Assembly (NCBI RefSeq): GCF_003121485.1
Contig: NZ_QAVX01000001.1
Coordinates: 372,001-436,000, forward strand
Origin: Dyella sp. C11
Lineage (GTDB): Bacteria > Pseudomonadota > Gammaproteobacteria > Xanthomonadales > Rhodanobacteraceae
Length of the DNA: 64,000 nt
Direction: 5' to 3'
Part shown: positions 1-64,000 of the stretch, piece by piece
Position numbering within the stretch: the first letter of the stretch is position 1
How the letters are laid out: each line of letters starts with the position of its first letter
Notes under the pieces: model-generated
The model's database searches: none
What the model was told of the DNA's origin: nothing
What the model saw: the letters and a program-made list of their open reading frames with translations, nothing else
Translations under genes and position numbers: made by a program

Positions 1-1397
1 ACATTCCTCCCTTGTCCTTCGCGGGCGGTACGACGGCACCGGTGGATCTGGAGGTGGTGCAGCCTGACGCAAACGCCGCCGCTGCGGGACGCAAGGATGT
101 CTTCCTCGAATCCACCGTCGATCCGGCGAGCGCCTATGTGGGCCAGCAGATGGTCTTCACCGTGCGCCTGTTCTTCGCGACGGACCTCACCAGTGGAGCG
201 CTTGAAGACCCTCAAGTGGCAGGCGTGGATTTCCGCCGTCTGGGCGACGAGATCAACTACCAGGCCGAACGCGGCGGGCGTCGCTACAACGTCATCGAGC
301 GCCGTTACGCCGCCACGCCGCAGCGGGAAGGCCGCTTGCAGATTCCGCCGATCGCCTTCCAGGGCGAGTCGGTCAACATGGCCAACCCGGATGCCTTCTT
401 CGGCAACGGCACGCCGATCACCGCGTCATCGCCGGCGGTCGACATCGATGTGCGCGCCGCGCCTGCGCAGGCGGCGAAGGGTGCATGGCTGCCGGCGCGC
501 GCGCTCACGCTTTCATTGGATGGTGGCCCGTCCCATGGCGAGCTTCATGTGGGTGAGCCCCTGAACCTGGTGATGAACCTGCAGGCCACGGGATTGCCGT
601 ACGAGGCGCTGCCGTCGTTGAGCCTGCCGGCGCTTGATGGCGCGACGGTGTATCCGGACAAACCGGTGAATGGCACACGCGTGGAAGGCGAGTGGTTGGT
701 GGGGCGCCGGCAGCAGAGCTTCGCCGTGGTACCCAATCGGGCCGGTACGCTCGCCATTCCCGAAACCACGCTCACGTGGTGGAACGTGGTCGACAACCGT
801 GAAGAGACGGCCCGTGTTCCCGCCCAGACATTCACCGTACTGGCCGCAGTCGGTGCACCGGCTGCGCCACCCTCGGCAACACAGGCCGCGCCCAGCGCCA
901 CTGCGGTTCCGGCGACGAGCGACGTCGCGCAGTCGGCAGCGAATACGCCGTGGCGCCTCGTGGCGCTGGCGAGCGTGGGTCTGTGGGTGATCAGCGTGCT
1001 GGCGTGGCTGATGTGGCGCCGTCGTCGTCCCCGACAGCCAAGGGAGGCTTCGGTGCCGCCGGATGCAAAGGCATCTACCTCCCGCTTGCGGGCGGCCTTC
1101 CTCGCCGAGGCGCGTGGCAACGATGCGGCACGTCAGGCCCATACCTTGCTGGCGTGGGCGCGGGCCGAGCGTCCGGCGATGCAGAATCTTGGCGAGCTGG
1201 CGCTGGCGCTGTCGGCGGGCCCCCAGCGCGAGGCCATCGATGCCCTGCAGCGCAAGCGCTACGCGAATGCCGACGAAACCGGGCTGGGGGCGCGTCTGGC
1301 CAGTGCTTTCCGCGACGGCTTTGCGTGGCAGCCCGTCACCGGCGCTTCCCATGATTCTCCGCTCGCGCCGTTGTATCCCTTCAACCTGCGTCGTTGA
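1..1397 (+). CDS. batD: BatD-like aerotolerance/oxygen-stress membrane protein, 5' end outside window
   Basis: Only the C-terminal ~465 residues are present; the frame is open to the left edge, so the TTG at 12 is not the true start. The visible part holds a beta-rich extracytoplasmic region with a typical BatD stretch ([18 protein letters not shown] near the start), then a second Ig-like module ending in FTVLAAVG. A proline/alanine linker and one membrane helix ([20 protein letters not shown]) follow, then an Arg-rich cytoplasmic tail. BatD proteins normally sit with BatA/B/C (MoxR-VWA systems), which would lie upstream and out of view. The last 17 bases overlap the convergent macrodomain gene. 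Family assignment is from the fold pattern and motifs; the exact role of BatD is poorly understood. Confidence 0.8.
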
Positions 1398-1902
1398 GCG
1401 CGGCCAGCCAGAGGTCGGCCATCGCATCGCTGAAGCAGCAGATCTGCACCTGCGACGGGCCGCCTTCGGGCGCTTCGAGCAGGCTGCGCAGTGCCACGTG
1501 CGAGGCCAGTTCGGGCGGATAGCCATAAACCCCGCAGCTGATCGCCGGAAACGCGATGGCATCCACGTCGTATTGCATCGCCAATGTCATGCTCTGCCGG
1601 TAGCAGCTGGCGAGCAGCGCCGGTTCGCCGCTGTTGCCGCCCTGCCATATCGGCCCCACCGTATGGATGATGTACCGTGCCGGCAGGTCGAAACCCGGCG
1701 TGACGCGAGCCTCTCCGGTGGGGCAGCGGATGCCCGGGGCGACCTCCGGAATGGCCCGGCAGGCTTGCAGCAGACGCGGGCCTGCGGCACGGTGAATGGC
1801 GCCGTCCACGCCGCCGCCGCCCAGCAGCGACGGGTTGGCCGCGTTGACGATGGCGTCCACGTTCAGGCGCGTAATGTCGCCGGTGATGATCTCGATGTTC
1901 AT
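1381..1902 (-). CDS. macrodomain protein, O-acetyl-ADP-ribose deacetylase (YmdB-like)
   Basis: 173 residues forming one macrodomain. It starts [13 protein letters not shown], with Asp9, Asn20 and Asn23 in [17 protein letters not shown], and the signature [10 protein letters not shown] at 28-37. A second ligand-loop motif, [11 protein letters not shown], lies near residue 125. Such proteins bind ADP-ribose and usually hydrolyse O-acetyl-ADP-ribose or ADP-ribosyl-glutamate; YmdB also binds RNase III in E. coli. A start two codons earlier (1908) is possible; neither start has a strong ribosome site. The gene is divergent from the MarR gene and overlaps the batD end by 17 bases tail to tail. Confidence 0.9.
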
Positions 1903-1989
1903 GGGCATGAACTCATGGGTATTGGATTCGTAAAAAGTTGCGACGTATGCTTGGCCTTCCCACTCGCCCGCAGGGACTGATCGATCGAC

Positions 1990-2454
1990 ATGACTAAGGC
2001 AGAAGACATCTCCTTCGGCTATCTGCTCAACGATGTCACCTTGCTCATCCGCAAGCACTTCGACAGGCGTGCCGTGAAATTCGGGTTGACCCGCGCACAG
2101 TGGCGGGCCACCAAGATGCTTTACCACCGCGAAGGCATGCGCCAGACCGAGTTGGCCGAATCGCTGGAAATGGAGCCCATCGCCGTGGGACGCGTCATCG
2201 ATCGCCTCCAGGCGGCCGGTTTCGTGGAACGCCGGCCCGATCCCAAGGATCGCCGCGCCTGGCGGCTCTACGTCACCGACCAGGCACGCGGCGTCATTGC
2301 CGACATGGAGCTGATCGCCCGTGGCGTGCGCAAGGACGCCGCGAAAGGCATCCCGGTCGACGAGCTCGAACAGGCGCTGGGCGTGCTCAACCGGATGAAG
2401 GAAAACCTCCAGGCGCTCGATGGTGGCGGCGCCGAGGAAGAAGGCGAGGCCTGA
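1990..2454 (+). CDS. MarR-family transcriptional regulator
   Basis: 154 residues. The N-terminal dimerisation helices are followed by a winged helix-turn-helix with the classic MarR layout: [19 protein letters not shown]-type helices, then [19 protein letters not shown] as the recognition unit, then the wing ([17 protein letters not shown]). MarR proteins are usually ligand-released repressors of efflux or detoxification genes. It lies 277 bases upstream of an RND adaptor-permease pair in the same direction, so it probably controls that pump; no clear operator palindrome was found. Confidence 0.9.
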
Positions 2455-2731
2455 CGTCCTCGCGTAACGGAAGGCGCGCACCAGGTCTTTTGGCAGGTGC
2501 GCGTCATCGTCTCGCCACACTAATTTGCAATGACTGACGCCTGCCTGACGGCCGGCGATTTGCCAAGTGCTGTCGGTCGTGCAGGTCACGCTCGCATGCT
2601 GCTTCACAATGCCAGTGCAAGCACCGGCAGGGTGGGCAAGGTGCATTCCCTTTACTGACAGGCAGCGCAGCCGATAAGTCGGCACGTTGGCGCATGACGC
2701 GCGCCGGCGACGGTGGGTAGTCGGAGACATC

Positions 2732-3862
2732 ATGCAGGGTACGTCACGCAAGAAATTCATCGTGCTCGCCGTGATCATCGTGGCGGCCATCGTGGCCGCG
2801 CAGATGTTTCGTGGCGGCGAGCGCGCCCGCGCCAAGACGCCTTCTGCGCCAGCCTCCGTGCCGGTGAAGGTGGCCAGCGCACATCGTGGCGATCTCGACC
2901 TGACGCTCAAGGTGATCGGTCGCGCCGAGGCGTTCTCCACGGTCAACGTGCAGGCGCGCGTCAGCGGCCAGTTGCAGGTGTTGTCGTTTACGCCGGGCGG
3001 GCAGGTAAAGCAGGGCGACACCATCGTGCGCATCGATCCCAGCCTGCTGCAGGCGCAGCTGGACCAGGCGCTCGGCAACCTGGCGAAAGACCAGGCGCAG
3101 CTCGACAACGCCAACACGGTGATCAAGCGTTACCAGCCGCTGCTCGGCAAGGGCTACGTGTCGCAGATGGATTACGACACGTACAAGGCCAACCAGGGCA
3201 TCTACACCGCCGCCGTCAAGGCGGACAACGCCGCGGTGGAGCTGGCACGCACGCAGCTGGGCTATGCGCAGATCCAGGCACCGTTCGACGCCATCGCCGG
3301 CGCGCCGCTGATGTATCCGGGCGCGCAGATTTCGGCGAACGACACTTCCATCGTGGTGCTTAACCAGATCCGCCCCATCCACGTCACGTTCTCCATTCCC
3401 GAAACAGGCTTGGACGGCATCAAGGCGACGATGGCGCGCGGCAAGGTCCCGGTCACGGTGAACATTCCCGGTTCCAAAGGCGCGGCGATGGATGCCGAGC
3501 TCGACTTCATCAACAACACGGTGGACGCCACCACCAGCACCATCCAGCTCAAGGCGCGCTACACCAACGACGACGTGCGGCTTACGCCCGGCCAGTTCGT
3601 GGAAGTGACGTTACCCACCACACGCCTCACCAATGTGGTGACGGTGCCGGTGGTGGCGCTGCAGAACTCGCCGCTGGGCAGCTTCGTGTTCGTCACCGAT
3701 GCAGACGGCACGGTGCAGCAGCGCATGGTGACGGCAGGGCCCACCACGGGCACGCAAATCGTCATCGAGAAAGGTTTGGACGGCCATGAGACCGTGGTGA
3801 CGGACGGTCAGCTGCTGCTGGTGGACGGCACGCACGTGCACGTCGTTACCGACAACAGTTGA
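2732..3862 (+). CDS. RND efflux periplasmic adaptor (membrane fusion protein)
   Basis: 376 residues. I chose the ATG at 2732 because GGAG lies five bases upstream and the protein then begins with a short basic segment and a single membrane anchor ([18 protein letters not shown]), which gives an inner-membrane tether rather than a lipoprotein. The lipoyl half-motifs are [20 protein letters not shown] and [13 protein letters not shown]-type, flanking an alpha-helical hairpin; beta-barrel and membrane-proximal domains follow. The adaptor bridges the inner-membrane pump to an outer-membrane channel. The permease starts 13 bases downstream. No TolC-like outer-membrane gene is in view, so the pump probably borrows one. 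Confidence 0.92.
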
Positions 3863-3875
3863 TCGGGCACCACGC

Positions 3876-6800
3876 ATGAATCTGCCCGCCCTGTGTATCC
3901 AGCGCCCGGTGATGACCACGCTCTTGATGGTGGCCTTGCTGGTATTCGGCATCGCCGCGTACCCGAAGCTGCCCGTCAACGAACTGCCGAACGTCGATTT
4001 CCCCACCATCACGGTGAACGCGAGCCTGCCCGGTGCGGCGCCTGAAACCATGTCGACGGCGGTGGCGACGCCACTGGAAAACCAGCTCTCCACCATCGCC
4101 GGCATCCAGTCGATGACGTCGACGAGTGCGCTGGGCTCCACGTCGATCACCATCACCTTCGAGCTGGATCGCAACATCGACGGTGCAGCACAGGATGTGC
4201 AGGCGGCCATTTCCTCCGCGCAGCGCCAGCTGCCGACCAACATGCCCACGCCACCGACGTTCCGGAAGGTGAACCCGGCGGATGCACCCATCCTCTATCT
4301 CACGCTGCGCTCACGCACGCAGCCGCTGTCGGTGGTGGATGACTATGCGGAAACGCAGCTTGCGCAGCGCCTGTCGATGATCGACGGCGTGGCGCAGGTC
4401 AACGTGTACGGCTCGCAGAAATACGCGGTGCGCATCAGCGTGGATCCACAGAAGCTGGCTGCCAGCGGCATCGGCATCGATACCGTGCAGAACGCAGTGG
4501 CGGCAGCCAACGTGAACCTCGCTACCGGTTCGCTCAATGGCAATCGGCAGCTGCTGCAAATCCGTTCGGACGGCCAGTTGCAGCGTGCCAACCTGTACAA
4601 CAACATCATCGTTGCGTATCGCAATGGCGCGCCGGTGCGCTTGTCCGACCTGGGCAAGGCCGAGGACAGCGTGCAGAACGACCAGGTGGCGAGCTGGTAC
4701 AACGGCGAGCGCGCCATCGTGCTGGCCATCCAGCGCCAACCCGGTTCCAACACGGTGGCCACCATCGACCGCATTCGCGCGGCGCTGCCCACGTTCGAGG
4801 CAACCTTGCCGCCGTCGATCAAGATGGCCGTGCTGTATGACCGTTCCGACTCCATCCGCGAATCGGTGAACGACGTGCAGTTCACGCTGCTGCTGGCCGG
4901 CGTGCTCGTGGTGCTGGTGATCTACCTGTTCCTTGGCAATGCATCGGCCACGCTGATTCCTGCGCTCGCGTTGCCAGTGTCCATCGTTGGCACATTCGGC
5001 GCGATGTTCGCGCTGGGCTACAGCCTGGACAACCTCTCGCTGCTCGCCTTGACGCTGGTGGTCGGCTTCGTGGTGGACGATGCCATCGTCATGCTGGAAA
5101 ACGTCGTACGTCATGTCGAAGACGGCATGGACCCGTACGAGGCATCCCTCAAGGGCGCCAGCGAAATCGGCTTCACCATTTTCTCGATGACGCTGTCGCT
5201 GGTGGCGGTGTTCCTGCCGGTGATGTTCATGGGCGGCATCGTGGGCCGCCTGTTCCATGAGTTCGCGGTGACGTTGAGCGTGGCGATCCTGATCTCGGGC
5301 TTCGTCTCCATCACGCTCACGCCGATGCTGTGCAGCCGCTTCCTCAAGCACGCCGAACACGAGAAGAAAGCGAAGGTGGTGCTGTGGTTCGACGCCGGCT
5401 TCGAGCGCGTGCGCCGCGGTTATGTCAGCACGCTCACCTGGGCCGTACATCACCCGCGCAGCATTCTTGGCTTGTTTGCCGCGAGTCTTGTGGCAACCGG
5501 CGTGCTGTTTGCCGTGGTGGACAAGGACTTCATTCCGGCCGGTGACTCCGGCCAGTTGAACGTGAACGTCGAGGGGCCGGACGACACATCGGTGGCCGGC
5601 ATGGCGCAACGCCAGCAGCAGCTGGCGAAGATCGTCGCGGATGATCCGAACATCGACAGCTACATGTCATCGGTTGGCAGCGGTGGTGCGCGCACCACCA
5701 CCAACAACGGCTCACTGCTGCTTACGCTCAAGCCGCAAGGCGAGCGTTCAGACATCAATACCATCATCCAGGAACTGCGCGCGAAATTCGCCAAGGTGGC
5801 GGGCATCCGCGCCTACATCCAGAACCCGCCGTCGATCCAGGTCGGTGGCCGCCAGTCCAAGGCGCAATACCAGTACACGCTGCAGTCCATCGATACGCCG
5901 ATGCTGTACACCTGGTCGGGCAAGGTGATCGACGCCTTCAGCAAGCTGCCTGGTTTCCAGGACGTCACCAGCGACCTGGATCTCAACGGTCCGTCCATCG
6001 TGGTGGACGTGAATCGCGACAAGCTCGCCACGCTGGGCCTCACCATGGACCAGGTGCAGACGGCGTTGGGTTCGGCATTCGGTGCGAACCAGATTTCGAC
6101 GATCTATGGTGCGTCATCGCAATACTGGGTGATTCTGCAGGTGTACTACGCCCTGCAGAACGATCCGGACGTGTTGTCCCAGATCTATGTCACGTCGAAC
6201 AGCGGCACGCTGGTACCTCTCAATGCCGTGGCGGGTTTCGCACGCAAGCCACAAGCGCTTACGGTGAATCATCAGGGCCAGATTCCCGCGGTGACGGTGT
6301 CGTTCAATCTCGCACCCGGCGTGAGCTTGAGCGAGGCGGTGGCGCGCATCGATGGCGCGATGAAGCAGATGAACCTGCCGCCGTCGATTACCGGCAGCGT
6401 GCAGGGCACGGCGCAGGCCTTCCAGGATTCGATGCAGGGCATGGGCCTGCTGCTGGTGCTGGCGGTGTTCGTGATCTATCTCGTGCTGGGCATCTTGTAC
6501 GAGAGCTTCATTCACCCGCTCACCATTCTTTCCGGCCTGCCATCGGCGGGTGTGGGCGCGTTGCTCACGCTGATGATCTTCCGCGCACCGCTCGATCTGT
6601 TTTCCTTCGTGGGCATCGTGATGCTGATCGGTATCGTGAAGAAGAACGCGATCATGATGATCGACTTCGCGCTGGAGAAGCAGCGCAACGAAGGTACCGA
6701 TCCCGCACTGGCTATTGTCGAAGCGTGCCACGTGCGTTTCCGTCCCATCATGATGACGACCATGGCGGCCTTTGCAGGCACGCTGCCGATTGCCTTGGGC

Positions 6801-6974
6801 CTGGGTGCGGGCGCGGAAACGCGTCGCCCGCTGGGCCTCGCCGTGGTCGGCGGCTTGCTGGTGTCGCAGGTGCTCACGTTGTACCTGACGCCGGTGATCT
6901 ACCTGTACCTGGATCGCCTGCATGCACGGCTTTCGCGCAAGCGTCGCTTGGGTAGTGCCGAAGCTGCCCACTGA
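3876..6974 (+). CDS. RND multidrug efflux permease (AcrB/MdtB/MdtC superfamily)
   Basis: 1032 residues, full length for a hydrophobe/amphiphile efflux (HAE1) pump. The N-terminus NLPALCIQRPVMTTLL is typical. The proton-relay helix carries the paired aspartates in LVVGFVVDDAIVMLEN. The matching lysine-bearing helix in the second half reads GIVMLIGIVKKNAIMMIDFA. Two large periplasmic loops follow TM1 and TM7. It forms an operon with the adaptor just upstream and is probably controlled by the MarR gene. The sequence resembles MdtB/MuxB-type pumps more than AcrB, but substrate range cannot be read from sequence. Confidence 0.95.
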   Translation: MNLPALCIQRPVMTTLLMVALLVFGIAAYPKLPVNELPNVDFPTITVNASLPGAAPETMSTAVATPLENQLSTIAGIQSMTSTSALGSTSITITFELDRNIDGAAQDVQAAISSAQRQLPTNMPTPPTFRKVNPADAPILYLTLRSRTQPLSVVDDYAETQLAQRLSMIDGVAQVNVYGSQKYAVRISVDPQKLAASGIGIDTVQNAVAAANVNLATGSLNGNRQLLQIRSDGQLQRANLYNNIIVAYRNGAPVRLSDLGKAEDSVQNDQVASWYNGERAIVLAIQRQPGSNTVATIDRIRAALPTFEATLPPSIKMAVLYDRSDSIRESVNDVQFTLLLAGVLVVLVIYLFLGNASATLIPALALPVSIVGTFGAMFALGYSLDNLSLLALTLVVGFVVDDAIVMLENVVRHVEDGMDPYEASLKGASEIGFTIFSMTLSLVAVFLPVMFMGGIVGRLFHEFAVTLSVAILISGFVSITLTPMLCSRFLKHAEHEKKAKVVLWFDAGFERVRRGYVSTLTWAVHHPRSILGLFAASLVATGVLFAVVDKDFIPAGDSGQLNVNVEGPDDTSVAGMAQRQQQLAKIVADDPNIDSYMSSVGSGGARTTTNNGSLLLTLKPQGERSDINTIIQELRAKFAKVAGIRAYIQNPPSIQVGGRQSKAQYQYTLQSIDTPMLYTWSGKVIDAFSKLPGFQDVTSDLDLNGPSIVVDVNRDKLATLGLTMDQVQTALGSAFGANQISTIYGASSQYWVILQVYYALQNDPDVLSQIYVTSNSGTLVPLNAVAGFARKPQALTVNHQGQIPAVTVSFNLAPGVSLSEAVARIDGAMKQMNLPPSITGSVQGTAQAFQDSMQGMGLLLVLAVFVIYLVLGILYESFIHPLTILSGLPSAGVGALLTLMIFRAPLDLFSFVGIVMLIGIVKKNAIMMIDFALEKQRNEGTDPALAIVEACHVRFRPIMMTTMAAFAGTLPIALGLGAGAETRRPLGLAVVGGLLVSQVLTLYLTPVIYLYLDRLHARLSRKRRLGSAEAAH

Positions 6975-6988
6975 ACCACAGGTCTGTT

Positions 6989-7062
6989 TGTGGGAGCGCA
7001 CCCTGTGCGCGACGGGCCTTGCTGGACCGGTGAGGCTGTCGCGCACAGGGCGCGCTCCCACA
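6989..7062. repeat. REP-like inverted repeat, copy 1
   Basis: Two 25-base arms (6989-7013 and 7038-7062) are inverted complements with one mismatch; the arm begins TGTGGGAGCGCACCCTGTGC. The 24-base loop is unrelated. It lies directly after the RND permease stop, as do the other two copies after their genes. The size, GC-rich palindromic core and 3'-intergenic position fit REP/BIME elements that are moved by RAYT transposases in gammaproteobacteria. Confidence 0.85.
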
Positions 7063-7119
7063 GAAGAGCCGGTTTCAGCTATGCGCTTTCGTTCTGCATT
7101 CATCTAGTTCGCCTCCAAC

Positions 7120-7202
7120 CTGTAGGAGCGCACTTGTGCGCGACCGATCTACCTCACGGCGAGGTTGAAACGATGCGGTCGCGCACAAGTGCGCTCCTAC
7201 AG
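7120..7202. repeat. REP-like inverted repeat, copy 2
   Basis: Perfect inverted repeat with 27-base arms (7120-7146 and 7176-7202) beginning CTGTAGGAGCGCACTTGTGC. It shares the GGAGCGCAC...GTGCGCGAC core with copies 1 and 3 but has ACTT in place of ACCC at the centre. It sits between two genes that converge on this interval, just before a terminator hairpin. Confidence 0.85.
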
Positions 7203-7216
7203 GGGGGAGATGTCGC

Positions 7217-7247
7217 AAAAAAAAGGCGGCCATTGGCCGCCTTTTTT
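7217..7247. terminator. bidirectional rho-independent terminator
   Basis: A-run, GGCGGCC stem, ATT loop, GGCCGCC stem, then a run of six T. Strong in both directions: it can stop the rightward RND operon and the leftward M28 peptidase gene, whose stop codon is 20 bases away. Confidence 0.88.
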
Positions 7248-7266
7248 CATGACCTGGGGGAAGCGA

Positions 7267-8706
7267 TCACTCTTCCGCACCGTCGTTCGCGAATGCGCCC
7301 GGTGCCGAACCAAAATCGCCATCCGCCTGCGCCGCCATGTACGAGAACGCTGCGTACACCGCCACGTTCTGCGCCAGTTCCTTCGGGTCGATCTTGTCGA
7401 GCGTGTCGTTGGCGGTGTGGTGGTAGTCGAAGTAGTTGGTGCCGTCCTGCACCAGCGTCAGCGCGGCCATGCCCTTGCCGTGCATCTGCGAGAGGTCGGA
7501 GCCGCCGCCGCCGGGCTTGCTGGCGTCATACGCCACGCCGATCGGCGCCAGCACCTTGGCGATCTGGTCGATGGCACCACGCGCTTCGGGCTTCACGCTG
7601 GCCGTCATCAGCCACACCTTGCCGGCGCCGAAGTCGGACTCGGTACCGAGCTGGAACTTCGACACTTCCTTGGCGTGCTTCTCGGCGTACGCCTTGCCGC
7701 CCCAAAGGCCCATTTCCTCGTTCGCGAATGCGATGACGCGGATGGTGCGATCCGGACGCTGCGGCATGTCATGGATCAGCTTGCCGGCGGCCATGGCGAT
7801 CGCCACGCCTGCGCCATCGTCGATGGCACCCGTGCCCGGGTCCCACGAATCGAGATGACCACCAATGGCAACCCCCTGGTCCGGATGCGTCTTGCCGGTG
7901 ACTTCGCCGATCACGTTGGCGCCCTTGTAGGTGCCGTTGAAGCCAACATCGAGATCAAGCTTGATGCTCACCGGCTTGCCGTAACCCACGATGCGGCTGA
8001 GCTGGTCGGCGTCGGGATTGGAGAGCGCTGCCGCGGGAATGGCGCCGTCCGGACCGGTGAAGCCGGTAACGCCCGTGTGCGGCGTGCGGCTGTTGGCATC
8101 GGTGCCGGCAGAGCGCAGCAGGAACGCGGCTGCACCCATCTTCGCGGCGATCACCGGGCCACCCACGCGAACAGCCGAACCCATGCCGTAGTCATGGCCG
8201 TCCTTCTGGCGCGTCATGCGCGCATCGACGTAGACGATCTTGCCCTTCACCTTGGTCGGGTCGGCGCTCTTGAGCGCGTCCAGGCTGTCGAACTTCACGA
8301 CTTCCGCGGTGAGGCCGCCCTTGGGCGTACCGGCCGAGTAGCCCAGTGCGATCAGGTCAAGCGGCTGCGGGAACGGCGCCACGATTTCCGCATGCTCGCT
8401 GCGACGCTCCCACAGTGGATAGCTCACTTCCTCGGTGTACACCTTGTCGAAGCCCAGTGCCTTGAACTTGGCGATGGCCCACTCGCGGCCGCGCGCGTCA
8501 GCCGGACTGCCGGCCAGGCGCGGGCCGACTTCGGTGGTCACCGACGAAACGATCTCGTACGCCGTGTTGTCGTTCATCGCCTTGTCGCGCAGCTGTTCGG
8601 CCGTCTTTACGGCTGCGGCGGGAACGGTGGTCTGGGTGGCGGCGTTGGCCGAGCCGATGGCAAGCATCAGGCTGGCGGCAAGCAGGGTAAGTGGCAGTCG
8701 GCGCAT
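7267..8706 (-). CDS. secreted M28-family zinc aminopeptidase/carboxypeptidase
   Basis: 479 residues. The ATG at 8706 is preferred over one 24 bases upstream because AAGGA lies seven bases before it and the protein then opens with a clean signal peptide (MRRLPLTLLAASLMLAIGSANA). A protease-associated insert occupies roughly 110-260. The M28 metal ligands are visible: His284 and Asp286 in GGHLDSW, Asp296 in AIDDGAG, Glu330-Glu331 in ANEEMG, Asp358 in TESDFG, and a His in DYHHTANDT near 430. It probably acts in the periplasm or outside the cell on peptide N-termini. It is followed by a strong terminator. Confidence 0.92.
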   Translation of the reverse strand: MRRLPLTLLAASLMLAIGSANAATQTTVPAAAVKTAEQLRDKAMNDNTAYEIVSSVTTEVGPRLAGSPADARGREWAIAKFKALGFDKVYTEEVSYPLWERRSEHAEIVAPFPQPLDLIALGYSAGTPKGGLTAEVVKFDSLDALKSADPTKVKGKIVYVDARMTRQKDGHDYGMGSAVRVGGPVIAAKMGAAAFLLRSAGTDANSRTPHTGVTGFTGPDGAIPAAALSNPDADQLSRIVGYGKPVSIKLDLDVGFNGTYKGANVIGEVTGKTHPDQGVAIGGHLDSWDPGTGAIDDGAGVAIAMAAGKLIHDMPQRPDRTIRVIAFANEEMGLWGGKAYAEKHAKEVSKFQLGTESDFGAGKVWLMTASVKPEARGAIDQIAKVLAPIGVAYDASKPGGGGSDLSQMHGKGMAALTLVQDGTNYFDYHHTANDTLDKIDPKELAQNVAVYAAFSYMAAQADGDFGSAPGAFANDGAEE

Positions 8707-8814
8707 GGGGCAGTCCTTGGGCGGAAACAACGATTATGGCCCGGCTCCACGCTGCTGCTTAGGCCAGAAGTCATGGAGCCAGAGACGAAGAGCGAAGAGG
8801 GAAGGACGGGAATG

Positions 8815-8840
8815 AAAAAGGCGCCCACCGGCGCCTTTTT
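8815..8840. terminator. rho-independent terminator after mscL
   Basis: AAAAA-GGCGCC-CACC-GGCGCC-TTTTT, a perfect symmetric hairpin. It lies 22 bases beyond the mscL stop on the minus strand. Confidence 0.88.
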
Positions 8841-8862
8841 CGCCACTCGATCCCCGCTCAAT

Positions 8863-9279
8863 TCACGGTCGATTCTGCGTCTTCAGCAGGTCGCGGATCT
8901 CGGTCAGCAGCACCACGTCGGCCGGCGGCGGCGCGGGTTCGGCCTCCTGGCGACGCGTAAGCTTGTTGATCGCCTTGCCCACCAGGAAGATCGCAAACGC
9001 GATGATGATGAACTGGATAAGCGTATTGATGAACGTGCCGTAGCCAATAGCCACTTCGGCAATTTTGTGGGCCGGATCGGTATTGTCGGCCGGCTTGAGC
9101 ACCCACTTCATCTGCGAGAAGTCGATGCCGCCGGTAAGCAGGCCGATGGGCGGCATGATGATCTGATCCACGAGCGACGTGACGATCTTGCCGAACGCAC
9201 CGCCGATCACCACACCGACCGCCAGGTCGATGACGTTGCCGCGCATGGCGAATTCTTTGAACTCTTTGAGCATGCTCAT
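8863..9279 (-). CDS. mscL: large-conductance mechanosensitive channel MscL
   Basis: 138 residues, normal for MscL. The N-terminal helix ([20 protein letters not shown]) leads into TM1 with the highly conserved [10 protein letters not shown] pore lining. TM2 is the segment [19 protein letters not shown], and a charged cytoplasmic helix ends the protein. It releases solutes on hypo-osmotic shock. The start at 9279 has GGGAG six bases upstream; the Met two codons later is too far from it. Confidence 0.97.
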
Positions 9280-9360
9280 GCTTCTCTCCCTTGGCCAGTT
9301 GGCGCTTGAACTCTAACCCAGCGATATGTGGACGCGGCATCTAGAGCCGCCTCCGCACGT

Positions 9361-10047
9361 TCAGACGACGCGGCCTTCCAGCGTGGCCACGCCCACCAGT
9401 TCGGCATGGAAGCGGTCGCCGCGTTGCATGGCCGATACACCGGCCGGCGTGCCCGTAAAGATCAGGTCGCCAGCCTTCAGTTCGAACAGCGTGGACAGGA
9501 TCGCGATGATCTCGTTGACGCCGTGCACCATCTCGCCCAGGCGTCCGTGCTGGCGCTGCTGGCCGTTCACGGTGAGGGTGATTGCCGTATCGCCATCAAT
9601 CGTCACCTCGCTGGCGCGGCGCAGTGCCGACACCGGTGCGGAATGATCGAAGCCCTTGGCCACGTCCCACGGATGGCTCTTGGCCTTGGCGACGGCCTGC
9701 AGGTCGCGGCGCGTCAGGTCCAGGCCCACGCCATAACCCCAGATCAGCTCGCCGGCCTGTTGAGCAGAAAGGTCATGTCCGCCACCGCCCAGCGCCACCA
9801 CCATTTCCACTTCGTGGTGCAGGTCGTTGGTGGCTTGCGGGTAGATGACGTCGGCGCCGTCCGTCACCACGGCATCGGCCGGCTTGGTGAAAAACAGCGG
9901 TGTGTCCTTGTCCACCGTCGCGCCCATTTCGCGTGCGTGCTCGGCGTAGTTGCGGCCGATGCAGAAGATGCGGCGCACCGGAAAACGTTGGTCGCTGCCG
10001 ATGATCGGCAGGCTCGGAACGGCAGGAGGGGTGATGGCGTATGACAT
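9361..10047 (-). CDS. fumarylacetoacetate hydrolase-family protein
   Basis: 228 residues from the chosen start MSYAITPP. The fold signature is clear: RIFCIGRNYAEHAREMG near 27-41, the metal-binding HHEVE at 77-81, then GVGLDLTRRDLQ and KGFDHSAP. The C-terminal GDLIFTGTPAGV is the family hallmark. Members hydrolyse C-C bonds in acylpyruvates; the length and N-terminus most resemble fumarylpyruvate or acylpyruvate hydrolases. A Met 36 bases upstream (10083) is possible but would add a non-conserved extension. The gene stands alone, so the substrate is uncertain. Confidence 0.88.
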   Translation of the reverse strand: MSYAITPPAVPSLPIIGSDQRFPVRRIFCIGRNYAEHAREMGATVDKDTPLFFTKPADAVVTDGADVIYPQATNDLHHEVEMVVALGGGGHDLSAQQAGELIWGYGVGLDLTRRDLQAVAKAKSHPWDVAKGFDHSAPVSALRRASEVTIDGDTAITLTVNGQQRQHGRLGEMVHGVNEIIAILSTLFELKAGDLIFTGTPAGVSAMQRGDRFHAELVGVATLEGRVV

Positions 10048-10275
10048 GGCGTGGAGGGTATCACCGGGAGGGATACCGGCCATTCTACTGTCACGTCAGC
10101 TTTTTTCGGGCTGGGGTTGCGGGTACAACCGGACCGCTTTTGGCCCACTTCGCGTTTCAGCCCGGGTGACACGTGTCATCGCGTTTGGCTGATGAGGGCT
10201 TCTGGGAGGGAGCAGGGGCGCTCCCGCATTGTGTATCGCACCGTGGGAACCGGCGTGGACCGGCAGGGAGAGCGT

Positions 10276-11523
10276 GTGGCGAATGCGGATCTGTTGAAGG
10301 AACTGCGCATCGAGAAACACTTGCGCGAGGAACATGGCCAAGGCCCCGGGCGTTGGCCGTGGATCGCGGGTGGCATCGTGCTTGCGCTCGCGTTGGCGGC
10401 AGGCGTGGCGTGGTGGGTCATCAACCACAAGGCCATCGAAGTGCAGACGGCGCAGGCGCAATCACCCGTGGCCAACGCGGCGGCGGGTGCCGTGTTGCAG
10501 GCGACGGGTTACGTCACCGCGCGCCGCCAGGCAACGGTGTCCGCGCAGATCACCGGCACGCTCACTGACGTGTTGATCGAAGAAGGCGATCACGTGAAGG
10601 AGGGCCAGGTGGTGGCGCGTCTGGACGACTCCCAGTACAAGGCGGCACTCGAAGCGGCACGCACCGCCGCTGCGGCATCGCACGCGCTGGTGTCGCAATT
10701 CCAGGCGCAGCTCACCCAGAACGAGCGCGATGCCGTGCGCAACGAGGCACTCGTTGAAAAAGGTCTGGTCTCCAAGCAGGTCGCCGAACAATCACGCACC
10801 CTGGTCGACAGCACCCGTGCGCAGCTGGTGTCGCAGCAGCGCAGTGCATCCTCGGCTGATGCACAGGTGACCGTGGCACAGGTGAATTTCGACTACTGCG
10901 TGATCCGTGCACCGTTCGACGGCGTCATCACCACCAAGGACGCGCAGGTTGGCGAAATCGTCTCGCCGTTCTCAGCCGGCGGCGGCTTCACGCGCACCGG
11001 CGTGGGCACCGTGGTGGACATGGATTCGCTGGAAGTGGATGTGGACGTCAACGAGGCCTACATCGGCCGAGTCAAGCCGAACATGCCCGCGGAAGCCGTG
11101 CTCGATGCGTATCCCGACTGGAAGATTCCCGCGCACGTCATTGCCATCGTGCCCGCCGCCGACCGCGGCAAGGCCACGGTGAAGGTACGCGTGGCGCTGG
11201 GGCAGAAGGATTCGCGCATCGTGCCGGACATGGGCGTGCGCGTGTCGTTCCTCGAACAGGCCCAGGGCGAACAGCAGACGCAGGCGCCGAAGGGTGCGCT
11301 GGTGCCGGCCGCCGCCATCGCGCAGCGCGACGGCCAGGGCGTGGTGTTCATCGTGAAGGGTGACAGCGTGCAGCAGCGCAGCGTGTCGTCGGCCGCCTCC
11401 AATGTGGGCGACCAGAGCCTGCTGCCGAATGGCGTGGACGTGGGTGACACCGTGGTGGTGTCGCCTCCGGCGGAATTGAAGGACGGCGACCGCATCAGGG
11501 CAGCGACGAAAGCCGCGCAGTGA
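10276..11523 (+). CDS. HlyD/MacA-family periplasmic adaptor of an ABC exporter
   Basis: 415 residues. I chose the GTG at 10276: it has GGGAG five bases upstream, while the frame further upstream encodes no conserved sequence. A basic N-terminus leads to one membrane helix (WIAGGIVLALALAAGVAWWVI). The lipoyl halves VSAQITGTLTDVLIEEGDHV and DYCVIRAPFDGVITTKDAQV flank a coiled-coil hairpin (about 120-220); a beta-barrel domain follows. It heads a four-gene operon with an ATPase and two permeases, as MacA does for MacB. The split of ATPase from permeases is typical of non-MacB members of this superfamily. Confidence 0.9.
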   Translation: MANADLLKELRIEKHLREEHGQGPGRWPWIAGGIVLALALAAGVAWWVINHKAIEVQTAQAQSPVANAAAGAVLQATGYVTARRQATVSAQITGTLTDVLIEEGDHVKEGQVVARLDDSQYKAALEAARTAAAASHALVSQFQAQLTQNERDAVRNEALVEKGLVSKQVAEQSRTLVDSTRAQLVSQQRSASSADAQVTVAQVNFDYCVIRAPFDGVITTKDAQVGEIVSPFSAGGGFTRTGVGTVVDMDSLEVDVDVNEAYIGRVKPNMPAEAVLDAYPDWKIPAHVIAIVPAADRGKATVKVRVALGQKDSRIVPDMGVRVSFLEQAQGEQQTQAPKGALVPAAAIAQRDGQGVVFIVKGDSVQQRSVSSAASNVGDQSLLPNGVDVGDTVVVSPPAELKDGDRIRAATKAAQ

Positions 11524-11593
11524 TCGGCGGACGCAGGGCGTATCGGGTGCATCGCCACGCGCGATGCCAGGCACATCGCATCAGGAGCACGAC

Positions 11594-12280
11594 ATGGGCA
11601 CGTTGATCGAAACCCGCGAACTTTCCAAGGTGTACGAACGCGGCAAGCAGAAAGTCGAAGTGCTGCATCACATCAACCTGGACATCGCCGAAGGCGACTT
11701 CCTCGCGTTGATGGGCCCGTCCGGTTCGGGCAAGACCACCTTGCTCAACCTCATCGGTGGCCTGGATACGCCCACGGGTGGCTCCATCACCGTGGCTGGC
11801 CAGCGCCTCGATCAGCTCAGCGGTGGCCAGCTCGCCAAATGGCGCGCCTCGCACGTGGGCTTCGTGTTCCAGTTCTACAACCTGATGCCGATGCTGTCGG
11901 CGCAGCGCAATGTGGAATTGCCCTTGCTGCTTACCAAGCTTTCCGCGGCGCAGCGACGTAAGAATGCGTCCATCGCATTGCAGCTGGTTGGCCTTGATGA
12001 GCGCGCCTCGCACAAGCCCAGCGAACTCTCGGGTGGTCAGCAGCAGCGCGTGGCGATCGCTCGCGCCATCGTGTCCGATCCCACCTTGCTGGTGTGCGAC
12101 GAACCGACGGGCGACCTGGATCGCCAGTCTGCCGAGGAAGTGCTTGGCCTCCTGCGCGTGCTCAATCGCGAACACGGCAAGACCATCGTGATGGTCACGC
12201 ACGATCCCAAGGCCGCCGAGTACGCCAACCACACGCTTCATCTGGACAAGGGCACGCTGGTCGAACAGGCCTTGGCGTGA
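11594..12280 (+). CDS. ABC transporter ATPase, LolD/MacB-N type
   Basis: 228 residues. Walker A is GPSGSGKTT, the signature is [14 protein letters not shown], and Walker B is [12 protein letters not shown], followed by the switch His in VTHD. The motif set is that of the MacB/LolD/FtsE class, which works with FtsX-type permeases by mechanotransmission. The ATG at 11594 has AGGAG six bases before it. The next gene begins 10 bases after the stop. Confidence 0.95.
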
Positions 12281-12290
12281 GGATGCGACG

Positions 12291-13457
12291 ATGAAATATC
12301 TCCACCTCATCTGGGCAGCGCTGTTCCGGCGCAAGACCCGCACCATACTCACGCTGGTGTCGATCATTGCCGCGTTCCTGCTGTTCGGCATGCTCGACGC
12401 GGTGCGTACTTCCTTCAACCAGGCCGGGCAGAGCGCCAACGGTGCGCAGCGCCTGCAGACCGGTTCCAAGCTTTCCTTCATCCAGACCCTGCCGCAGGCG
12501 CTGGAATCCCAGATTGCGCAGGTGCCTGGCGTGAAGATGGTGACCTACGCCAACTGGTTCGGCGGTGCCTATCAGGACCCGCACAATCAGGTGTTCAGTT
12601 TTGCCGTCGAACCCAATTACATCGATCTCTATCCGGAGATTGAGGTGAGCGCGGCGGAGCGCAAAGCATTCGACGATACGCGCACGGGCATCCTCGTGGG
12701 CGAGAAGCTGGCCAAGCGTTTCAACTGGAAGGTGGGTGACAAGATTCCGCTGCAGTCGACCATCTTCCCCGACAGGCAAGGCAGCAAGAACTGGTCATTC
12801 GACATCGTGGGCATCCTGCATTCGAAGGACAAGAAAGCCGGCGGCTTCTACGACCAGTTGCTGCTGTTGCACTGGAAATACTTCGACGAAACCACACCGT
12901 TCAATCGCGGACAGGTGGGCTGGTACGTCACGCGCGTAAACGATGTGAACGAGGCCGACCGGGTGGCCAAGGCCATCGACGCGATCTCCGCCAATTCCGA
13001 TCACGAAACGCGTACGCAAACCGAGCAGGCGGCGACCGCCAACTGGGTGAAGCAGTTGGCGGATATCGGCCTCATCGTGGGCTCGATCATGGGTGCGGTG
13101 TTCTTTACGCTGCTGTTGCTATCGGGCAACACCATGATGCAGGCCGTGCGTGAACGCACCAATGAGCTGGCCGTGCTCAAGACCATCGGATTTTCCAACC
13201 ATGCCGTGCTGGGCATCGTGCTGGCGGAATCGGTCTTGCTGCTGTTGCTTGGCGGCGTCATCGGCCTTGGACTCGCGGCGCTGATCAATCCCATCGTGAG
13301 CGCCGGCAGCGGCGGCATGCTGAACCTACCTGGCGTCGGTGCGAACAGCTGGATTCTTGGCCTGGTGCTGATGATCGCCATCGGTCTGCTGGTGGGCCTG
13401 TTGCCCGCGATGCGTGCAATGCGCCTGAACATCGTCGACGCATTGGCCGGCCGCTAA
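12291..13457 (+). CDS. FtsX/MacB-type ABC permease 1
   Basis: 388 residues. One N-terminal helix near 15-35 is followed by a large periplasmic MacB-PCD domain (about 40-260). Three C-terminal helices follow (beginning GLIVGSIMGAVFFTLLLL, then VLGIVLAESVLLLLLGGVIG and WILGLVLMIAIGLLVGLLPA). The ending RAMRLNIVDALAGR is typical of FtsX permeases. It pairs with the unrelated-length permease just downstream, so the transporter is probably a heterodimer. Confidence 0.92.
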   Translation: MKYLHLIWAALFRRKTRTILTLVSIIAAFLLFGMLDAVRTSFNQAGQSANGAQRLQTGSKLSFIQTLPQALESQIAQVPGVKMVTYANWFGGAYQDPHNQVFSFAVEPNYIDLYPEIEVSAAERKAFDDTRTGILVGEKLAKRFNWKVGDKIPLQSTIFPDRQGSKNWSFDIVGILHSKDKKAGGFYDQLLLLHWKYFDETTPFNRGQVGWYVTRVNDVNEADRVAKAIDAISANSDHETRTQTEQAATANWVKQLADIGLIVGSIMGAVFFTLLLLSGNTMMQAVRERTNELAVLKTIGFSNHAVLGIVLAESVLLLLLGGVIGLGLAALINPIVSAGSGGMLNLPGVGANSWILGLVLMIAIGLLVGLLPAMRAMRLNIVDALAGR

Positions 13458-13467
13458 GGGGAGCGAC

Positions 13468-14787
13468 ATGAAAAATTTCCTGATCAATCTCGGCCTGCTT
13501 GCTCTCATCGTCGCCGTGCTTTTTGCGTGGATCGCCATGCCGTGGCAAGGCGTGGTGGTGCTGGTGGTGTTGTTCGCGTTGTGGATGGCCTTCCCGCGCG
13601 GCGGCCGGCGCGCCGCCTCCGTGGCCAGCGTGGGCATCAGCACATTGGGCCAGCGCATCGGCTCGTCGGCTGTCATCGTTGTCGGCATTGCCGGTGTGGT
13701 TGGCGTGCTGGTGGCGTTGCTTGCCATGGGCGAAGGCTATGCGGAAACGCTGCGCAAGACAGGCAGCGCGGATACCGCCATCGTCATGCGTGGCTCATCC
13801 GCAGCCGAAGTGATGTCGGTGCTCGACCACGACAGCGTCACGCTGATCCCGCAGGCTGCGGGCATCGCCAAGGACGCGAAAGGCCAGCCGATCGCTTCGC
13901 CGGAAATTGTCGTGGCCGCCAACCTTCCGCTCAAGGGCGGCAATCCCGACGACGAAGGCAGCGTGCAATTGCGTGGTGTCGGTGAGCAGGCCTGGGCGGT
14001 GCGTCCCAACGTGAAGATCATCGAGGGTCGCAACTTCCAGCCCGGCATGCGCGAGCTGGTCGTGGGCAAGGGTGCCACCAAGCAATTCGATGGCCTGGTG
14101 CCGGGCCACATCGTGAAGCTGGGCAACCAGCAGTGGACCGTGGTGGGCGTGTTTTCTTCAGGCGATGCCATGGATTCGGAAGTGTGGGGCGATGCCAGCG
14201 TGGTGGCCGATACGTATCGTCGCGGCAGCAGCCGTGCATCAGTCACCGTGCGCCTCACCGATCCCAAGGCCTACGACGCCTTCAAGAAGGAGTTGGACAA
14301 CAACCCGCAGCTGAAAGTGGATGTGAACACCACCATCGACTACTTCAGCAAGCAGTCCGAAGGCATGACCAAGGTGATTCGGGTGGTGGGCATCGCGGTA
14401 GGCCTGATCATGGCCATCGGTGCGATGTTCGGCGCGCTCAATACCATGTTTGCGGCTGTTGCCTCGCGTGCGCGCGAAATCGCCACGCTGCGGGCCATCG
14501 GCTTCCGTGGTTTGCCCGTCGTGGTCGCCGTAATGCTGGAAACCATGTTGCTGGCCTTGATCGGAGGATTGCTCGGTGGCTTGCTCGCGTGGCTGATCTT
14601 CAATGGCTACAGCGCATCCACTCTCGCGGCTGGAACCGTGGGCAAGCTGAGCTTCGAGCTGCGCGTGTCGCCGGAGTTGCTCTGGACTGGCCTGAAGTGG
14701 GCACTCGCCATCGGTTTCATTGGCGGCCTGTATCCCGCGGTGCGTGCCGCACGCTTGCCGGTGACGACGGCGCTGCGCGAGCTTTGA
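13468..14787 (+). CDS. FtsX/MacB-type ABC permease 2
   Basis: 439 residues. It differs from permease 1 by an extra N-terminal helix (LINLGLLALIVAVLFAWIAM, then VVVLVVLFALWMAF) before the first conserved membrane segment near residue 65. The periplasmic domain spans about 90-300, and the three C-terminal FtsX helices end in VRAARLPVTTALREL. Ten bases separate it from permease 1. The extra helices are unusual for a MacB-like permease and could anchor a partner. Substrate unknown; peptide, lipid or macrolide export are all possible. Confidence 0.9.
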   Translation: MKNFLINLGLLALIVAVLFAWIAMPWQGVVVLVVLFALWMAFPRGGRRAASVASVGISTLGQRIGSSAVIVVGIAGVVGVLVALLAMGEGYAETLRKTGSADTAIVMRGSSAAEVMSVLDHDSVTLIPQAAGIAKDAKGQPIASPEIVVAANLPLKGGNPDDEGSVQLRGVGEQAWAVRPNVKIIEGRNFQPGMRELVVGKGATKQFDGLVPGHIVKLGNQQWTVVGVFSSGDAMDSEVWGDASVVADTYRRGSSRASVTVRLTDPKAYDAFKKELDNNPQLKVDVNTTIDYFSKQSEGMTKVIRVVGIAVGLIMAIGAMFGALNTMFAAVASRAREIATLRAIGFRGLPVVVAVMLETMLLALIGGLLGGLLAWLIFNGYSASTLAAGTVGKLSFELRVSPELLWTGLKWALAIGFIGGLYPAVRAARLPVTTALREL

Positions 14788-14792
14788 GCAAC

Positions 14793-14818
14793 GAGGGGCG
14801 GGGATTCTCCCGCCCCTC
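14793..14818 (+). terminator. GC-rich hairpin after the ABC operon
   Basis: GAGGGGCGGG and CCCGCCCCTC form a perfect 10-bp stem with a 6-base loop, five bases after the permease stop. There is no T-run, so it may be a weak or Rho-assisted terminator or an RNA-protecting hairpin. Confidence 0.55.
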
Positions 14819-14886
14819 ACTTGCACGTGGTGTTTTCGCGCGACATGCTCGGTGGCATCCAGGAGTGCACCGTCGCGGAGGACGCC

Positions 14887-15966
14887 ATGCAGCGAAAGCG
14901 GGTGATCTGGCTTTGCATCATGGTTCTGTTGAATGGATGCACTCGCTATGTCGCGCACAAGATCGAGCATCCCGGTGCCGACAACAGTGCGCTTCAGGCG
15001 TACATGCGAGGCAATCTTCGCGAGCAGGGTTTCAGCTACGAATGGATGCGCACCGCAGACGGCGTGCGCCTGGCGTACTGGTTGGGCGAGCCAGGCAATT
15101 ACGCCATAACCGAAACCTTCAGATACGCCGCCGACGGTCAAGGCTACCGCTGGCAGATGGAGCTGCCGGAGAAGAAGCCATTGGGCGTCGCGCCCGGCAC
15201 GCGCGGCACCGTGGTGTTGCTGCATCCGTGGGAAGGGGAGGGCGCGATGCTGATCGCGTGGGCATATCACTTCGCTTCCAGTGGCTATGTGGTGGTGATG
15301 CCAGACCTGCGTAGTCAGGGCGAGTCGGACAAGGCGCCGGTGGGTTACGGGCCGCGCGAAGGGCGTGATGTTGCGGAGCTGGTCGAGAATCTGCGCGCCG
15401 CGCATCGATTGCCGGAACCCTTGTTTTTGCTCGGAGTATCCTACGGTGGCGCTGCCGCGATGTTTGCGGCAGCGGAATTGCGCGATGTCCGGGGCGTGAT
15501 TGCACTGGAACCTTACGGCAACGCAGCGGACGTGATCCGGCGCGCGCCATCCACCGGCCTGTTTGGTCCGCGCTGGCTGGGCGCGGTGATCGGCAAGTCG
15601 CATGTCGATGCGGCCATCCATCAGGCGAGCCTGGATCTGGGCGTGGATCTGGAACACATCGACACGGCGAGGGCGCTGCAATCGGCGCCGTGCACCTTGA
15701 TCGTTCGTGGCGCCAACGACTCATTGGTGTCGGCCGAGTCGCTTCACGCGCTGGTCGAGGGCGTTCCTGCGGCGCATTACGTGGAAGTGGAGCATGAGAA
15801 CCACATCAGCCTCGTGCTTCGCACGGATCGCCTGCTGCCGCCCCTGTTGGCATGGATGGCCAATCTAACGGCAACGCCCGGCGTTTCCTGTCCCACCATT
15901 ACGCCGCTGCCCGCCATGCGCGCTGCGACGTCCGGTCACGCTCAGGGCATCACTGGCGGCACGTAG
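14887..15966 (+). CDS. alpha/beta-hydrolase lipoprotein
   Basis: 359 residues. The ATG at 14887 has GGAGG five bases upstream and gives a lipoprotein signal, WLCIMVLLNGCTRY, with lipidated Cys18. The alpha/beta-hydrolase core shows the oxyanion region LLHPWEGEG (111-119), the nucleophile elbow GVSYGG with Ser185, Asp278 in RGANDSL, and His306 in EHENHIS. It is probably a periplasm-facing esterase, lipase or peptidase. The tail overlaps the convergent atoE gene by 25 bases. Confidence 0.82.
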   Translation: MQRKRVIWLCIMVLLNGCTRYVAHKIEHPGADNSALQAYMRGNLREQGFSYEWMRTADGVRLAYWLGEPGNYAITETFRYAADGQGYRWQMELPEKKPLGVAPGTRGTVVLLHPWEGEGAMLIAWAYHFASSGYVVVMPDLRSQGESDKAPVGYGPREGRDVAELVENLRAAHRLPEPLFLLGVSYGGAAAMFAAAELRDVRGVIALEPYGNAADVIRRAPSTGLFGPRWLGAVIGKSHVDAAIHQASLDLGVDLEHIDTARALQSAPCTLIVRGANDSLVSAESLHALVEGVPAAHYVEVEHENHISLVLRTDRLLPPLLAWMANLTATPGVSCPTITPLPAMRAATSGHAQGITGGT

Positions 15967-17354
15967 GTCAACGTTAGGCCCAGCGCCCACAGCAAGCCCA
16001 GCACCAGCGGCACGTGCACCAGCAGCTGCATGAAGGTGAAACCGACCACGTCGCGCGCTTTCAATCCCAGCACGCCAAGCAGGGGCAGCATCCAGAACGG
16101 GTTGATCAGGTTGGGCAGCGCTTCGGCCGCGTTGTACACCTGCACGGCCCAACCCAGGTGCACGTGCAGATCGTTCGCTGCCTGCATCACATAGGGCGCT
16201 TCCACCAGCCACTTGCCGCCACCCGACGGCACGAAGAAGCCGAGCACGGACGAATAAACGCCCATCACGAGCGGGAACGTATCCGTGGTGGCGATGTGCA
16301 CGAACAGCCCGGACAGGCGGTGCGACAATGTCACATCACCCACGCCCGGCGCATGCGTGAGCAGCGCGGCGATGCCGCCATACAAGGGAAACTGGATGAG
16401 TACGCCCGCCGTGCTCGGCACGGCGCGTGCCACGGCGTTGAGGAAACTGCGTGGACGCCAGTGCAGCAACAGGCCTGCGGTGAGAAACAGGAAGTTGTAC
16501 GTGTTGAGATTCGCGATGGCGGTAATGGCCGGCTTGGTAGCGAACTCCACGACGAGCCAACCCAACCCAAGCGCGCCAATCAGCACGGAGAGCAGCGGAC
16601 TGTATTCGAGCCATTCGCCAGGGCGCTGGCGTGGCGGCAGGGCAGGTGTCGGTGTTTCCGTCACGCCAAAACTTTCCGCCGTGCGCGCATGTTGACCCGA
16701 AGGCGCCGTGAGCCAGCACACCAGCAGTGACACGACGATCAGCACGGCCGTCAGCGCGATTGACTGCCACAGGAAAATCGTCTGACCGAACGGCAGCACG
16801 CCGGTGATGTTGATCAGTCCTGGCGGCATGCTTTTCGGATTCGCCTGCAACTGCGCGGCCGACGAAGAAAGCCCCATCGCCCACACCGCGCCAAGGCCTA
16901 GGTATGCCGCGGCGCCTGCCGCACGGTAATCCATGCGCAGCTCTTCGCGCCGCGCCAGTGCGCGCACCAGCAAGCCACCGAAGACCAGCGAAAATCCCCA
17001 CGACAACAGCGACGCCAGCATGCTGATCAGGCCGACATAGCAGATGGCCCCACGCCCGCTTTTCGGTGCGCGAGCCAGCCATTCGATGAAACGCGCCACG
17101 ACCGGCGCGGTGGCCACCACGTAACCGCCGATGACGACAAACGCCATCTGCATGGTGAAGGGGATAAGGCTCCAGAAGCCGTCGCCAAACGCATTCACGG
17201 TGACAATGGGCGTAGCACCGAACGCCAAGGCTGCCGCGGCGACAATGATCACGCCCAGCGCAGCGAACACCCATGCATCAGGAAACCATCGTTCGGACCA
17301 CGCCGCGCAACGCAGCGCGGCACGCGCCATCAAGCCATCGTTCGATGCATTCAT
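15942..17354 (-). CDS. atoE: short-chain fatty acid transporter, AtoE family
   Basis: 470 residues with about a dozen hydrophobic segments. The start MNASNDGLMARAALRCAAWS and the segment WFPDAWVFAALGVIIVAAAA match the AtoE/YhfC-type short-chain fatty acid permeases, as do FVPSGGGKWLVEAPY and the C-terminal NLINPFWMLPLLG. The family takes up C4-C6 fatty acids such as acetoacetate or butyrate. No ato catabolic genes are adjacent. An upstream Met at 17411 exists but lacks family similarity. Confidence 0.88.
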   Translation of the reverse strand: MNASNDGLMARAALRCAAWSERWFPDAWVFAALGVIIVAAAALAFGATPIVTVNAFGDGFWSLIPFTMQMAFVVIGGYVVATAPVVARFIEWLARAPKSGRGAICYVGLISMLASLLSWGFSLVFGGLLVRALARREELRMDYRAAGAAAYLGLGAVWAMGLSSSAAQLQANPKSMPPGLINITGVLPFGQTIFLWQSIALTAVLIVVSLLVCWLTAPSGQHARTAESFGVTETPTPALPPRQRPGEWLEYSPLLSVLIGALGLGWLVVEFATKPAITAIANLNTYNFLFLTAGLLLHWRPRSFLNAVARAVPSTAGVLIQFPLYGGIAALLTHAPGVGDVTLSHRLSGLFVHIATTDTFPLVMGVYSSVLGFFVPSGGGKWLVEAPYVMQAANDLHVHLGWAVQVYNAAEALPNLINPFWMLPLLGVLGLKARDVVGFTFMQLLVHVPLVLGLLWALGLTLTYVPPVMP

Positions 17355-17429
17355 GGTGTCGCCCCGGTCCAGGATCGGGGCATGGTCACCGTGCAACCAA
17401 CGCCAAGGCAAGCCCGGTGTTTGGATGCG

Positions 17430-18344
17430 TCAACGGCGCTGGCGTGCCAGCGTGATGGCGCCCACGCCAAGCAGGATGATCGCCATGCCGGCAAGGTCGT
17501 ACGGGCCCACGCTTTCATTGGCGAGCAGCACGCCGAACAGCACGGCCACCGGCGGGTTCACGTAGGCGTAGCTGGTTGCCAGTGCCGGGCGTGCATGCTT
17601 GAGCACATAGAGGAAAGCGCTGAAGGCAATGATGGAGCCGAAGATGGCGAGGTAAACGAGGGCCGCCGTGGCCCGTGCCGTCGGATGTGCGGGCAACTGC
17701 TCGCCGCTGGCAAAACCGACGATCAACATGGCAACGCTGGCGCACAGCATTTGAGCGGCGGTGTTCATGGGGCCTGCCGGCATGTCCTGGCGGCGGCTCC
17801 AGGTGGCACCGAAGGCCCAGCTCATGGCGGCCACCAGCAGCGCGATGGCGCCGATGCGCGAACCCGACAGTCCGCTGCCGAGGTTGAGCACGATGACGCC
17901 GAAGAAGCCGATGATCAGGCCGATGGTTTCGCGTCGCGTCGGCCTTTCTCCGTAAAGGCCGGAGAACACCGCCGCGAACAGCGGCATGCTGGCCACCGCC
18001 ACGGCGGCGACGCCCGAGCTCACCCGTTGTTCCGCGAAACAGACCAGCCCGTTGCCAACGCCGAGCAGCAAGATGCCGGTGATGGCGGCATTGCGCCATT
18101 GGCGTGCCGTCGGCAAGGCCACGCCACGCATTCTCAGGAACGCAAACAGCACCACGCCCGCACCCAGGAACCTGATGCCGGCGAGCAGGAACGGCGGATA
18201 GCTTTCCAGCGCGTAGCGGATGCCCAGGTACGTCGAGCCCCAGATGACGTAAAGCGCGAACAGCCCCAGCGGGACGAGCACGCGGGGATCGGCAAGGGAA
18301 GCTGGCGCCACAGGCGCGGCTGCGGAGGTCGTCGTGTCGGTCAT
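17430..18344 (-). CDS. EamA/DMT-superfamily transporter (YedA-like)
   Basis: 304 residues from MTDTTTS, or 318 from an upstream Met at 18386; neither start has a strong ribosome site. Ten membrane helices form two EamA repeats: the first begins VLVPLGLFALYVIWGSTYLGIRYA, cut here at WGSTYLGIRYA, and the second has AALVYLAIFGSIIAFSAFL. YedA-like members export amino acids or metabolites. The LASTSYAYVNPPVAVLFGVLL-type ending helix and the WGSTY motif make the superfamily secure; the substrate is not. Confidence 0.87.
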   Translation of the reverse strand: MTDTTTSAAAPVAPASLADPRVLVPLGLFALYVIWGSTYLGIRYALESYPPFLLAGIRFLGAGVVLFAFLRMRGVALPTARQWRNAAITGILLLGVGNGLVCFAEQRVSSGVAAVAVASMPLFAAVFSGLYGERPTRRETIGLIIGFFGVIVLNLGSGLSGSRIGAIALLVAAMSWAFGATWSRRQDMPAGPMNTAAQMLCASVAMLIVGFASGEQLPAHPTARATAALVYLAIFGSIIAFSAFLYVLKHARPALATSYAYVNPPVAVLFGVLLANESVGPYDLAGMAIILLGVGAITLARQRR

Positions 18345-18453
18345 GGCAGTGTGCGCGGGGAGCATCTCGGGGCGGATGCCGCTCATAGTTTACAAGCACT
18401 CCAACCATAGTCCGGGCCAGCCCGGGGCAGAAGCGAGGCTTCCGCAAGACAGT

Positions 18454-18470
18454 CTTGAGCGTGGCTCAAG
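18454..18470 (-). terminator. short stem-loop after the alkyltransferase gene
   Basis: CTTGAGC-GTG-GCTCAAG, a perfect 7-3-7 hairpin abutting the stop codon of the leftward alkyltransferase gene. There is no T-run, so termination activity is uncertain. Confidence 0.35.
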
Positions 18471-19355
18471 TCAGGCGGCAGAACGCTTCCGCAGCGGCGT
18501 GCCTTGCCGTTCGCTGGCAAGCAGCTCGCGCTTGCGTGCCACGCCCCAGCGCCAGCCACCCAGCGAGCCATCTTCACGGACAATGCGATGGCAGGGGACG
18601 ATCAGCGCGAGGCGATTGTTGCCGCACGCATTGCCCACCGCGCGCGCCGCCTTTGGCATCCCCAACTCGGCGGCAAGCTCGCCGTAACTCTTGGTAACGC
18701 CGGAAGGAATGCGCGTCAGCGCGTCCCATACCCGCCACTGGAACGCCGTGGCTGCCACATCAAGCGGAGGCAGTGCCGGTGCGTCGGCATCGCTCCAGCC
18801 CAGGTCGTGGGCGATGCGTGCAATCACCGCGTCGAGCCATTCCTCGCGCCCTGCGTCGACACGCTCATGCGACGCCTTGGGAAACTCGTCGGCAAGTCGC
18901 TGCTGCAATTCGGCGTCGCTGTCGCCAAGGGTCACCGAACAGATGCCGCGTGAGGTGGTGGCAACAAGCAGCCGGCCCAGTGGCGTGGCGGTGGTGGTGT
19001 ACCGGATATCCGCGCCGGCACCGCCGGCTCGATAACTGGCGGGCGTCATGCCAAGCAGGCGATCGCTGTGTTCATACACGCGGCTGCCCGAACCGAAGCC
19101 GGCGTCGTAGACCGCGTCGCTTACCGCAGCACCGTTGCGCAATGCGCTCTTCAACTGCCCGAAACGGCGGGCGCGATGGTATTCCGCCGGACTCATGCCG
19201 TAGCGACGGCGAAAGGCGCGTTGAAGGTGGCTGGGACTGAGGCGGGCCGCGTCGGCAAGCGTCTGCAGGGTCGGCGCCTCTTCGGCGCGTTCCAGCAACT
19301 GGCGGACGTGTTCGAGCGTGGCTTCGTTGGCTTGGCGAGCGTTCATGGTCGACAT
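18471..19355 (-). CDS. AraC-domain/O6-methylguanine-DNA methyltransferase fusion (Ada-like, truncated layout)
   Basis: 294 residues. An AraC helix-turn-helix pair occupies about 15-110 (LQTLADAARLSPSHLQRAF and the MTPASYR end). A ribonuclease-like linker domain follows from 115, then the alkyltransferase domain with the acceptor cysteine C255 in LIVPCHRIVRED and the RIPSGVTKSYGELA helix. Classical Ada has an extra N-terminal zinc domain whose cysteine removes phosphotriester methyls and switches on the regulator; that domain is absent. The protein should repair O6-methylguanine by suicide transfer, but how its AraC part senses damage is unclear. Start could also be three codons later. Confidence 0.9.
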   Translation of the reverse strand: MSTMNARQANEATLEHVRQLLERAEEAPTLQTLADAARLSPSHLQRAFRRRYGMSPAEYHRARRFGQLKSALRNGAAVSDAVYDAGFGSGSRVYEHSDRLLGMTPASYRAGGAGADIRYTTTATPLGRLLVATTSRGICSVTLGDSDAELQQRLADEFPKASHERVDAGREEWLDAVIARIAHDLGWSDADAPALPPLDVAATAFQWRVWDALTRIPSGVTKSYGELAAELGMPKAARAVGNACGNNRLALIVPCHRIVREDGSLGGWRWGVARKRELLASERQGTPLRKRSAA

Positions 19356-19458
19356 CCGTTAACCGATGGATGCAGCCTAGTGCCGCCGCCGTGCAGCGGC
19401 CATCCGGATCTTGCGCAGCTCGGTCTTGGGGGTGCCTCGGCTAGCCCGAAGCTGTACG

Positions 19459-19731
19459 TCAGCGCGCTGCGTGACGCGTCTGGTGCAGCACCACGAACTC
19501 GCCGTCGATGACTTCGGGCACATGGGCGCGACGACCCGCAGGCGACATGGCGCCCCGCTTGCGCGACCATTGGCGCAGTGCGAACACCACGGCGCCGCCC
19601 ACCAGCAGCACGCTGGCCACCACAAGACCGAACACCATCAGCACGCCGACCACGGCCAGCCCCACGAGCAACGACAGGGCGCGGACCAGCGGGTGACGGG
19701 AACGACGCGGCAGGGGCAGCGAAAAACGCAT
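19459..19731 (-). CDS. small two-helix membrane protein of unknown function
   Basis: 90 residues. A basic N-terminus (MRFSLPLPRRSRHPLVRAL) is followed by a long hydrophobic stretch that can hold two helices (LLVGLAVVGVLMVFGLV and ASVLLVGGAVVFAL), then an Arg/Lys-rich turn and a soluble tail PEVIDGEFVVL. No known domain is recognised. It lies divergently from the Rieske gene, 78 bases apart. Coding bias and a coherent topology support a real gene. Confidence 0.6.
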   Translation of the reverse strand: MRFSLPLPRRSRHPLVRALSLLVGLAVVGVLMVFGLVVASVLLVGGAVVFALRQWSRKRGAMSPAGRRAHVPEVIDGEFVVLHQTRHAAR

Positions 19732-19809
19732 GTGTTAAAAATCCGTGTGGTAAAATCAACGACTTACGTGAGTAACGATGGGGCCTTACGGCCAAAGAGG
19801 CAAGTGCCT

Positions 19810-20154
19810 ATGGACACAGCAACACCCGACCAGGCGCTCTGCCGACTGGAAGACATTCCCAACGGCGGCGCCATTGCCGTGGATGCCGTACTGCGCGACG
19901 GCGAAGAAAGCGTCATCGTGCTGCGTCGCGATGACGCGGTGCGCGCCTACCTCAATATCTGCCCGCACGCCGGTCGTCGACTGGACTGGGCGCCGGGCAA
20001 ATTCCTGGTGAAGGACAGCCTGATCGTTTGCGCCGCGCACGGTGCGGCATTCCAGGACATGGATGGCTTGTGTGTCGGCGGACCCTGCCGCGGCGAGCAC
20101 CTGCGCGCCGTCGGCGTGCGCGTGACCGATGGCGAAGTCTGGCTCGACGACTGA
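19810..20154 (+). CDS. small Rieske [2Fe-2S] ferredoxin-like protein
   Basis: 114 residues, a bare Rieske domain. The two cluster motifs are CPHAG (Cys-x-His) and CAAHG (Cys-x2-His), 16-17 residues apart in between. Such small proteins act as electron carriers for oxygenases or resemble NirD; no partner oxygenase is adjacent. The ATG at 19810 gives the conserved domain alone and has GAGG nine bases upstream; the frame is open further upstream but without similarity. A strong hairpin follows. Confidence 0.88.
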   Translation: MDTATPDQALCRLEDIPNGGAIAVDAVLRDGEESVIVLRRDDAVRAYLNICPHAGRRLDWAPGKFLVKDSLIVCAAHGAAFQDMDGLCVGGPCRGEHLRAVGVRVTDGEVWLDD

Positions 20155-20175
20155 ACCGATGCGGGGCGGCCAACG

Positions 20176-20210
20176 CAAGACGGCCCGGGCAACCCCGGGC
20201 CGTCTTGTTT
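20176..20210 (+). terminator. terminator hairpin between the Rieske gene and gfcD
   Basis: AAGACGGCCCGGG-CAAC-CCCGGGCCGTCTT is a perfect 13-bp stem with a 4-base loop followed by GTTT. It lies 21 bases after the Rieske stop and touches the stop codon of the convergent yjbH-like gene. Confidence 0.8.
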
Positions 20211-22341
20211 ACTCGACGATCTTGTCGAGATTGTTGTTGAAGTTGTCCAGGTCGCGATCGCTGGTGAGCGAGTACAGCGTGTAGCGCTTGTTCAACGACG
20301 CGCCGCCGTCGCGGATCAGTGGATCCCACACGAAGGCCGCGCGCGTCATGGTGGAGCGCGGCAGCATCAGGTCGAACGGGATCGAAATGTAGATGCCCTT
20401 GTCGAAGCTGCCTTCGCCGAACTGTTGTGCGGAAACATTCGTCTTCGTCGCATACGCACCCATGCGCACGCCATTGGTGAATTCACGTGACACGTCCACG
20501 GTGGCGCCCCAGTCGCCTGCCAGGTAACGGCCCGCGCTGATCGCCACGGTCACGTCCTTGTAGCCCATGTTGAAGTAGCCCGTGACGTGCCCCGTTACCA
20601 CGTGATAGCCGCGGAACGAGAAATCCTGGTCGTAGCCGCGCTGCTTCACCCAGTTCACGTCCGTACCGATCGCCCAGCGCTCACCGAACGGCCGATACAA
20701 CACTTCGCCACCGACGCCGCCGAACATGCTTTCGAGCATGCCGCCGTACGCCATGCCGTAGAGGTCCTGTCCCAACTGACGCGTCTGGGTCAGCTGGAAA
20801 ATGGGCATGGTGATGGTGGAACTGGTGACGTACTTGCGCACGTCGGTACGCACGCGGGGCAGGTCGCTCGGCGCGTCGTAGGTGAACTTGTCGTAGTTGT
20901 CGACCAGGTCGGCCGCCAGCACGCCGCTCCACCACAGGTTCGGGGTGAAGTGCACATCGACGTTGTAGATGGCCGAAATCTGGTACAGCAGGAACGCGTT
21001 CGGGCCGCCCAGGTTCTGGCCGTAGGTCAGCGCGAACGACTGATCCACCCGCTTGATCGGCGCGGTGTACAGCACTTCCTCGTTGCGCGGCGTGGGTGCG
21101 TTCTGTTCCACGCCGCGACGGAAATCCGAGAGATCGATGTCGTGATCGATCAGTTCCTCGAAACGCGGACGATGCACGCTGGTTTCGGCCGTGGTCAGGC
21201 CTTCCTGCTGCGCTGCCACGGTGAACCAGTCCACGCCCTGGCCCAGATGGTTGTCGAGCACGCGCGATGCACGGCCCACGGCCTTCGCATCATAGAGATA
21301 GCGCTGCTGTTCGCCCGTCACCACCACTTCGCTGCCGCGACGGGTGATGCTGGACACCTGGATGCCTGCGTTGTCGTGCAGCTCGCGCGCGACCGACGCC
21401 CAATCCACCTGCTCGGGCGCCTGACCCACCGTGCCTGCACTGCGTTGCGGCAGCGGTGGATCGAGCAGTTTCGTGGGGCCGGTGCCCTGCGCCACGTTGG
21501 CGTGCAGCGTCAGCCCGAACATCACGGTGTTGCCGCGCTCGTAACCCACGCTCAGGTCAAGGTTGTGGCTCGGGCGGAACACGGCGCCGACGTTGATCGG
21601 CGAGTTCTGCGGCTGATTGTTGTGCTGCGGCTCGTGCTTGTAATCGTTGCCGTCGTACTCGGCCTTCAGCACCAGCCAGTCCCAGGGCGTCTGGTAGCTC
21701 ACGCCACCGAACAGTGCCGCCGGGCCGCGGAAATACGTATTGCTGCTGAAACGGCCGGTGCCGTCGGTGGTCGGACGCACCTTGAACTTGTCGCTGATGA
21801 TCGAGAAGGGGTTGGTGATATCCCCGCGCGCGCCCACATAACCCCAGCCCATGCCCAGGCTGACGTCGAGCGGACCGAGGCGCTTGTTCATCACCACGTA
21901 TTCGCCCGAGAACAGGCCGGTGCCGCCAATATCACGCGCACCGACGCTGAGGTCAGGCAGATAGTGGCTTTCCGTCCACAGCCGCACCTTCACGTCGATC
22001 GATTTGTCTTTGTAGCTCTGCGAACCGCTGAGTGATTCAGGCCCGTAAAGGCGATTGCTCACGGCCGAGTAACGGAAGATACCTTCCAGCCACGGTAACG
22101 GTTGCAGCGAAACGTTGTAGCGATCGTACGGCTGCACATGGCTTGCGGTGAGCGCGATCTCGCCTTCGTCGGCCATGCGTGCGGTCGGCGTCTGCCACAG
22201 GCCGACACCACCGAAATCGCTTTGCGTCGGTGCGTTGTCCGCCCAGGCCGTGCCCATCAACAGGCAGCTCGCCAGCGACAGGGCACAGCCACAGCGTCGG
22301 CGCAGCACGCGACGGCTTTGTTTGCGGAGACGATGCGTCAT
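20209..22341 (-). CDS. gfcD: YjbH/GfcD-family outer-membrane exopolysaccharide protein
   Basis: 710 residues, matching the ~700 of YjbH/GfcD. A signal peptide (ALSLASCLLMGTAWA) is followed by the YjbH signature SDFGGVGLWQTPTARMADEG and long amphipathic beta strands ending in aromatic residues, as expected for a large barrel. The C-terminal part shows FDKGIYISIPFDLML, another family hallmark. Role in group-4 capsule/exopolysaccharide secretion is inferred from E. coli homologues. The start overlaps the gfcC-like stop by four bases (ATGA); it is the last gene of the leftward operon. Confidence 0.85.
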   Translation of the reverse strand: MTHRLRKQSRRVLRRRCGCALSLASCLLMGTAWADNAPTQSDFGGVGLWQTPTARMADEGEIALTASHVQPYDRYNVSLQPLPWLEGIFRYSAVSNRLYGPESLSGSQSYKDKSIDVKVRLWTESHYLPDLSVGARDIGGTGLFSGEYVVMNKRLGPLDVSLGMGWGYVGARGDITNPFSIISDKFKVRPTTDGTGRFSSNTYFRGPAALFGGVSYQTPWDWLVLKAEYDGNDYKHEPQHNNQPQNSPINVGAVFRPSHNLDLSVGYERGNTVMFGLTLHANVAQGTGPTKLLDPPLPQRSAGTVGQAPEQVDWASVARELHDNAGIQVSSITRRGSEVVVTGEQQRYLYDAKAVGRASRVLDNHLGQGVDWFTVAAQQEGLTTAETSVHRPRFEELIDHDIDLSDFRRGVEQNAPTPRNEEVLYTAPIKRVDQSFALTYGQNLGGPNAFLLYQISAIYNVDVHFTPNLWWSGVLAADLVDNYDKFTYDAPSDLPRVRTDVRKYVTSSTITMPIFQLTQTRQLGQDLYGMAYGGMLESMFGGVGGEVLYRPFGERWAIGTDVNWVKQRGYDQDFSFRGYHVVTGHVTGYFNMGYKDVTVAISAGRYLAGDWGATVDVSREFTNGVRMGAYATKTNVSAQQFGEGSFDKGIYISIPFDLMLPRSTMTRAAFVWDPLIRDGGASLNKRYTLYSLTSDRDLDNFNNNLDKIVE

Positions 22342-23123
22342 GGCTGTGCTTCCGGCCAGGCGATCGGCTGCGTCGCAAGGAAGTTGGCCAGCTCACGGTT
22401 GAGGTCAGGCGCCACGTTCTTGAGGCGATACTCGCTGATGGGCACGTAGACGACGGCGCCCGGCGCAAGCGAAAGCGGATGGCTGCGATTCCACGCGCCC
22501 ATGCCTTGCCGGAACACGCGGCCATCCGGCTGGATCACGAAGATCCAGTCGTTGTCCGCTTCCTTCAACAGGGGGCAGGCCTTGAGATAACGCATGGCAT
22601 CCTGCAAGGCGACATGCGGCAGCTCGCACGCCGCGGCCACGGCACCCACCACGCGAATCGTGGAGGGGCGCGTGGGGTAATAAAGCGCGTCGCCTTCGGC
22701 AACGGGCTTGTTTTCCGCGGGAGTGACTTCGAGCGCGCGAGGATCCAGTAACGCCACCTGGCGGCCGGTCACGGGCATGCGCTGTACCCATGACGCCATG
22801 CGGGCGGCCAGATCTGCCAGGCCATCATGTTCGTCCTTCAGGGCGTGCAGGCGCAGCTGGTTGAGATCGAACAATACGCCGGCCTTATCGCGCGACTGGG
22901 CGGCCTGCAATGCAGGGCGAAGCCACGCCGCGCCGGCCGTATAGGCGTCCCTATGCAAGGGTGACGAAAGAGCCGCCTGACTCAGCCTGGCGCCTGCCGG
23001 GATGTTCCTGGTGCCGCCTGCATTGACGGCGCCCCGTACATCGACCTGCGTGGCAACGCTCCCGGAAGAAACCCCCAGGGATGCCAGCAGGCCGAGGCAA
23101 AGCAACGCGCTGCGCAGCCTCAT
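22338..23123 (-). CDS. gfcC: GfcC/YjbG-family periplasmic capsule protein
   Basis: 261 residues with a signal peptide (ALLCLGLLASLGVSSGSVA). An early ubiquitin-like/SLBB-type segment, VDVRGAVNAGGTRNIPAGA, resembles GfcC domain D2/D3. The C-terminal region carries DWIFVIQPDGRVFRQGMGAW, then SLAPGAVVYVPI, which is also characteristic. GfcC is a periplasmic protein needed for assembly of some capsules. Both ends overlap neighbours by four bases, so translation is coupled. Confidence 0.83.
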   Translation of the reverse strand: MRLRSALLCLGLLASLGVSSGSVATQVDVRGAVNAGGTRNIPAGARLSQAALSSPLHRDAYTAGAAWLRPALQAAQSRDKAGVLFDLNQLRLHALKDEHDGLADLAARMASWVQRMPVTGRQVALLDPRALEVTPAENKPVAEGDALYYPTRPSTIRVVGAVAAACELPHVALQDAMRYLKACPLLKEADNDWIFVIQPDGRVFRQGMGAWNRSHPLSLAPGAVVYVPISEYRLKNVAPDLNRELANFLATQPIAWPEAQP

Positions 23124-23866
23124 GGGCTACCCCGGTAAGGACGAAGCTGCACAACGGTCAGCGTCAGGCCCGGCATGAGGTGTTGTTCGCTTTTCCAGAC
23201 GAAGCCGTCCTGCGGGTCCACCCAGTAACGGTTGGTGGCGTGGAATCCGGCCGCAGGCATGGCCATGTCTTCGGTGATCAGCGTCACGGCATGGCTGGTG
23301 CCGAGAATGTCGATGGTGGCGTTGCCCGATGCCGAAAGCTCGGCGTGCACGGGAATGCCGTAGCGGTATCCGGGAGACCAGTCGTCCTGGCGGTCATAAG
23401 CCGCATGCGAGTCGACATGGTTCAGGCCGGCGTCGAACGGATCGTTCGTGGAGACGATGCGGCTGGCATCGAGGTTTTCCGGCAGGCCGAACGTCTGCAC
23501 GACGCGCCCATGGTCCAGCACCACGAAGGCGCCGTCCTTGCCGTACCAATACTGGCGATGGCCATCGATGTTGCCGAGCACGAGGATCGCATCACCACCG
23601 TTCGTGGTGACGTGGATCTGCGCGTAGGGATTGGCCGCAACCTGCTCGGGCGTCGGATTCAACTTCGCGTGGCTTTGCCACTCCAGCTTGATCGTGTCGA
23701 TGGTGCCGCGCGTTGCCTGGGTGCAGCCACCCAGTAAAAAGACACACGCCCACAGCCATACCCCTGCGCCCCAACGCGATCGCCTTGTGTGGCTGGCGGC
23801 GTTGGCGTGGCGCACTTCGGCGGCCGGCTCCGCGTGAGCCGGTGGCGGGGTAGCCCCTGAACGCAC
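23120..23866 (-). CDS. gfcB: GfcB/YjbF-family lipoprotein
   Basis: 248 residues. An unusually long Arg/His-rich leader of about 30 residues precedes the lipoprotein signal VWLWACVFLLGGCTQ, so the true start might be further inside, but no better start with a ribosome site is seen. The YjbF fold follows: TIDTIKLEWQSH, then WYGKDGAFVVLDHGRVVQT and NRYWVDPQDGFVWKSEQ near the end. It sits between the Wza-like gene and the gfcC-like gene, overlapping the latter by four bases. Confidence 0.82.
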   Translation of the reverse strand: MRSGATPPPAHAEPAAEVRHANAASHTRRSRWGAGVWLWACVFLLGGCTQATRGTIDTIKLEWQSHAKLNPTPEQVAANPYAQIHVTTNGGDAILVLGNIDGHRQYWYGKDGAFVVLDHGRVVQTFGLPENLDASRIVSTNDPFDAGLNHVDSHAAYDRQDDWSPGYRYGIPVHAELSASGNATIDILGTSHAVTLITEDMAMPAAGFHATNRYWVDPQDGFVWKSEQHLMPGLTLTVVQLRPYRGSP

Positions 23867-23867
23867 G

Positions 23868-24971
23868 TCAGTTGTGGCCGAGGTTGTAGCTGGCGTCTGC
23901 CGCGCTGCTGATGATGCCGCTCAACGGCAGCAGCTGTGACAGGAAGCGGTTCCAGCGAGTTACGCCAGCAGGGCCCACAAACACCACGTCACCCGGCTTG
24001 ACCTTGAACTGATCCGCCAGCAGGAACGCGTCGGGCGAGCGCGCGTCGAGCTGATACACCGTGCCCTTGGCGTTTTCCAGGTTCTCGATGCCGCGAATCA
24101 CGTACACGGCCTTGCCCTTGGACGTCGACTGGTTGAGGCCACCCGCGCGCCCCAGCGCCTGCGTAAGCGTGAGGTCGGTGGTCTTGAACGGAAGCGCGGT
24201 CGGGCGATTCACTTCGCCGATCACGTACGCCTCGTGGCGATCGTTGTAGGGCAGGAACAGTCGATCGCCCGGCTTCAGGTACACGTCCTGGGCCATGGCC
24301 TTGCTGCTGTTCAGTGCATCGAGATCGATGTGGTAATCGTGGCCATCACGCGACAGCACCAAACCGGAAAGGTTTGCCTGCTCGGTGTTGATGACAGCCA
24401 CGCCAAGAGCCTGGGAAAGCGTAGTGGGAATGGCGGTGATGGGTTGCGGGTCGGTCTTGATGAAAGCGCCCTGCACAGTCACGCGCTGGCTGCCGTAACC
24501 GATCACATTCACGTCGACCTGCGGCTTTTCCACATATTTGGCCAGCTTGTCGCTGATGGCCTTGCGCAGTTCTTCGATCGTCAGGCCCGAGACCTTCAGT
24601 TCGCCCACATAGGGGTAAAACAGCGTGCCGTCTGAGCGCACCAGTCGACCGTTGGCCAACGTCTGCTGCTGCGGACCCGCTGGCGATGTCAGCTCGGGGT
24701 GATCCCACACCGTGATGTACAGCGTGTCTCCCGCGCCGATGCGGTAAGACTCGGGCTTGTACGCCAGCAACTCCGGCGCAATCGCAGCCGCATTCTCCGC
24801 TGCCCGATCCATGGCCAGCTGCTTGGGCGTAATGGGCACGATATCGACGCGGCTGCTTTCGTCGGCGCTTCGCATCATGTTGCTGGTGGACATGTGCTGG
24901 CCCGGCGCCCAGATGCATCCGTGCAGCAGGAGGGTCGCGGCGGCAAGCGCCACGGCAGTGCGTACGTTCAT
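23868..24971 (-). CDS. gfcE: Wza/GfcE-family outer-membrane polysaccharide export lipoprotein
   Basis: 367 residues. The lipobox LLLHGC lies at about 14-19. A poly-export (PES) domain around 75-185 begins YRIGAGDTLYITVWDHPEL and includes YPYVGELKVSGLTIEELR. Two SLBB repeats follow (VTVQGAFIKTD... and AYVIGEVNRPTALPFKTTD, cut here), then a C-terminal amphipathic helix ending in SYNLGHN, which in Wza forms the outer-membrane pore. It is one base from the gfcB-like gene. Confidence 0.92.
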   Translation of the reverse strand: MNVRTAVALAAATLLLHGCIWAPGQHMSTSNMMRSADESSRVDIVPITPKQLAMDRAAENAAAIAPELLAYKPESYRIGAGDTLYITVWDHPELTSPAGPQQQTLANGRLVRSDGTLFYPYVGELKVSGLTIEELRKAISDKLAKYVEKPQVDVNVIGYGSQRVTVQGAFIKTDPQPITAIPTTLSQALGVAVINTEQANLSGLVLSRDGHDYHIDLDALNSSKAMAQDVYLKPGDRLFLPYNDRHEAYVIGEVNRPTALPFKTTDLTLTQALGRAGGLNQSTSKGKAVYVIRGIENLENAKGTVYQLDARSPDAFLLADQFKVKPGDVVFVGPAGVTRWNRFLSQLLPLSGIISSAADASYNLGHN

Positions 24972-25053
24972 GACTTCGGATTCTTTGACTTACAGGCAGC
25001 AACCATCCGTGCCGGACGTGTCCAGCACGGATGGCTCGTGTACTGCGAAAGGG

Positions 25054-25407
25054 TTAGTGGGTGCCGGTCGTGCCGGTGGTGCCGCCGGTACCGCCGGTGC
25101 CACCCGTGCCACCACCGCCAGCGCCCGGCGGGGTGTTCTGGTTGCCATGGCTGTCACTGCCACCGCTCGCCACCGCAGCGGCGACTGCGGCAGCACCCAC
25201 CACGGCAGCGCCAATGGCCACTGCCGACATGCTGCCGACTGCAGCGCCGGAACCTGCGGCGGCACCAGACGCCGACGCGCCGGACGTGGCCGCGGGCTGA
25301 GCCGGAGCCGGCGTCGGAGCCGGCGACGAAACCGGCGTCGGAGCCGTCTGGGCAAAGGTCTGGCCAATCATGGCCGTCGTCAGGACAACAGCGAGCAATT
25401 TCTTCAC
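25054..25407 (-). CDS. gfcA: GfcA-like low-complexity membrane/secreted protein
   Basis: 117 residues from a GTG start with GGAG five bases upstream. It begins with a signal peptide (MKKLLAVVLTTAMIGQTFAQ), then a Pro/Ala-rich linker, a hydrophobic Gly/Ala/Val segment (SMSAVAIGAAVVGAAAVAAA), and a C-terminal Gly/Thr repeat (GTGGTGGTGG followed by TTGTTGTH). E. coli GfcA has the same plan: signal, hydrophobic segment and Thr/Gly tail. No catalytic residues are visible. As first gene of the leftward operon it is 82 bases before the Wza-like gene. The gfcA name rests on architecture and context, not on alignable sequence. Confidence 0.65.
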   Translation of the reverse strand: MKKLLAVVLTTAMIGQTFAQTAPTPVSSPAPTPAPAQPAATSGASASGAAAGSGAAVGSMSAVAIGAAVVGAAAVAAAVASGGSDSHGNQNTPPGAGGGGTGGTGGTGGTTGTTGTH

Positions 25408-25745
25408 GAGAACTCCATTCTGGTGGTAAACGGGCGCCATATAAGCACACCCTTGCCAGAAAATGAACGAACCGCTGGCCCCCTTGGCGGATCGCCCGTT
25501 CAGTGACGCGGATCAAAGTTGAGTTATGATTGTAAGCTGAATGCAAGACTTATGTTGGCATTTTGTGAGCAGCAGGTGATCGGTATGTGAGCGTTAAGCG
25601 ACGCCTCTCGTCAATCACCAAAAAGCAAGATCGGCATAAGGCGCGTTTTCTACAGGGGTCTGTTTCGTGGGGGTACTGCATGCGCTTTCGCGCGTGCCGG
25701 GCTTTTATGGGCAGTGGATAGTGCTTGCTTGAGTTGCTCGCTGCT
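25408..25745. other. divergent intergenic region between the two polysaccharide operons
   Basis: 338 bases with no convincing gene. It must hold the promoter of the leftward gfc-like operon and that of the rightward wzb-wzc operon. The section 25505-25700 is notably AT-richer than the flanks. A possible leftward -10 (TATATG, read on the minus strand near 25440) has only a weak -35. No FNR box, JUMPstart or ops element was found. Confidence 0.5.
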
Positions 25746-26189
25746 GTGTTCAAAAGGATCTTGATTGTCTGCGTGGGGAACATCTGCCGTAGTCCTACGG
25801 CTGAGTACCTGTTCCGTCATCACCTTGCATCGGCTGGTGTCTCCATTGAGAGCGCCGGCCTGGGCGCGCTTGTGGACAAGCCCATGGACCCGACGGCTCT
25901 TGAGGTGCTTGGGGATCACGGTGTTGATGGTGTTGCGCACCGTGCGCGCCAGATCAGCGCATCCATGCTTCGCGACGTCGACCTCGTGCTTGCCATGGAG
26001 CGAGAGCACGTCAATCGCATCGCACGCCTTGCGCCCGAAGCCAGCGGCAAGGTGATGCTGCTGGACCGCTGGAATCAGGGTGCAGACATTCCCGATCCCT
26101 ATCGGCAAAGCCGCGAAGCATTCGATCACGTCTACAGCCTTATAGATCGCGGTGTAAATGCGTGGCTGCCGTATTTGCGTGTGTCGTGA
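25746..26189 (+). CDS. wzb: low-molecular-weight protein-tyrosine phosphatase (Wzb-like)
   Basis: 147 residues from GTG 25746. The P-loop CVGNICRS (Cys9 to Ser16) is the catalytic signature, with nucleophile Cys9 and Arg15. The general acid lies in IPDPYRQS near the C-terminal third. Wzb-type enzymes dephosphorylate the tyrosine tail of the partner kinase Wzc, which follows 105 bases downstream. A TTG start seven codons earlier is possible. Confidence 0.92.
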   Translation: MFKRILIVCVGNICRSPTAEYLFRHHLASAGVSIESAGLGALVDKPMDPTALEVLGDHGVDGVAHRARQISASMLRDVDLVLAMEREHVNRIARLAPEASGKVMLLDRWNQGADIPDPYRQSREAFDHVYSLIDRGVNAWLPYLRVS

Positions 26190-26220
26190 TGTCGATTCCA
26201 GTGTAAGAAAACTCCTACGC

Positions 26221-26241
26221 ATGAGGGCGCTGATCCCTCAT
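26221..26241 (+). promoter_or_regulatory. hairpin in the wzb-wzc gap
   Basis: ATGAGGG-CGCTGAT-CCCTCAT is a perfect 7-7-7 hairpin, flanked on both sides by TACGCA as a direct repeat. It lies 53 bases before the kinase start. It could adjust wzc expression or protect the upstream mRNA; there is no T-run for termination. Confidence 0.35.
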
Positions 26242-26294
26242 ACGCAGCCAAACAAAATTCCTTCAACCTAGCTGACCTTTTTTGGACGTCCGGC

Positions 26295-28496
26295 ATGGCC
26301 GCAACTCAAAACACCTCGCCACAAGAAGACGAGATCGACCTGCGCGAATTGCTCGGCACGTTGGTCGACCACAAGTGGCTGATCGGCATCATCACGGGCA
26401 TTTTCTTCGTGCTCAGTGTGGGCTATGCCGTGCTCGGCACGCCGATCTACGAGGCGGATGCCCTGGTGCAGGTGGAGCAGAAGGTGCCGGATCTCCCGGG
26501 CCTGAGTGCCATCACGCAGACGCTCGGCGCGTCGAGCTCCGAGGCGACGACGGAAATTGCGTTGATCACATCGCGCACGGTCATCGGCAAGGCGGTGGAC
26601 GACCTCAATCTTCAGATTGAAGTAGCGCCGTACCACTTCCCGATCTTCGGTGGCTGGGTGTCTCGTCATTTCGTGCCCGACCAACCGGCCGACGTGGCGT
26701 CGCCGCTGCTCGGTTTCAGCCGCTACGACTGGGGCAATGCCAAGCTCGACATCTTCCAGATGAAGGTGCCCGCTTCGCTGGAAGAAAAGAAGCTGGTCCT
26801 CGTTGCCGGTGAGCATGGCAACTACACGCTCTACTACAGCGGCGATGTCATGCTGACGGGCCGCGTGGGGGATGTTGCCACGGGGCATGGCTTCACCATG
26901 CAGGTGCGCGAGCTGCGCGCGAACCCGGGAACGCATTTCACCGTCATCCACCACACGGCGCTTGCGGTAATCAACCAGCTGCAGCTGGACATCAATGCCA
27001 CGGAACAGGGCAAGGATTCGGGCATCATCCAGCTCACGTACGACCACGAAGACTCCGATCTTGCGGCCGCGCTGCTTGATCACGTGAGCCAGGCGTACGT
27101 GAAGCAGAACGTGGAGCGGAACTCCGCCGAGGCAGCGAACAGCCTCAAGTTTGTTCGCGAGCAGCTGCCGCGCATTCGCCAGGATCTGGACAACGCACAG
27201 AGTGCGCTGAATGCATTCCAGACCAAGGCGCACTCGGTCGACATTACGCTGCAGACCAAGGGTCTTCTTGACCAGGAAGTGGCGATCGAAACGAGCATCC
27301 AGCAGCTGCGCATGCAGCAGGCGGACATGGAACGTCGTTTCACCGGCGAGCATCCGGCGTACAAGGCGTTGCTGGAACAGATCGGCCAGTTGCAGGCGCA
27401 AAAGACCGGCATTGAAAAGCAGGTCGGTGGGTTGCCCGATACGCAGCAGGAATTGCTGCGACTGACGCGGGATGTCGAAGTTCTCAACGCCACCTACACG
27501 GGTCTGCTCAACCAGGCCCAGCAGCTCGACATTGCGCGAGCTGGCACGGTGGGTAACGTGCGCATCATCGACCAGGCGGCCGTGGATATTTCCAAGCCCG
27601 CCAAGCCCAAGAAGCCGCTGGTCGTGCTTGGTGGCACCTTCCTTGGTGGATTCCTGGCCGTTGGCTTTGTGCTGCTGCGCCAAATGCTCAGCCGCGGCGT
27701 GGAAGATCCGACCGCGATCGAGCAACTGGGCCTGTCGGTCTATGCATCCATCCCGAGCAGCGTGGCGGAAAAGCAGAGTTTCCTGCAGGGGCGTCGCGGA
27801 CGTACCGACGGCCGGCAGAAGTTGCTCGCCGTCAACGCGCCGGCGGATCTTGCCATCGAAGCCTTGCGTAGCTTGCGCACGAGCCTGCATTTCGCCCGTA
27901 TCGAGGCGAAGAACAACATCCTGATGATCTCGGGCGCCAGTCCGGGCGCCGGCAAGACGTTCATTTCCTCCAACCTGGCTGCGGTCATCGCCAAGGGTGG
28001 CCAGCGCGTGCTGCTCATCGACGGCGACATGCGCAAGGGTGCATTGCACACCGTGATCGGTGGTCGTCCTGACAAGGGCCTTTCCGAACTCATCTCCGGC
28101 CAGTTGACCGTCGAGGACGTGATCCGCACGGTGCCCGACGCGGAAGGCCTGCACTTCATCGCCCGTGGCAAGGTGCCGCCCAATCCGTCGGAGCTGCTCA
28201 TGCATGCGCGTTTCAGCGAATTGCTCGAAACCCTCAAGCCTGACTACGACCTGGTCATCATCGATACGCCGCCCATTTTGGCGGTGACGGACGCGGCCAT
28301 CATGGGCCACCACGTGGGCACCAGCCTGCTGGTGATCCGCTTTGGCCTCAATCAGGCGAAGGAGATCGCGTTGGCAAAGCAACGTTTCGAGCAGAACGGC
28401 GTGCAGATCAAGGGTGCGGTGTTCAATGCGGTGGAGCGTCGTAGCACGGGCTACTACTCCTACGGGTACTACGAGTACGGCAGCAGCCCGGCCTGA
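26295..28496 (+). CDS. wzc: Wzc-family chain-length regulator and autophosphorylating tyrosine kinase
   Basis: 733 residues. The Wzz domain begins IDLRELLGTLVDHKWLIGII, with TM1 near 28-48, a periplasmic coiled-coil domain to about 440 and TM2 near 441-462. The BY-kinase domain has Walker A SGASPGAGKT (546-555), Walker A' LLIDGDMRK (573-581) and Walker B VIIDTPP (654-660). The tail holds a tyrosine cluster: Tyr720, 721, 723, 725, 726 and 728. It polymerises and phosphorylates to control polysaccharide export, acting with the phosphatase just upstream and the Wza-like channel of the opposite operon. Confidence 0.95.
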   Translation: MAATQNTSPQEDEIDLRELLGTLVDHKWLIGIITGIFFVLSVGYAVLGTPIYEADALVQVEQKVPDLPGLSAITQTLGASSSEATTEIALITSRTVIGKAVDDLNLQIEVAPYHFPIFGGWVSRHFVPDQPADVASPLLGFSRYDWGNAKLDIFQMKVPASLEEKKLVLVAGEHGNYTLYYSGDVMLTGRVGDVATGHGFTMQVRELRANPGTHFTVIHHTALAVINQLQLDINATEQGKDSGIIQLTYDHEDSDLAAALLDHVSQAYVKQNVERNSAEAANSLKFVREQLPRIRQDLDNAQSALNAFQTKAHSVDITLQTKGLLDQEVAIETSIQQLRMQQADMERRFTGEHPAYKALLEQIGQLQAQKTGIEKQVGGLPDTQQELLRLTRDVEVLNATYTGLLNQAQQLDIARAGTVGNVRIIDQAAVDISKPAKPKKPLVVLGGTFLGGFLAVGFVLLRQMLSRGVEDPTAIEQLGLSVYASIPSSVAEKQSFLQGRRGRTDGRQKLLAVNAPADLAIEALRSLRTSLHFARIEAKNNILMISGASPGAGKTFISSNLAAVIAKGGQRVLLIDGDMRKGALHTVIGGRPDKGLSELISGQLTVEDVIRTVPDAEGLHFIARGKVPPNPSELLMHARFSELLETLKPDYDLVIIDTPPILAVTDAAIMGHHVGTSLLVIRFGLNQAKEIALAKQRFEQNGVQIKGAVFNAVERRSTGYYSYGYYEYGSSPA

Positions 28497-28752
28497 GCGT
28501 TCAAAACGTTTCGAAATATCGACATAAACAGGGATTCTTTGAGTCCCTAGTACGAAGAGTCTATTGGTTGCTTACGCGGGGTCGATCATGATTCCGCAGC
28601 TCTTTCACGGGGGGTGAAATGAGGGGCAATGAAAGTGAGTGGCGCAGCCCGAAAGAGGGACGGTTTTGCGTCGGTGATCTGCCTGTACGTCGGACGAATC
28701 GTCACGGCAGAAACATGTCGTTCGCAAACTTGGACAAGGAAGGGATGCGTCA
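28497..28752 (+). other. intergenic region upstream of the initiating transferase
   Basis: 256 bases without a credible gene. A short inverted repeat TTTCAC-GGGGG-GTGAAA lies at 28603-28619. An independent promoter for the glycosyltransferase series may lie here, but I cannot identify its hexamers with confidence. Confidence 0.4.
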
Positions 28753-30174
28753 ATGCTGACAATGCCAGGAGTTCCGCAACTTAAACGGGCGGAGTCCCAT
28801 TTCTTTTCAAAATACGCAGCGTTGCTGGACATCGCACTTCGCGTGAGCGACGTGCTGGTTATCACCGTGATGGCGCTTGCCGTCTATCGCTGGGAGTTCG
28901 GCAACTTCTCGATGGATATCCACTACACCTCCGGCCTCATCCGGACGGTGCTGCTGGCACTCGTGATCTTCCCGGCGACAGGTCTCTATCGCAGCTGGCG
29001 CGGTGAAAACCGACTGTTTGAACTCGCGCGGCTTTGGCTGGCCTGGTCCGGCGTCATGGTGATGTTGCTGGCGATCGCCTGGGCGCTGAAGACCACCGAC
29101 GCCTATTCGCGGGTCGGTGCGGGCACCTGGTTCGTCACGACCGGTGTCCTGCTGACGATCGACAGGTTGGCGCTGCGCTGGGTGCTTGGCCACATTCGCA
29201 TGCGCGGAGTCGATTCGCGCCGCGTGCTGCTCATTGGCAGCACGCAGGCGGGGCAGCGCATTGTCAATGCGGCCCGCAAGAACGCATGGGCCGGCCTCGA
29301 CATTATTGGCTACGTGCGCACTCCTTACGATCAGGTGGAAATCGATGGCGTGCCCTGCCTGGGCGATTTCGACGACATCGCCGCATCGTTCGATGGATGG
29401 GAGCCAGACCAGGTCTGGGTCGCGCTGCCCATGCGCGCGGAAGCCATGATCCAGAAGGTGCTGCAGCTCACCATCGACAAGCCGTCCACCATCCGCCTGG
29501 TCCCGGACTTCTTCGGGTACGAGTTGATCAACCATCACGCCGCCGTTCTCAACGGCGTGCCGGTGATTACCTTGCGCGCGAGCCGAGTGACGGGCCATTC
29601 GCACATCGTGAAAGGCATGATGGACCGTGCCATCTCTGCGGTGCTGTTGTTGGTCATCAGTCCGCTCATGCTGGTTCTTGCGCTCGGTGTAAAACTGAGC
29701 AGCCGTGGCCCGGTGTTCTATCGCCAGCGCCGAGTCGGTATGGATGGCAAGGAATTTGACATGCTCAAGTTCCGCTCCATGCCTGTCGACGCGGAAAGTA
29801 AGGGCGTGCAGTGGGGCAATGCCGGCAACAAGACGACGACACGCTTCGGCCGCTTTATTCGCAGCAGCAGTCTTGATGAGCTGCCGCAGTTCATCAATGT
29901 GTTGCGTGGTGAGCTTTCAATTGTCGGCCCGCGCCCGGAGCGGCCGGTTTTCGTGCACGAGTTCAAGCGCACCATTCCCGGCTACATGCACAAACATTTC
30001 GTGAAAGGCGGCATTACGGGCTGGGCGCAAATCAATGGTCTGCGCGGTGATACCGATCTGGCCAAACGCATCGAATACGACCTGCACTACATCAAGAATT
30101 GGTCATTGTGGCTGGACGTAAAGATCATGCTGCGCACGCCTCTGGTCCTTCTGAAGAGAACCAATGCCGTCTGA
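28753..30174 (+). CDS. undecaprenyl-phosphate glucose/sugar phosphotransferase (WcaJ/PssY type)
   Basis: 473 residues. Four N-terminal helices (about 25-140) precede a CoA-binding-like Rossmann module (RRVLLIGSTQAGQRIVNAAR at about 155). A fifth membrane segment (MDRAISAVLLLVISPLML) leads into the catalytic bacterial sugar transferase domain with FYRQRRVGMDGKEFDMLKFR, SLDELPQFINVL and GWAQINGLRGDT. This polyprenyl-phosphate hexose-1-phosphate transferase starts the repeat unit on undecaprenyl phosphate. Glucose is the usual sugar; galactose cannot be excluded, since galE is in the cluster. Confidence 0.92.
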   Translation: MLTMPGVPQLKRAESHFFSKYAALLDIALRVSDVLVITVMALAVYRWEFGNFSMDIHYTSGLIRTVLLALVIFPATGLYRSWRGENRLFELARLWLAWSGVMVMLLAIAWALKTTDAYSRVGAGTWFVTTGVLLTIDRLALRWVLGHIRMRGVDSRRVLLIGSTQAGQRIVNAARKNAWAGLDIIGYVRTPYDQVEIDGVPCLGDFDDIAASFDGWEPDQVWVALPMRAEAMIQKVLQLTIDKPSTIRLVPDFFGYELINHHAAVLNGVPVITLRASRVTGHSHIVKGMMDRAISAVLLLVISPLMLVLALGVKLSSRGPVFYRQRRVGMDGKEFDMLKFRSMPVDAESKGVQWGNAGNKTTTRFGRFIRSSSLDELPQFINVLRGELSIVGPRPERPVFVHEFKRTIPGYMHKHFVKGGITGWAQINGLRGDTDLAKRIEYDLHYIKNWSLWLDVKIMLRTPLVLLKRTNAV

Positions 30175-30236
30175 TGCGGGAAAGGAATGGTGACGGGTAG
30201 GGTCGAGCCCGCGCCGGGTGGTTAACTTTAGAGTTG

Positions 30237-31391
30237 ATGAAGATGAGTAGTACCGGGTGGTTTGTCTATTGGGGCGTTTCGTCGCTTGCGATGATTTGCT
30301 TTGTTATGGCGGCGCAGCAGACCACCCGCCTGGGGGAGCGAAGCGTGCACGGCAGTTCGAAAGGACTGTCGCTGCTGTGCATACTTAGCGTCTTCGTCCT
30401 GGGCGCCTATTTCATCGGACTTCGGCCGATCAATCTTGGCTCCGATACGCCAAATTATGTTCGAGCCTATCGCGCACTCGGCTCGTTGACCGGGGCGAGG
30501 GAAGTGGGTCTTGCCTACTTCGGCAATACCGAGTGGCTTTACTGGCCTGTACAGGCCGTGGTGAAGCTTCTGGTGCCAGAGCCGTCGGCGTGGCTGTTAA
30601 CTACGTACGCACTTACTTTTTTCGGTGCCTGGCTGGCCTATCGCTTCATGGCGCAGGAATTGGGCGCCCCAGCGATCATTTTTATTTTGCTGTTCTTTAC
30701 CTATGAGTTGGTTTTCTTTGGAAACATTCTCAGACAAGTTGCCTCCTATCCACTGGGTATTCTTGCCTGCTATCAGCTGAGTGAGCGGCGACGATTCCGT
30801 GCGAGCGCGCTCTTCGCCATCGCTGTCGGGTTGCACTGGTCGTCACTCATATTCGTCCTTTACCCCGTTTTGCGCATTCTGCCGATTACCACGCGGGTAC
30901 GCGCGGTGATCTATTTCGCTGGTGCCCTTGCTGCCTCCGGACTGATCCTCGCTCTCACGCAGCGCATCGGCGGTGCGTCAGCGGCACTGGGAAGCATGGC
31001 TAGTCTTTCCGAAAAAGCGGCTTCGTACTCGGGCGGCACCACTGGCTTTGGACCCGTGTACACCACATTCAATTTTTTCGGCTGTGTGGTGATGATTCTG
31101 ATGTACCTGCTGGCCCTCGATGACGTCAGGCGCAGCCCGGTTTTCAATGCAGTGTTTTTGTTGTTTTCTGGATTGGTTGTCGTGGGCGTCGCCGTGCCGA
31201 CTCTTTCCGAGCGCTTCATTACGAACACTCTGTACTTGTTTCCGGCTATCGCATGGGTCGTCGTGCGCCGCTTGATCCCTCGCTCAGAAGGGCTGCGTCG
31301 CATCGCGTTAGCCGTGTTCTTTTTGACGATGGGGGCGGCGGTGCTGATGCAAAAGAGCGCTATCTACACGCTGGGACTCGTTTCGGACTAG
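30237..31391 (+). CDS. EpsG-family polysaccharide polymerase (Wzy-like)
   Basis: 384 residues with about ten to twelve hydrophobic helices. The EpsG/Wzy signature GLRPINLGSDTPNYVRAY near residue 62, and a large loop with FFGNILRQVASYPLG, match the EpsG family. It probably polymerises the lipid-linked repeat units in the periplasm. ATG 30237 or 30243 could be the start; neither has a strong ribosome site. It shares the AT-richer base composition of the following genes. Confidence 0.8.
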   Translation: MKMSSTGWFVYWGVSSLAMICFVMAAQQTTRLGERSVHGSSKGLSLLCILSVFVLGAYFIGLRPINLGSDTPNYVRAYRALGSLTGAREVGLAYFGNTEWLYWPVQAVVKLLVPEPSAWLLTTYALTFFGAWLAYRFMAQELGAPAIIFILLFFTYELVFFGNILRQVASYPLGILACYQLSERRRFRASALFAIAVGLHWSSLIFVLYPVLRILPITTRVRAVIYFAGALAASGLILALTQRIGGASAALGSMASLSEKAASYSGGTTGFGPVYTTFNFFGCVVMILMYLLALDDVRRSPVFNAVFLLFSGLVVVGVAVPTLSERFITNTLYLFPAIAWVVVRRLIPRSEGLRRIALAVFFLTMGAAVLMQKSAIYTLGLVSD

Positions 31392-31464
31392 TCCGCTTGT
31401 CCCAATTCTTGGTCGCTTTACTTTTACCCAAGTTTGCCCGTGACCACTGGTTCAGAGATCGAGC

Positions 31465-32265
31465 ATGTCTAGAATTGCTGTGTTACTGGCTGCGTACAAC
31501 GCTGAAATGTCCCTGCAGAAGGCCGTGGACAGCGTGTTCGCGAGCACCATCCCGGTAGATCTTTTTATTATCGATGATGGTAGCCGGCTTCCTGTCGAGG
31601 ATTTCATTCAGCCGTCCAATCGCCTGCGAGTTGTTCGGCTGCCAGCCAACAAGGGCCTGGTAGGGGCACTTAATGCCGGACTGGATCTCATCGTGAGCGA
31701 AGGGTACCCATACGTCGCTAGGATGGACGCGGATGACGCTTGCCATCCCAATCGTTTCGCGCGTCAGTTGGCGTTTCTTGAAGAACATCCCGACATAGAT
31801 CTGGTGGGATCGTGGGCCAGGTTTCTGGATGAAAGCACCGGCGCGGTAACCATGGAATATCAGCCGCCGACTGCGCCTGCTGACGTCAGGCGCGCGCTCT
31901 ACTTCAATAGTCCCGTTCTACACCCTACCTGGATGGTGCGGGCGTGTGTATTTGCGCAGGGGATGCGTTACAGGTCTCTGTACCCCGCCGCTGAAGACTA
32001 CGATCTTCTTTGTCGATTGGCGCGGTCGTCCAGCCTGGGCAATCTTCCCGAGTATCTACTCGACTACACAGTCTCTACCCAAGGAATCTCGATCAAGCGA
32101 AGGCGCCGGCAGTTGATGGACAGGCTGCGTATTCAGTGTTCCATGTTCACGCTGAAAAATGTCGCTTCCATGGCCGGGATTGCCAAAACCTTGATGCTAT
32201 TTCTTGTGCCGGGCGAGTGGGTTCGTGCGGCCAAGACGATGGCATGGTCGCGAGCACGCTCATGA
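31465..32265 (+). CDS. family 2 glycosyltransferase (first)
   Basis: 266 residues with a GT-A fold. The nucleotide-binding start is IAVLLAAYNAEMSLQKAV, followed by FIIDDGS near 35 and the metal-binding ARMDADDACHP near 88. The later AAEDYDLLCRLA is the GT2 catalytic ED motif. It probably adds one sugar to the lipid-linked repeat unit. Its stop overlaps the next start (ATGA at 32262). Confidence 0.9.
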   Translation: MSRIAVLLAAYNAEMSLQKAVDSVFASTIPVDLFIIDDGSRLPVEDFIQPSNRLRVVRLPANKGLVGALNAGLDLIVSEGYPYVARMDADDACHPNRFARQLAFLEEHPDIDLVGSWARFLDESTGAVTMEYQPPTAPADVRRALYFNSPVLHPTWMVRACVFAQGMRYRSLYPAAEDYDLLCRLARSSSLGNLPEYLLDYTVSTQGISIKRRRRQLMDRLRIQCSMFTLKNVASMAGIAKTLMLFLVPGEWVRAAKTMAWSRARS

Positions 32266-33341
32266 AAGTTCTGCACGTCGCCGAAACCATTCGTGGCGGA
32301 GTCGCCACGGTCATGCGTCTGAATATTGCAGCTCAGGTTGAGGCATATGGTGCACGGAATGTCGCAGCGCTTGTCCCAGCGGAGCAGGCGGATGATTTGC
32401 TGAATCCGGCATGCATGGTCAGCACATTTGTGCGTCGGCGGCGTGGCCTTGCGTCCATGTGGAATCTTTTCAAAGCCCTGCGTCGAGCAGCAAGGGAGTT
32501 TGAGCCAGACGTTGTCCATCTGCATAGTACATTTGCAGGTTTCGTTGGCCGGATCGCTTTGGCGTTGCCAGGCGTGATTCAGTGGCGTAGGCCAAGGGTT
32601 GTGTACTGCCCGCACGCCTGGGCTTTCCTTATGACCACGTCGGACGCTCAGCGAAAACTTTATGGTGTGATTGAAAAGGCGTTGGCGCCGTTTACCGATC
32701 GCATCGTCTGCGTTAGCAGATTCGAAGTCGACAACGCGCTTGAAGTAGGCATACCGGGAGCAAAGATCGAGCTGGTTTACAACGGGGTTCCCGCGTCGCC
32801 GTGCGTGGCGGATATCAAGGATGACGAAGATCCGATCCACTTGCTATTCGTCGGACGCCTCGACTACCAAAAAGGCTTCGACATTCTGCTGGACATCATG
32901 AGCCGCCTTGGCGACAAACCAATACTGCTTACTGTGGTGGGTGATGCCGTCATAAGCGGTGAGAAGCCACCCTCTCGACCCAATATCAATTATCTGGGTT
33001 GGAGGGCGGCCGAGGAAGTCGCGCACCAGATGCGATCCGCTGACCTGTTGATCATGCCTAGCCGGTGGGAAGGGTTCCCTATGGTGCTTCTGGAAGCGAT
33101 GAGTCACGGGCTGCCGGCTTTGGCCAGTCGTTGCAGTTCGATGCCCGAAGTTATCAGGCATGGGAAAAATGGCTACTTGTTCGACCTGGATGATATGGAG
33201 TCGGCTGTCACCCTTATTCTGGGGCTTGACCGGAACACATTGAAATCCATGGGATTGGCTGCACGGAATGCTTATGCCGAGCAGTTCACCGCTGCGCACA
33301 TGACCAGCAAAACCATGGCGTTGTACCGGGAGCTGGCGTGA
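32262..33341 (+). CDS. family 4 glycosyltransferase
   Basis: 359 residues with a GT-B fold. The N-terminus is MKVLHVAETIRGGVATVMR; the acceptor-side region has PDVVHLHSTFAGFVGRIA. The donor-binding half carries LLFVGRLDYQKGFDILLD and the GT4 E-x7-E motif in SRWEGFPMVLLEAMSHG. The ATG was chosen because it overlaps the upstream stop as ATGA; in-frame sequence further upstream is antisense-like. A 29-codon frame starts within the stop codon. Confidence 0.92.
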   Translation: MKVLHVAETIRGGVATVMRLNIAAQVEAYGARNVAALVPAEQADDLLNPACMVSTFVRRRRGLASMWNLFKALRRAAREFEPDVVHLHSTFAGFVGRIALALPGVIQWRRPRVVYCPHAWAFLMTTSDAQRKLYGVIEKALAPFTDRIVCVSRFEVDNALEVGIPGAKIELVYNGVPASPCVADIKDDEDPIHLLFVGRLDYQKGFDILLDIMSRLGDKPILLTVVGDAVISGEKPPSRPNINYLGWRAAEEVAHQMRSADLLIMPSRWEGFPMVLLEAMSHGLPALASRCSSMPEVIRHGKNGYLFDLDDMESAVTLILGLDRNTLKSMGLAARNAYAEQFTAAHMTSKTMALYRELA

Positions 33342-33430
33342 TGGCGTCATTGAGACTGCTTTTCTGCGGACGGGCACGCGAAGCCGGGTTTGGTCGTGGC
33401 TTTAAGCGTTACGTGGACTTGCCGCTATGA
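33341..33430 (+). CDS. tiny coupled reading frame, possible gene remnant
   Basis: 29 residues, MASLRLLFCGRAREAGFGR at the start and YVDLPL at the end. It exactly fills the space between the GT4 gene and the flippase: its ATG shares one base with the upstream stop (TGATG), and its stop overlaps the flippase start (ATGA). The double coupling argues it is translated. The N-terminus looks like the first beta strand of a GT-B enzyme (RLLFCGRA), so it may be what is left after an internal deletion of a glycosyltransferase gene. No function can be assigned. Confidence 0.4.
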   Translation: MASLRLLFCGRAREAGFGRGFKRYVDLPL

Positions 33431-34674
33431 TCAGATCTGTCTTGAGTACGTATCTGCTTTTTGGCGTGCGCACTTGCATGCCGCTGCTGCTGCTTCCCAT
33501 TCTTTCCCACCGCGTGGGCAGGGACGAATTTGGTGTGGTGCTGGCCGTTCAGTCATTGGGACTTCTTGGCTCAGTGCTGACCGAGTATGGATTTCACTAC
33601 GCCGCGGCACGCGAACTTGGACTTGCGAATGACGGTCACGACATTGCTCGCATTGTCTCCCGCACATTCTTTTCCCAGCTACTTCTGGCGGCCTTAACGC
33701 TCATTATCGTCGGTCTATCGGCGCTCCTGACCCCAGTGCTTTCCGCGTCGCCGGTTGCGATTGTCTCAGCGATACTTATTGCCGTTGCGACGGGTTTGGC
33801 ACCCGTATGGTATTTCCGCGGAGTTGGCAAAGCGTCCTGGGCAATCGCTATCGAAGCCTTTGGGCAGTTTGTGGCGCTGGGGCTGATGTTCTGTCTAGTT
33901 CGTGCACCTCGCGATGCACCCTTGGCGATGTCTTTCATGGCCATTGGTCCTTGCTGTTCATTCGTATTGGGCTATGCGATAACCCTGCGTCGCGGCGTCG
34001 CCATTCTGCGGGTGAGGATGAGCGATGTGCTAAGCGAGCTGCGCGCCGTCTTTTCGTTGTTTCTTGTCCGTGCGGGAAGTTCGTTCTATACCGTTGCTGC
34101 CATATGGATTACAGCGCTGCTTTCTTCGACCAACCAGGTCGCCTATTACGGCGTGGCGTCCAAGCTTGGCGGTCTCTTGGTGGCGCTCTATCAGCCGGTC
34201 TCCCATGTCATGGTGCCGAGGGCCGCACGTTTAGCCCAAGAAGCCCCCGGGCTATTGCGAAGAGAGGCCGTGAGGTGGGGTTCCTGCATGGTGGTCTTTG
34301 GGCTGATTGTTGTTGCAATCATTCATGCGGTCATTGCGCCAGTCATTTCTTTGGCGTTGGGTGATGATATGCGGCCGGCTATCGCCGTTGCCGAAGTGCT
34401 CTCGTGGGTGTGCGTAACTGCGGCCCTCAAGGAAGCGGCAAGTTGCTTCTATCTCATCCCATACCGGCAAGATCGACTCATGTCCGCATCCGTCATCGCG
34501 GCTGGGCTGCTCAATCTTGGTCTGGCCTATGTGTTGGTGCCTGCCAAAGGAGCGATGGGCATGGCCTGGAGTCGACTCATATGCGAGCTATTCATCGTCG
34601 TCGTGTTCCTGGCGTTCGCCATTTTTGGTGCGATGGACTGGCGGCGGACGTCGCCCCGCCCAGTGGTCGACTGA
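33427..34674 (+). CDS. Wzx-like oligosaccharide flippase
   Basis: 415 residues with about twelve membrane helices. The polysaccharide-synthase/MATE-like signature is LLLLPILSHRVGRDEFGVVLAVQ near 17-40, cut here to RVGRDEFGVV, together with PVWYFRGVGKASW and the helix-rich C-terminus. It probably flips the finished undecaprenyl-linked repeat unit to the periplasm. The start overlaps the tiny upstream frame. Confidence 0.88.
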   Translation: MIRSVLSTYLLFGVRTCMPLLLLPILSHRVGRDEFGVVLAVQSLGLLGSVLTEYGFHYAAARELGLANDGHDIARIVSRTFFSQLLLAALTLIIVGLSALLTPVLSASPVAIVSAILIAVATGLAPVWYFRGVGKASWAIAIEAFGQFVALGLMFCLVRAPRDAPLAMSFMAIGPCCSFVLGYAITLRRGVAILRVRMSDVLSELRAVFSLFLVRAGSSFYTVAAIWITALLSSTNQVAYYGVASKLGGLLVALYQPVSHVMVPRAARLAQEAPGLLRREAVRWGSCMVVFGLIVVAIIHAVIAPVISLALGDDMRPAIAVAEVLSWVCVTAALKEAASCFYLIPYRQDRLMSASVIAAGLLNLGLAYVLVPAKGAMGMAWSRLICELFIVVVFLAFAIFGAMDWRRTSPRPVVD

Positions 34675-34688
34675 CCGAAGGTTGCTAG

Positions 34689-35624
34689 ATGATGAAGTCC
34701 TACAACCGGCCTCCGTTATTTTCGGTGGTCATCCCGACCTATAACAGGCGTGACCTGCTGCTTCGCGCCGTGCGTTCCGTCATCGATCAGTCCTTCGACG
34801 ATTTTGAAGTGATCGTCGTCGACGATTGCGGCTCCGATGACTCGGAATCACACCTTCAGTCGATGGGCGACAGCCGCATTCGTTACGTGCGTTTGGTGGA
34901 GAATGCCGGGGCGGCCGCTGCACGCAACGAAGGGGTCCGTTTGGCCGCTGGTCTCTGGACCTGTTTCCTGGATAGCGATGACGTTTGGCTCAAGGACAGA
35001 CTGGGCAAGCTTGCAAGTTTTATCGCGTCTCATGGAAATTCAGAGCGTCTCGTTTACTGGTCGTCTCTCTATTTTGATAGGGGCGATGAGGTGCTGCAGC
35101 TCAAGCCGCAAAGCCATCCGGAGCCAGCATTCCGTCTGATGACTTATCTCCTTTGCTCCGATGGCTTGATGCAGACCAGCACGCTCGCCTTGGCTGCCGA
35201 TGTAGCTCGTAAACATCCTTTCGACGAGAGCATGAAGATTCACGATGACTATTCGTTTCTGTTGAATCTAGAGCGTGCTGGCTATCAGTTCGCGGGAGAT
35301 ACCGATGCACAGGTCGTATGGAAGAACGACATCCAAGGTCCTCGGGTCAGCCTTAATGGCAAGATGGAGCGCAACGAGAAATGGCTTGCAATGTACGGTC
35401 GATGGCTTAGCCCCAAGGAACGTTCGGCGTACGAGGCGTTGTTTCTTGCTCCCAAGCTGGGGCCAAGGCAGTTCGTTCGATCAGTAGCGATGGTGGTAAA
35501 GGCTTTTGCACGGAGAGCTATCGGCCCTCGGCGAGCAGCCCTTTCTTTGATGGGCCTCCTTATGCCACGCCATTTGTACGAGAGCTTGGCAAGGCGATTG
35601 TTGAAATCGGGTGGCCATTCTTAA
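34689..35624 (+). CDS. family 2 glycosyltransferase (second)
   Basis: 311 residues with a GT-A fold. FSVVIPTYNRRDLLLRAVRS starts the nucleotide-binding domain, VIVVDDCGSDDS follows near 42, and the metal-binding motif is FLDSDDVWLKDRL near 97. The C-terminal third is basic and helical, with no predicted membrane anchor beyond a weak segment. It lies 14 bases after the flippase, so it is co-transcribed. Confidence 0.9.
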   Translation: MMKSYNRPPLFSVVIPTYNRRDLLLRAVRSVIDQSFDDFEVIVVDDCGSDDSESHLQSMGDSRIRYVRLVENAGAAAARNEGVRLAAGLWTCFLDSDDVWLKDRLGKLASFIASHGNSERLVYWSSLYFDRGDEVLQLKPQSHPEPAFRLMTYLLCSDGLMQTSTLALAADVARKHPFDESMKIHDDYSFLLNLERAGYQFAGDTDAQVVWKNDIQGPRVSLNGKMERNEKWLAMYGRWLSPKERSAYEALFLAPKLGPRQFVRSVAMVVKAFARRAIGPRRAALSLMGLLMPRHLYESLARRLLKSGGHS

Positions 35625-35695
35625 GGTCGTGCTGGGCGGCAAGACGCATGATCGGAGATGCATCGCATGGCGTCACTACTCGTTGGGGAATCTTA

Positions 35696-37150
35696 GTGAT
35701 CGGTAAGCAGTGGCAGGCAATACTCCTGGGCATCTTCAGTTGGATCGCGCTCGGCACCCAGGCCCCGGCGCAATCTTCGCGCGCCGCGGAGGATGATGGA
35801 TATTGCCTAAAGTGCACCCGTATCAAGATTGGCTCTCCCCATCTCATGCGGGGGCCGGCGGAAGATATCGGCGACAATCGCTTTTCATTCTTGAGGTTGA
35901 CGGATGGCAGGTTTCGCGGGTTTGACGCCAATGGTGTAACGCGCGCCATCGATGGAGCGTCGCCTTGGGACATGAATGGCGACGGACGCATCGTGTTGAA
36001 GCGAGGCGCTGAGGGTAGCTATGACGCCTGTGGCCAGTGGATCCAGCATATTGAACATCGCGGTGATGTCCTGCTCGGGTTCGTGCATAACGAAACTGCC
36101 TGTAATTACCGTATCGGGCAAACCCATAAATCCATGTCCTTGGCCCTCTCCAAAGACAGCGGCGAAACATGGAGTACCCAGGGGTTGGTAATCTCGGGTA
36201 GCGATGTACCTGCTGCCGGTAAGAATACGGGGGAGGGCGACTGTACGTTTGTCGATGGACACGACGACTATTACTACGCTTACTGTGGACGTTCACGAGA
36301 CGGTAATGTCGTGAGTATTCGTGCGCCCAAGGTGAATCCAGGCCCCGGGCATTGGATGAAATACCAGGACGGCCTTTGGAATCAGCCCGGTCTTGGCGGT
36401 GACGCCTCACCACTCGGTCACCTGGGCTCAAGCGCTGCCTACTGGGTAGATGCGAAAGAGACCATATTGCTGGGATGGCAGGGCGGGGGTATCAGCGTCC
36501 ATCTGTCCAAAGACCATGTCAGCTTCGGAAAAGAGTGGATACGTTTGTTACCCGCGGGTCAGGGAGCGTGGAGGAGGCCCGATCCATCGGAGGCCGTGGC
36601 CTATCCTGTCGTTCTAAATGCCGATGATGGTTCCAATCAGCTGACGGCAAACTGGATGTTGGTTTATGCGTACTGGTACCCAGGCGCTGGCCCGAAAGAC
36701 AAGTATGTCGTGGGCAGAAGCATTAGCGTCTCCACCGCCACGTCTCCGGTCTATGCGCATGCCTTGATCATGCTGGCGCGATGGCGATCCGCTGATGGTG
36801 CTGACCAGTGGTCGACCACGGGAGTGGCCATAGATCGCGGGAATGCCTATGCTTTCGATAAAAATTTGGGCTACCTGCTGACATCGCCTGAGCCGGGGCT
36901 CAATCTTCTGCAACTGCAGGACTGCGTATCGCGAGATGGGCGTTCAGCGCACTTTCTAGGTACGGAAACGGATTGCGAGAAAAATGGATTCGCCTCCGTT
37001 CGATTAGCGGGATGGGCATACGCCGAGTCGCAAGACGGCACGCAGGCACTTTACGAATGTGTGAGCGCGGATCGCCGGATGTTTGCGTCCAACGATGTGG
37101 CTTGCGAAGGAAAAGGGTCGGGAAAGCTTCTCGGCTACACAGCGCAATAA
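35696..37150 (+). CDS. secreted Asp-box beta-propeller-like protein with C-terminal Cys repeats
   Basis: 484 residues from GTG 35696. That start has GGGGA six bases upstream and gives a proper signal peptide (MIGKQWQAILLGIFSWIALG), unlike the ATG at 35648. A sialidase-type Asp-box, SKDSGETW, lies at 152-159, with a degenerate second (SKDHVSFGKEW) near 271. The extended beta-rich middle resembles five-bladed propeller glycosidases. Two C-terminal repeats (405-443 and 451-483) share a C-x-S-x-D/R pattern, a later conserved Cys and a Gly-Tyr or Gly-Trp ending. It may hydrolyse or bind the polysaccharide made by its neighbours; no catalytic acid can be named with confidence. Confidence 0.75.
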   Translation: MIGKQWQAILLGIFSWIALGTQAPAQSSRAAEDDGYCLKCTRIKIGSPHLMRGPAEDIGDNRFSFLRLTDGRFRGFDANGVTRAIDGASPWDMNGDGRIVLKRGAEGSYDACGQWIQHIEHRGDVLLGFVHNETACNYRIGQTHKSMSLALSKDSGETWSTQGLVISGSDVPAAGKNTGEGDCTFVDGHDDYYYAYCGRSRDGNVVSIRAPKVNPGPGHWMKYQDGLWNQPGLGGDASPLGHLGSSAAYWVDAKETILLGWQGGGISVHLSKDHVSFGKEWIRLLPAGQGAWRRPDPSEAVAYPVVLNADDGSNQLTANWMLVYAYWYPGAGPKDKYVVGRSISVSTATSPVYAHALIMLARWRSADGADQWSTTGVAIDRGNAYAFDKNLGYLLTSPEPGLNLLQLQDCVSRDGRSAHFLGTETDCEKNGFASVRLAGWAYAESQDGTQALYECVSADRRMFASNDVACEGKGSGKLLGYTAQ

Positions 37151-37174
37151 GATGGAGCTACGGCATTCTGCGAT

Positions 37175-37214
37175 TGACAACTCCGCCTGAGGATCTGTCT
37201 GAGGCGTGTTGTCA
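37175..37214. other. stem-loop before galE
   Basis: TGACAAC at 37175-37181 pairs with GTTGTCA at 37208-37214, and inner CGCCT pairs with AGGCG, with one bulge. An A-run follows on the plus strand, so it is not a terminator for rightward transcription. It lies 33 bases before galE and could influence its translation. Confidence 0.35.
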
Positions 37215-37246
37215 AAAAAAGTTGAACCAGCGAGGCTTTGGAATTT

Positions 37247-38221
37247 ATGCACGTTTTGATTTGTGGCGGCGCGGGGTACGTCGGCAGCCATATGGCCAAA
37301 TGGATGGCAAGCCGCGGCTTTACGGTATCCGTGCTCGACAACTTATCAACTGGCCATCGTGCAGCGGTGCAATGGAGCGATCTGCTTGAAGTGAATCTCC
37401 TCGACAAGCATGCGCTTGATCAGGTTTTTTCAGCGGGTCCCATTGATGCAGTCATGCATTTTTGCGCACGCTCGCTGGTTGGAGAGTCGGTTGTCGAGCC
37501 CTATCAGTATTACGAGAACAACGTGGTCGGCACATTGAATCTACTTCAAGCCATGCGGAAACACGGTGTGGATCGCCTTGTTTTTTCTTCGACCGCGGCA
37601 GTGTATGGCCATCCTGAAATGGATCACATTGATGAGGAGCACCGCAAGGCTCCTATCAATCCGTATGGCATGAGCAAGCTGATGGTCGAGCACATGCTCG
37701 CCGATGCGGCCGCTGCGTATGGACTGAGGTCAGTGTCGCTTCGCTACTTCAATGCTGCGGGCGCCAGCGAGGATGCGGAGATAGGCGAGGCGCATGAACC
37801 GGAAACTCACCTTATTCCCAATGTATTGAAGTCTGTGTTGGGACAAGGAGCGGCGCTGAAGATATTCGGAGACGACTATCCAACGCCGGACGGTACGTGC
37901 GTGCGTGATTACGTGCACGTCGACGATCTGGCGCAGGCCCATGAGCTGGCGCTGAGGTACATGGACACGCATGAAGGTGCTCATGCCTTCAACCTGGGAA
38001 GCGGCGAGGGCTACTCGGTCCGTGAGGTCATGTCGGTGGCTGAGCGGGTGACGGGGCGATCGGTGCCCTATGAAGTTGCTCCACGGCGCGCTGGCGATCC
38101 GGCAGTGCTTGTTGCATCCAGCTCAAGAGCGAGGCGCGAATTGGGTTGGCAGCCGAAGTACAACGAGTTGGGCGCGATCATCGAAAGCGCATGGCGATGG
38201 CATGTGAATCGAAAATTCTGA
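37247..38221 (+). CDS. galE: UDP-glucose 4-epimerase
   Basis: 324 residues. It is an extended SDR enzyme: NAD-binding GGAGYVGSH (7-15), DNLSTGH, then VFSSTAAVYG (112-121) and the catalytic YGMSK with Tyr140 and Lys144. The substrate-side motifs LRYFNAAGA and DGTCVRDYVHVDDLA are diagnostic for GalE. It interconverts UDP-glucose and UDP-galactose and presumably supplies a galactose donor for this polysaccharide. The ATG at 37247 is chosen as the first codon of the conserved MHVLICGGAG. Confidence 0.94.
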   Translation: MHVLICGGAGYVGSHMAKWMASRGFTVSVLDNLSTGHRAAVQWSDLLEVNLLDKHALDQVFSAGPIDAVMHFCARSLVGESVVEPYQYYENNVVGTLNLLQAMRKHGVDRLVFSSTAAVYGHPEMDHIDEEHRKAPINPYGMSKLMVEHMLADAAAAYGLRSVSLRYFNAAGASEDAEIGEAHEPETHLIPNVLKSVLGQGAALKIFGDDYPTPDGTCVRDYVHVDDLAQAHELALRYMDTHEGAHAFNLGSGEGYSVREVMSVAERVTGRSVPYEVAPRRAGDPAVLVASSSRARRELGWQPKYNELGAIIESAWRWHVNRKF

Positions 38222-38282
38222 TGCCAGCATCCTGCTCGACGCGGTGGAAACCTTTCGCGCACGCTTGCAGTGGCGGCTGATC

Positions 38283-38930
38283 ATGTCTTTCTGGTCATCG
38301 ATCACCGCTTTGGGCGATTCCGCGGTTCTGCTTCCTAGTGCGGGGCTCATACTCGCCGCTTTGTGCACATCCGAGCGAACGCGAGGGCTCGCATGGCGCT
38401 GGGTGGTCTCATTCATTGCGGTAGCAGGGTTGGTGGCGGCCAGCAAGCTGATCTTCATGGGCTGGGGCTGGGGAATCCGTCAGCTTGATTTCATCGGGCT
38501 CAGCGGTCACTCGGCAATGGCTGCACTAGTGTGGCCGTGTTTGCTGGGCTTGCTCTGCGGTCACGCATCACGACGCTGGCGGTGGTTGGCTTGCGTGACG
38601 GGTCTGTCGCTGGCGCTGCTTGTTGCCGTGTCCCGCTTGATATTGCATGTGCACTCCGCCGCCGAAGTTATCGCGGGGTTTGCCACAGGCTCTGCGGCGG
38701 CGCTGTTGTTTCTATCCCGCTATGAGGCACGCTGGCAACTATCGAAGATACGCTGGCTGCTCGGTGCCGCGATCTTGATCGTATTTCCGTTGCTTGCGGG
38801 ACAACGCTTTCCTTCTGAAAAAATACTTCGCCTGGTCGCCCAGCAGATAAGTCTGGATGGCACGGTTTATACGCGTCGCCATTTCCACCAGCATGCGTCC
38901 GACAACCAGCGAAACTCCGATGGTCAGTGA
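38283..38930 (+). CDS. PAP2-superfamily membrane phosphatase with altered motifs
   Basis: 215 residues from ATG 38283 (a GTG at 38244 would add 13). It has five to six helices and begins FWSSITALGDSAVLLPSAG, typical of PAP2 proteins in polysaccharide clusters. The phosphatase motifs are degenerate: the first lacks a clear K-x6-RP, the second is LSGH instead of PSGH, and the third is SRLILHVHSAAE with Glu where Asp is usual. It might recycle undecaprenyl pyrophosphate, or have lost activity. The tail overlaps the convergent transporter by seven bases. Confidence 0.8.
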   Translation: MSFWSSITALGDSAVLLPSAGLILAALCTSERTRGLAWRWVVSFIAVAGLVAASKLIFMGWGWGIRQLDFIGLSGHSAMAALVWPCLLGLLCGHASRRWRWLACVTGLSLALLVAVSRLILHVHSAAEVIAGFATGSAAALLFLSRYEARWQLSKIRWLLGAAILIVFPLLAGQRFPSEKILRLVAQQISLDGTVYTRRHFHQHASDNQRNSDGQ

Positions 38931-40765
38931 TACATCAAATTGATCGTCACCAGCGTCAGCACCAGCACAATGCCGGTGAGTGGCAATCCAACGCGCAGGA
39001 AGTCTTTGCCGCGGTAGCCGCCGGGGCCGGCGACCATCATCAGGGCGGGGTGGCCTGAAGTGAGCAGGAAGGTGTTGGACGAGGAGACGGCGACGATCAG
39101 CGCGTAGGCGGAGGGGTTGTTGCCGGTGGCGACGGCGACGCTGATGGCGATGGGCACCATCATCACGGTGGCGCCGACGTTGGACATCACCTGCGAGAAC
39201 AGCAGCGTGAGGATGGCCAGCGCCAGCTGCAGTATCCAGTGATTGGTGTGGCCAAGGTGTTGCAGCACTTCCTGTGCGAGCCATGCGGCGGCGCCGGTGG
39301 AGTCCATCGACCAGCCCAGTGGAATGAGGCAGGCGGTGACGAAGATGGTTTTCCAGTTGATCGCCTTGTACGCCTCGTCCATGTTCAGCACGCCGGTGAG
39401 CAGCATGCCGATGGCGCCGGTCATCATGGCCACGGAAAGGTCGAGATGCGTGAACACCGCAAGGCACTTGGCGAGCAGGAAGAAGCCCACCGCTTGCCAG
39501 ATTTTGCCGGGACGTTGTTCTTCTTTCGGAATGTCGGTGACGATGACGAGATCGCGGGCTTCGCTCGCCAGCACAAGATCGCGCCAGCTCGAATGCAGCA
39601 CGAGGGTGTCGCCTGCGCGAAGGCTGACAGAGCGCACGTCGTCGCGAAACACCTGGTCGCCGCGGTTCACCGCCAGCACCGAAATGCCATAGCGCTTGCG
39701 CAGTCGCAGGTCGCCCACGCTCTGCTTGAGAAAGCGCGAGCTGGGCGGAATCACGGCTTCGGAAATGCCCGCGCGGGACGGGTTGAACAGTTCACCCAAC
39801 TGACGCATGCGCGGCGAAAGTTTGCAGAGCTGGTTGTTGGCGAACTGGTTGAGCTGATCACGCGGGCCCAGTACGCCGAGTACGGAGCCCACCCAGATCA
39901 CGTGGTCTGCCGGTGGTGCCATGCGCGCGTCGTTGCCGCTCTTGATGGCGAGGATGAGCGGCGCACCGTACAACTGCTCCACTTCGCCAATGCTCATGCC
40001 GACCAGCGGGCTTTCCGCCGTGACGGTGAGCTCGGCAGTTTCGCCCACGATGCCGTAGGTGTCGGCGAAGTAACTTTCCGTGCGGCCGGGTGTGACCTTC
40101 AAACGTTCGTCTTCGCGTTCTGGCAAAAGCTTCTTGCCGAAGAAATAGAAGAAGGCAACACCGGTGAGTGCAAGCACGAGGCCCACGGGTGTGACGCTGA
40201 AGAGGCCGAACTTCGGAATGGTGTGCGCACCCGCAGGCAGGTTCGCATTGGAACTGGCGACAAGATCGTTCAGCACGATCAGCGGGGAGTTGGCGATGAG
40301 CGTGGTGTTGGTGGCGGTGAGGATGCAGAACGCCATCGGCAACAGCAGTCGCGAGATCGGCACACCGGTGCGTGCGGCAAGTCGGCTGGTGACGGGAATC
40401 ATCAGTGCAGCCAGCGCCTGGCTGGGAATGACGGCACTGAACAGGCTGGTGACGAGGTTGATGACCAGGCCAAGCCGTGATTCCACGCCACGCGCCATGC
40501 GCATCACGAAGCTGGCGGTGAGCGTGAGCACGCCGGCGCGATCCAGTCCCGCGCCCATGATCATGATGGCGATGATCGCGATGACGGCGTTACCGGCGAA
40601 GCCGTTGAACACGCGGTCGGAGGGGATGAGGCCGGTGAGGCCGATCACCACCACCACCAGTAACGCCACCATGTCGGCGCGGATCCACTCCAGCACCAGC
40701 ATCAGCATGGTGAAGCCCACCAGCCCCAGCACCAGGATCATTTCAGGGGTGAGGGCAAGTCCCAC
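38924..40765 (-). CDS. SLC13/DASS-family permease with two central TrkA-C domains
   Basis: 613 residues from a GTG start. Two blocks of membrane helices (about 10-205 and 420-613) flank a soluble region with two RCK-C/TrkA-C modules: AELTVTAESPLVGMSIGEVE and an internal repeat around SRFLKQSVGDLRLRKRYGISVLAVNR, cut here to SVGDLRLRKRYGISVLAV. The SLC13 motifs include LLLPMAFCILTATNTTLIAN and LLFSQVMSNVGATVMMVPIA. Likely a sodium-coupled anion transporter (sulfate or dicarboxylate); substrate unknown. GTG has AAGGGG ten bases upstream; a Met eight codons later is the alternative. Confidence 0.85.
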   Translation of the reverse strand: MGLALTPEMILVLGLVGFTMLMLVLEWIRADMVALLVVVVIGLTGLIPSDRVFNGFAGNAVIAIIAIMIMGAGLDRAGVLTLTASFVMRMARGVESRLGLVINLVTSLFSAVIPSQALAALMIPVTSRLAARTGVPISRLLLPMAFCILTATNTTLIANSPLIVLNDLVASSNANLPAGAHTIPKFGLFSVTPVGLVLALTGVAFFYFFGKKLLPEREDERLKVTPGRTESYFADTYGIVGETAELTVTAESPLVGMSIGEVEQLYGAPLILAIKSGNDARMAPPADHVIWVGSVLGVLGPRDQLNQFANNQLCKLSPRMRQLGELFNPSRAGISEAVIPPSSRFLKQSVGDLRLRKRYGISVLAVNRGDQVFRDDVRSVSLRAGDTLVLHSSWRDLVLASEARDLVIVTDIPKEEQRPGKIWQAVGFFLLAKCLAVFTHLDLSVAMMTGAIGMLLTGVLNMDEAYKAINWKTIFVTACLIPLGWSMDSTGAAAWLAQEVLQHLGHTNHWILQLALAILTLLFSQVMSNVGATVMMVPIAISVAVATGNNPSAYALIVAVSSSNTFLLTSGHPALMMVAGPGGYRGKDFLRVGLPLTGIVLVLTLVTINLMYH

Positions 40766-40858
40766 TAGCGTGCGTCCCCTTGCAGGGCGCCTTGGCGACG
40801 ATTGGATGTGGGCAGTGGGAGCTTCACGCTGCGACGACTCGTCCCTGTTTGAGTCGAG

Positions 40859-40864
40859 AGTATA
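40859..40864 (-). promoter_or_regulatory. possible -10 box for the SLC13 gene
   Basis: TATACT read on the minus strand, matching the -10 of the ahcY promoter. No convincing -35 is seen at the right distance. It would give a leader of about 85 bases. Confidence 0.35.
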
Positions 40865-41043
40865 AGCGCGTGATGCGGTGCTCTGGTGAACCTCACCTGC
40901 AATGCGGAGCGTGGTGAGGTGTTTTGTGTGCGGGTGCGCAGAGTGTCGCGCGTGATTTGGCTTTCTGCGAAGGTCAGTGCAGGGAGCGCCACAGCGAGCT
41001 TGATGTCTTGTGACTGAGAGATAGAAAAGGTGAGGCGGCGTGG

Positions 41044-41081
41044 CCCCTCACCCCAGCCCTCTCCCCGCAGGGGAGAGGGAG
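41044..41081. repeat. CCCTCTCCCC-type inverted dispersed repeat
   Basis: CCCTCTCCCC-GCA-GGGGAGAGGG (41057-41079) is a perfect 10-3-10 hairpin inside a unit beginning CCCCTCACCCCAGCC. This type of unit is scattered in intergenic regions of many proteobacteria. It directly follows the trmB stop on the minus strand and may stabilise or end that transcript. Confidence 0.7.
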
Positions 41082-41090
41082 CAGGGCGCG

Positions 41091-41816
41091 TTAGGCCTTG
41101 CGGTACAGCAGATCCCACACGCCATGGCCCAATTTCAGGCCGCGGCGCTCGAAGTGGGTTTCGATGCGCCACGCGGGTTTTTCCGCATATTGGCCAGGGC
41201 CAAGGTCGTTGCGCCAGTCCGGTGCGGCTTCCATCACTTCGAGCATGTGCTCGGCGTAGGGCTGCCAGTCGGTGGCCAGGTGCAGCAGGCCGTTGGGGGC
41301 CATGCGCGAGGCGAGCAGGGCGACGAATTCGGGCTGGATGATGCGGCGCTTGTTGTGGCGCTTCTTGTGCCACGGGTCCGGAAACCAGATGCGCGCTTCG
41401 GCGAGCGTGCCGGGCGGAATCTCGTTCTCCAGCACTTCCACCGCATCGTGCTTGTACAGGCGCACATTGCTCGCATCGCGTGCGGCGAGCGCGTTCATCA
41501 GGCGACCCACGCCGGGGCCGTGCACTTCCACGCCGATGAAATCGCGGCCGAGGTCGTTCTCGCTGGCCCAGGCCAGCGCCTCGCCATTGCCGAAGCCGAT
41601 TTCCAGCACCAACGGTGCCGTGCGGCCAAATCGTGAGGCGAGGTCCTGCGGCGCGGCGGTGTAGTCGATGCCGAAGCGTGCCCAATGATCGTCGAAGGCA
41701 CGTTGCTGCGCGGGTGTCATGCGGCCTTCGCGCAGCACGAAGCTGCGGATGCGCCGCATGAAGTGGGGATGTTCGGCGTCGTCGTTGCCGCCGTCGTGGT
41801 GCTGCTCGTCAGTCAT
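41091..41816 (-). CDS. trmB: tRNA (guanine-N7-)-methyltransferase
   Basis: 241 residues. The SAM-binding motif is [13 protein letters not shown] near 70-82. The TrmB hallmarks follow: [34 protein letters not shown] and [14 protein letters not shown]. It methylates G46 in the variable loop of tRNA. Only three bases separate it from the upstream thiG, so the three genes thiS-thiG-trmB are one transcript. Confidence 0.96.
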
Positions 41817-41819
41817 GGA

Positions 41820-42620
41820 TCAACCGATGGTGCCGTCGATCGGGCTGGAAGCCGACGCGAAACGCTTGCGCGGAATGCGACCAGCCTTGAAGGCGGCGCG
41901 GCCGGCCTGGATGGCGAGCTTCATGGCGTGGGCCATCAGCACGGGGTCCTTGGCGCCGGCAATGGCGGTGTTCATCAGCACGCCGTCGCAGCCCAGTTCC
42001 ATCGCAATGGCCGCATCGGAAGCGGTACCCACGCCGGCGTCGACGATGATCGGCACCTTGGCGTTCTCGATGATCTCGAGCAGGTTGTAGCGGTTCTGGA
42101 TGCCCAGGCCCGAGCCGATCGGCGCGGCCAGCGGCATCACGGCCACGCAGCCGATCTCTTCCAGGCGCTTGGCCAGGATCGGGTCGTCGCTGGTGTAGAC
42201 CATGACGTCGAAACCGTCGGCGACCAGCGTTTCGGCCGCCTTGAGCGTTTCCACCACATCGGGAAACAGCGTGCGCTGATCGCCCAGCACCTCAAGCTTC
42301 ACCAGCTTGTGGCCGTCCAGCAGTTCGCGGGCGAGCTTGCAGGTGCGCACGGCATCCACCGCGTTGTAGCAGCCGGCGGTGTTGGGCAGCAGGGTGAATT
42401 CTTCGGGCGGCAGCGCGTCGAGCAGGTTCGGCTGGCCGGCGTCCTGGCCCACGTTCACGCGGCGGATCGCCACGGTGACGAGCTCGGCACCAGCGGCCTG
42501 GCTGGCGCGGCGGGTGTCGTCGAAGTCCTTGTACTTGCCAGTGCCGGTAAGCAGGCGCGAGCCATAGCTCTTGCCGGCGATGATCAGCGGATCGGAAGAA
42601 TCGAGCGTCTTGATGTTCAT
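41820..42620 (-). CDS. thiG: thiazole synthase ThiG
   Basis: 266 residues, a TIM barrel. The catalytic Schiff-base lysine is Lys108 in [11 protein letters not shown]. Other marks are [39 protein letters not shown] (cut: [15 protein letters not shown]) and the C-terminal phosphate site [18 protein letters not shown]. It condenses 1-deoxyxylulose phosphate, dehydroglycine and ThiS-thiocarboxylate into the thiamine thiazole. thiS lies just upstream. Confidence 0.97.
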
Positions 42621-42680
42621 CGTGGGGTCTTCAGTCTGCGGCGGCGCCGGGGCGTCGCATGGACATGGATGCCGGGGCGA

Positions 42681-42881
42681 TCAGCCGCCGCCGATGGCGT
42701 GGACGATTTCCACGCGGTCGCCTTCGCCCAGCGCGTGGCTGGCGTGGCGGCTGCGGGGGACGATCTCCTGGTTCACTTCCACGGCGACGCGGCGCTGGCC
42801 GTAACCGGCCTCTTCGAGCAACTGGGCGACCGTCGTGGCGGGGTTGCAGTCGCGCGGACTGCCGTTGAGCGTGATATGCAT
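42681..42881 (-). CDS. thiS: sulfur carrier protein ThiS
   Basis: 66 residues from MHITLNG. The ubiquitin-like fold shows TTVAQLLEEAGYGQRRVAVE and GEGDRVEIVHAIGGG. The Gly-Gly C-terminus, here GGG, is the site of adenylation and thiocarboxylation. The extra terminal Gly is unusual: most ThiS end exactly at GG. The longer frame starting at 42941 overlaps a terminator and was not used. It precedes thiG. Confidence 0.92.
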   Translation of the reverse strand: MHITLNGSPRDCNPATTVAQLLEEAGYGQRRVAVEVNQEIVPRSRHASHALGEGDRVEIVHAIGGG

Positions 42882-42925
42882 CCGCGCATTGTAGCGTCTG
42901 GCGGATCGGATGCCGGCCCGGATGA

Positions 42926-42956
42926 CAAAAAGGCCCGGCATGGCCGGGCCTTTTTC
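42926..42956. terminator. bidirectional terminator upstream of thiS
   Basis: AAAAA, GGCCCGGC, AT, GCCGGGCC, TTTTT. It lies 22 bases beyond the stop of the leftward FecR-like gene and 45 bases before thiS, so it separates the two leftward units. Confidence 0.9.
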
Positions 42957-42977
42957 GGTGGAACCCTGTGTAGGGCC

Positions 42978-45161
42978 TCAGTTTTTCTTGTCGTCATTCC
43001 GCGGCGGCGGGGCATGGTGCTCTTCGTGAGCCGGCTGCTGCCGCGGCTGCGCGTTGTTGTTCTGCGGTGGCTGATACCCGCCACGCGGTGGCTCATAACC
43101 GCCACGAGGGCCTTCGTAACCCCGTTGCTGCTGGGCTTGTTGCTGGGGTTGCTGCTGGTATTGGCGCGGCTGCTGTTCGTAGCGTGGCTGTTGCTGCGGC
43201 TCCTGGCGCGGCGCGGCGTTTTCGCGCTGGAAGCGTTCCGCATTGTCCTGGTTCATCGGCTGGCGAGCCGCCTGTTGCGGAGCCTGTTCGAACCGCGGCG
43301 CGGCCGGCAGTGTGCCCGGCTGCGGTTGCGCGCGGGCACGATCTTCCTCGCCATTGGAGATGTAGCTGACGCCCGGTCGCGGCTGGTTGTTCTCACCACG
43401 GGGCATGGGCGGCTGGCCGTTCGGGCGGGCATAGCGGGCGGACGGCAGTTCGCCAGCTCGTGCCGCCGCCGGCTCGGCACCCTGGGGCGCAGGGTGCATG
43501 GCCGGGTTGGGCGCATTGCCACGGGCCGGGCTGTTGATCGGTTGGGCGCCGGAGAATTCAGCCTGGCGACCCGGCGAGGCCGTGCGCATGCCCGGGCCCG
43601 CATTGTTGAGCATGCGGACATTGTTGGCGGCCGGCGCAGGCGCCATGCGCGGTGCACCCGCCACGTTGGCCGGGCGTGCCGCGAAACCGGCGGCGGGCGG
43701 CGTCCGCGCAACGACTTCACGCTGGAAACCGCCCGCGGGCAGCGCGCGTTCCGATGCCGCACGCGGCGGCGCGAAGCTGGCGCGCACCGGCGCGAGGCTA
43801 CCGACACCGCGGGGTGCGACCGGCGCATTGGCGAAGTGTCCCGGGTCCACCGGTGCCATGTGCTGGCGCGCGTTGCGGGCGGCAACGAAATCCTGCCCTG
43901 ACATGGCGCGGAAGGCATGCGGCACATCGCGGTTCACGAAGCGCTCGTTCGGGAACGGGCGGCCGTCGTGGAAATAGTTGTAACGGTTGTTGATGTCGTT
44001 CATCACCATGCCGCGGTTGCCGCCGCGCACATAGATGTTGGTGATGTTGACGTTGGTGTAATAGCCGCGGCTTGCGCGGTACCAGGGGTTGTAGACCTCG
44101 CCCGGGCCCAGCGGGAACCAGCCCACCGGACCGCCGATGCCGATGGAGACGCCGCCACCGACAAAGGCCACCAGTGCCGGCGCATACACCGGCCGCACGC
44201 CGACCGGGCCAGGCACCCAGCCCCAGCGTCCGCGCACATGAGCCCAGCGACCGTAGTGATACGGCGCAAAACCCCAGGGTGCGGCGTCTACCCAGGTCCA
44301 GCCCCACGGGCCGACGTACGACCAGTGGCCGTCGCTATAGGGTGACCAGTCAGCGCCTACGCTGGTGGGGTACCAGACCTGCCCGTAATCGGCGTCCTGC
44401 TGCCAGTTGCCGTACTGGTCCAGATCCTGTGCGCCCACCATGTCCTGCGGCACATTCGGGTCGGCAGGGGCTTGTGAATATTGCTGGTTGCGGCTGTTGC
44501 ACCAGGCGTCGAAATCATCGCCGCCCTGGATGTCGTTGATGCTGACGACGCTCAGCGAGGAGTCCTCGAACTCATACGATCGCCCGCCGGCGACAAGGCG
44601 CTGCGCGCCACCTTCGCCATACACCGTGGCGCGTCCATCGAAGTCGGTGACGCGGGTGGATTTGCCGTCTTCACTGATGTCGACGCGATAGTTGCCCGGC
44701 TGGTCGATCACCAGCGCCACGGTGGGCGTGTCGATCTCGTAGCTCTGGCCTTCTCCGAGGTCGCCCACCGCCACATTGATGGTGCCTTGCGACAGCTCGA
44801 GCTGGGTCAGCTGGTCGTTGAGGGTGAGAACACCGAAATTGGAATCGTCGGCAATGCGCAGCACGCCGCTGTCCAGTTGCAGTTCGGCGCGCGCACCTTC
44901 ACCGGTGGAAAGGCGATCGCCGGTGGTCAGCGGACGGTTGAGGCTGGCGTCGCCCCAATCCTTCTCGCCCGCCGGCAAAAGCCCCACGTCGCCGTTGCGA
45001 TAAGAGAGTCGCGCAATGCGCGACGGCGGATCGCCCGCGCCGCTGTCGTCGGGCGGTGCCTGCGTTTGCGCCTGCGAGAGCCCGCTGGCGCAGATCAACA
45101 AGGTCGCTGCCATCCATCGCCAGCGGTGCGGCGACGAAAGGAAAGCAGGAAGCACACGCAT
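42978..45161 (-). CDS. FecR-domain/DUF6600-like exported protein with Gln-Arg-Pro-rich tail
   Basis: 727 residues. The start at 45161 has GGAG six bases upstream and gives a signal peptide ending ASGLSQAQ. A FecR-type beta domain (about 65-205) has GDRLSTGEGARAELQLDSG and ELSQGTINVAVGDL. A tryptophan/tyrosine-rich central domain follows (SDGHWSYVGPWGWTWVDAAP and APYHYGRWAHVRGRWGWVPG), then a disordered tail with long Pro, Gln, Arg and Gly runs (QQQPRYEQQPRQYQQQPQQQ). This layout is common in Xanthomonadales exported proteins. It is probably periplasmic or surface-bound; no sigma/anti-sigma partner is adjacent. Function unknown. Confidence 0.8.
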   Translation of the reverse strand: MRVLPAFLSSPHRWRWMAATLLICASGLSQAQTQAPPDDSGAGDPPSRIARLSYRNGDVGLLPAGEKDWGDASLNRPLTTGDRLSTGEGARAELQLDSGVLRIADDSNFGVLTLNDQLTQLELSQGTINVAVGDLGEGQSYEIDTPTVALVIDQPGNYRVDISEDGKSTRVTDFDGRATVYGEGGAQRLVAGGRSYEFEDSSLSVVSINDIQGGDDFDAWCNSRNQQYSQAPADPNVPQDMVGAQDLDQYGNWQQDADYGQVWYPTSVGADWSPYSDGHWSYVGPWGWTWVDAAPWGFAPYHYGRWAHVRGRWGWVPGPVGVRPVYAPALVAFVGGGVSIGIGGPVGWFPLGPGEVYNPWYRASRGYYTNVNITNIYVRGGNRGMVMNDINNRYNYFHDGRPFPNERFVNRDVPHAFRAMSGQDFVAARNARQHMAPVDPGHFANAPVAPRGVGSLAPVRASFAPPRAASERALPAGGFQREVVARTPPAAGFAARPANVAGAPRMAPAPAANNVRMLNNAGPGMRTASPGRQAEFSGAQPINSPARGNAPNPAMHPAPQGAEPAAARAGELPSARYARPNGQPPMPRGENNQPRPGVSYISNGEEDRARAQPQPGTLPAAPRFEQAPQQAARQPMNQDNAERFQRENAAPRQEPQQQPRYEQQPRQYQQQPQQQAQQQRGYEGPRGGYEPPRGGYQPPQNNNAQPRQQPAHEEHHAPPPRNDDKKN

Positions 45162-45341
45162 CGGGTTCTCCGGAGCTGGTCGCGATGTCATCGCGGAAAG
45201 TATTTCGTCGCCCGCAAGAACGCATGGGACTGTCGGGCGCCGACGCTTGCATTATGCGGATGGGCGCCGCATTCATCGCAAGGACTGGCAAGGCCCGGTC
45301 AAAAAATGGTTCAGCCGGCCGCCATGTCCGGTTCACCCCTT

Positions 45342-45357
45342 GTTCGGCTGGCCGAAC
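45342..45357. other. perfect short palindrome upstream of tRNA-Gly
   Basis: GTTCGGC-TG-GCCGAAC, 44 bases before the tRNA. It could be an operator, a hairpin, or chance; a weak TACCAT -10 at 45384 lies between it and the tRNA. Confidence 0.3.
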
Positions 45358-45400
45358 GGTTCCCAAGCCCCGCGACGGCGGGTTACCATCGCACGGCGTT

Positions 45401-45474
45401 GCGGGTGTAGCTCAATGGTAGAGCTGTAGCTTCCCAAGCTACTGACGAGGGTTCGATTCCCTTCACCCGCTCCA
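45401..45474 (+). tRNA. tRNA-Gly (anticodon CCC)
   Basis: Complete 74-base cloverleaf. The acceptor arms GCGGGTG and CACCCGC pair fully, with discriminator T and encoded CCA. The anticodon arm is GTAGC-TTCCCAA-GCTAC, so the anticodon is CCC, reading GGG codons. The T arm has GGTTCGATTCC. It stands alone between the leftward FecR-like gene and the rightward rimB-like gene. Confidence 0.96.
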
Positions 45475-45531
45475 ACCAGCTCCCGACCCCACCGAGCTCC
45501 CCTAGACGTAACCCTGCGGTGTGCGCTGACC

Positions 45532-45983
45532 ATGGCGGATGTGACTACCCTCGGCTGGCGGGAGCGGCTGTCGTTGCCGATGCTCGGCATACCCCTGCTC
45601 AAGGCCAAACTCGATACCGGCGCGCGCAGCAGTTCGCTGCATGTGGATACGCTGGAAAGCTTCGAGCGCGCGGGCGATACGTGGTTGCGTTTCTCTGTTT
45701 CCACGGGCGGCCGTCATCGCGTTGCCGTCACTTGCGAAACACTGGCGCTCGACCGGCGTGCGGTTACCGATACCGGCGGGCGGCGGACCATGCGCTGGTT
45801 CATTCGTACGGATGTGGTGCTGGGCGGGGAACGTTTCGCCGTCGACATCAATCTGACCGACAGGCGCCATATGCTGTTTCCCATGCTGCTCGGCCGCAGT
45901 GCGCTGCATAGCCGGTTTGCGGTGGACCCTGCACTTTCCTATACACAACCGCGCCCGCTTCGGGCCGGCACGACGGGTGTTTC

Positions 45984-45987
<4 letters not shown>
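45532..45987 (+). CDS. RimB-like retropepsin/ATP-dependent zinc protease-family protein
   Basis: 151 residues. The fold is retropepsin-like: [13 protein letters not shown] near 22-34 is the DTGA aspartic-protease-type loop, and [20 protein letters not shown] is the conserved C-terminal strand. The family (PF05618) is named ATP-dependent zinc protease, although it looks like a pepsin half. In Pseudomonas a member, RimB, is encoded with RimK and modulates its action on ribosomal protein S6. Here it overlaps rimK by four bases (ATGA), so translation is coupled. Confidence 0.85.
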
Positions 45988-46901
<914 letters not shown>

Positions 46902-46944
46902 CAGCGAAATGCGATTTTTTGGGTCGGAATATCACTTTCGACCT

Positions 46945-46974
46945 TTGACCCCGTGCCGGAAGCCGGCCTAGCAT
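46945..46974 (+). promoter_or_regulatory. candidate sigma-70 promoter for the gene at 47029
   Basis: -35 TTGACC at 46945-46950 and -10 TAGCAT at 46969-46974 are separated by 18 bases. Start of transcription would be near 46981, giving a leader of about 48 bases. Confidence 0.45.
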
Positions 46975-47028
46975 GTCCCTTCCTGCAGGGCGCGTCCCGA
47001 GGGGGGATGCCGCAGGGTGGAGGGGTCA

Positions 47029-47523
47029 ATGAAGTTCAAGTACTGGCTGCCGGTCACGGTGGCGATGATGTTCGTGTTGCAGGTGGCGTCGGTTACAGCG
47101 AAGGAATCCAAGCCTGACGTCAAGGCCAATACCAAGGACGAGTTCGCCGCGGTGGCCGATCATGTTCGCCAGCAGATGGCTCCCGGCGGTCGGTTTGATG
47201 CGGTTCCCAAGAACGACCAGGACACCGTCAACCGCGATCTGGGCTCCATGATGTCGCTGTACGACAAGTTCGGCACGGTCGACGCCATGGACCAGCAGTC
47301 CAAGCTGGCGCTGTACAACAACCAGTCGGAAGTGAATGCGATCCTGACGCATCACGACGCGGACCGCGAAGTCTGTGAGCATGTCACGCCGATGGGCTCG
47401 AACATTCCCAAGACGGTATGCAAGACCCAGCGTCAGATTGACCTGGAACAGGGTCAGTCCCAGAAGATGATGCAGGATTTCAACAATCAGGCCGTGCCGA
47501 GAAACAACAACCTTGGCCATTGA
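47029..47523 (+). CDS. exported protein of unknown function
   Basis: 164 residues. ATG 47029 follows GGAGGGG. A signal peptide (YWLPVTVAMMFVLQVASVTA) precedes a soluble, helical, charged domain: DEFAAVADHVRQQMAPGGRF and DLGSMMSLYDKFGTVDAMDQ. Two cysteines near 115-127 (REVCEHVTPMGSNIPKTVCK) could form a disulfide. The tail is Gln/Asn-rich. It has its own promoter and a terminator beyond it. It is probably periplasmic; no family is recognised. Confidence 0.7.
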   Translation: MKFKYWLPVTVAMMFVLQVASVTAKESKPDVKANTKDEFAAVADHVRQQMAPGGRFDAVPKNDQDTVNRDLGSMMSLYDKFGTVDAMDQQSKLALYNNQSEVNAILTHHDADREVCEHVTPMGSNIPKTVCKTQRQIDLEQGQSQKMMQDFNNQAVPRNNNLGH

Positions 47524-47660
47524 TCTGGCCGGTTAACGGCGATGTGAGTAGCGGTTAACCCCTGTCTAACCGCGCAGCACCTATAAAGGTCCCACTGCAA
47601 TTTGTTGGCACTTCCGTAAGGTCTGGTGACAGCAGATTTCGGTATCGGGGCAGTAGCTTG

Positions 47661-47703
47661 AGCCCAGGCGAGCGACCACGCGTCGACCAGCCTGGGCTTT
47701 TTT
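47661..47703 (+). terminator. rho-independent terminator
   Basis: AGCCCAGGC pairs with GCCTGGGCT, followed by a run of T. The 25-base loop is long. It ends transcription of the exported unknown before the two-component genes. Confidence 0.78.
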
Positions 47704-47821
47704 CTTGCCTGATTCCCACCCTTGTTCAGCTTCCCGCTTGCCCGGGGCCCCTTTCCTCACCGGCAACTTGTTAAGCTTGCCGCCTCGGCCGGCCTTCATG
47801 CCGGCTGCGTATGGAGGACGC

Positions 47822-48508
47822 ATGCGCGTACTGGTGATCGAAGACAACAGCGATATCGCCACGAACATCGGCGATTATCTGGAAGACCGCGGCCATGTGG
47901 TCGATTTTGCCGGTGACGGCGTCACGGGCCTGCACCTTGCGGTGGTGCACGATTTCGACGTCATCGTGCTCGACCTGACCCTGCCGGGCATGGACGGTCT
48001 GGACGTCGCACGCAAGCTGCGCCACGAAGCGCACAAGCAGACGCCGATTCTCATGCTCACCGCGCGCGATGCGCTGGAGCAGAAGCTCACCGGCTTTGAG
48101 TCGGGCGCCGACGACTACATGACCAAGCCGTTCGCCTTGCAGGAGCTGGCGGCGCGCCTGGAAGTGCTTGCCCGCCGCGGCAAGGGCCCGCAGAGCCGCG
48201 TGCTCAAGGTGGGCGACCTTACCTACAACCTCGACACGCTCACCGTGACGCGTGAAGGCAAGTCGATCCAGCTCAACCCGATCGGCCTGAAACTGTTGCA
48301 GGCATTGATGGAAGCCAGCCCGTCCGTGGTGACGCGCCAGGATCTGGAACAGCGCGTGTGGGGCGAAGAGCTTCCCGACAGCGATTCGCTGCGCGTGCAC
48401 ATCCACGGTCTGCGCGCCGCCATCGACAAGCCGTTCGACAAGCCGCTGATCCACACGCGGCACGGCATCGGATATCGGATGGTCGAACCGGATGCAGTCC
48501 AGGCGTAA
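47822..48508 (+). CDS. OmpR-family response regulator
   Basis: 228 residues. The receiver domain has phospho-acceptor Asp51 in VIVLDLTLPGMDG and Lys102 in YMTKPF. The winged helix follows: VTREGKSIQLNPIGLKLLQA, then VTRQDLEQRVWGEELPDSDS and IHTRHGIGYRM. ATG 47822 has GGAGG just upstream. Its last 17 bases overlap the histidine kinase start, so the pair is translationally coupled. Confidence 0.95.
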   Translation: MRVLVIEDNSDIATNIGDYLEDRGHVVDFAGDGVTGLHLAVVHDFDVIVLDLTLPGMDGLDVARKLRHEAHKQTPILMLTARDALEQKLTGFESGADDYMTKPFALQELAARLEVLARRGKGPQSRVLKVGDLTYNLDTLTVTREGKSIQLNPIGLKLLQALMEASPSVVTRQDLEQRVWGEELPDSDSLRVHIHGLRAAIDKPFDKPLIHTRHGIGYRMVEPDAVQA

Positions 48509-49775
48509 GCTCAGGTTTCGCCTGGTCGTCTCCTTCGCGCTGTTTGGTTTCGGCCTCAGCGCGTTGTTCGCTTTTGCGGCGCTCAATATCCGCAGCCGGG
48601 TGGAAGACCAGCTGGTCAATTCCAGTCTGCTGGACGACGCCCGCTGGGCGAACCAGCAGGCACAGGAGCACCCGGGCGCACAGACGGGATCGCGGCTGCT
48701 GACCGGCAGCATGTACAGCGACCGCACCATTTATCGCGCGCCGCTGTCGTGGCAGAACCTGGACAACGGTGTCCACGACATCTACGAAAACGAGCAGGAC
48801 GGCCAGCGCCATCACTACAAGCTGGCCGTGTATCGCGAAAATGGCATCATCAGTTTTCTTCGCTACGACGTGTCGCGCGAAGAATTGGGCAAGCAGCAAT
48901 TGCTGTTCAGCGTGATCGGCGCGGTGTTCCTGTTCGGATTGCTGTCGCTGGCGATTGGCCTCTGGCTGTCGCGCAAGGTGCTCAAGCCCGTCAGCGAACT
49001 GGCGCGTCGTCTGCGCGATTTCCGCAAGAACGGCAAGGCCGAGCCGCTGGCACCGCATTTTGCGGATGACGAAGTGGGCGAGCTGGCGTTCGCGCTGGAT
49101 GAATATTCCCAGCGACTCACCGCGATGGTAGAGCGCGATCGCGAGTTCAATTCCGACGTGAGCCACGAGTTGCGCACGCCGCTGGCAGTCATCGCCAGCA
49201 CCACCGAGCTGCTGCAGGGTTCGCCGGATCTGACCGACAAATTGCGCGAGCGCCTGAAGCGCATCGAGCGCTCGTCGCGTCAGGCGACCGAGCTGGTCGA
49301 AGCGTTGCTGTTGCTGTCGCGCGCGGAACGCCGCGGCCCCACCCGTGGAGAAACCACGGAAGTGGCGAAGGTGGCATCGGATGTCATCGAAAGCCAGCGT
49401 CCGCAGATGCGCGACAAGCCGCTGGAAGTGGAGATGATCGTGCGACAGCCGGTGAGTGTGAATGCGCCCGCCTCAGTGCTGGCGGTGGCGCTTACCAACC
49501 TGATCGGCAACGCCATCAAGTACACGCTCGAAGGACGTGTCACCGTCGAAGTAAGTGCCGATCGCATTGAAGTGATCGACACCGGCCCGGGCATCAAGCC
49601 GGAAGACGCGGAACGTTTGTTCCAGCGTGGCGTGCGTGGTGAAGGCGCGGGTGGCAGTGGCGCGGGCCTGGGCCTGGCCATCGTGCGCCGCCTGTGCGAC
49701 CTCTACGGCTGGGATGTCTCAATGCGTCCGCGCACCGATACCAACGGCGCCATTGCGAGCATCGTGTTTAGTTAA
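48492..49775 (+). CDS. membrane sensor histidine kinase
   Basis: 427 residues. TM1 lies at about 9-31, a periplasmic sensor of about 105 residues follows, and TM2 is at about 137-160. A HAMP region follows TM2. The H-box FNSDVSHELRTPLAVI has phospho-acceptor His225; the ATPase domain shows N-box LTNLIGNAIKYT and G-boxes IDTGPGI and GSGAGLGLAIVRRL. The sensor domain has no recognised family, and the regulon is not inferable from neighbours. Confidence 0.93.
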   Translation: MQSRRKLRFRLVVSFALFGFGLSALFAFAALNIRSRVEDQLVNSSLLDDARWANQQAQEHPGAQTGSRLLTGSMYSDRTIYRAPLSWQNLDNGVHDIYENEQDGQRHHYKLAVYRENGIISFLRYDVSREELGKQQLLFSVIGAVFLFGLLSLAIGLWLSRKVLKPVSELARRLRDFRKNGKAEPLAPHFADDEVGELAFALDEYSQRLTAMVERDREFNSDVSHELRTPLAVIASTTELLQGSPDLTDKLRERLKRIERSSRQATELVEALLLLSRAERRGPTRGETTEVAKVASDVIESQRPQMRDKPLEVEMIVRQPVSVNAPASVLAVALTNLIGNAIKYTLEGRVTVEVSADRIEVIDTGPGIKPEDAERLFQRGVRGEGAGGSGAGLGLAIVRRLCDLYGWDVSMRPRTDTNGAIASIVFS

Positions 49776-49926
49776 TGGGTTAGTCGGCCGCCTTGCTGCC
49801 TGGAAAGGGTGAAGTCGGCTCGCCAGCGCGAGCCTGTAAATAGTAGAAGCAAGGCAGGCCTTCGCCGTGCTCTCACCATTTACCATTCACAGCTCGCGCA
49901 GCGAGCGGCTTCACCATTTACCGCTC
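49776..49926. other. intergenic region between the histidine kinase and ilvE
   Basis: 151 bases separating two convergent genes. CACCATTTACC occurs twice (49875 and 49911), once before each of two short hairpin-like sequences (GCTCGCGCAGCGAGC and CGCTCTTAGAGCG). No T-rich terminator was found. Confidence 0.5.
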
Positions 49927-50844
49927 TTAGAGCGGCTCCAGCCAACCCCACTGGTCGTTCGTCTTGCCGGTGAACAGGCCGAAGAACAACTCCTGCAGGC
50001 GGCGCGTGACACGACCGGCCTTGCCGCTGCCGATCTGCTTGCCGTCCACCGAGCGGATCGGCGTGATCTCCGCTGCCGTGCCGCACATCAGCAGTTCATC
50101 GCACAGGTACAAGTATTCGCGCGGAATATCGCGTTCGACGACTTCGATGCCGTCTTCGCGTGCGAGCGTCTTGAGCGTGTCGCGCGTAATGCCGGTAAGG
50201 ATGGAGGCACTGGCCGGCGTGGTGTGCAGCACGCCATCGAACACCAGGAACAGGTTTTCGCCCGCGCCCTCGCTGAGCAGGCCCGTGGAGGCCATGGCGA
50301 TGCCTTCGCCGAAGCCGAGACGACGCGCTTCACGCGCGATCAGCTGGCCGGAAAGGTAGTTGCCGCCGGCCTTGGCGCCCGCCGGAATGGTGTTGGGTGC
50401 AAAGCGCTGCCAGCTCGACACGCAGGCTTCGATGCCGGTTTCCAGCGCCTCGGGACCGAGGTACGGGCCCATGGCCCATGCCGCCACCGCCACATCGATG
50501 GGCGTTTCCGCGGAGAGGCCGAAACCACCCAGGCCACGGTAGGCCACCGGGCGCAGGTACGCCGCGGACAGGCCGTTCTTGCGCACGACATCGCGGCAGG
50601 CTGCCGCCAGTTCGTCCTGCGAGTAAGGCACGACCATGTCGTAGATCTTGGCCGACTGGTACAGACGCTTGAGGTGGGCGGTGAGGCGGAAAATGGCCGC
50701 GCCGTCCGGCGTTGCGTAGCTGCGGATGCCTTCGAAAACCGAGGAGCCGTAATGCAGGGCATGCGCCATCACGTGGACGGTGGCGTCTTGCCAGGGCTTG
50801 ATGGAGCCGTTCTGCCAGATCCAATCGGGGTACTGCTGCGCCAT
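49927..50844 (-). CDS. ilvE: branched-chain amino acid aminotransferase
   Basis: 305 residues, class IV PLP fold. The PLP lysine is Lys158 in AGAKAGGNYLSGQLIAREA; DATVHVMAHALHYGSSVFEG and RGLGGFGLSAE are also typical of IlvE. It makes Val, Leu and Ile from their keto acids with glutamate. It stands alone, separate from an ilv operon. Confidence 0.95.
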   Translation of the reverse strand: MAQQYPDWIWQNGSIKPWQDATVHVMAHALHYGSSVFEGIRSYATPDGAAIFRLTAHLKRLYQSAKIYDMVVPYSQDELAAACRDVVRKNGLSAAYLRPVAYRGLGGFGLSAETPIDVAVAAWAMGPYLGPEALETGIEACVSSWQRFAPNTIPAGAKAGGNYLSGQLIAREARRLGFGEGIAMASTGLLSEGAGENLFLVFDGVLHTTPASASILTGITRDTLKTLAREDGIEVVERDIPREYLYLCDELLMCGTAAEITPIRSVDGKQIGSGKAGRVTRRLQELFFGLFTGKTNDQWGWLEPL

Positions 50845-50924
50845 GGGGGATCTCCGGGGAAAAATCGCGCCATGATACCGCGCCTGCCGATACGGCGATT
50901 TTGCGCAGCACCAACGGCCGTGCT

Positions 50925-51533
50925 TCAGCCCGATCCACGCAGCCAGAGGCAGCCGGAACGGCGCACGATGCTGAAGCGCGTTTCGTGCGGTGTGCCGCTG
51001 CCGTCATTGGATGCCGTATGCACGAGCAGCATGGGTTCTCCGCCGCCGGATGACGGGCGAGGGGATGCGTCCGTGGTCGATGCATCGCCATCTGTGCCAG
51101 GGCTGGACGACGACGTTTCTTCTTCGTCGGATGCGCCGACATCGAGCAGCGGACGCTGCATCAGCGATCCCAGCGAGCGAATGTCAGCCACAACGGCCTC
51201 GCGCCCATAACCGTTCCAGATCATCAGCCCGGCCAGCCGGTTAGGATCGTGCGCGGCGAATGCATCGATGGTGCTCTGGCGCAGCGAAGCCACGGACGTG
51301 GCGCAGCTCACCGGCGGCGGAGTGGTTGCCGGAATATCGGCGGCGCCTTGCACCATCGGCGCGGCAGCTGTCGCGGGCGGCGGCGTGTTCACCGGCGTAG
51401 CCTGCAGGAACGCGCAGGGCTGGTCGGTGAACACCGGGTTGCCGTCGGCCCCCACGCAGCGATGAATGCCTGCCTGCGCCATCGCGCTCAACGGCAACAG
51501 GAACAGCAACAGGATCAGGCAGGCTCGCATCAT
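50925..51533 (-). CDS. DUF4124-like exported protein
   Basis: 202 residues with a signal peptide (MMRACLILLLFLLPLSAMAQ). A short DUF4124-like motif, IHRCVGADGNPVFTDQPC, follows. A Pro/Thr linker leads to a small domain (SVASLRQSTIDAFAAHDPNR) and a Ser/Asp/Glu-rich low-complexity stretch (EEETSSSSPGTDGDASTTDA). It may be anchored to the peptidoglycan or periplasm; function unknown. It lies 28 bases after the metF stop, probably in one transcript. Confidence 0.75.
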   Translation of the reverse strand: MMRACLILLLFLLPLSAMAQAGIHRCVGADGNPVFTDQPCAFLQATPVNTPPPATAAAPMVQGAADIPATTPPPVSCATSVASLRQSTIDAFAAHDPNRLAGLMIWNGYGREAVVADIRSLGSLMQRPLLDVGASDEEETSSSSPGTDGDASTTDASPRPSSGGGEPMLLVHTASNDGSGTPHETRFSIVRRSGCLWLRGSG

Positions 51534-51561
51534 CCGCCGAGCTTACGCCCGGCGTCGTCGC

Positions 51562-52389
51562 TTATCCGTGCAGCCGGTCGAGAATCGCACGCGTGGCGCG
51601 TGCGCGGTTCAACGTATAGAAATGCAGGCCGGGTGCGCCGCCGTCGAGCAGGCGACGGCACAGCTGCGCTACCACGTCGGCGCCCAGTTCACGAACCGAT
51701 GCCGCATCGTCGCCGTGCGCCTGCATGCGCTTGGCGATCCAGCGGGGAATCTCCGCGCCGCACTGGTCGGAAAAACGCTTGAGCTGCGAGTAATTGGAGA
51801 TGGGCATGATGCCCGGCACGATCGGCACGTTCACGCCCAGTCGTTGCACGTCATCGACGAACCGGAAGTACGCATCGGCGTTGAAGAAGTACTGCGTGAT
51901 GGCGCCATTGGCGCCGGCGTCGATCTTGGCCTTGAAGTGGCGCAGGTCGACGAGTGCGTCGTCGGCCTGCGGATGCATTTCCGGGTACGCCGCCACTTCG
52001 ATGTGGAAATGGTCGCCCGAATGTTCGCGGATAAAGCGCACCAGCTCCGAGGCGTAGCGGAAATCGCCGGGCGTGGCCATGCCGGAGGGCAGGTCGCCAC
52101 GCAATGCCACGATGCGGCGGTAACCGGCGGCGCGGTAGTCATCCAGCAGCGCGGCCAGTTCCGCGCGCGTGCCGCCGACGCAGGAAAGGTGCGGTGCCAC
52201 GTTCAACCCGTGTTGCGTGTGCAGGCGATGCACTGTTTCGCCGGTATAGCTCAGCGTCGAGCCGCCCGCGCCGAACGTCACCGAGACGTATTCGGGCGCA
52301 TGTGACTTCAGCAACGTCGCGGCCTGGTCCAGCTGGGCACGCTGTTCGTCGGTCTTGGGCGGAAAGAACTCGAAGCTGATGCTCGACAT
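51562..52389 (-). CDS. metF: methylenetetrahydrofolate reductase
   Basis: 275 residues from MSSISFEFFPPKT, the first conserved MetF motif; longer in-frame extensions read through the operator and are not credible. FAD- and folate-site motifs include SVTFGAGGSTLSYTGETVHR, then VALRGDLPSG near 110 and FFNADAYFRFVDDV. It makes 5-methyl-THF for methionine synthesis. The near-palindrome described separately lies 37 bases upstream. Confidence 0.95.
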   Translation of the reverse strand: MSSISFEFFPPKTDEQRAQLDQAATLLKSHAPEYVSVTFGAGGSTLSYTGETVHRLHTQHGLNVAPHLSCVGGTRAELAALLDDYRAAGYRRIVALRGDLPSGMATPGDFRYASELVRFIREHSGDHFHIEVAAYPEMHPQADDALVDLRHFKAKIDAGANGAITQYFFNADAYFRFVDDVQRLGVNVPIVPGIMPISNYSQLKRFSDQCGAEIPRWIAKRMQAHGDDAASVRELGADVVAQLCRRLLDGGAPGLHFYTLNRARATRAILDRLHG

Positions 52390-52425
52390 GGAGGCAACCC
52401 CTGATTGGCGGATGCCGGGGAGTAT

Positions 52426-52453
52426 ATATCTCTTTTTCGCGATATAGAGATAT
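52426..52453. promoter_or_regulatory. 28-bp near-perfect palindrome upstream of metF (putative operator)
   Basis: Outer arms ATATCTCT (52426-52433) and AGAGATAT (52446-52453) are perfect inverted repeats, and the centre TCGCGA is self-complementary; only two symmetric pairs mismatch over 28 bases. It is 37-64 bases before the metF start. The size, AT-rich arms and position fit an ArsR-family operator; SahR, an SAH-responsive ArsR regulator of methyl-cycle genes, is a candidate by inference only. Confidence 0.6.
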
Positions 52454-52531
52454 CTATCGAAAATCCCCGCCTGGCACCGATGGCGAACCTTGGGGCTGCG
52501 ACAAACCGCGGCACGGTTTGGCCTTCCGGAC

Positions 52532-52545
52532 TTGATCCAGATCAA
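52532..52545 (+). promoter_or_regulatory. FNR/Anr box of the cbb3 operon
   Basis: TTGAT-CCAG-ATCAA matches the FNR/Anr consensus at all ten conserved positions. It is centred about 69 bases before the ccoN start, which allows a class II promoter (site at -41.5) with a leader of about 28 bases. It predicts induction at low oxygen. Confidence 0.85.
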
Positions 52546-52607
52546 TTGGCCCGCTGGATGCGCGCCCCAGACTTCCGCCCGTTCAGTCATGCCTAGGAGC
52601 GGGCCTC

Positions 52608-54053
52608 ATGGTGGGCGTCGAGGGGAGTTACAACGACAAGGTCATACGGCAGTTTTCCGTGATGACCGTGGTGTGGGGTGTGGTCGGCATGCTGGTCGGC
52701 GGTTTCATCGCCGCTCAGCTGTATTGGCCTGCCCTGAATTTCGACGTGCCGTGGCTGAGCTACGGGCGCCTGCGTCCGTTGCATACCAATGCGGTGATCT
52801 TCGCGTTCGGTGGTTGCGCGTTGTTCGCCACCAGCCTCTACACCGTGCAGCGCACGTGCCATGTGCGGCTCATTTCCGACAAGCTGGCGTCGTTCGTATT
52901 CTGGGGTTGGCAGCTGGTGATCGTGGCGGCGGCAATTTCCCTGCCGCTGGGCTACACGCAAGGCAAGGAATACGCCGAGCTGGAATGGCCCATCGATGTG
53001 CTCATCACCATCGTGTGGGTGGCGTATGCGGTGCTGTTCTTCGGCACCATCGTCAAGCGCAAGGTGAAGCACATCTACGTGGCCAACTGGTTCTATGGCG
53101 CGTACATCATCACCATCGCGCTGCTGCACGTGATCAACAACCTGGCCATCCCGGCCGGCTGGATGAAGTCGTACTCGGTGTATTCGGGTGCAGTCGATGC
53201 GATGGTGCAGTGGTGGTACGGCCATAACGCCGTGGGCTTTTTTCTGACCACTGCCTTCCTCGGCATGATGTATTACTTCGTGCCCAAGCAGGCAGGGCGG
53301 CCGATCTATTCGTACCGCCTGTCGATCGTGCACTTCTGGGCGCTGATCGCCATCTACATGTGGGCTGGTCCGCATCATCTGCAGTACACGGCGTTGCCCG
53401 ACTGGGCGCAGTCGCTGGGCATGGTGTTCTCGCTGGTGTTGCTGGCGCCGTCGTGGGGCGGTGCGATCAACGGCATCCTCACGTTGTCCGGCGTCTGGTA
53501 CAAGCTGCGCACCGATCCGATCCTGAAATTCCTCGTCGTCTCGCTCTCGTTCTACATGATGAGCACGTTCGAGGGACCGATGATGTCGATCAAGACGGTG
53601 AACTCGCTCAGTCACTACACCGACTGGACCATCGGCCATGTTCATTCCGGCGCACTGGGCTGGGTGGCGATGATCTCCATCGGCTCCATCTACGCCATGC
53701 TGCCGCGCCTGCTGCGCCTGCCGAAGATGTATTCGGTGAAGTTGATCGACACGCACTTCTGGCTGCACACCATCGGCGTGGTCGTGTACATCGCCGCCAT
53801 GTGGATTGCCGGCGTCACGCAGGGCCTGATGTGGCGCGCGACCGATCCGGACACGGGCACGCTCACCTATTCGTTCGTCGAAGCGCTCAACGCCACCAAG
53901 CCGTATTACCTCTTCCGCATCGGCGGTGGCCTGATCGTGTTGTCCGGCATGCTCGTGATGGCCTGGAACGTGTTCAAGACCTTCCGCATAGCCAGCGCAA
54001 GCACCGAGCCGCAGCCATTGCTGGCGCCCGATGCCGCCGATGCCCGTGCCTGA
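52608..54053 (+). CDS. ccoN: cbb3-type cytochrome c oxidase subunit I (CcoN)
   Basis: 481 residues, twelve helices of the heme-copper oxidase fold. Heme and copper ligand helices include [40 protein letters not shown] and [18 protein letters not shown]. The cbb3-specific segment near the C-terminus has [18 protein letters not shown] and [19 protein letters not shown] lies eight bases upstream. It is the catalytic subunit of the high-affinity oxidase that reduces oxygen to water. Confidence 0.97.
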
Positions 54054-54063
54054 GGGAACAGAC

Positions 54064-54705
54064 ATGAGCCAGACACACGCGAAACTCGAAAAGAACATTG
54101 GCCTCATGGCCATCCTGGTGGCCGTTGCTGTTTCCTTCGGCGGCCTGGCCGAAATCGTGCCGCTGATGTTCCAGGCGGAAACCATCAAGCCGCTGCCCGG
54201 CATCAAGCCGTATCCCGCACTGGAGCTCGCGGGTCGCGACGTCTACATCCGCGAAGGTTGCTACAACTGCCATTCGCAGATGGTGCGCACGCTGCGATTC
54301 GAAACCGAACGCTACGGGCATTACTCGCTGGCAGGGGAATCGGTGTACGACCATCCCTTCCAGTGGGGCAGCAAGCGCACCGGGCCCGACCTCGCCCGCG
54401 GTGGCCTGCGTGGCTATTCCGACGATTGGCATCGCGCGCATCTGCACAACCCGCGCGACGTGGTACCGGAATCCAACATGCCCGGCTATCCGTGGTTGGC
54501 CGACAACAAGCTCGACAGTGCGGAAATCACGCAGCACATGCGAGCACTCAAGCGCATCGGCGATCCGTACAGCGAATCGGATATCGAAGGCGCTGCCAAG
54601 GCCGTCGAAGGCAAGACCGAGCTCGATGCCGTCATCGCGTATCTGCAGGGCCTGGGCACGCACGTGTCGCAGACCGACATGCAGGCAGCGGAAGGAGCGG
54701 ACTGA
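54064..54705 (+). CDS. ccoO: cbb3 oxidase subunit II, monoheme cytochrome c (CcoO)
   Basis: 213 residues with one N-terminal helix ([20 protein letters not shown]) and a heme c site CYNCH at 66-70. The downstream [14 protein letters not shown] and [11 protein letters not shown] are CcoO-specific. It relays electrons from CcoP to CcoN. GAGGG precedes the ATG at 54064. Confidence 0.96.
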
Positions 54706-54706
54706 C

Positions 54707-54847
54707 ATGGTGCCTGGATTGATTACGGCGGTGCTGCTGGTGCTGTTCGTCGGAGGAACCCTCTGGCTGTGGCGTCCCGGTGTGAAACCCCAAATGGATG
54801 CCGCTGCGCACATGCCGCTGGACGATGACAAGGAGGACATCGCATGA
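54707..54847 (+). CDS. ccoQ: cbb3 oxidase small subunit CcoQ
   Basis: 46 residues: one hydrophobic helix (LITAVLLVLFVGGTLWLWRP) and an acidic C-terminus (LDDDKEDIA). It fits the small CcoQ/FixQ assembly-stabilising subunits in size and place. It begins one base after the ccoO stop and overlaps ccoP by four bases. Confidence 0.85.
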   Translation: MVPGLITAVLLVLFVGGTLWLWRPGVKPQMDAAAHMPLDDDKEDIA

Positions 54848-55779
54848 CTTCCCACTGGACGTGGTACGTCATCGCCATCGTCGTGCTCAACCTGGTCGGT
54901 TGCGTGTGGCTGTTGCGCGGAAACACGCGCCGCAGCCCGACCGATCCGAAGCCCGACGAAACCGGACACGTGTGGGATGGTGATCTCACCGAATACAACA
55001 AGCCGTTGCCGCGCTGGTGGATCAACCTGTTCTACATCACCATCGTGTTTGCCGTGGCGTATCTGCTGTGGTTCGGCGTAGGTTCGTTCAAGGGTTATGG
55101 GCACTGGAGTTCCCACAAGGAGTGGGCGCTGGATCAGGCGGCGGAAGATGCGCGCCTGGACGACGCGCTCAAGCTCTATGCGGGCAAGTCCATCGACGAC
55201 CTGGCAAACGATCCGCAGGCCGTGGCCATGGGTCGCACGATTTTCATCAACCGCTGCGCAGCGTGTCATGGTTCGACGGGTCACGGTGCCACCGGTTTTC
55301 CCGATCTCACCGATGACATCTGGCATTGGGGCGGCACGCCACATCGCATTCTGGAAACCATCCAGGAAGGACGCCAGGCCGTGATGCCCGCATGGGCCAC
55401 CACGCTGACGGCACAAGGTGGCCAGACCGCAGTGGATGACACCATCGCCTATGTGTTGTCGCTGTCCAGGCCCGACCAGCCGAAGAGCGAAGCGGTCGAT
55501 CGCGGCGAGAAGCTGTTCGGCGGCATCTGCGTGGCCTGCCATGGTCCGCAGGGCAAGGGCAATCAAGTCGTGGGCGCGCCGGATCTTAGCGATAGCTATT
55601 GGCTCTATGGCAGCAGCAAGGCGTCACTGCGCAAGACGTTGAATGAAGGCCGCCAGGGCGTGATGCCTGCATGGAAGCCCGTGCTGGGTGACACGCGTAC
55701 GCGCCTGGTCGGCGCTTATGTCTGGACCTTGTCGCCACACAAGGTGCCGCCGCCTGCCGGTGCCGTGGTGGCGGAATGA
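54844..55779 (+). CDS. ccoP: cbb3 oxidase subunit III, diheme cytochrome c (CcoP)
   Basis: 311 residues. Two N-terminal membrane helices (about 5-25 and 58-80) precede two cytochrome c domains: heme sites CAACH at 138-142 and CVACH at 229-233, each with a distal Met in MPAW. It accepts electrons from soluble cytochromes and passes them to CcoO. It overlaps ccoQ and the next gene by four bases each. Confidence 0.97.
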   Translation: MTSHWTWYVIAIVVLNLVGCVWLLRGNTRRSPTDPKPDETGHVWDGDLTEYNKPLPRWWINLFYITIVFAVAYLLWFGVGSFKGYGHWSSHKEWALDQAAEDARLDDALKLYAGKSIDDLANDPQAVAMGRTIFINRCAACHGSTGHGATGFPDLTDDIWHWGGTPHRILETIQEGRQAVMPAWATTLTAQGGQTAVDDTIAYVLSLSRPDQPKSEAVDRGEKLFGGICVACHGPQGKGNQVVGAPDLSDSYWLYGSSKASLRKTLNEGRQGVMPAWKPVLGDTRTRLVGAYVWTLSPHKVPPPAGAVVAE

Positions 55780-56084
55780 GTGACCGGAACATCATCGTGA
55801 CGCGACACGACGAATGCATGCCTTTGTCGCAACGCCTGGGAGCTTTGCTGTGGCCGAGCTTCTTCGTCGCCGGCATCGTCACGATGGTGTTCTTTGCCTT
55901 CATCGATCCGATGGCGCTGAGGGACATCACCTTTCCTGCCCTGACTATCGGACGTGAGCTCGGCTACACGCTGGGCTTCTTCCTCATCTGGCTGGCGACC
56001 GCTTCGTCCAGTCTCTTTACCTGGGTGCTGCTGCGGCCGGGTCGCCGCGTGAGGGCTGGCACAGGTTCGGGTAACCAGCCATGA
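55776..56084 (+). CDS. small membrane protein inserted between ccoP and ccoG
   Basis: 102 residues. Two hydrophobic helices (LLWPSFFVAGIVTMVFFAFI and GYTLGFFLIWLATASSSLFT) connect through a short polar loop; the C-terminus is basic. It overlaps both neighbours by four bases (ATGA), so it is translated as part of the operon. It is not one of the usual ccoNOQP-GHIS subunits. The position suggests a role in cbb3 assembly or stability; no domain is recognised. Confidence 0.75.
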   Translation: MSDRNIIVTRHDECMPLSQRLGALLWPSFFVAGIVTMVFFAFIDPMALRDITFPALTIGRELGYTLGFFLIWLATASSSLFTWVLLRPGRRVRAGTGSGNQP

Positions 56085-57634
56085 GCCGCCGCAATCCACT
56101 TCAGGTCATCGACGAGTCGAGCGACTCGTACTACGTCAGCGAGCGCAAGGTTTACCCGCGCGAGGTGTCCGGTCGATTCAATCGACTTCGCGTGGCGGCT
56201 GTTGCCTGGTTGCTCGGCATGTTCTATGCCTTTCCCTGGATGACATGGGAAGGCCGGCAAGCCGTGCTGCTGGATCTTCCTGCGCGCAAGTTCTACGTGT
56301 TCGGATGGCTGTTCCTGCCGCAGGATTTCCTGTTCCTTTCGGTGCTGCTGATCATCGCGGCTTTGGCATTGTTCTTCTTCACCGCGCTGGCAGGCCGGTT
56401 GTTCTGCGGTTATGCCTGTCCACAAACGGTATGGACGGAAGTATCGCTGTGGATCGAGCGCTGGTGCGAAGGCGATCGCAACAAGCGCATGAAGCTCGAC
56501 GCCGGCCCGTGGACGCGCGAGAAGATCGTGCGCAAGAGCGCGCGTCACGCGTTGTGGATCGTCTTCTCGCTGTGGACGGGCTTCACTTTCGTGGGCTACT
56601 TCAGTCCCATCATCGATCTGGCGCATCGCGCACCACTGGCCTGGGGTGGCTGGGAAGCGTTCTGGATACCGTTCTACGCTTTCGCTACGTGGGGCAATGC
56701 AGGCTTCCTGCGTCAGCAGGTGTGCAAATACATGTGCCCGTATGCGCGTTTCCAGAGCGCCATGTTCGACCGCAACACCCTGATCATTGCCTATGACCCC
56801 ATGCGCGGCGAGCCGCGCGGATCGCGCAAGCGCGGTCTGACGAGTGTGCTGGAACGGACGCGCGGGCTGCTGGAAAAGGTCGTTGCCTACGACTATGTCT
56901 TTCGCGCGGGCCTGCATCCATCGGCAGCGGACAACCGGGCGCAGGCAGGCGGTACCATCGCGTTGGCCGGTATCGGTGAAGAAGCCAGGCCGCTGCCCAG
57001 GTTCGCCTTCGAAGAGCTGGGCGACTGTATCGACTGCACTATCTGTGTGCAGGTGTGTCCCACGGGTATCGACATCCGCAACGGGCTTCAATATGAATGC
57101 ATCGCGTGCGGCGCGTGCATCGATGCCTGCAACAACGTGATGGACAAGGTGGGTTATCCCCGCGGCTTGATTCGCTACACCACGCAGAACCAGGTCGATG
57201 GCAGGCATGCGAGCGTGCTTCGTCCGCGCGTATTCGTCTATGGCCTGCTCCTGCTGGCCTTGATGGGCGGCTGGATCTACGGCGTTACCCATCGTGCGCC
57301 CCTGATGGCCGAAGTGCTTCGCGATCGCAATGTCATGTACAGCGAAGCGGCCAATGGCGATATCCAGAATGCGTACACGCTGAAGCTGGTCAACAAGGCG
57401 CAGCAGACGCATCGCTTCATCATCAACGTCTCTTCCCGTGACGTCGCCGGGATCGCTCTCGGTGGCGGAACAAAGACCGTCAGCGCAGGCAGCGGCGAAG
57501 TGCTTTCGGTGCCGTTGACCGTGTCGGCGTCCTCCGATGTTTCCGGTCGCCACGACGTCGCCTTCCACGTGCGCGATCTCGACGCGGATGCCTACGTCAA
57601 CGTCAACAGCAGTTTCTTTGGACCTGTTCCATGA
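56081..57634 (+). CDS. ccoG: cbb3 maturation iron-sulfur protein CcoG (RdxA/FixG)
   Basis: 517 residues. Membrane helices surround GRLFCGYACPQTVWTE, then a cytoplasmic ferredoxin domain with cysteine clusters DCIDCTICVQVCPTGID and CIACGACIDACN. A C-terminal Ig-like domain ends the protein. CcoG is needed for copper delivery or reduction during cbb3 assembly. It overlaps its neighbours by four bases. Confidence 0.95.
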   Translation: MSRRNPLQVIDESSDSYYVSERKVYPREVSGRFNRLRVAAVAWLLGMFYAFPWMTWEGRQAVLLDLPARKFYVFGWLFLPQDFLFLSVLLIIAALALFFFTALAGRLFCGYACPQTVWTEVSLWIERWCEGDRNKRMKLDAGPWTREKIVRKSARHALWIVFSLWTGFTFVGYFSPIIDLAHRAPLAWGGWEAFWIPFYAFATWGNAGFLRQQVCKYMCPYARFQSAMFDRNTLIIAYDPMRGEPRGSRKRGLTSVLERTRGLLEKVVAYDYVFRAGLHPSAADNRAQAGGTIALAGIGEEARPLPRFAFEELGDCIDCTICVQVCPTGIDIRNGLQYECIACGACIDACNNVMDKVGYPRGLIRYTTQNQVDGRHASVLRPRVFVYGLLLLALMGGWIYGVTHRAPLMAEVLRDRNVMYSEAANGDIQNAYTLKLVNKAQQTHRFIINVSSRDVAGIALGGGTKTVSAGSGEVLSVPLTVSASSDVSGRHDVAFHVRDLDADAYVNVNSSFFGPVP

Positions 57635-58110
57635 ACCCGATACGCAGCGCCTGGCGCGAACCTATGGTGTGGATGCTGGTAGGCCTGCCCCTGGCATCGG
57701 TCGCCATTGGTTTCGCCCTGTTGTTCGCGGCGGTGCATCCCGGTCGCGAGGACATGGAAATCGTGGGTGAAACCACGCGCGTGGGGAAGCTGCTCGTGGC
57801 CGCAAAGGACGAGCCTTCCGCTACCGTTGACACCATGGGCCTGGTACTGCGCACGAAGGGCGACATGATCGAGGCGGTACCGGTGGATGGAAACTTTCCG
57901 CGCGGCGGCAAGTTGAAGTTGCTGCTGTCTTCTCCGGGTGAATCGGCGCCGGCGCGCACTTTTGTGCTCTCACCCAGCGAGCTCGGCTGGCGTGGCGTGG
58001 GGTCGCTGGACGGCAGCGATTGGCACGTCGATTTGCACCCTGACAATGATGCGTGGACATTGCACGGCGAGTGGAAAGTGCAGGCGCGTTCCATTCGTCT
58101 TGTGCCCTGA
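57631..58110 (+). CDS. fixH: FixH/CcoH-like cbb3 assembly protein
   Basis: 159 residues. A basic N-terminus precedes one membrane helix (LPLASVAIGFALLFAAVHPG), then a periplasmic beta domain with RGGKLKLLLSSPG and the terminal WTLHGEWKVQARSIRL. The size and order (ccoG-fixH-ccoI-ccoS) are standard. The family is divergent, so the assignment relies on both topology and place. Confidence 0.88.
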   Translation: MNPIRSAWREPMVWMLVGLPLASVAIGFALLFAAVHPGREDMEIVGETTRVGKLLVAAKDEPSATVDTMGLVLRTKGDMIEAVPVDGNFPRGGKLKLLLSSPGESAPARTFVLSPSELGWRGVGSLDGSDWHVDLHPDNDAWTLHGEWKVQARSIRLVP

Positions 58111-58112
58111 TC

Positions 58113-60518
58113 GTGGACGTTGCCGTCGATGCTGATCCAGCAGGTCATGCGTTGGCCTGCTACCACTGCGGCGAGACTTTGCCGCAGGTGCCCGTGTCGC
58201 TGGATATCGAGGGGGAGGCGCGCGGCTTCTGCTGCCACGGCTGTGCGGCCGCCGCCGAATGGATACGCCAATCGAAGCTCGATGACTACTACCGTTTGCG
58301 CAGTACCACGGCGGGGCGGGTCGAGGCGATGCCTGACCTCGCCAGCTGGGATCGCGAGGATGTCCTGAGCGAACACGCGGTTCCTGTGGCTGGTGGACTG
58401 GAAATCACCTTGCTCACGGACGGCATGCGTTGCGCGGCCTGTGCGTGGTTGATCGATCGCGCACTGCAACGCGAACCGGGCGTATTCGATAGCAGCGCCA
58501 ACGCGGTGACCGGGCGCATCCGCATCGGTTGGGAGCCGACCACGGTGCGGCTTTCCCATCTCCTTGGCCGACTGGCCATGTTGGGCTATCGGCCGTACCT
58601 GGCGGCAGGTGCCGTGCGTGAACGTGCGCGCGTCGCCGAGCAGCGCCGCTGGTTGATGCGACTGGGCGTGGCAGGGCTGGGCGCCATGCAGACCATGATG
58701 TTTTCCGAAGCGCTGTACCTGGATTTCGGCCACCACATGGCGTTGGCGACGCGCGACTTCTTCCGTTGGGTTGCCTTGCTGGTGGCAACGCCGGTGGTGT
58801 TCTACGCGGGCTGGCCGTTCCTCGAAGGCTGCTGGCGCGAGCTTCGCCAGCGACGCCCCGGCATGGACAGCCTGATCGCGGGTTCGACCCTGCTGGCCTA
58901 CTTCGCCAGCGCCGTGGAGACTGTGCGGGGTGGTGCGCAGGTCTGGTACGACACGGCCACCATGTTCGTTTTTCTTCTGCTTGCCGCGCGGTTGCTGGAG
59001 CAACGCGCTCGTCGCGTTGCCAGCGCACAGGTTGATGCGTTGGCGCGCGCGCGCCCGGTACTCGCGGTTCGGGAGAACGTGGATGGCAGCCGCGAATCCA
59101 TACCGATGTCGTCGCTGTGCGTGGGCGACATTGCCTGTGTGGCGGCTGGCGATGTCGTGCCGGCGGATGGTCATCTGCTGGATGGCGAAGCGTCGTTCGA
59201 AGAAGCGCTATTGACCGGCGAGTCACGCCCCGTGACACGACTGCCTGGCGCGCAGATCTATGCAGGCACGATCTGCCGCGACCGTGCGGCGCGCATCGTC
59301 GTGACCGATGTGGGTGTCGCCACGCGTCTCTCCCAGCTGACCCGGCTGGTGGAACAGGCGCAGGCCCACCGCCCGCCGATGGCGCGTGTTGCCGATCGCA
59401 TCGGCAGCGTGTTCGTCAGCACCCTGTTGGTGCTCGCGGTGTTGGTATATGTCGCGTGGCGCATGCACGATCCGTCGCGCGCGTTTGAAGTGACCTTGTC
59501 GCTGCTGGTGGTGAGCTGTCCCTGTGCGCTTTCGTTGGCCGTTCCCGCCGCGCTCACGGCGAGTCACGGGGCGCTGGCGCGATTGGGCGTGTTGTCGGTG
59601 CGTACCGGTGGATTGGAGAACCTCGCGCGTGCGACCGACGTCGTATTCGACAAGACGGGCACGTTGACGCACGTGCGCCTGGCGGTGGGCGACATTCGCA
59701 CCTTCACCACCATGGATGCGGCGACCGCCTTGCAGATGGCGGCGGCACTGGAGCGTGACAGTCGCCACCCGATTGCCGAGGCGTTTTCCCCCGTATCTAC
59801 GCGGTTTTTTGCCAGCGACGTTCGCGAAACGGTGGGTCATGGCATCGCCGGGTGCATCGACGGCCGGGTATGGCATCTGGGGCGCGCGTCATTCGCAGGG
59901 TGTCGTGAGGATGACGGGCGGCTTTGGCTGGGCGACGGCCGGCGTGTCGTGGCGTGCTTTTCATTGGAGGAAAGCCTGCGTCCTCATGCAGAGGATGCCG
60001 TGGCGGAACTGCGCGTATTGGGTTTGCGGGTGCATCTGGCCAGCGGCGATGCACACGAACCGGTAGAGCGGTTGATGCGCAAGCTGGCGCTTCGCGATGC
60101 CCGCTCGCGTCAGACTTCCGAAGACAAGCTCGCGCTGGTGCGTACGTTGCAGGACAACGGGAGCGTGGTGGCCATGGTCGGTGATGGCCTGAACGATGCG
60201 CCGGTGCTGGCCGGTGCCGATGTATCCATCGCGATGGGTGAGGGTGCCGCATTGGCGCAGCGCGCGGCCGACATGGTGCTCACGGCGCCCTCGTTGCTGC
60301 GTATTCCACAGGCGATACGCCTCGCGCGCCGCACGATGCGCGTCATTCGCCAGAATTTCGCCTGGGCCGTGGGCTACAACCTGCTGGCGCTACCGCTGGC
60401 CATCACCGGCCATGTCACGCCTGCTTTCGCCGCCTTGGGCATGGCGCTTTCGTCACTGGCCGTGACGATCAACGCGCTGCGTTTGTTGCGTGGTTCTTCC
60501 ATGGGGCCGAACGCATGA
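58113..60518 (+). CDS. ccoI: CcoI/FixI copper-transporting P1B-type ATPase
   Basis: 801 residues from GTG 58113, three bases after the fixH stop. A CxxC at residue 16 (CYHCGE) and CCHGC near 46 form the CcoI-type metal-binding N-terminus; an HMA domain with MRCAACAW follows. Motifs of a heavy-metal P-type ATPase are visible: SCPCALSLA in TM6, phosphorylation site DKTGT and hinge VGDGLNDAPVLAGAD. It exports or delivers copper for cbb3 metallation. An upstream Met at 58053 would overlap fixH by 58 bases. Confidence 0.93.
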   Translation: MDVAVDADPAGHALACYHCGETLPQVPVSLDIEGEARGFCCHGCAAAAEWIRQSKLDDYYRLRSTTAGRVEAMPDLASWDREDVLSEHAVPVAGGLEITLLTDGMRCAACAWLIDRALQREPGVFDSSANAVTGRIRIGWEPTTVRLSHLLGRLAMLGYRPYLAAGAVRERARVAEQRRWLMRLGVAGLGAMQTMMFSEALYLDFGHHMALATRDFFRWVALLVATPVVFYAGWPFLEGCWRELRQRRPGMDSLIAGSTLLAYFASAVETVRGGAQVWYDTATMFVFLLLAARLLEQRARRVASAQVDALARARPVLAVRENVDGSRESIPMSSLCVGDIACVAAGDVVPADGHLLDGEASFEEALLTGESRPVTRLPGAQIYAGTICRDRAARIVVTDVGVATRLSQLTRLVEQAQAHRPPMARVADRIGSVFVSTLLVLAVLVYVAWRMHDPSRAFEVTLSLLVVSCPCALSLAVPAALTASHGALARLGVLSVRTGGLENLARATDVVFDKTGTLTHVRLAVGDIRTFTTMDAATALQMAAALERDSRHPIAEAFSPVSTRFFASDVRETVGHGIAGCIDGRVWHLGRASFAGCREDDGRLWLGDGRRVVACFSLEESLRPHAEDAVAELRVLGLRVHLASGDAHEPVERLMRKLALRDARSRQTSEDKLALVRTLQDNGSVVAMVGDGLNDAPVLAGADVSIAMGEGAALAQRAADMVLTAPSLLRIPQAIRLARRTMRVIRQNFAWAVGYNLLALPLAITGHVTPAFAALGMALSSLAVTINALRLLRGSSMGPNA

Positions 60519-60685
60519 TCATCTTGCTCATGCTGATCCCGCTCAGCCTGATGCTGCTTGCATTCGCCATCGGTGCGTTTGTGTGGGCCGTTCGCAAGGG
60601 ACAGTTCGACGCCCTGGATACACCGGCGCTGGACATTCTTCACGATGAAATGCGTGTGGAACGCGCTGAACGCCGTGTCGATTGA
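60515..60685 (+). CDS. ccoS: cbb3 assembly protein CcoS
   Basis: 56 residues: one helix (MIILLMLIPLSLMLLAFAIG), then FVWAVRKGQFDALDTPALDI, the diagnostic CcoS motif. It is needed for cofactor insertion into cbb3. The start overlaps the ccoI stop as ATGA. Confidence 0.93.
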   Translation: MIILLMLIPLSLMLLAFAIGAFVWAVRKGQFDALDTPALDILHDEMRVERAERRVD

Positions 60686-61394
60686 TGTCCTCACGCTGTC
60701 CGCTGCGTTGCTGAGCGGGTTGCTTGGCGGTGTTCACTGCGCGGCGATGTGCGGTGGTATTGCCACGGGATTTTCGGTGTGGTCGCCGCGACATGGCCTG
60801 CCCTCTTCGCTGCAATTGAATACAGGCCGTGTGCTGGGCTATGCGTTGGCCGGCGCCTTGGTTGGTGGCATGGGGGATGGCGTGTTGCGCTTATTCGAGT
60901 GGCACGGGCTCATGTTGGTGATGCGCATGGCGATGGGCGTGGTGCTTGTGCTGGTGGCGTTGCGATTGCTGGATCATCAAGGGCGCCTTCGTTTTCTCGC
61001 GCGCCCCGGCATGCACGTCTGGCGTTGGCTGCGGCCGTTGCAGAAACGTGTGTTGCCGGCGAATACCGCATCGCGCCGCCTGTTGGCGGGCATGGTGTGG
61101 GGATGGATGCCCTGCGGGCTCAGCACCACCATGCTGGCCGCGGCGTGGCTGGCGTCGAGTACCGTGGGTGGCGCGTTGATCATGACGGTGTTCGGTCTGG
61201 GCACGTGGCTGGTGATGGTGCCGCTGACCTGGTCGGGTGCGCGCGTGGGGCGCTGGATGCAGCGGGAGGGTGCGCGACGCGGCGCGGCCGCGTTGGTGTT
61301 GTTCGCTGGTGTGGTGACGATGGCGGGGCCGTGGTTGATGCAGGTGCCGTCGTTGCATGGGGTGATGGGGTGGTTGGGCTGTGGGCTTCGTTGA
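60675..61394 (+). CDS. TauE/DsbD-like membrane protein of the cbb3 operon
   Basis: 239 residues from GTG 60675, or ten more from ATG 60645; either overlaps ccoS. Six helices are predicted. Two Cys/Pro-containing segments, GGVHCAAMCGGIATGF and WGWMPCGLSTTMLAAAW, resemble the DsbD/CcdA or TauE/SafE inner-membrane families. Such genes often follow ccoS and may handle copper or periplasmic redox for cytochrome assembly. A REP-like repeat begins at its stop codon. Confidence 0.8.
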   Translation: MSIDVLTLSAALLSGLLGGVHCAAMCGGIATGFSVWSPRHGLPSSLQLNTGRVLGYALAGALVGGMGDGVLRLFEWHGLMLVMRMAMGVVLVLVALRLLDHQGRLRFLARPGMHVWRWLRPLQKRVLPANTASRRLLAGMVWGWMPCGLSTTMLAAAWLASSTVGGALIMTVFGLGTWLVMVPLTWSGARVGRWMQREGARRGAAALVLFAGVVTMAGPWLMQVPSLHGVMGWLGCGLR

Positions 61395-61462
61395 GCCGCG
61401 CACAGGGTGCGCTCCCACAGAGGGTGGCGTTGCTCCTTGTGGGAGCGCACCCTGTGCGCGAC
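61395..61462. repeat. REP-like inverted repeat, copy 3
   Basis: Arms at 61395-61419 and 61438-61462 are inverted repeats with one mismatch. The core GGAGCGCACCCTGTGCGCGA matches copy 1, but the arms are in the opposite outer/inner order, so the loop faces the other way. It lies directly after the TauE-like stop and before the ahcY terminator. Confidence 0.85.
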
Positions 61463-61481
61463 GCCCTTCGCCTCGCCCGAA

Positions 61482-61512
61482 CAAAAAAAGGCCGCCTTTC
61501 GGCGGCCTTTTC
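61482..61512. terminator. bidirectional terminator between the cbb3 operon and ahcY
   Basis: A run of seven A, GGCCGCC, TTTC, GGCGGCC, then TTTT. It lies 20 bases beyond the ahcY stop on the minus strand and works for both converging units. Confidence 0.9.
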
Positions 61513-61532
61513 TGTCTGCCCGAAGGCAACGA

Positions 61533-62966
<1,434 letters not shown>

Positions 62967-63008
62967 GATTTAGCTCCGGGTGTTGCGGCCATGAGGCCAC
63001 ATCGTTGT

Positions 63009-63097
63009 CCGGGCGCCGTTACAGAAGAAGTCCGTCGAGCCTGGCCGGGTAGGGGACACGGTGTGTCCACGAATCCTCGGTCGCAGCGCCCCTCGAT
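63009..63097 (-). promoter_or_regulatory. SAH riboswitch in the ahcY leader
   Basis: On the minus strand, ATCGAGGGGCGCTGCGA (from 63097) is followed by GGCCAGGCTCGA (near 63040) and AACGGCGCCCG (ending 63009). TCGAG pairs with CTCGA (P1), and GGGCGC with GCGCCC in the pseudoknot helix. The AGGCTCG and AACGGCGC motifs are the conserved core of the SAH riboswitch, which turns ahcY on when SAH is high. A variable stem of about 30 bases lies between. Confidence 0.88.
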
Positions 63098-63107
63098 GGA
63101 ACGCCAG

Positions 63108-63113
63108 AGTATA
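63108..63113 (-). promoter_or_regulatory. -10 box of the ahcY promoter
   Basis: TATACT on the minus strand. It would start transcription near 63101, four bases before the first riboswitch helix. The -35 is not clear. The agreement between start site and riboswitch edge is the main support. Confidence 0.55.
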
Positions 63114-63240
63114 GCGTCACCCGGTGATGGTTTCGTTGCCCAAGGCCCCCTGGTGGCCGGACCCGTGACGGATGGCCTGGTGACGCGCGGCGCCAAAGCG
63201 TTAATGTCGCAGAGGGTTACGACACAGGGGATGCCCTCAC

Positions 63241-64000
63241 ATGGATATGTCGCTCCGACGCCTCATGCTCGTCGGTTTGTTGCTGGCCGTGTCACCGCAC
63301 GTGCTGGCCGATCAGGCACCGAAGACCGCTGCTACCGCGCCCGCCTCGGGTTATTTCACGCCGCCTGCGCCGTTGCAGGCCCTGGTGGATGCTCCGCGTC
63401 CGCCGCAGTTGTCCATCAGTCCGCATCGCGATCTGCTGGCGCTGACGCAGACACCGGCCCTGCCGGGCATCGATCTGGTGGCGCAGCCGGAACTGAAGTT
63501 GGCGGGCCTGCGCATCAATCCGCGCACGTACGCGCAAAGCCGTTTCGTCTTCAGCACGGATCTGTGGCTGATGGATATCGCCACCGGCAAGGAGATTCGC
63601 CTGCAGGGTCTGCCGAAGCCGTTGTCGATCGCCACCTCGTCGTGGTCGCCCGACCAGCGCTACCTCGCTTTCAACCAGGTGGATGCGCGCGCGGGCACCA
63701 ATGAATTGTGGATCGTGGATGTCGCTGCACATGCGGCGCGCCGCCTCACGTCGTTGCCGCTCAACACCGTCGCGGGTCGCGGCTATCGATGGATGCCCGA
63801 TGGCAAACAGCTGCTGGTGCAGTTGCAGCCGCAAGGGCAGGGTGCAGCACCCGTCGCGAGCATCATTCCGACGGGACCCGATACGCAGCAGACGCAGGCC
63901 GGCGGTGGCGTGAAAGCCATCCGCACCTATCAGGACATGCTGCGCAACGAAGACGACGCCAAGCTGTTCGAGTACTACCTGCGCTCGCAGTCAGCACTGG
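63241..64000 (+). CDS. secreted S9-family peptidase (glutamyl endopeptidase-like), 3' end outside window
   Basis: 253 residues visible, no stop before the edge. A signal peptide (LRRLMLVGLLLAVSPHVLA) precedes the N-terminal propeller typical of S9D glutamyl endopeptidases: YFTPPAPLQALVDAPRPPQ, then LAGLRINPRTYAQSRFVFST and SWSPDQRYLAFNQVD. The catalytic domain lies beyond the window, so activity cannot be checked. The ATG at 63241 is the first of two close Met codons; a weak AGGGG lies ten bases upstream. Confidence 0.82.
   Translation, partial: MDMSLRRLMLVGLLLAVSPHVLADQAPKTAATAPASGYFTPPAPLQALVDAPRPPQLSISPHRDLLALTQTPALPGIDLVAQPELKLAGLRINPRTYAQSRFVFSTDLWLMDIATGKEIRLQGLPKPLSIATSSWSPDQRYLAFNQVDARAGTNELWIVDVAAHAARRLTSLPLNTVAGRGYRWMPDGKQLLVQLQPQGQGAAPVASIIPTGPDTQQTQAGGGVKAIRTYQDMLRNEDDAKLFEYYLRSQSAL

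Follow-up and report, generated by a model that had tools for sequence, protein, structure and literature searches.

The window analysed here is a 64,000-nucleotide stretch of the Dyella sp. C11 genome. Between 22338 and 38930 it contains what is, judged from the gene families encoded, a group-4-capsule-type Wzx/Wzy cluster, within which lies the gene that is the subject of this analysis:

22338-23866 (22338-23123 and 23120-23866), minus strand: GfcC and GfcB/YjbF, group-4-capsule accessory proteins (PF06251, PF11102)
23868-24971, minus strand: Wza-type outer-membrane export protein (PF02563, PF22461)
25725-26189, plus strand: Wzb-type low-molecular-weight protein tyrosine phosphatase (PF01451)
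26295-28496, plus strand: Wzc-type tyrosine autokinase/chain-length protein (Pfam and NCBIfam matches)
28753-30174, plus strand: WcaJ-type undecaprenyl-phosphate glucose phosphotransferase (TIGR03023, 480 bits; cut-off 411)
30234-31391, plus strand: EpsG-family protein, probable Wzy polymerase (PF14897)
31465-32265, plus strand: family-2 glycosyltransferase (PF00535)
32010-33341, plus strand: family-4 glycosyltransferase, open reading frame (ORF) as listed, start tentative (PF00534/PF13692)
33427-34674, plus strand: Wzx-type flippase (PF01943)
34689-35624, plus strand: family-2 glycosyltransferase directly upstream of the gene of interest, after which a 71-bp gap follows (PF00535)
35696-37150, plus strand: gene of interest, with a GTG start and a TAA stop, for a putative secreted two-domain protein of 484 amino acids
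37174-37215, plus strand: palindrome of 42 bp, hairpin-forming, between the gene of interest and galE, in a single genome copy
37238-38221, plus strand: galE, UDP-glucose 4-epimerase, ORF with a probable ATG at 37247, directly downstream after a 96-bp gap (TIGR01179, 439 bits; cut-off 262)

The cluster is split between the strands: gfcC, gfcB/yjbF and wza lie on the minus strand, and wzb, wzc, wcaJ, wzy, wzx, the gene of interest and galE lie in that order on the plus strand, with a PAP2 phosphatase gene beyond galE on the same strand. The position between a glycosyltransferase and galE, first pointed out in a reading made from the DNA letters (hereafter the sequence-only reading), was confirmed: a family-2 glycosyltransferase gene ends 71 bp upstream, galE begins 96 bp downstream and all three are on the plus strand. 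GC content is 0.56 over 30-38 kb, compared with 0.62 in the preceding 10 kb and 0.66 over 39-44 kb. The Wzx protein was found in one of 20 genus genomes and the EpsG-type Wzy in one of 230 family genomes, in each case only in the strain's own genome. The low GC content and the confinement of Wzx and Wzy to this genome therefore place the gene in a strain-specific, polymer-defining segment.

The palindrome between the gene and galE is near-perfect and can fold into a hairpin (folding z-score of -2.1 for the surrounding 97-base stretch), and the base that follows it is A, not T. It was ruled out as a repeated element by its single copy in the genome, and was rejected as a terminator on the base that follows it and on its absence from the predicted terminator-like sites. 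The regulatory-site prediction that gave those sites returned no promoter-like sites.

The following features were assigned to the gene of interest and its product:

35685-35689, plus strand: GGGGA, likely ribosome-binding site of the GTG start, with a 6-nt spacer (sequence)
35696-35773, plus strand: signal peptide, approximately residues 1-26, judged by eye
35804-36790, plus strand: N-terminal domain (residues 37-365), which belongs to a small family and is probably a beta-propeller (family profile matches)
35873-35875, plus strand: Asp60, candidate catalytic base or nucleophile, invariant in eight of eight family members
36086-36094, plus strand: His131-x-Glu133, candidate second catalytic or ligand group, both residues invariant in eight of eight family members
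36149-36172, plus strand: Asp-box SKDSGETW, residues 152-159 (pattern S/T-x-D-x-G-x-x-W)
36791-37147, plus strand: C-terminal module, residues 366-484, DUF5648-like, with two Cys-bearing units of ~44 residues and probably also a Cys-free first unit

An in-frame ATG at 35648, 48 bases 5′ of the GTG, would give a protein of 500 amino acids. No ribosome site was evident at this ATG. In the homologue from Dyella silvatica, the reading frame opens one codon 5′ of its ATG, and the MVTGQ encoded from there aligns with VIGKQ of the GTG start. Three points favour 35696 as the probable start over 35648, in line with the earlier preference: GGGGA lies 6 nt before the GTG, a ribosome site is not evident at the upstream ATG, and the ATG of the homologue aligns with the GTG. 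The signal peptide was judged by eye from an n-region (VIGKQWQ), a hydrophobic stretch (AILLGIFSWIALGT) and an APA/AQS-type end; export of the protein is predicted on this basis. The three protein features that the sequence-only reading had listed, namely the signal peptide (by eye), the SKDSGETW Asp-box and two C-terminal Cys repeats, are all present in the 484-residue protein.

The S/T-x-D-x-G-x-x-W pattern arose by chance in 393 of 20,000 shuffles of the window protein, which has just one full box of this kind. An Asp-box is present in all eight N-terminal family members, the window copy counted. Ten cysteines occur in the window protein and 10 of 10 are kept in the sole full-length homologue, that of D. 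silvatica. Such conservation is what an exported protein with disulfide bonds would be expected to show.

Relatives of the window protein are rare and occur at full length in two of 233 family genomes, itself included. The gene has one copy in its own genome, which was also the only one of 20 genus genomes to match. The family search matched five of the 233 genomes, two over most of the length (its own and Dyella silvatica RBB189, G083) and three at the C-terminus only. The full-length D. silvatica homologue is 45% identical, with 161 of 329 positions (49%) identical in the N-terminal domain and 41 of 119 (34%) in the C-terminal domain. A two-row profile of these proteins (the window pair) matched 10 of 398 order genomes, its own included. 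N-terminal relatives in this search came from G002 (L013), G074 (L015), G115 (L018) and G450 (L016), and C-terminal relatives from G141, G088 and G140. A weaker relative in G196 (L017, 901-3102) has the W-x-K-Y-Y...QPGIGG stretch shared by the family, and its tail is RicinB-like at 24.4 bits, under the cut-off of 25.6; it may represent a further domain combination and was left out of the alignments. The match in G301 (L019), 48 positions of a protein that is aminopeptidase-like by eye, was taken as chance.

A class sample of 369 genomes returned the own genome only. With a six-row profile, a phylum sample of 349 genomes returned the window gene itself, G935 and G261; G935 (L035) matches just the C-terminal part (tail) of the L013 branch, and the G261 match is a weak one at the Asp-box. 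The L013 protein as query matched five of 233 family genomes, including G230 (L023) and, weakly, the window. Against plasmids it had one match, in Deinococcus aetherius (31% identity over 52% of the query). Scans of GTDB contigs gave no match with the single protein and one with the two-row profile, in Dyella silvatica. Viral contigs gave none in three scans, and plasmids and phages gave none for the window protein at E 1e-5.

The two C-terminal Cys repeats, formed by C410/C427 and C455/C470, had been described as belonging to no assignable family. This part of the sequence-only reading did not hold, since they are DUF5648-like by profile comparison and by a linking protein. A five-row profile of the C-terminal module compared with itself showed a repeat at offset 43 with a score of 17.3, which was reached in none of 200 column shuffles (maximum 13.2). 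A second peak at offset 88, which would add an earlier Cys-free unit, scored 11.5; because this lies inside the shuffle range, the first unit relies on the window-pair profile comparison, in which the Cys-free first stretch aligns with a DUF5648 unit. The link to DUF5648 came through L014, which the two-row profile matched at E = 3.1e-5 and which itself matches DUF5648 (PF18885) in Pfam (E = 1.4e-14, 54.9 bits; gathering cut-off 25). In hhalign, with L014 left out, five Cys-type modules scored 38.9 against five DUF5648 domains collected by means of PF18885, compared with at most 14.2 when the columns of the five-row profile were shuffled 100 times; the window pair by itself scored 32.2 against the same domains. 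With L014 in the DUF5648 target the real score was 46.4, compared with 12.4 for a reversed-sequence control and 9.3 for an unrelated tail. The PF18885 model gave no match to the C-terminal domain of either the window protein or its D. silvatica homologue at the gathering cut-off of 25 bits. The Cys pairs 410/427 and 455/470 recur in most related modules; L014 is without the last pair. DUF5648 is described as three units of ~45 residues in PMC11299179, and PMC12853789 proposes it as an O-antigen/glycan recognition module. Given the L014 link, the profile score far above shuffles and the ~43-residue repeat, the two Cys repeats most likely correspond to the second and third units of a DUF5648-like module that has diverged.

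The module also occurs with other partners. The single-protein search matched three other apparently secreted proteins (P0003, P0004 and P0005; E 1.5e-8 to 7.2e-7) that have the same C-terminal module and N-terminal domains other than that of the window protein. The front part of P0005 is a right-handed beta-helix (PF13229). That of P0003 had no Pfam match and that of P0004 had one below the cut-off, and the PDB profile search returned nothing for both. A right-handed beta-helix protein ending in the Cys-type DUF5648-like module lies at L009:7359-8900, and in L040 a DUF5648 domain precedes, by eye, a stretch resembling phosphatidylinositol-specific phospholipase C. The module is of a kind proposed to bind glycans, and its partners, a beta-helix in P0005 and domains whose fold is unassigned in P0003 and P0004, make up combinations that might occur in binding proteins. 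Both points are consistent with the window protein being a non-catalytic matrix or surface lectin, in which both domains bind glycan and so anchor or organise the polymer outside the cell.

The window protein had no match in Pfam, NCBIfam, PHROGs or PDB sequences. The relationship of its N-terminal domain to the L013 branch is firm on comparison of the window pair with that branch (profile-profile E = 2.7e-15; single pair E = 2e-8; E-values per single comparison). The nearest named family was DUF4185 (PF13810), that of the GH183 endo-D-arabinanases: the D. silvatica homologue matched it at E 9.5e-4 and 18.9 bits, below the gathering cut-off of 39.5, and the L016 protein matched at 14.2 bits over profile positions overlapping those of the D. 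silvatica match. Used in a genome search at E <= 1, the DUF4185 model found nothing in the window genome, G083, G002 or G115, and none of seven genomes exceeded the 39.5-bit cut-off. We also compared the family with 11 GH183-type domains, comprising GMA6 (the sole one confirmed by Pfam) and 10 chosen from 47 phage and plasmid records matching GMA6. The window protein with its homologue scored 41.9 (maximum of 23.2 in 100 shuffles) and the eight-row family scored 46.2 (maximum of 21.3 in 100 shuffles), and other controls (P0003/P0004, L033 and a beta-helix) scored 14.8-22.4 in the same comparison. A sialidase-like protein used as control only (L036) scored 43.8 against the eight-row family, where GH183 scored 46.2, and 22.1 against the window pair, where GH183 scored 41.9. 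Since L036 nearly equals GH183 on the eight-row family, part of the GH183 signal comes from the Asp-box blade. The P0003/P0004 domain was rejected as an N-terminal relative, with scores of 20.0-22.5 that are no better than shuffles.

A PDB profile search gave 12 rows, all non-significant, of which eight were named levansucrase, sialidase or Asp-box protein: three levansucrase rows (E 0.0098-0.03, over one blade) and five sialidase or Asp-box protein rows (E 0.042-0.077). The top two rows were glutamate 5-kinase (0.009), aligned where the levansucrase rows also align, and another two were pyruvate:ferredoxin oxidoreductase (0.2). Structure prediction, suggested earlier as a check, was run in AlphaFold2 from the two-row alignment and gave mean pLDDT values of 32.6 for the mature protein and 33.0 for the N-terminal domain alone. 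Internal repeats in the N-terminal domain scored 14.8 versus a maximum of 16.6 in 20 shuffles, i.e. not above chance. A beta-propeller is the likeliest fold of the N-terminal domain, most likely one with five blades; because both models have a pLDDT of 33, we grade the propeller as likely and no higher.

With GH183 as the best named family by profile, the window protein could be a GH183 endo-D-arabinanase that has diverged and that acts on the D-arabinofuranose of the polymer. PMC10509167 describes the GH183 enzyme EndoMA1 as a propeller of five blades to which a putative binding module is attached, with Asp33 and Asp51 as catalytic residues, and two aspartates are given as catalytic in GH183 by PMC10115798 and PMC10509167. 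From their spacing, these aspartates would be those of a D-L-G...G-D-[TSN] motif that all 11 GH183-type domains contain and that none of the eight members of the window family has. We rejected GH183 membership on the sub-cut-off score (18.9 bits for the homologue versus a gathering cut-off of 39.5, with no match for the window copy) and on the absent motif, and regard an endo-D-arabinanase of this kind as highly improbable. The same absence of the GH183 catalytic motif from all eight members adds to the case for a lectin.

The conserved residues of the N-terminal domain point the other way. The eight-row alignment has 20 invariant columns, with six rows only 21-24% identical to the window domain, and these columns include Asp60, His131, Glu133, the Ser, Asp, Gly and Trp of the Asp-box, Asp190, Arg209, Lys222, Leu233-Gly-Gly and Asp273. 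Asp77 had appeared invariant in six-row alignments and gave way to Asp60 when the Deinococcus and L023 sequences were added. Glu180, which occupies the possible place of a GH43-type acid, is present in the window pair and is not kept in the wider family. By eye, Asp60 precedes the first hairpin of the domain. The topology given in PMC10509167 places the base or nucleophile of GH43 and GH183 propellers before the first hairpin, and by analogy Asp60 may correspond to that position. His131 and Glu133 make up the other polar pair that is conserved. Asp60, His131 and Glu133 are thus named here as candidate catalytic residues. Their invariance at such low identity, together with the better conservation of the N-terminal domain (49%) than of the C-terminal domain (34%) between the full-length copies, argues against a lectin, while being compatible with a binding protein too. 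On balance, we consider a purely glycan-binding lectin unlikely.

The genomic settings of relatives were compared in ten neighbourhoods, six of N-terminal relatives (L010, L026-L029 and L046) and four of C-terminal-only relatives (L007-L009 and L030). The reading was done largely by eye on translated ORFs and was supplemented by Pfam searches with 10 ORFs from L010, four from L028 and two from L046. A capsule/EPS cluster of the wza/wzc/wzx/wzy type was recognised in none of the ten, within ~6-10 kb on each side. Within 10 kb, L027 contains one ORF resembling a sugar epimerase and one resembling a glycosyltransferase, and in L010 an alginate-lyase-type fragment (29.9 bits) occurs ~9 kb away; no export machinery was seen in either. 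The D. silvatica homologue lies outside any capsule-type cluster. In G115, the relative (L028:8934-10541) is in a cell-wall gene group: RodA-type and transpeptidase genes flank it on one side, and the opposite side carries genes for an SLT transglycosylase and a DPBB/SPOR protein. The Deinococcus aetherius plasmid relative WP_264777512 (L046:5698-7737) is flanked by two gene sets, each of carbohydrate ABC-transporter and LacI genes; by eye, this protein combines a related domain with a tail of two tandem repeats. Since the relatives occupy cell-wall, sugar-transport and other settings, the family looks like one of scattered secreted glycan-acting proteins, of which the window copy came to lie in a capsule-type cluster.

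This scatter bears on a further alternative, in which the protein is a secreted enzyme against other glycans (those of other bacteria, plant or fungal material, or peptidoglycan) and a mere passenger of the variable segment. The N-terminal relatives near RodA and SLT genes in G115, beside sugar transport in Deinococcus and outside a capsule cluster in D. silvatica favour it. Against it stands the placing of the window gene, 71 bp after a glycosyltransferase gene and 96 bp before galE, on the same strand and with the same low GC content. We find this alternative doubtful, although it and the lectin are the two serious rivals of the reading that we favour.

The best reading of the evidence is that the gene encodes a secreted protein, part of the cluster's equipment, that trims or binds polymer. 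A possible enzymatic domain and a sugar-binding-type tail, encoded together in a polysaccharide cluster, suggest that the protein may trim or bind the polymer of its neighbours, as the sequence-only reading had proposed. Of that proposal, the secreted and glycan-related character is supported by the DUF5648-like tail, the GH183/Asp-box similarity and the sugar-transport setting in Deinococcus; the role on the strain's own polymer is circumstantial. The tight position, shared strand, shared low GC content and export signal (by eye) point toward the own polymer. With no capsule-type cluster in the ten neighbourhoods of relatives, that role rests on position.

More specifically, we tentatively put first an exported enzyme that carries a glycan-binding tail and trims the cluster's own polysaccharide, a reading that could well be wrong. 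The exported, Cys-rich, two-domain protein would belong to the polymer-specific (variable) part of the Wzx/Wzy-dependent group-4-capsule-type cluster. Its C-terminal DUF5648-like module would hold a glycan, and its N-terminal domain, through Asp60 and His131-x-Glu133, would cut or trim a glycosidic linkage of the polysaccharide that the adjacent genes produce. Such cutting might set polymer length or clear stalled chains. In this scheme the family relationships of the protein, its modular make-up, the capsule-type context and the low-GC segment specific to the strain are what the data show, and the fold, the disulfides, catalysis, the roles of the residues and the strain's own polymer as substrate are what we infer. 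A bolder version, which we think improbable, is that the N-terminal domain defines a new family of glycoside hydrolases or lyases with Asp60 and His131-x-Glu133 as the catalytic core, the members of which swap binding tails; the window copy, with its disulfide-stapled DUF5648-like module, would have been recruited to a group-4-capsule-type cluster to tailor the polymer.

If the trimming enzyme is real, a family whose window member falls outside the Pfam and NCBIfam models would gain a natural substrate obtainable in pure form from the strain itself. The proposal that DUF5648 recognises glycans could then be tested on a matched module and polymer, and one more capsule-type cluster would be known to carry its own trimming enzyme.

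Several known systems resemble parts of the window protein. With the GH183 (DUF4185) endo-D-arabinanases, the family shares a profile similarity that is weak but exceeds that of shuffles and that spans the Asp-box blade and the one after it; it differs in having no DLG...GD[TSN] motif, a score under the family cut-off and another tail module. The hallmarks of sialidases are several Asp-boxes, an arginine triad and a tyrosine nucleophile. The likeness to these Asp-box propellers consists of an Asp-box blade and non-significant PDB profile rows, whereas the window copy has one full Asp-box and no sialidase match in Pfam or in the PDB single-sequence search. Similarity to the GH68 levansucrases is confined to one-blade profile rows for three chains (E 0.0098-0.03), none a significant match. 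The C-terminal module resembles DUF5648 (PF18885) in its ~44-residue repeat units and in a profile similarity far above shuffles, but its second and third units carry an additional Cys pair, and the Pfam model misses the window copy. At the level of gene organisation, RbmB of Vibrio cholerae and PslG of Pseudomonas are exported polymer-degrading enzymes encoded among the genes of the polymer that they cut. To our knowledge, both belong to protein families other than that of the window protein. If the favoured reading of a polymer-trimming enzyme holds, the window protein would be analogous to RbmB and PslG as an exported enzyme encoded together with the genes for its polymer.
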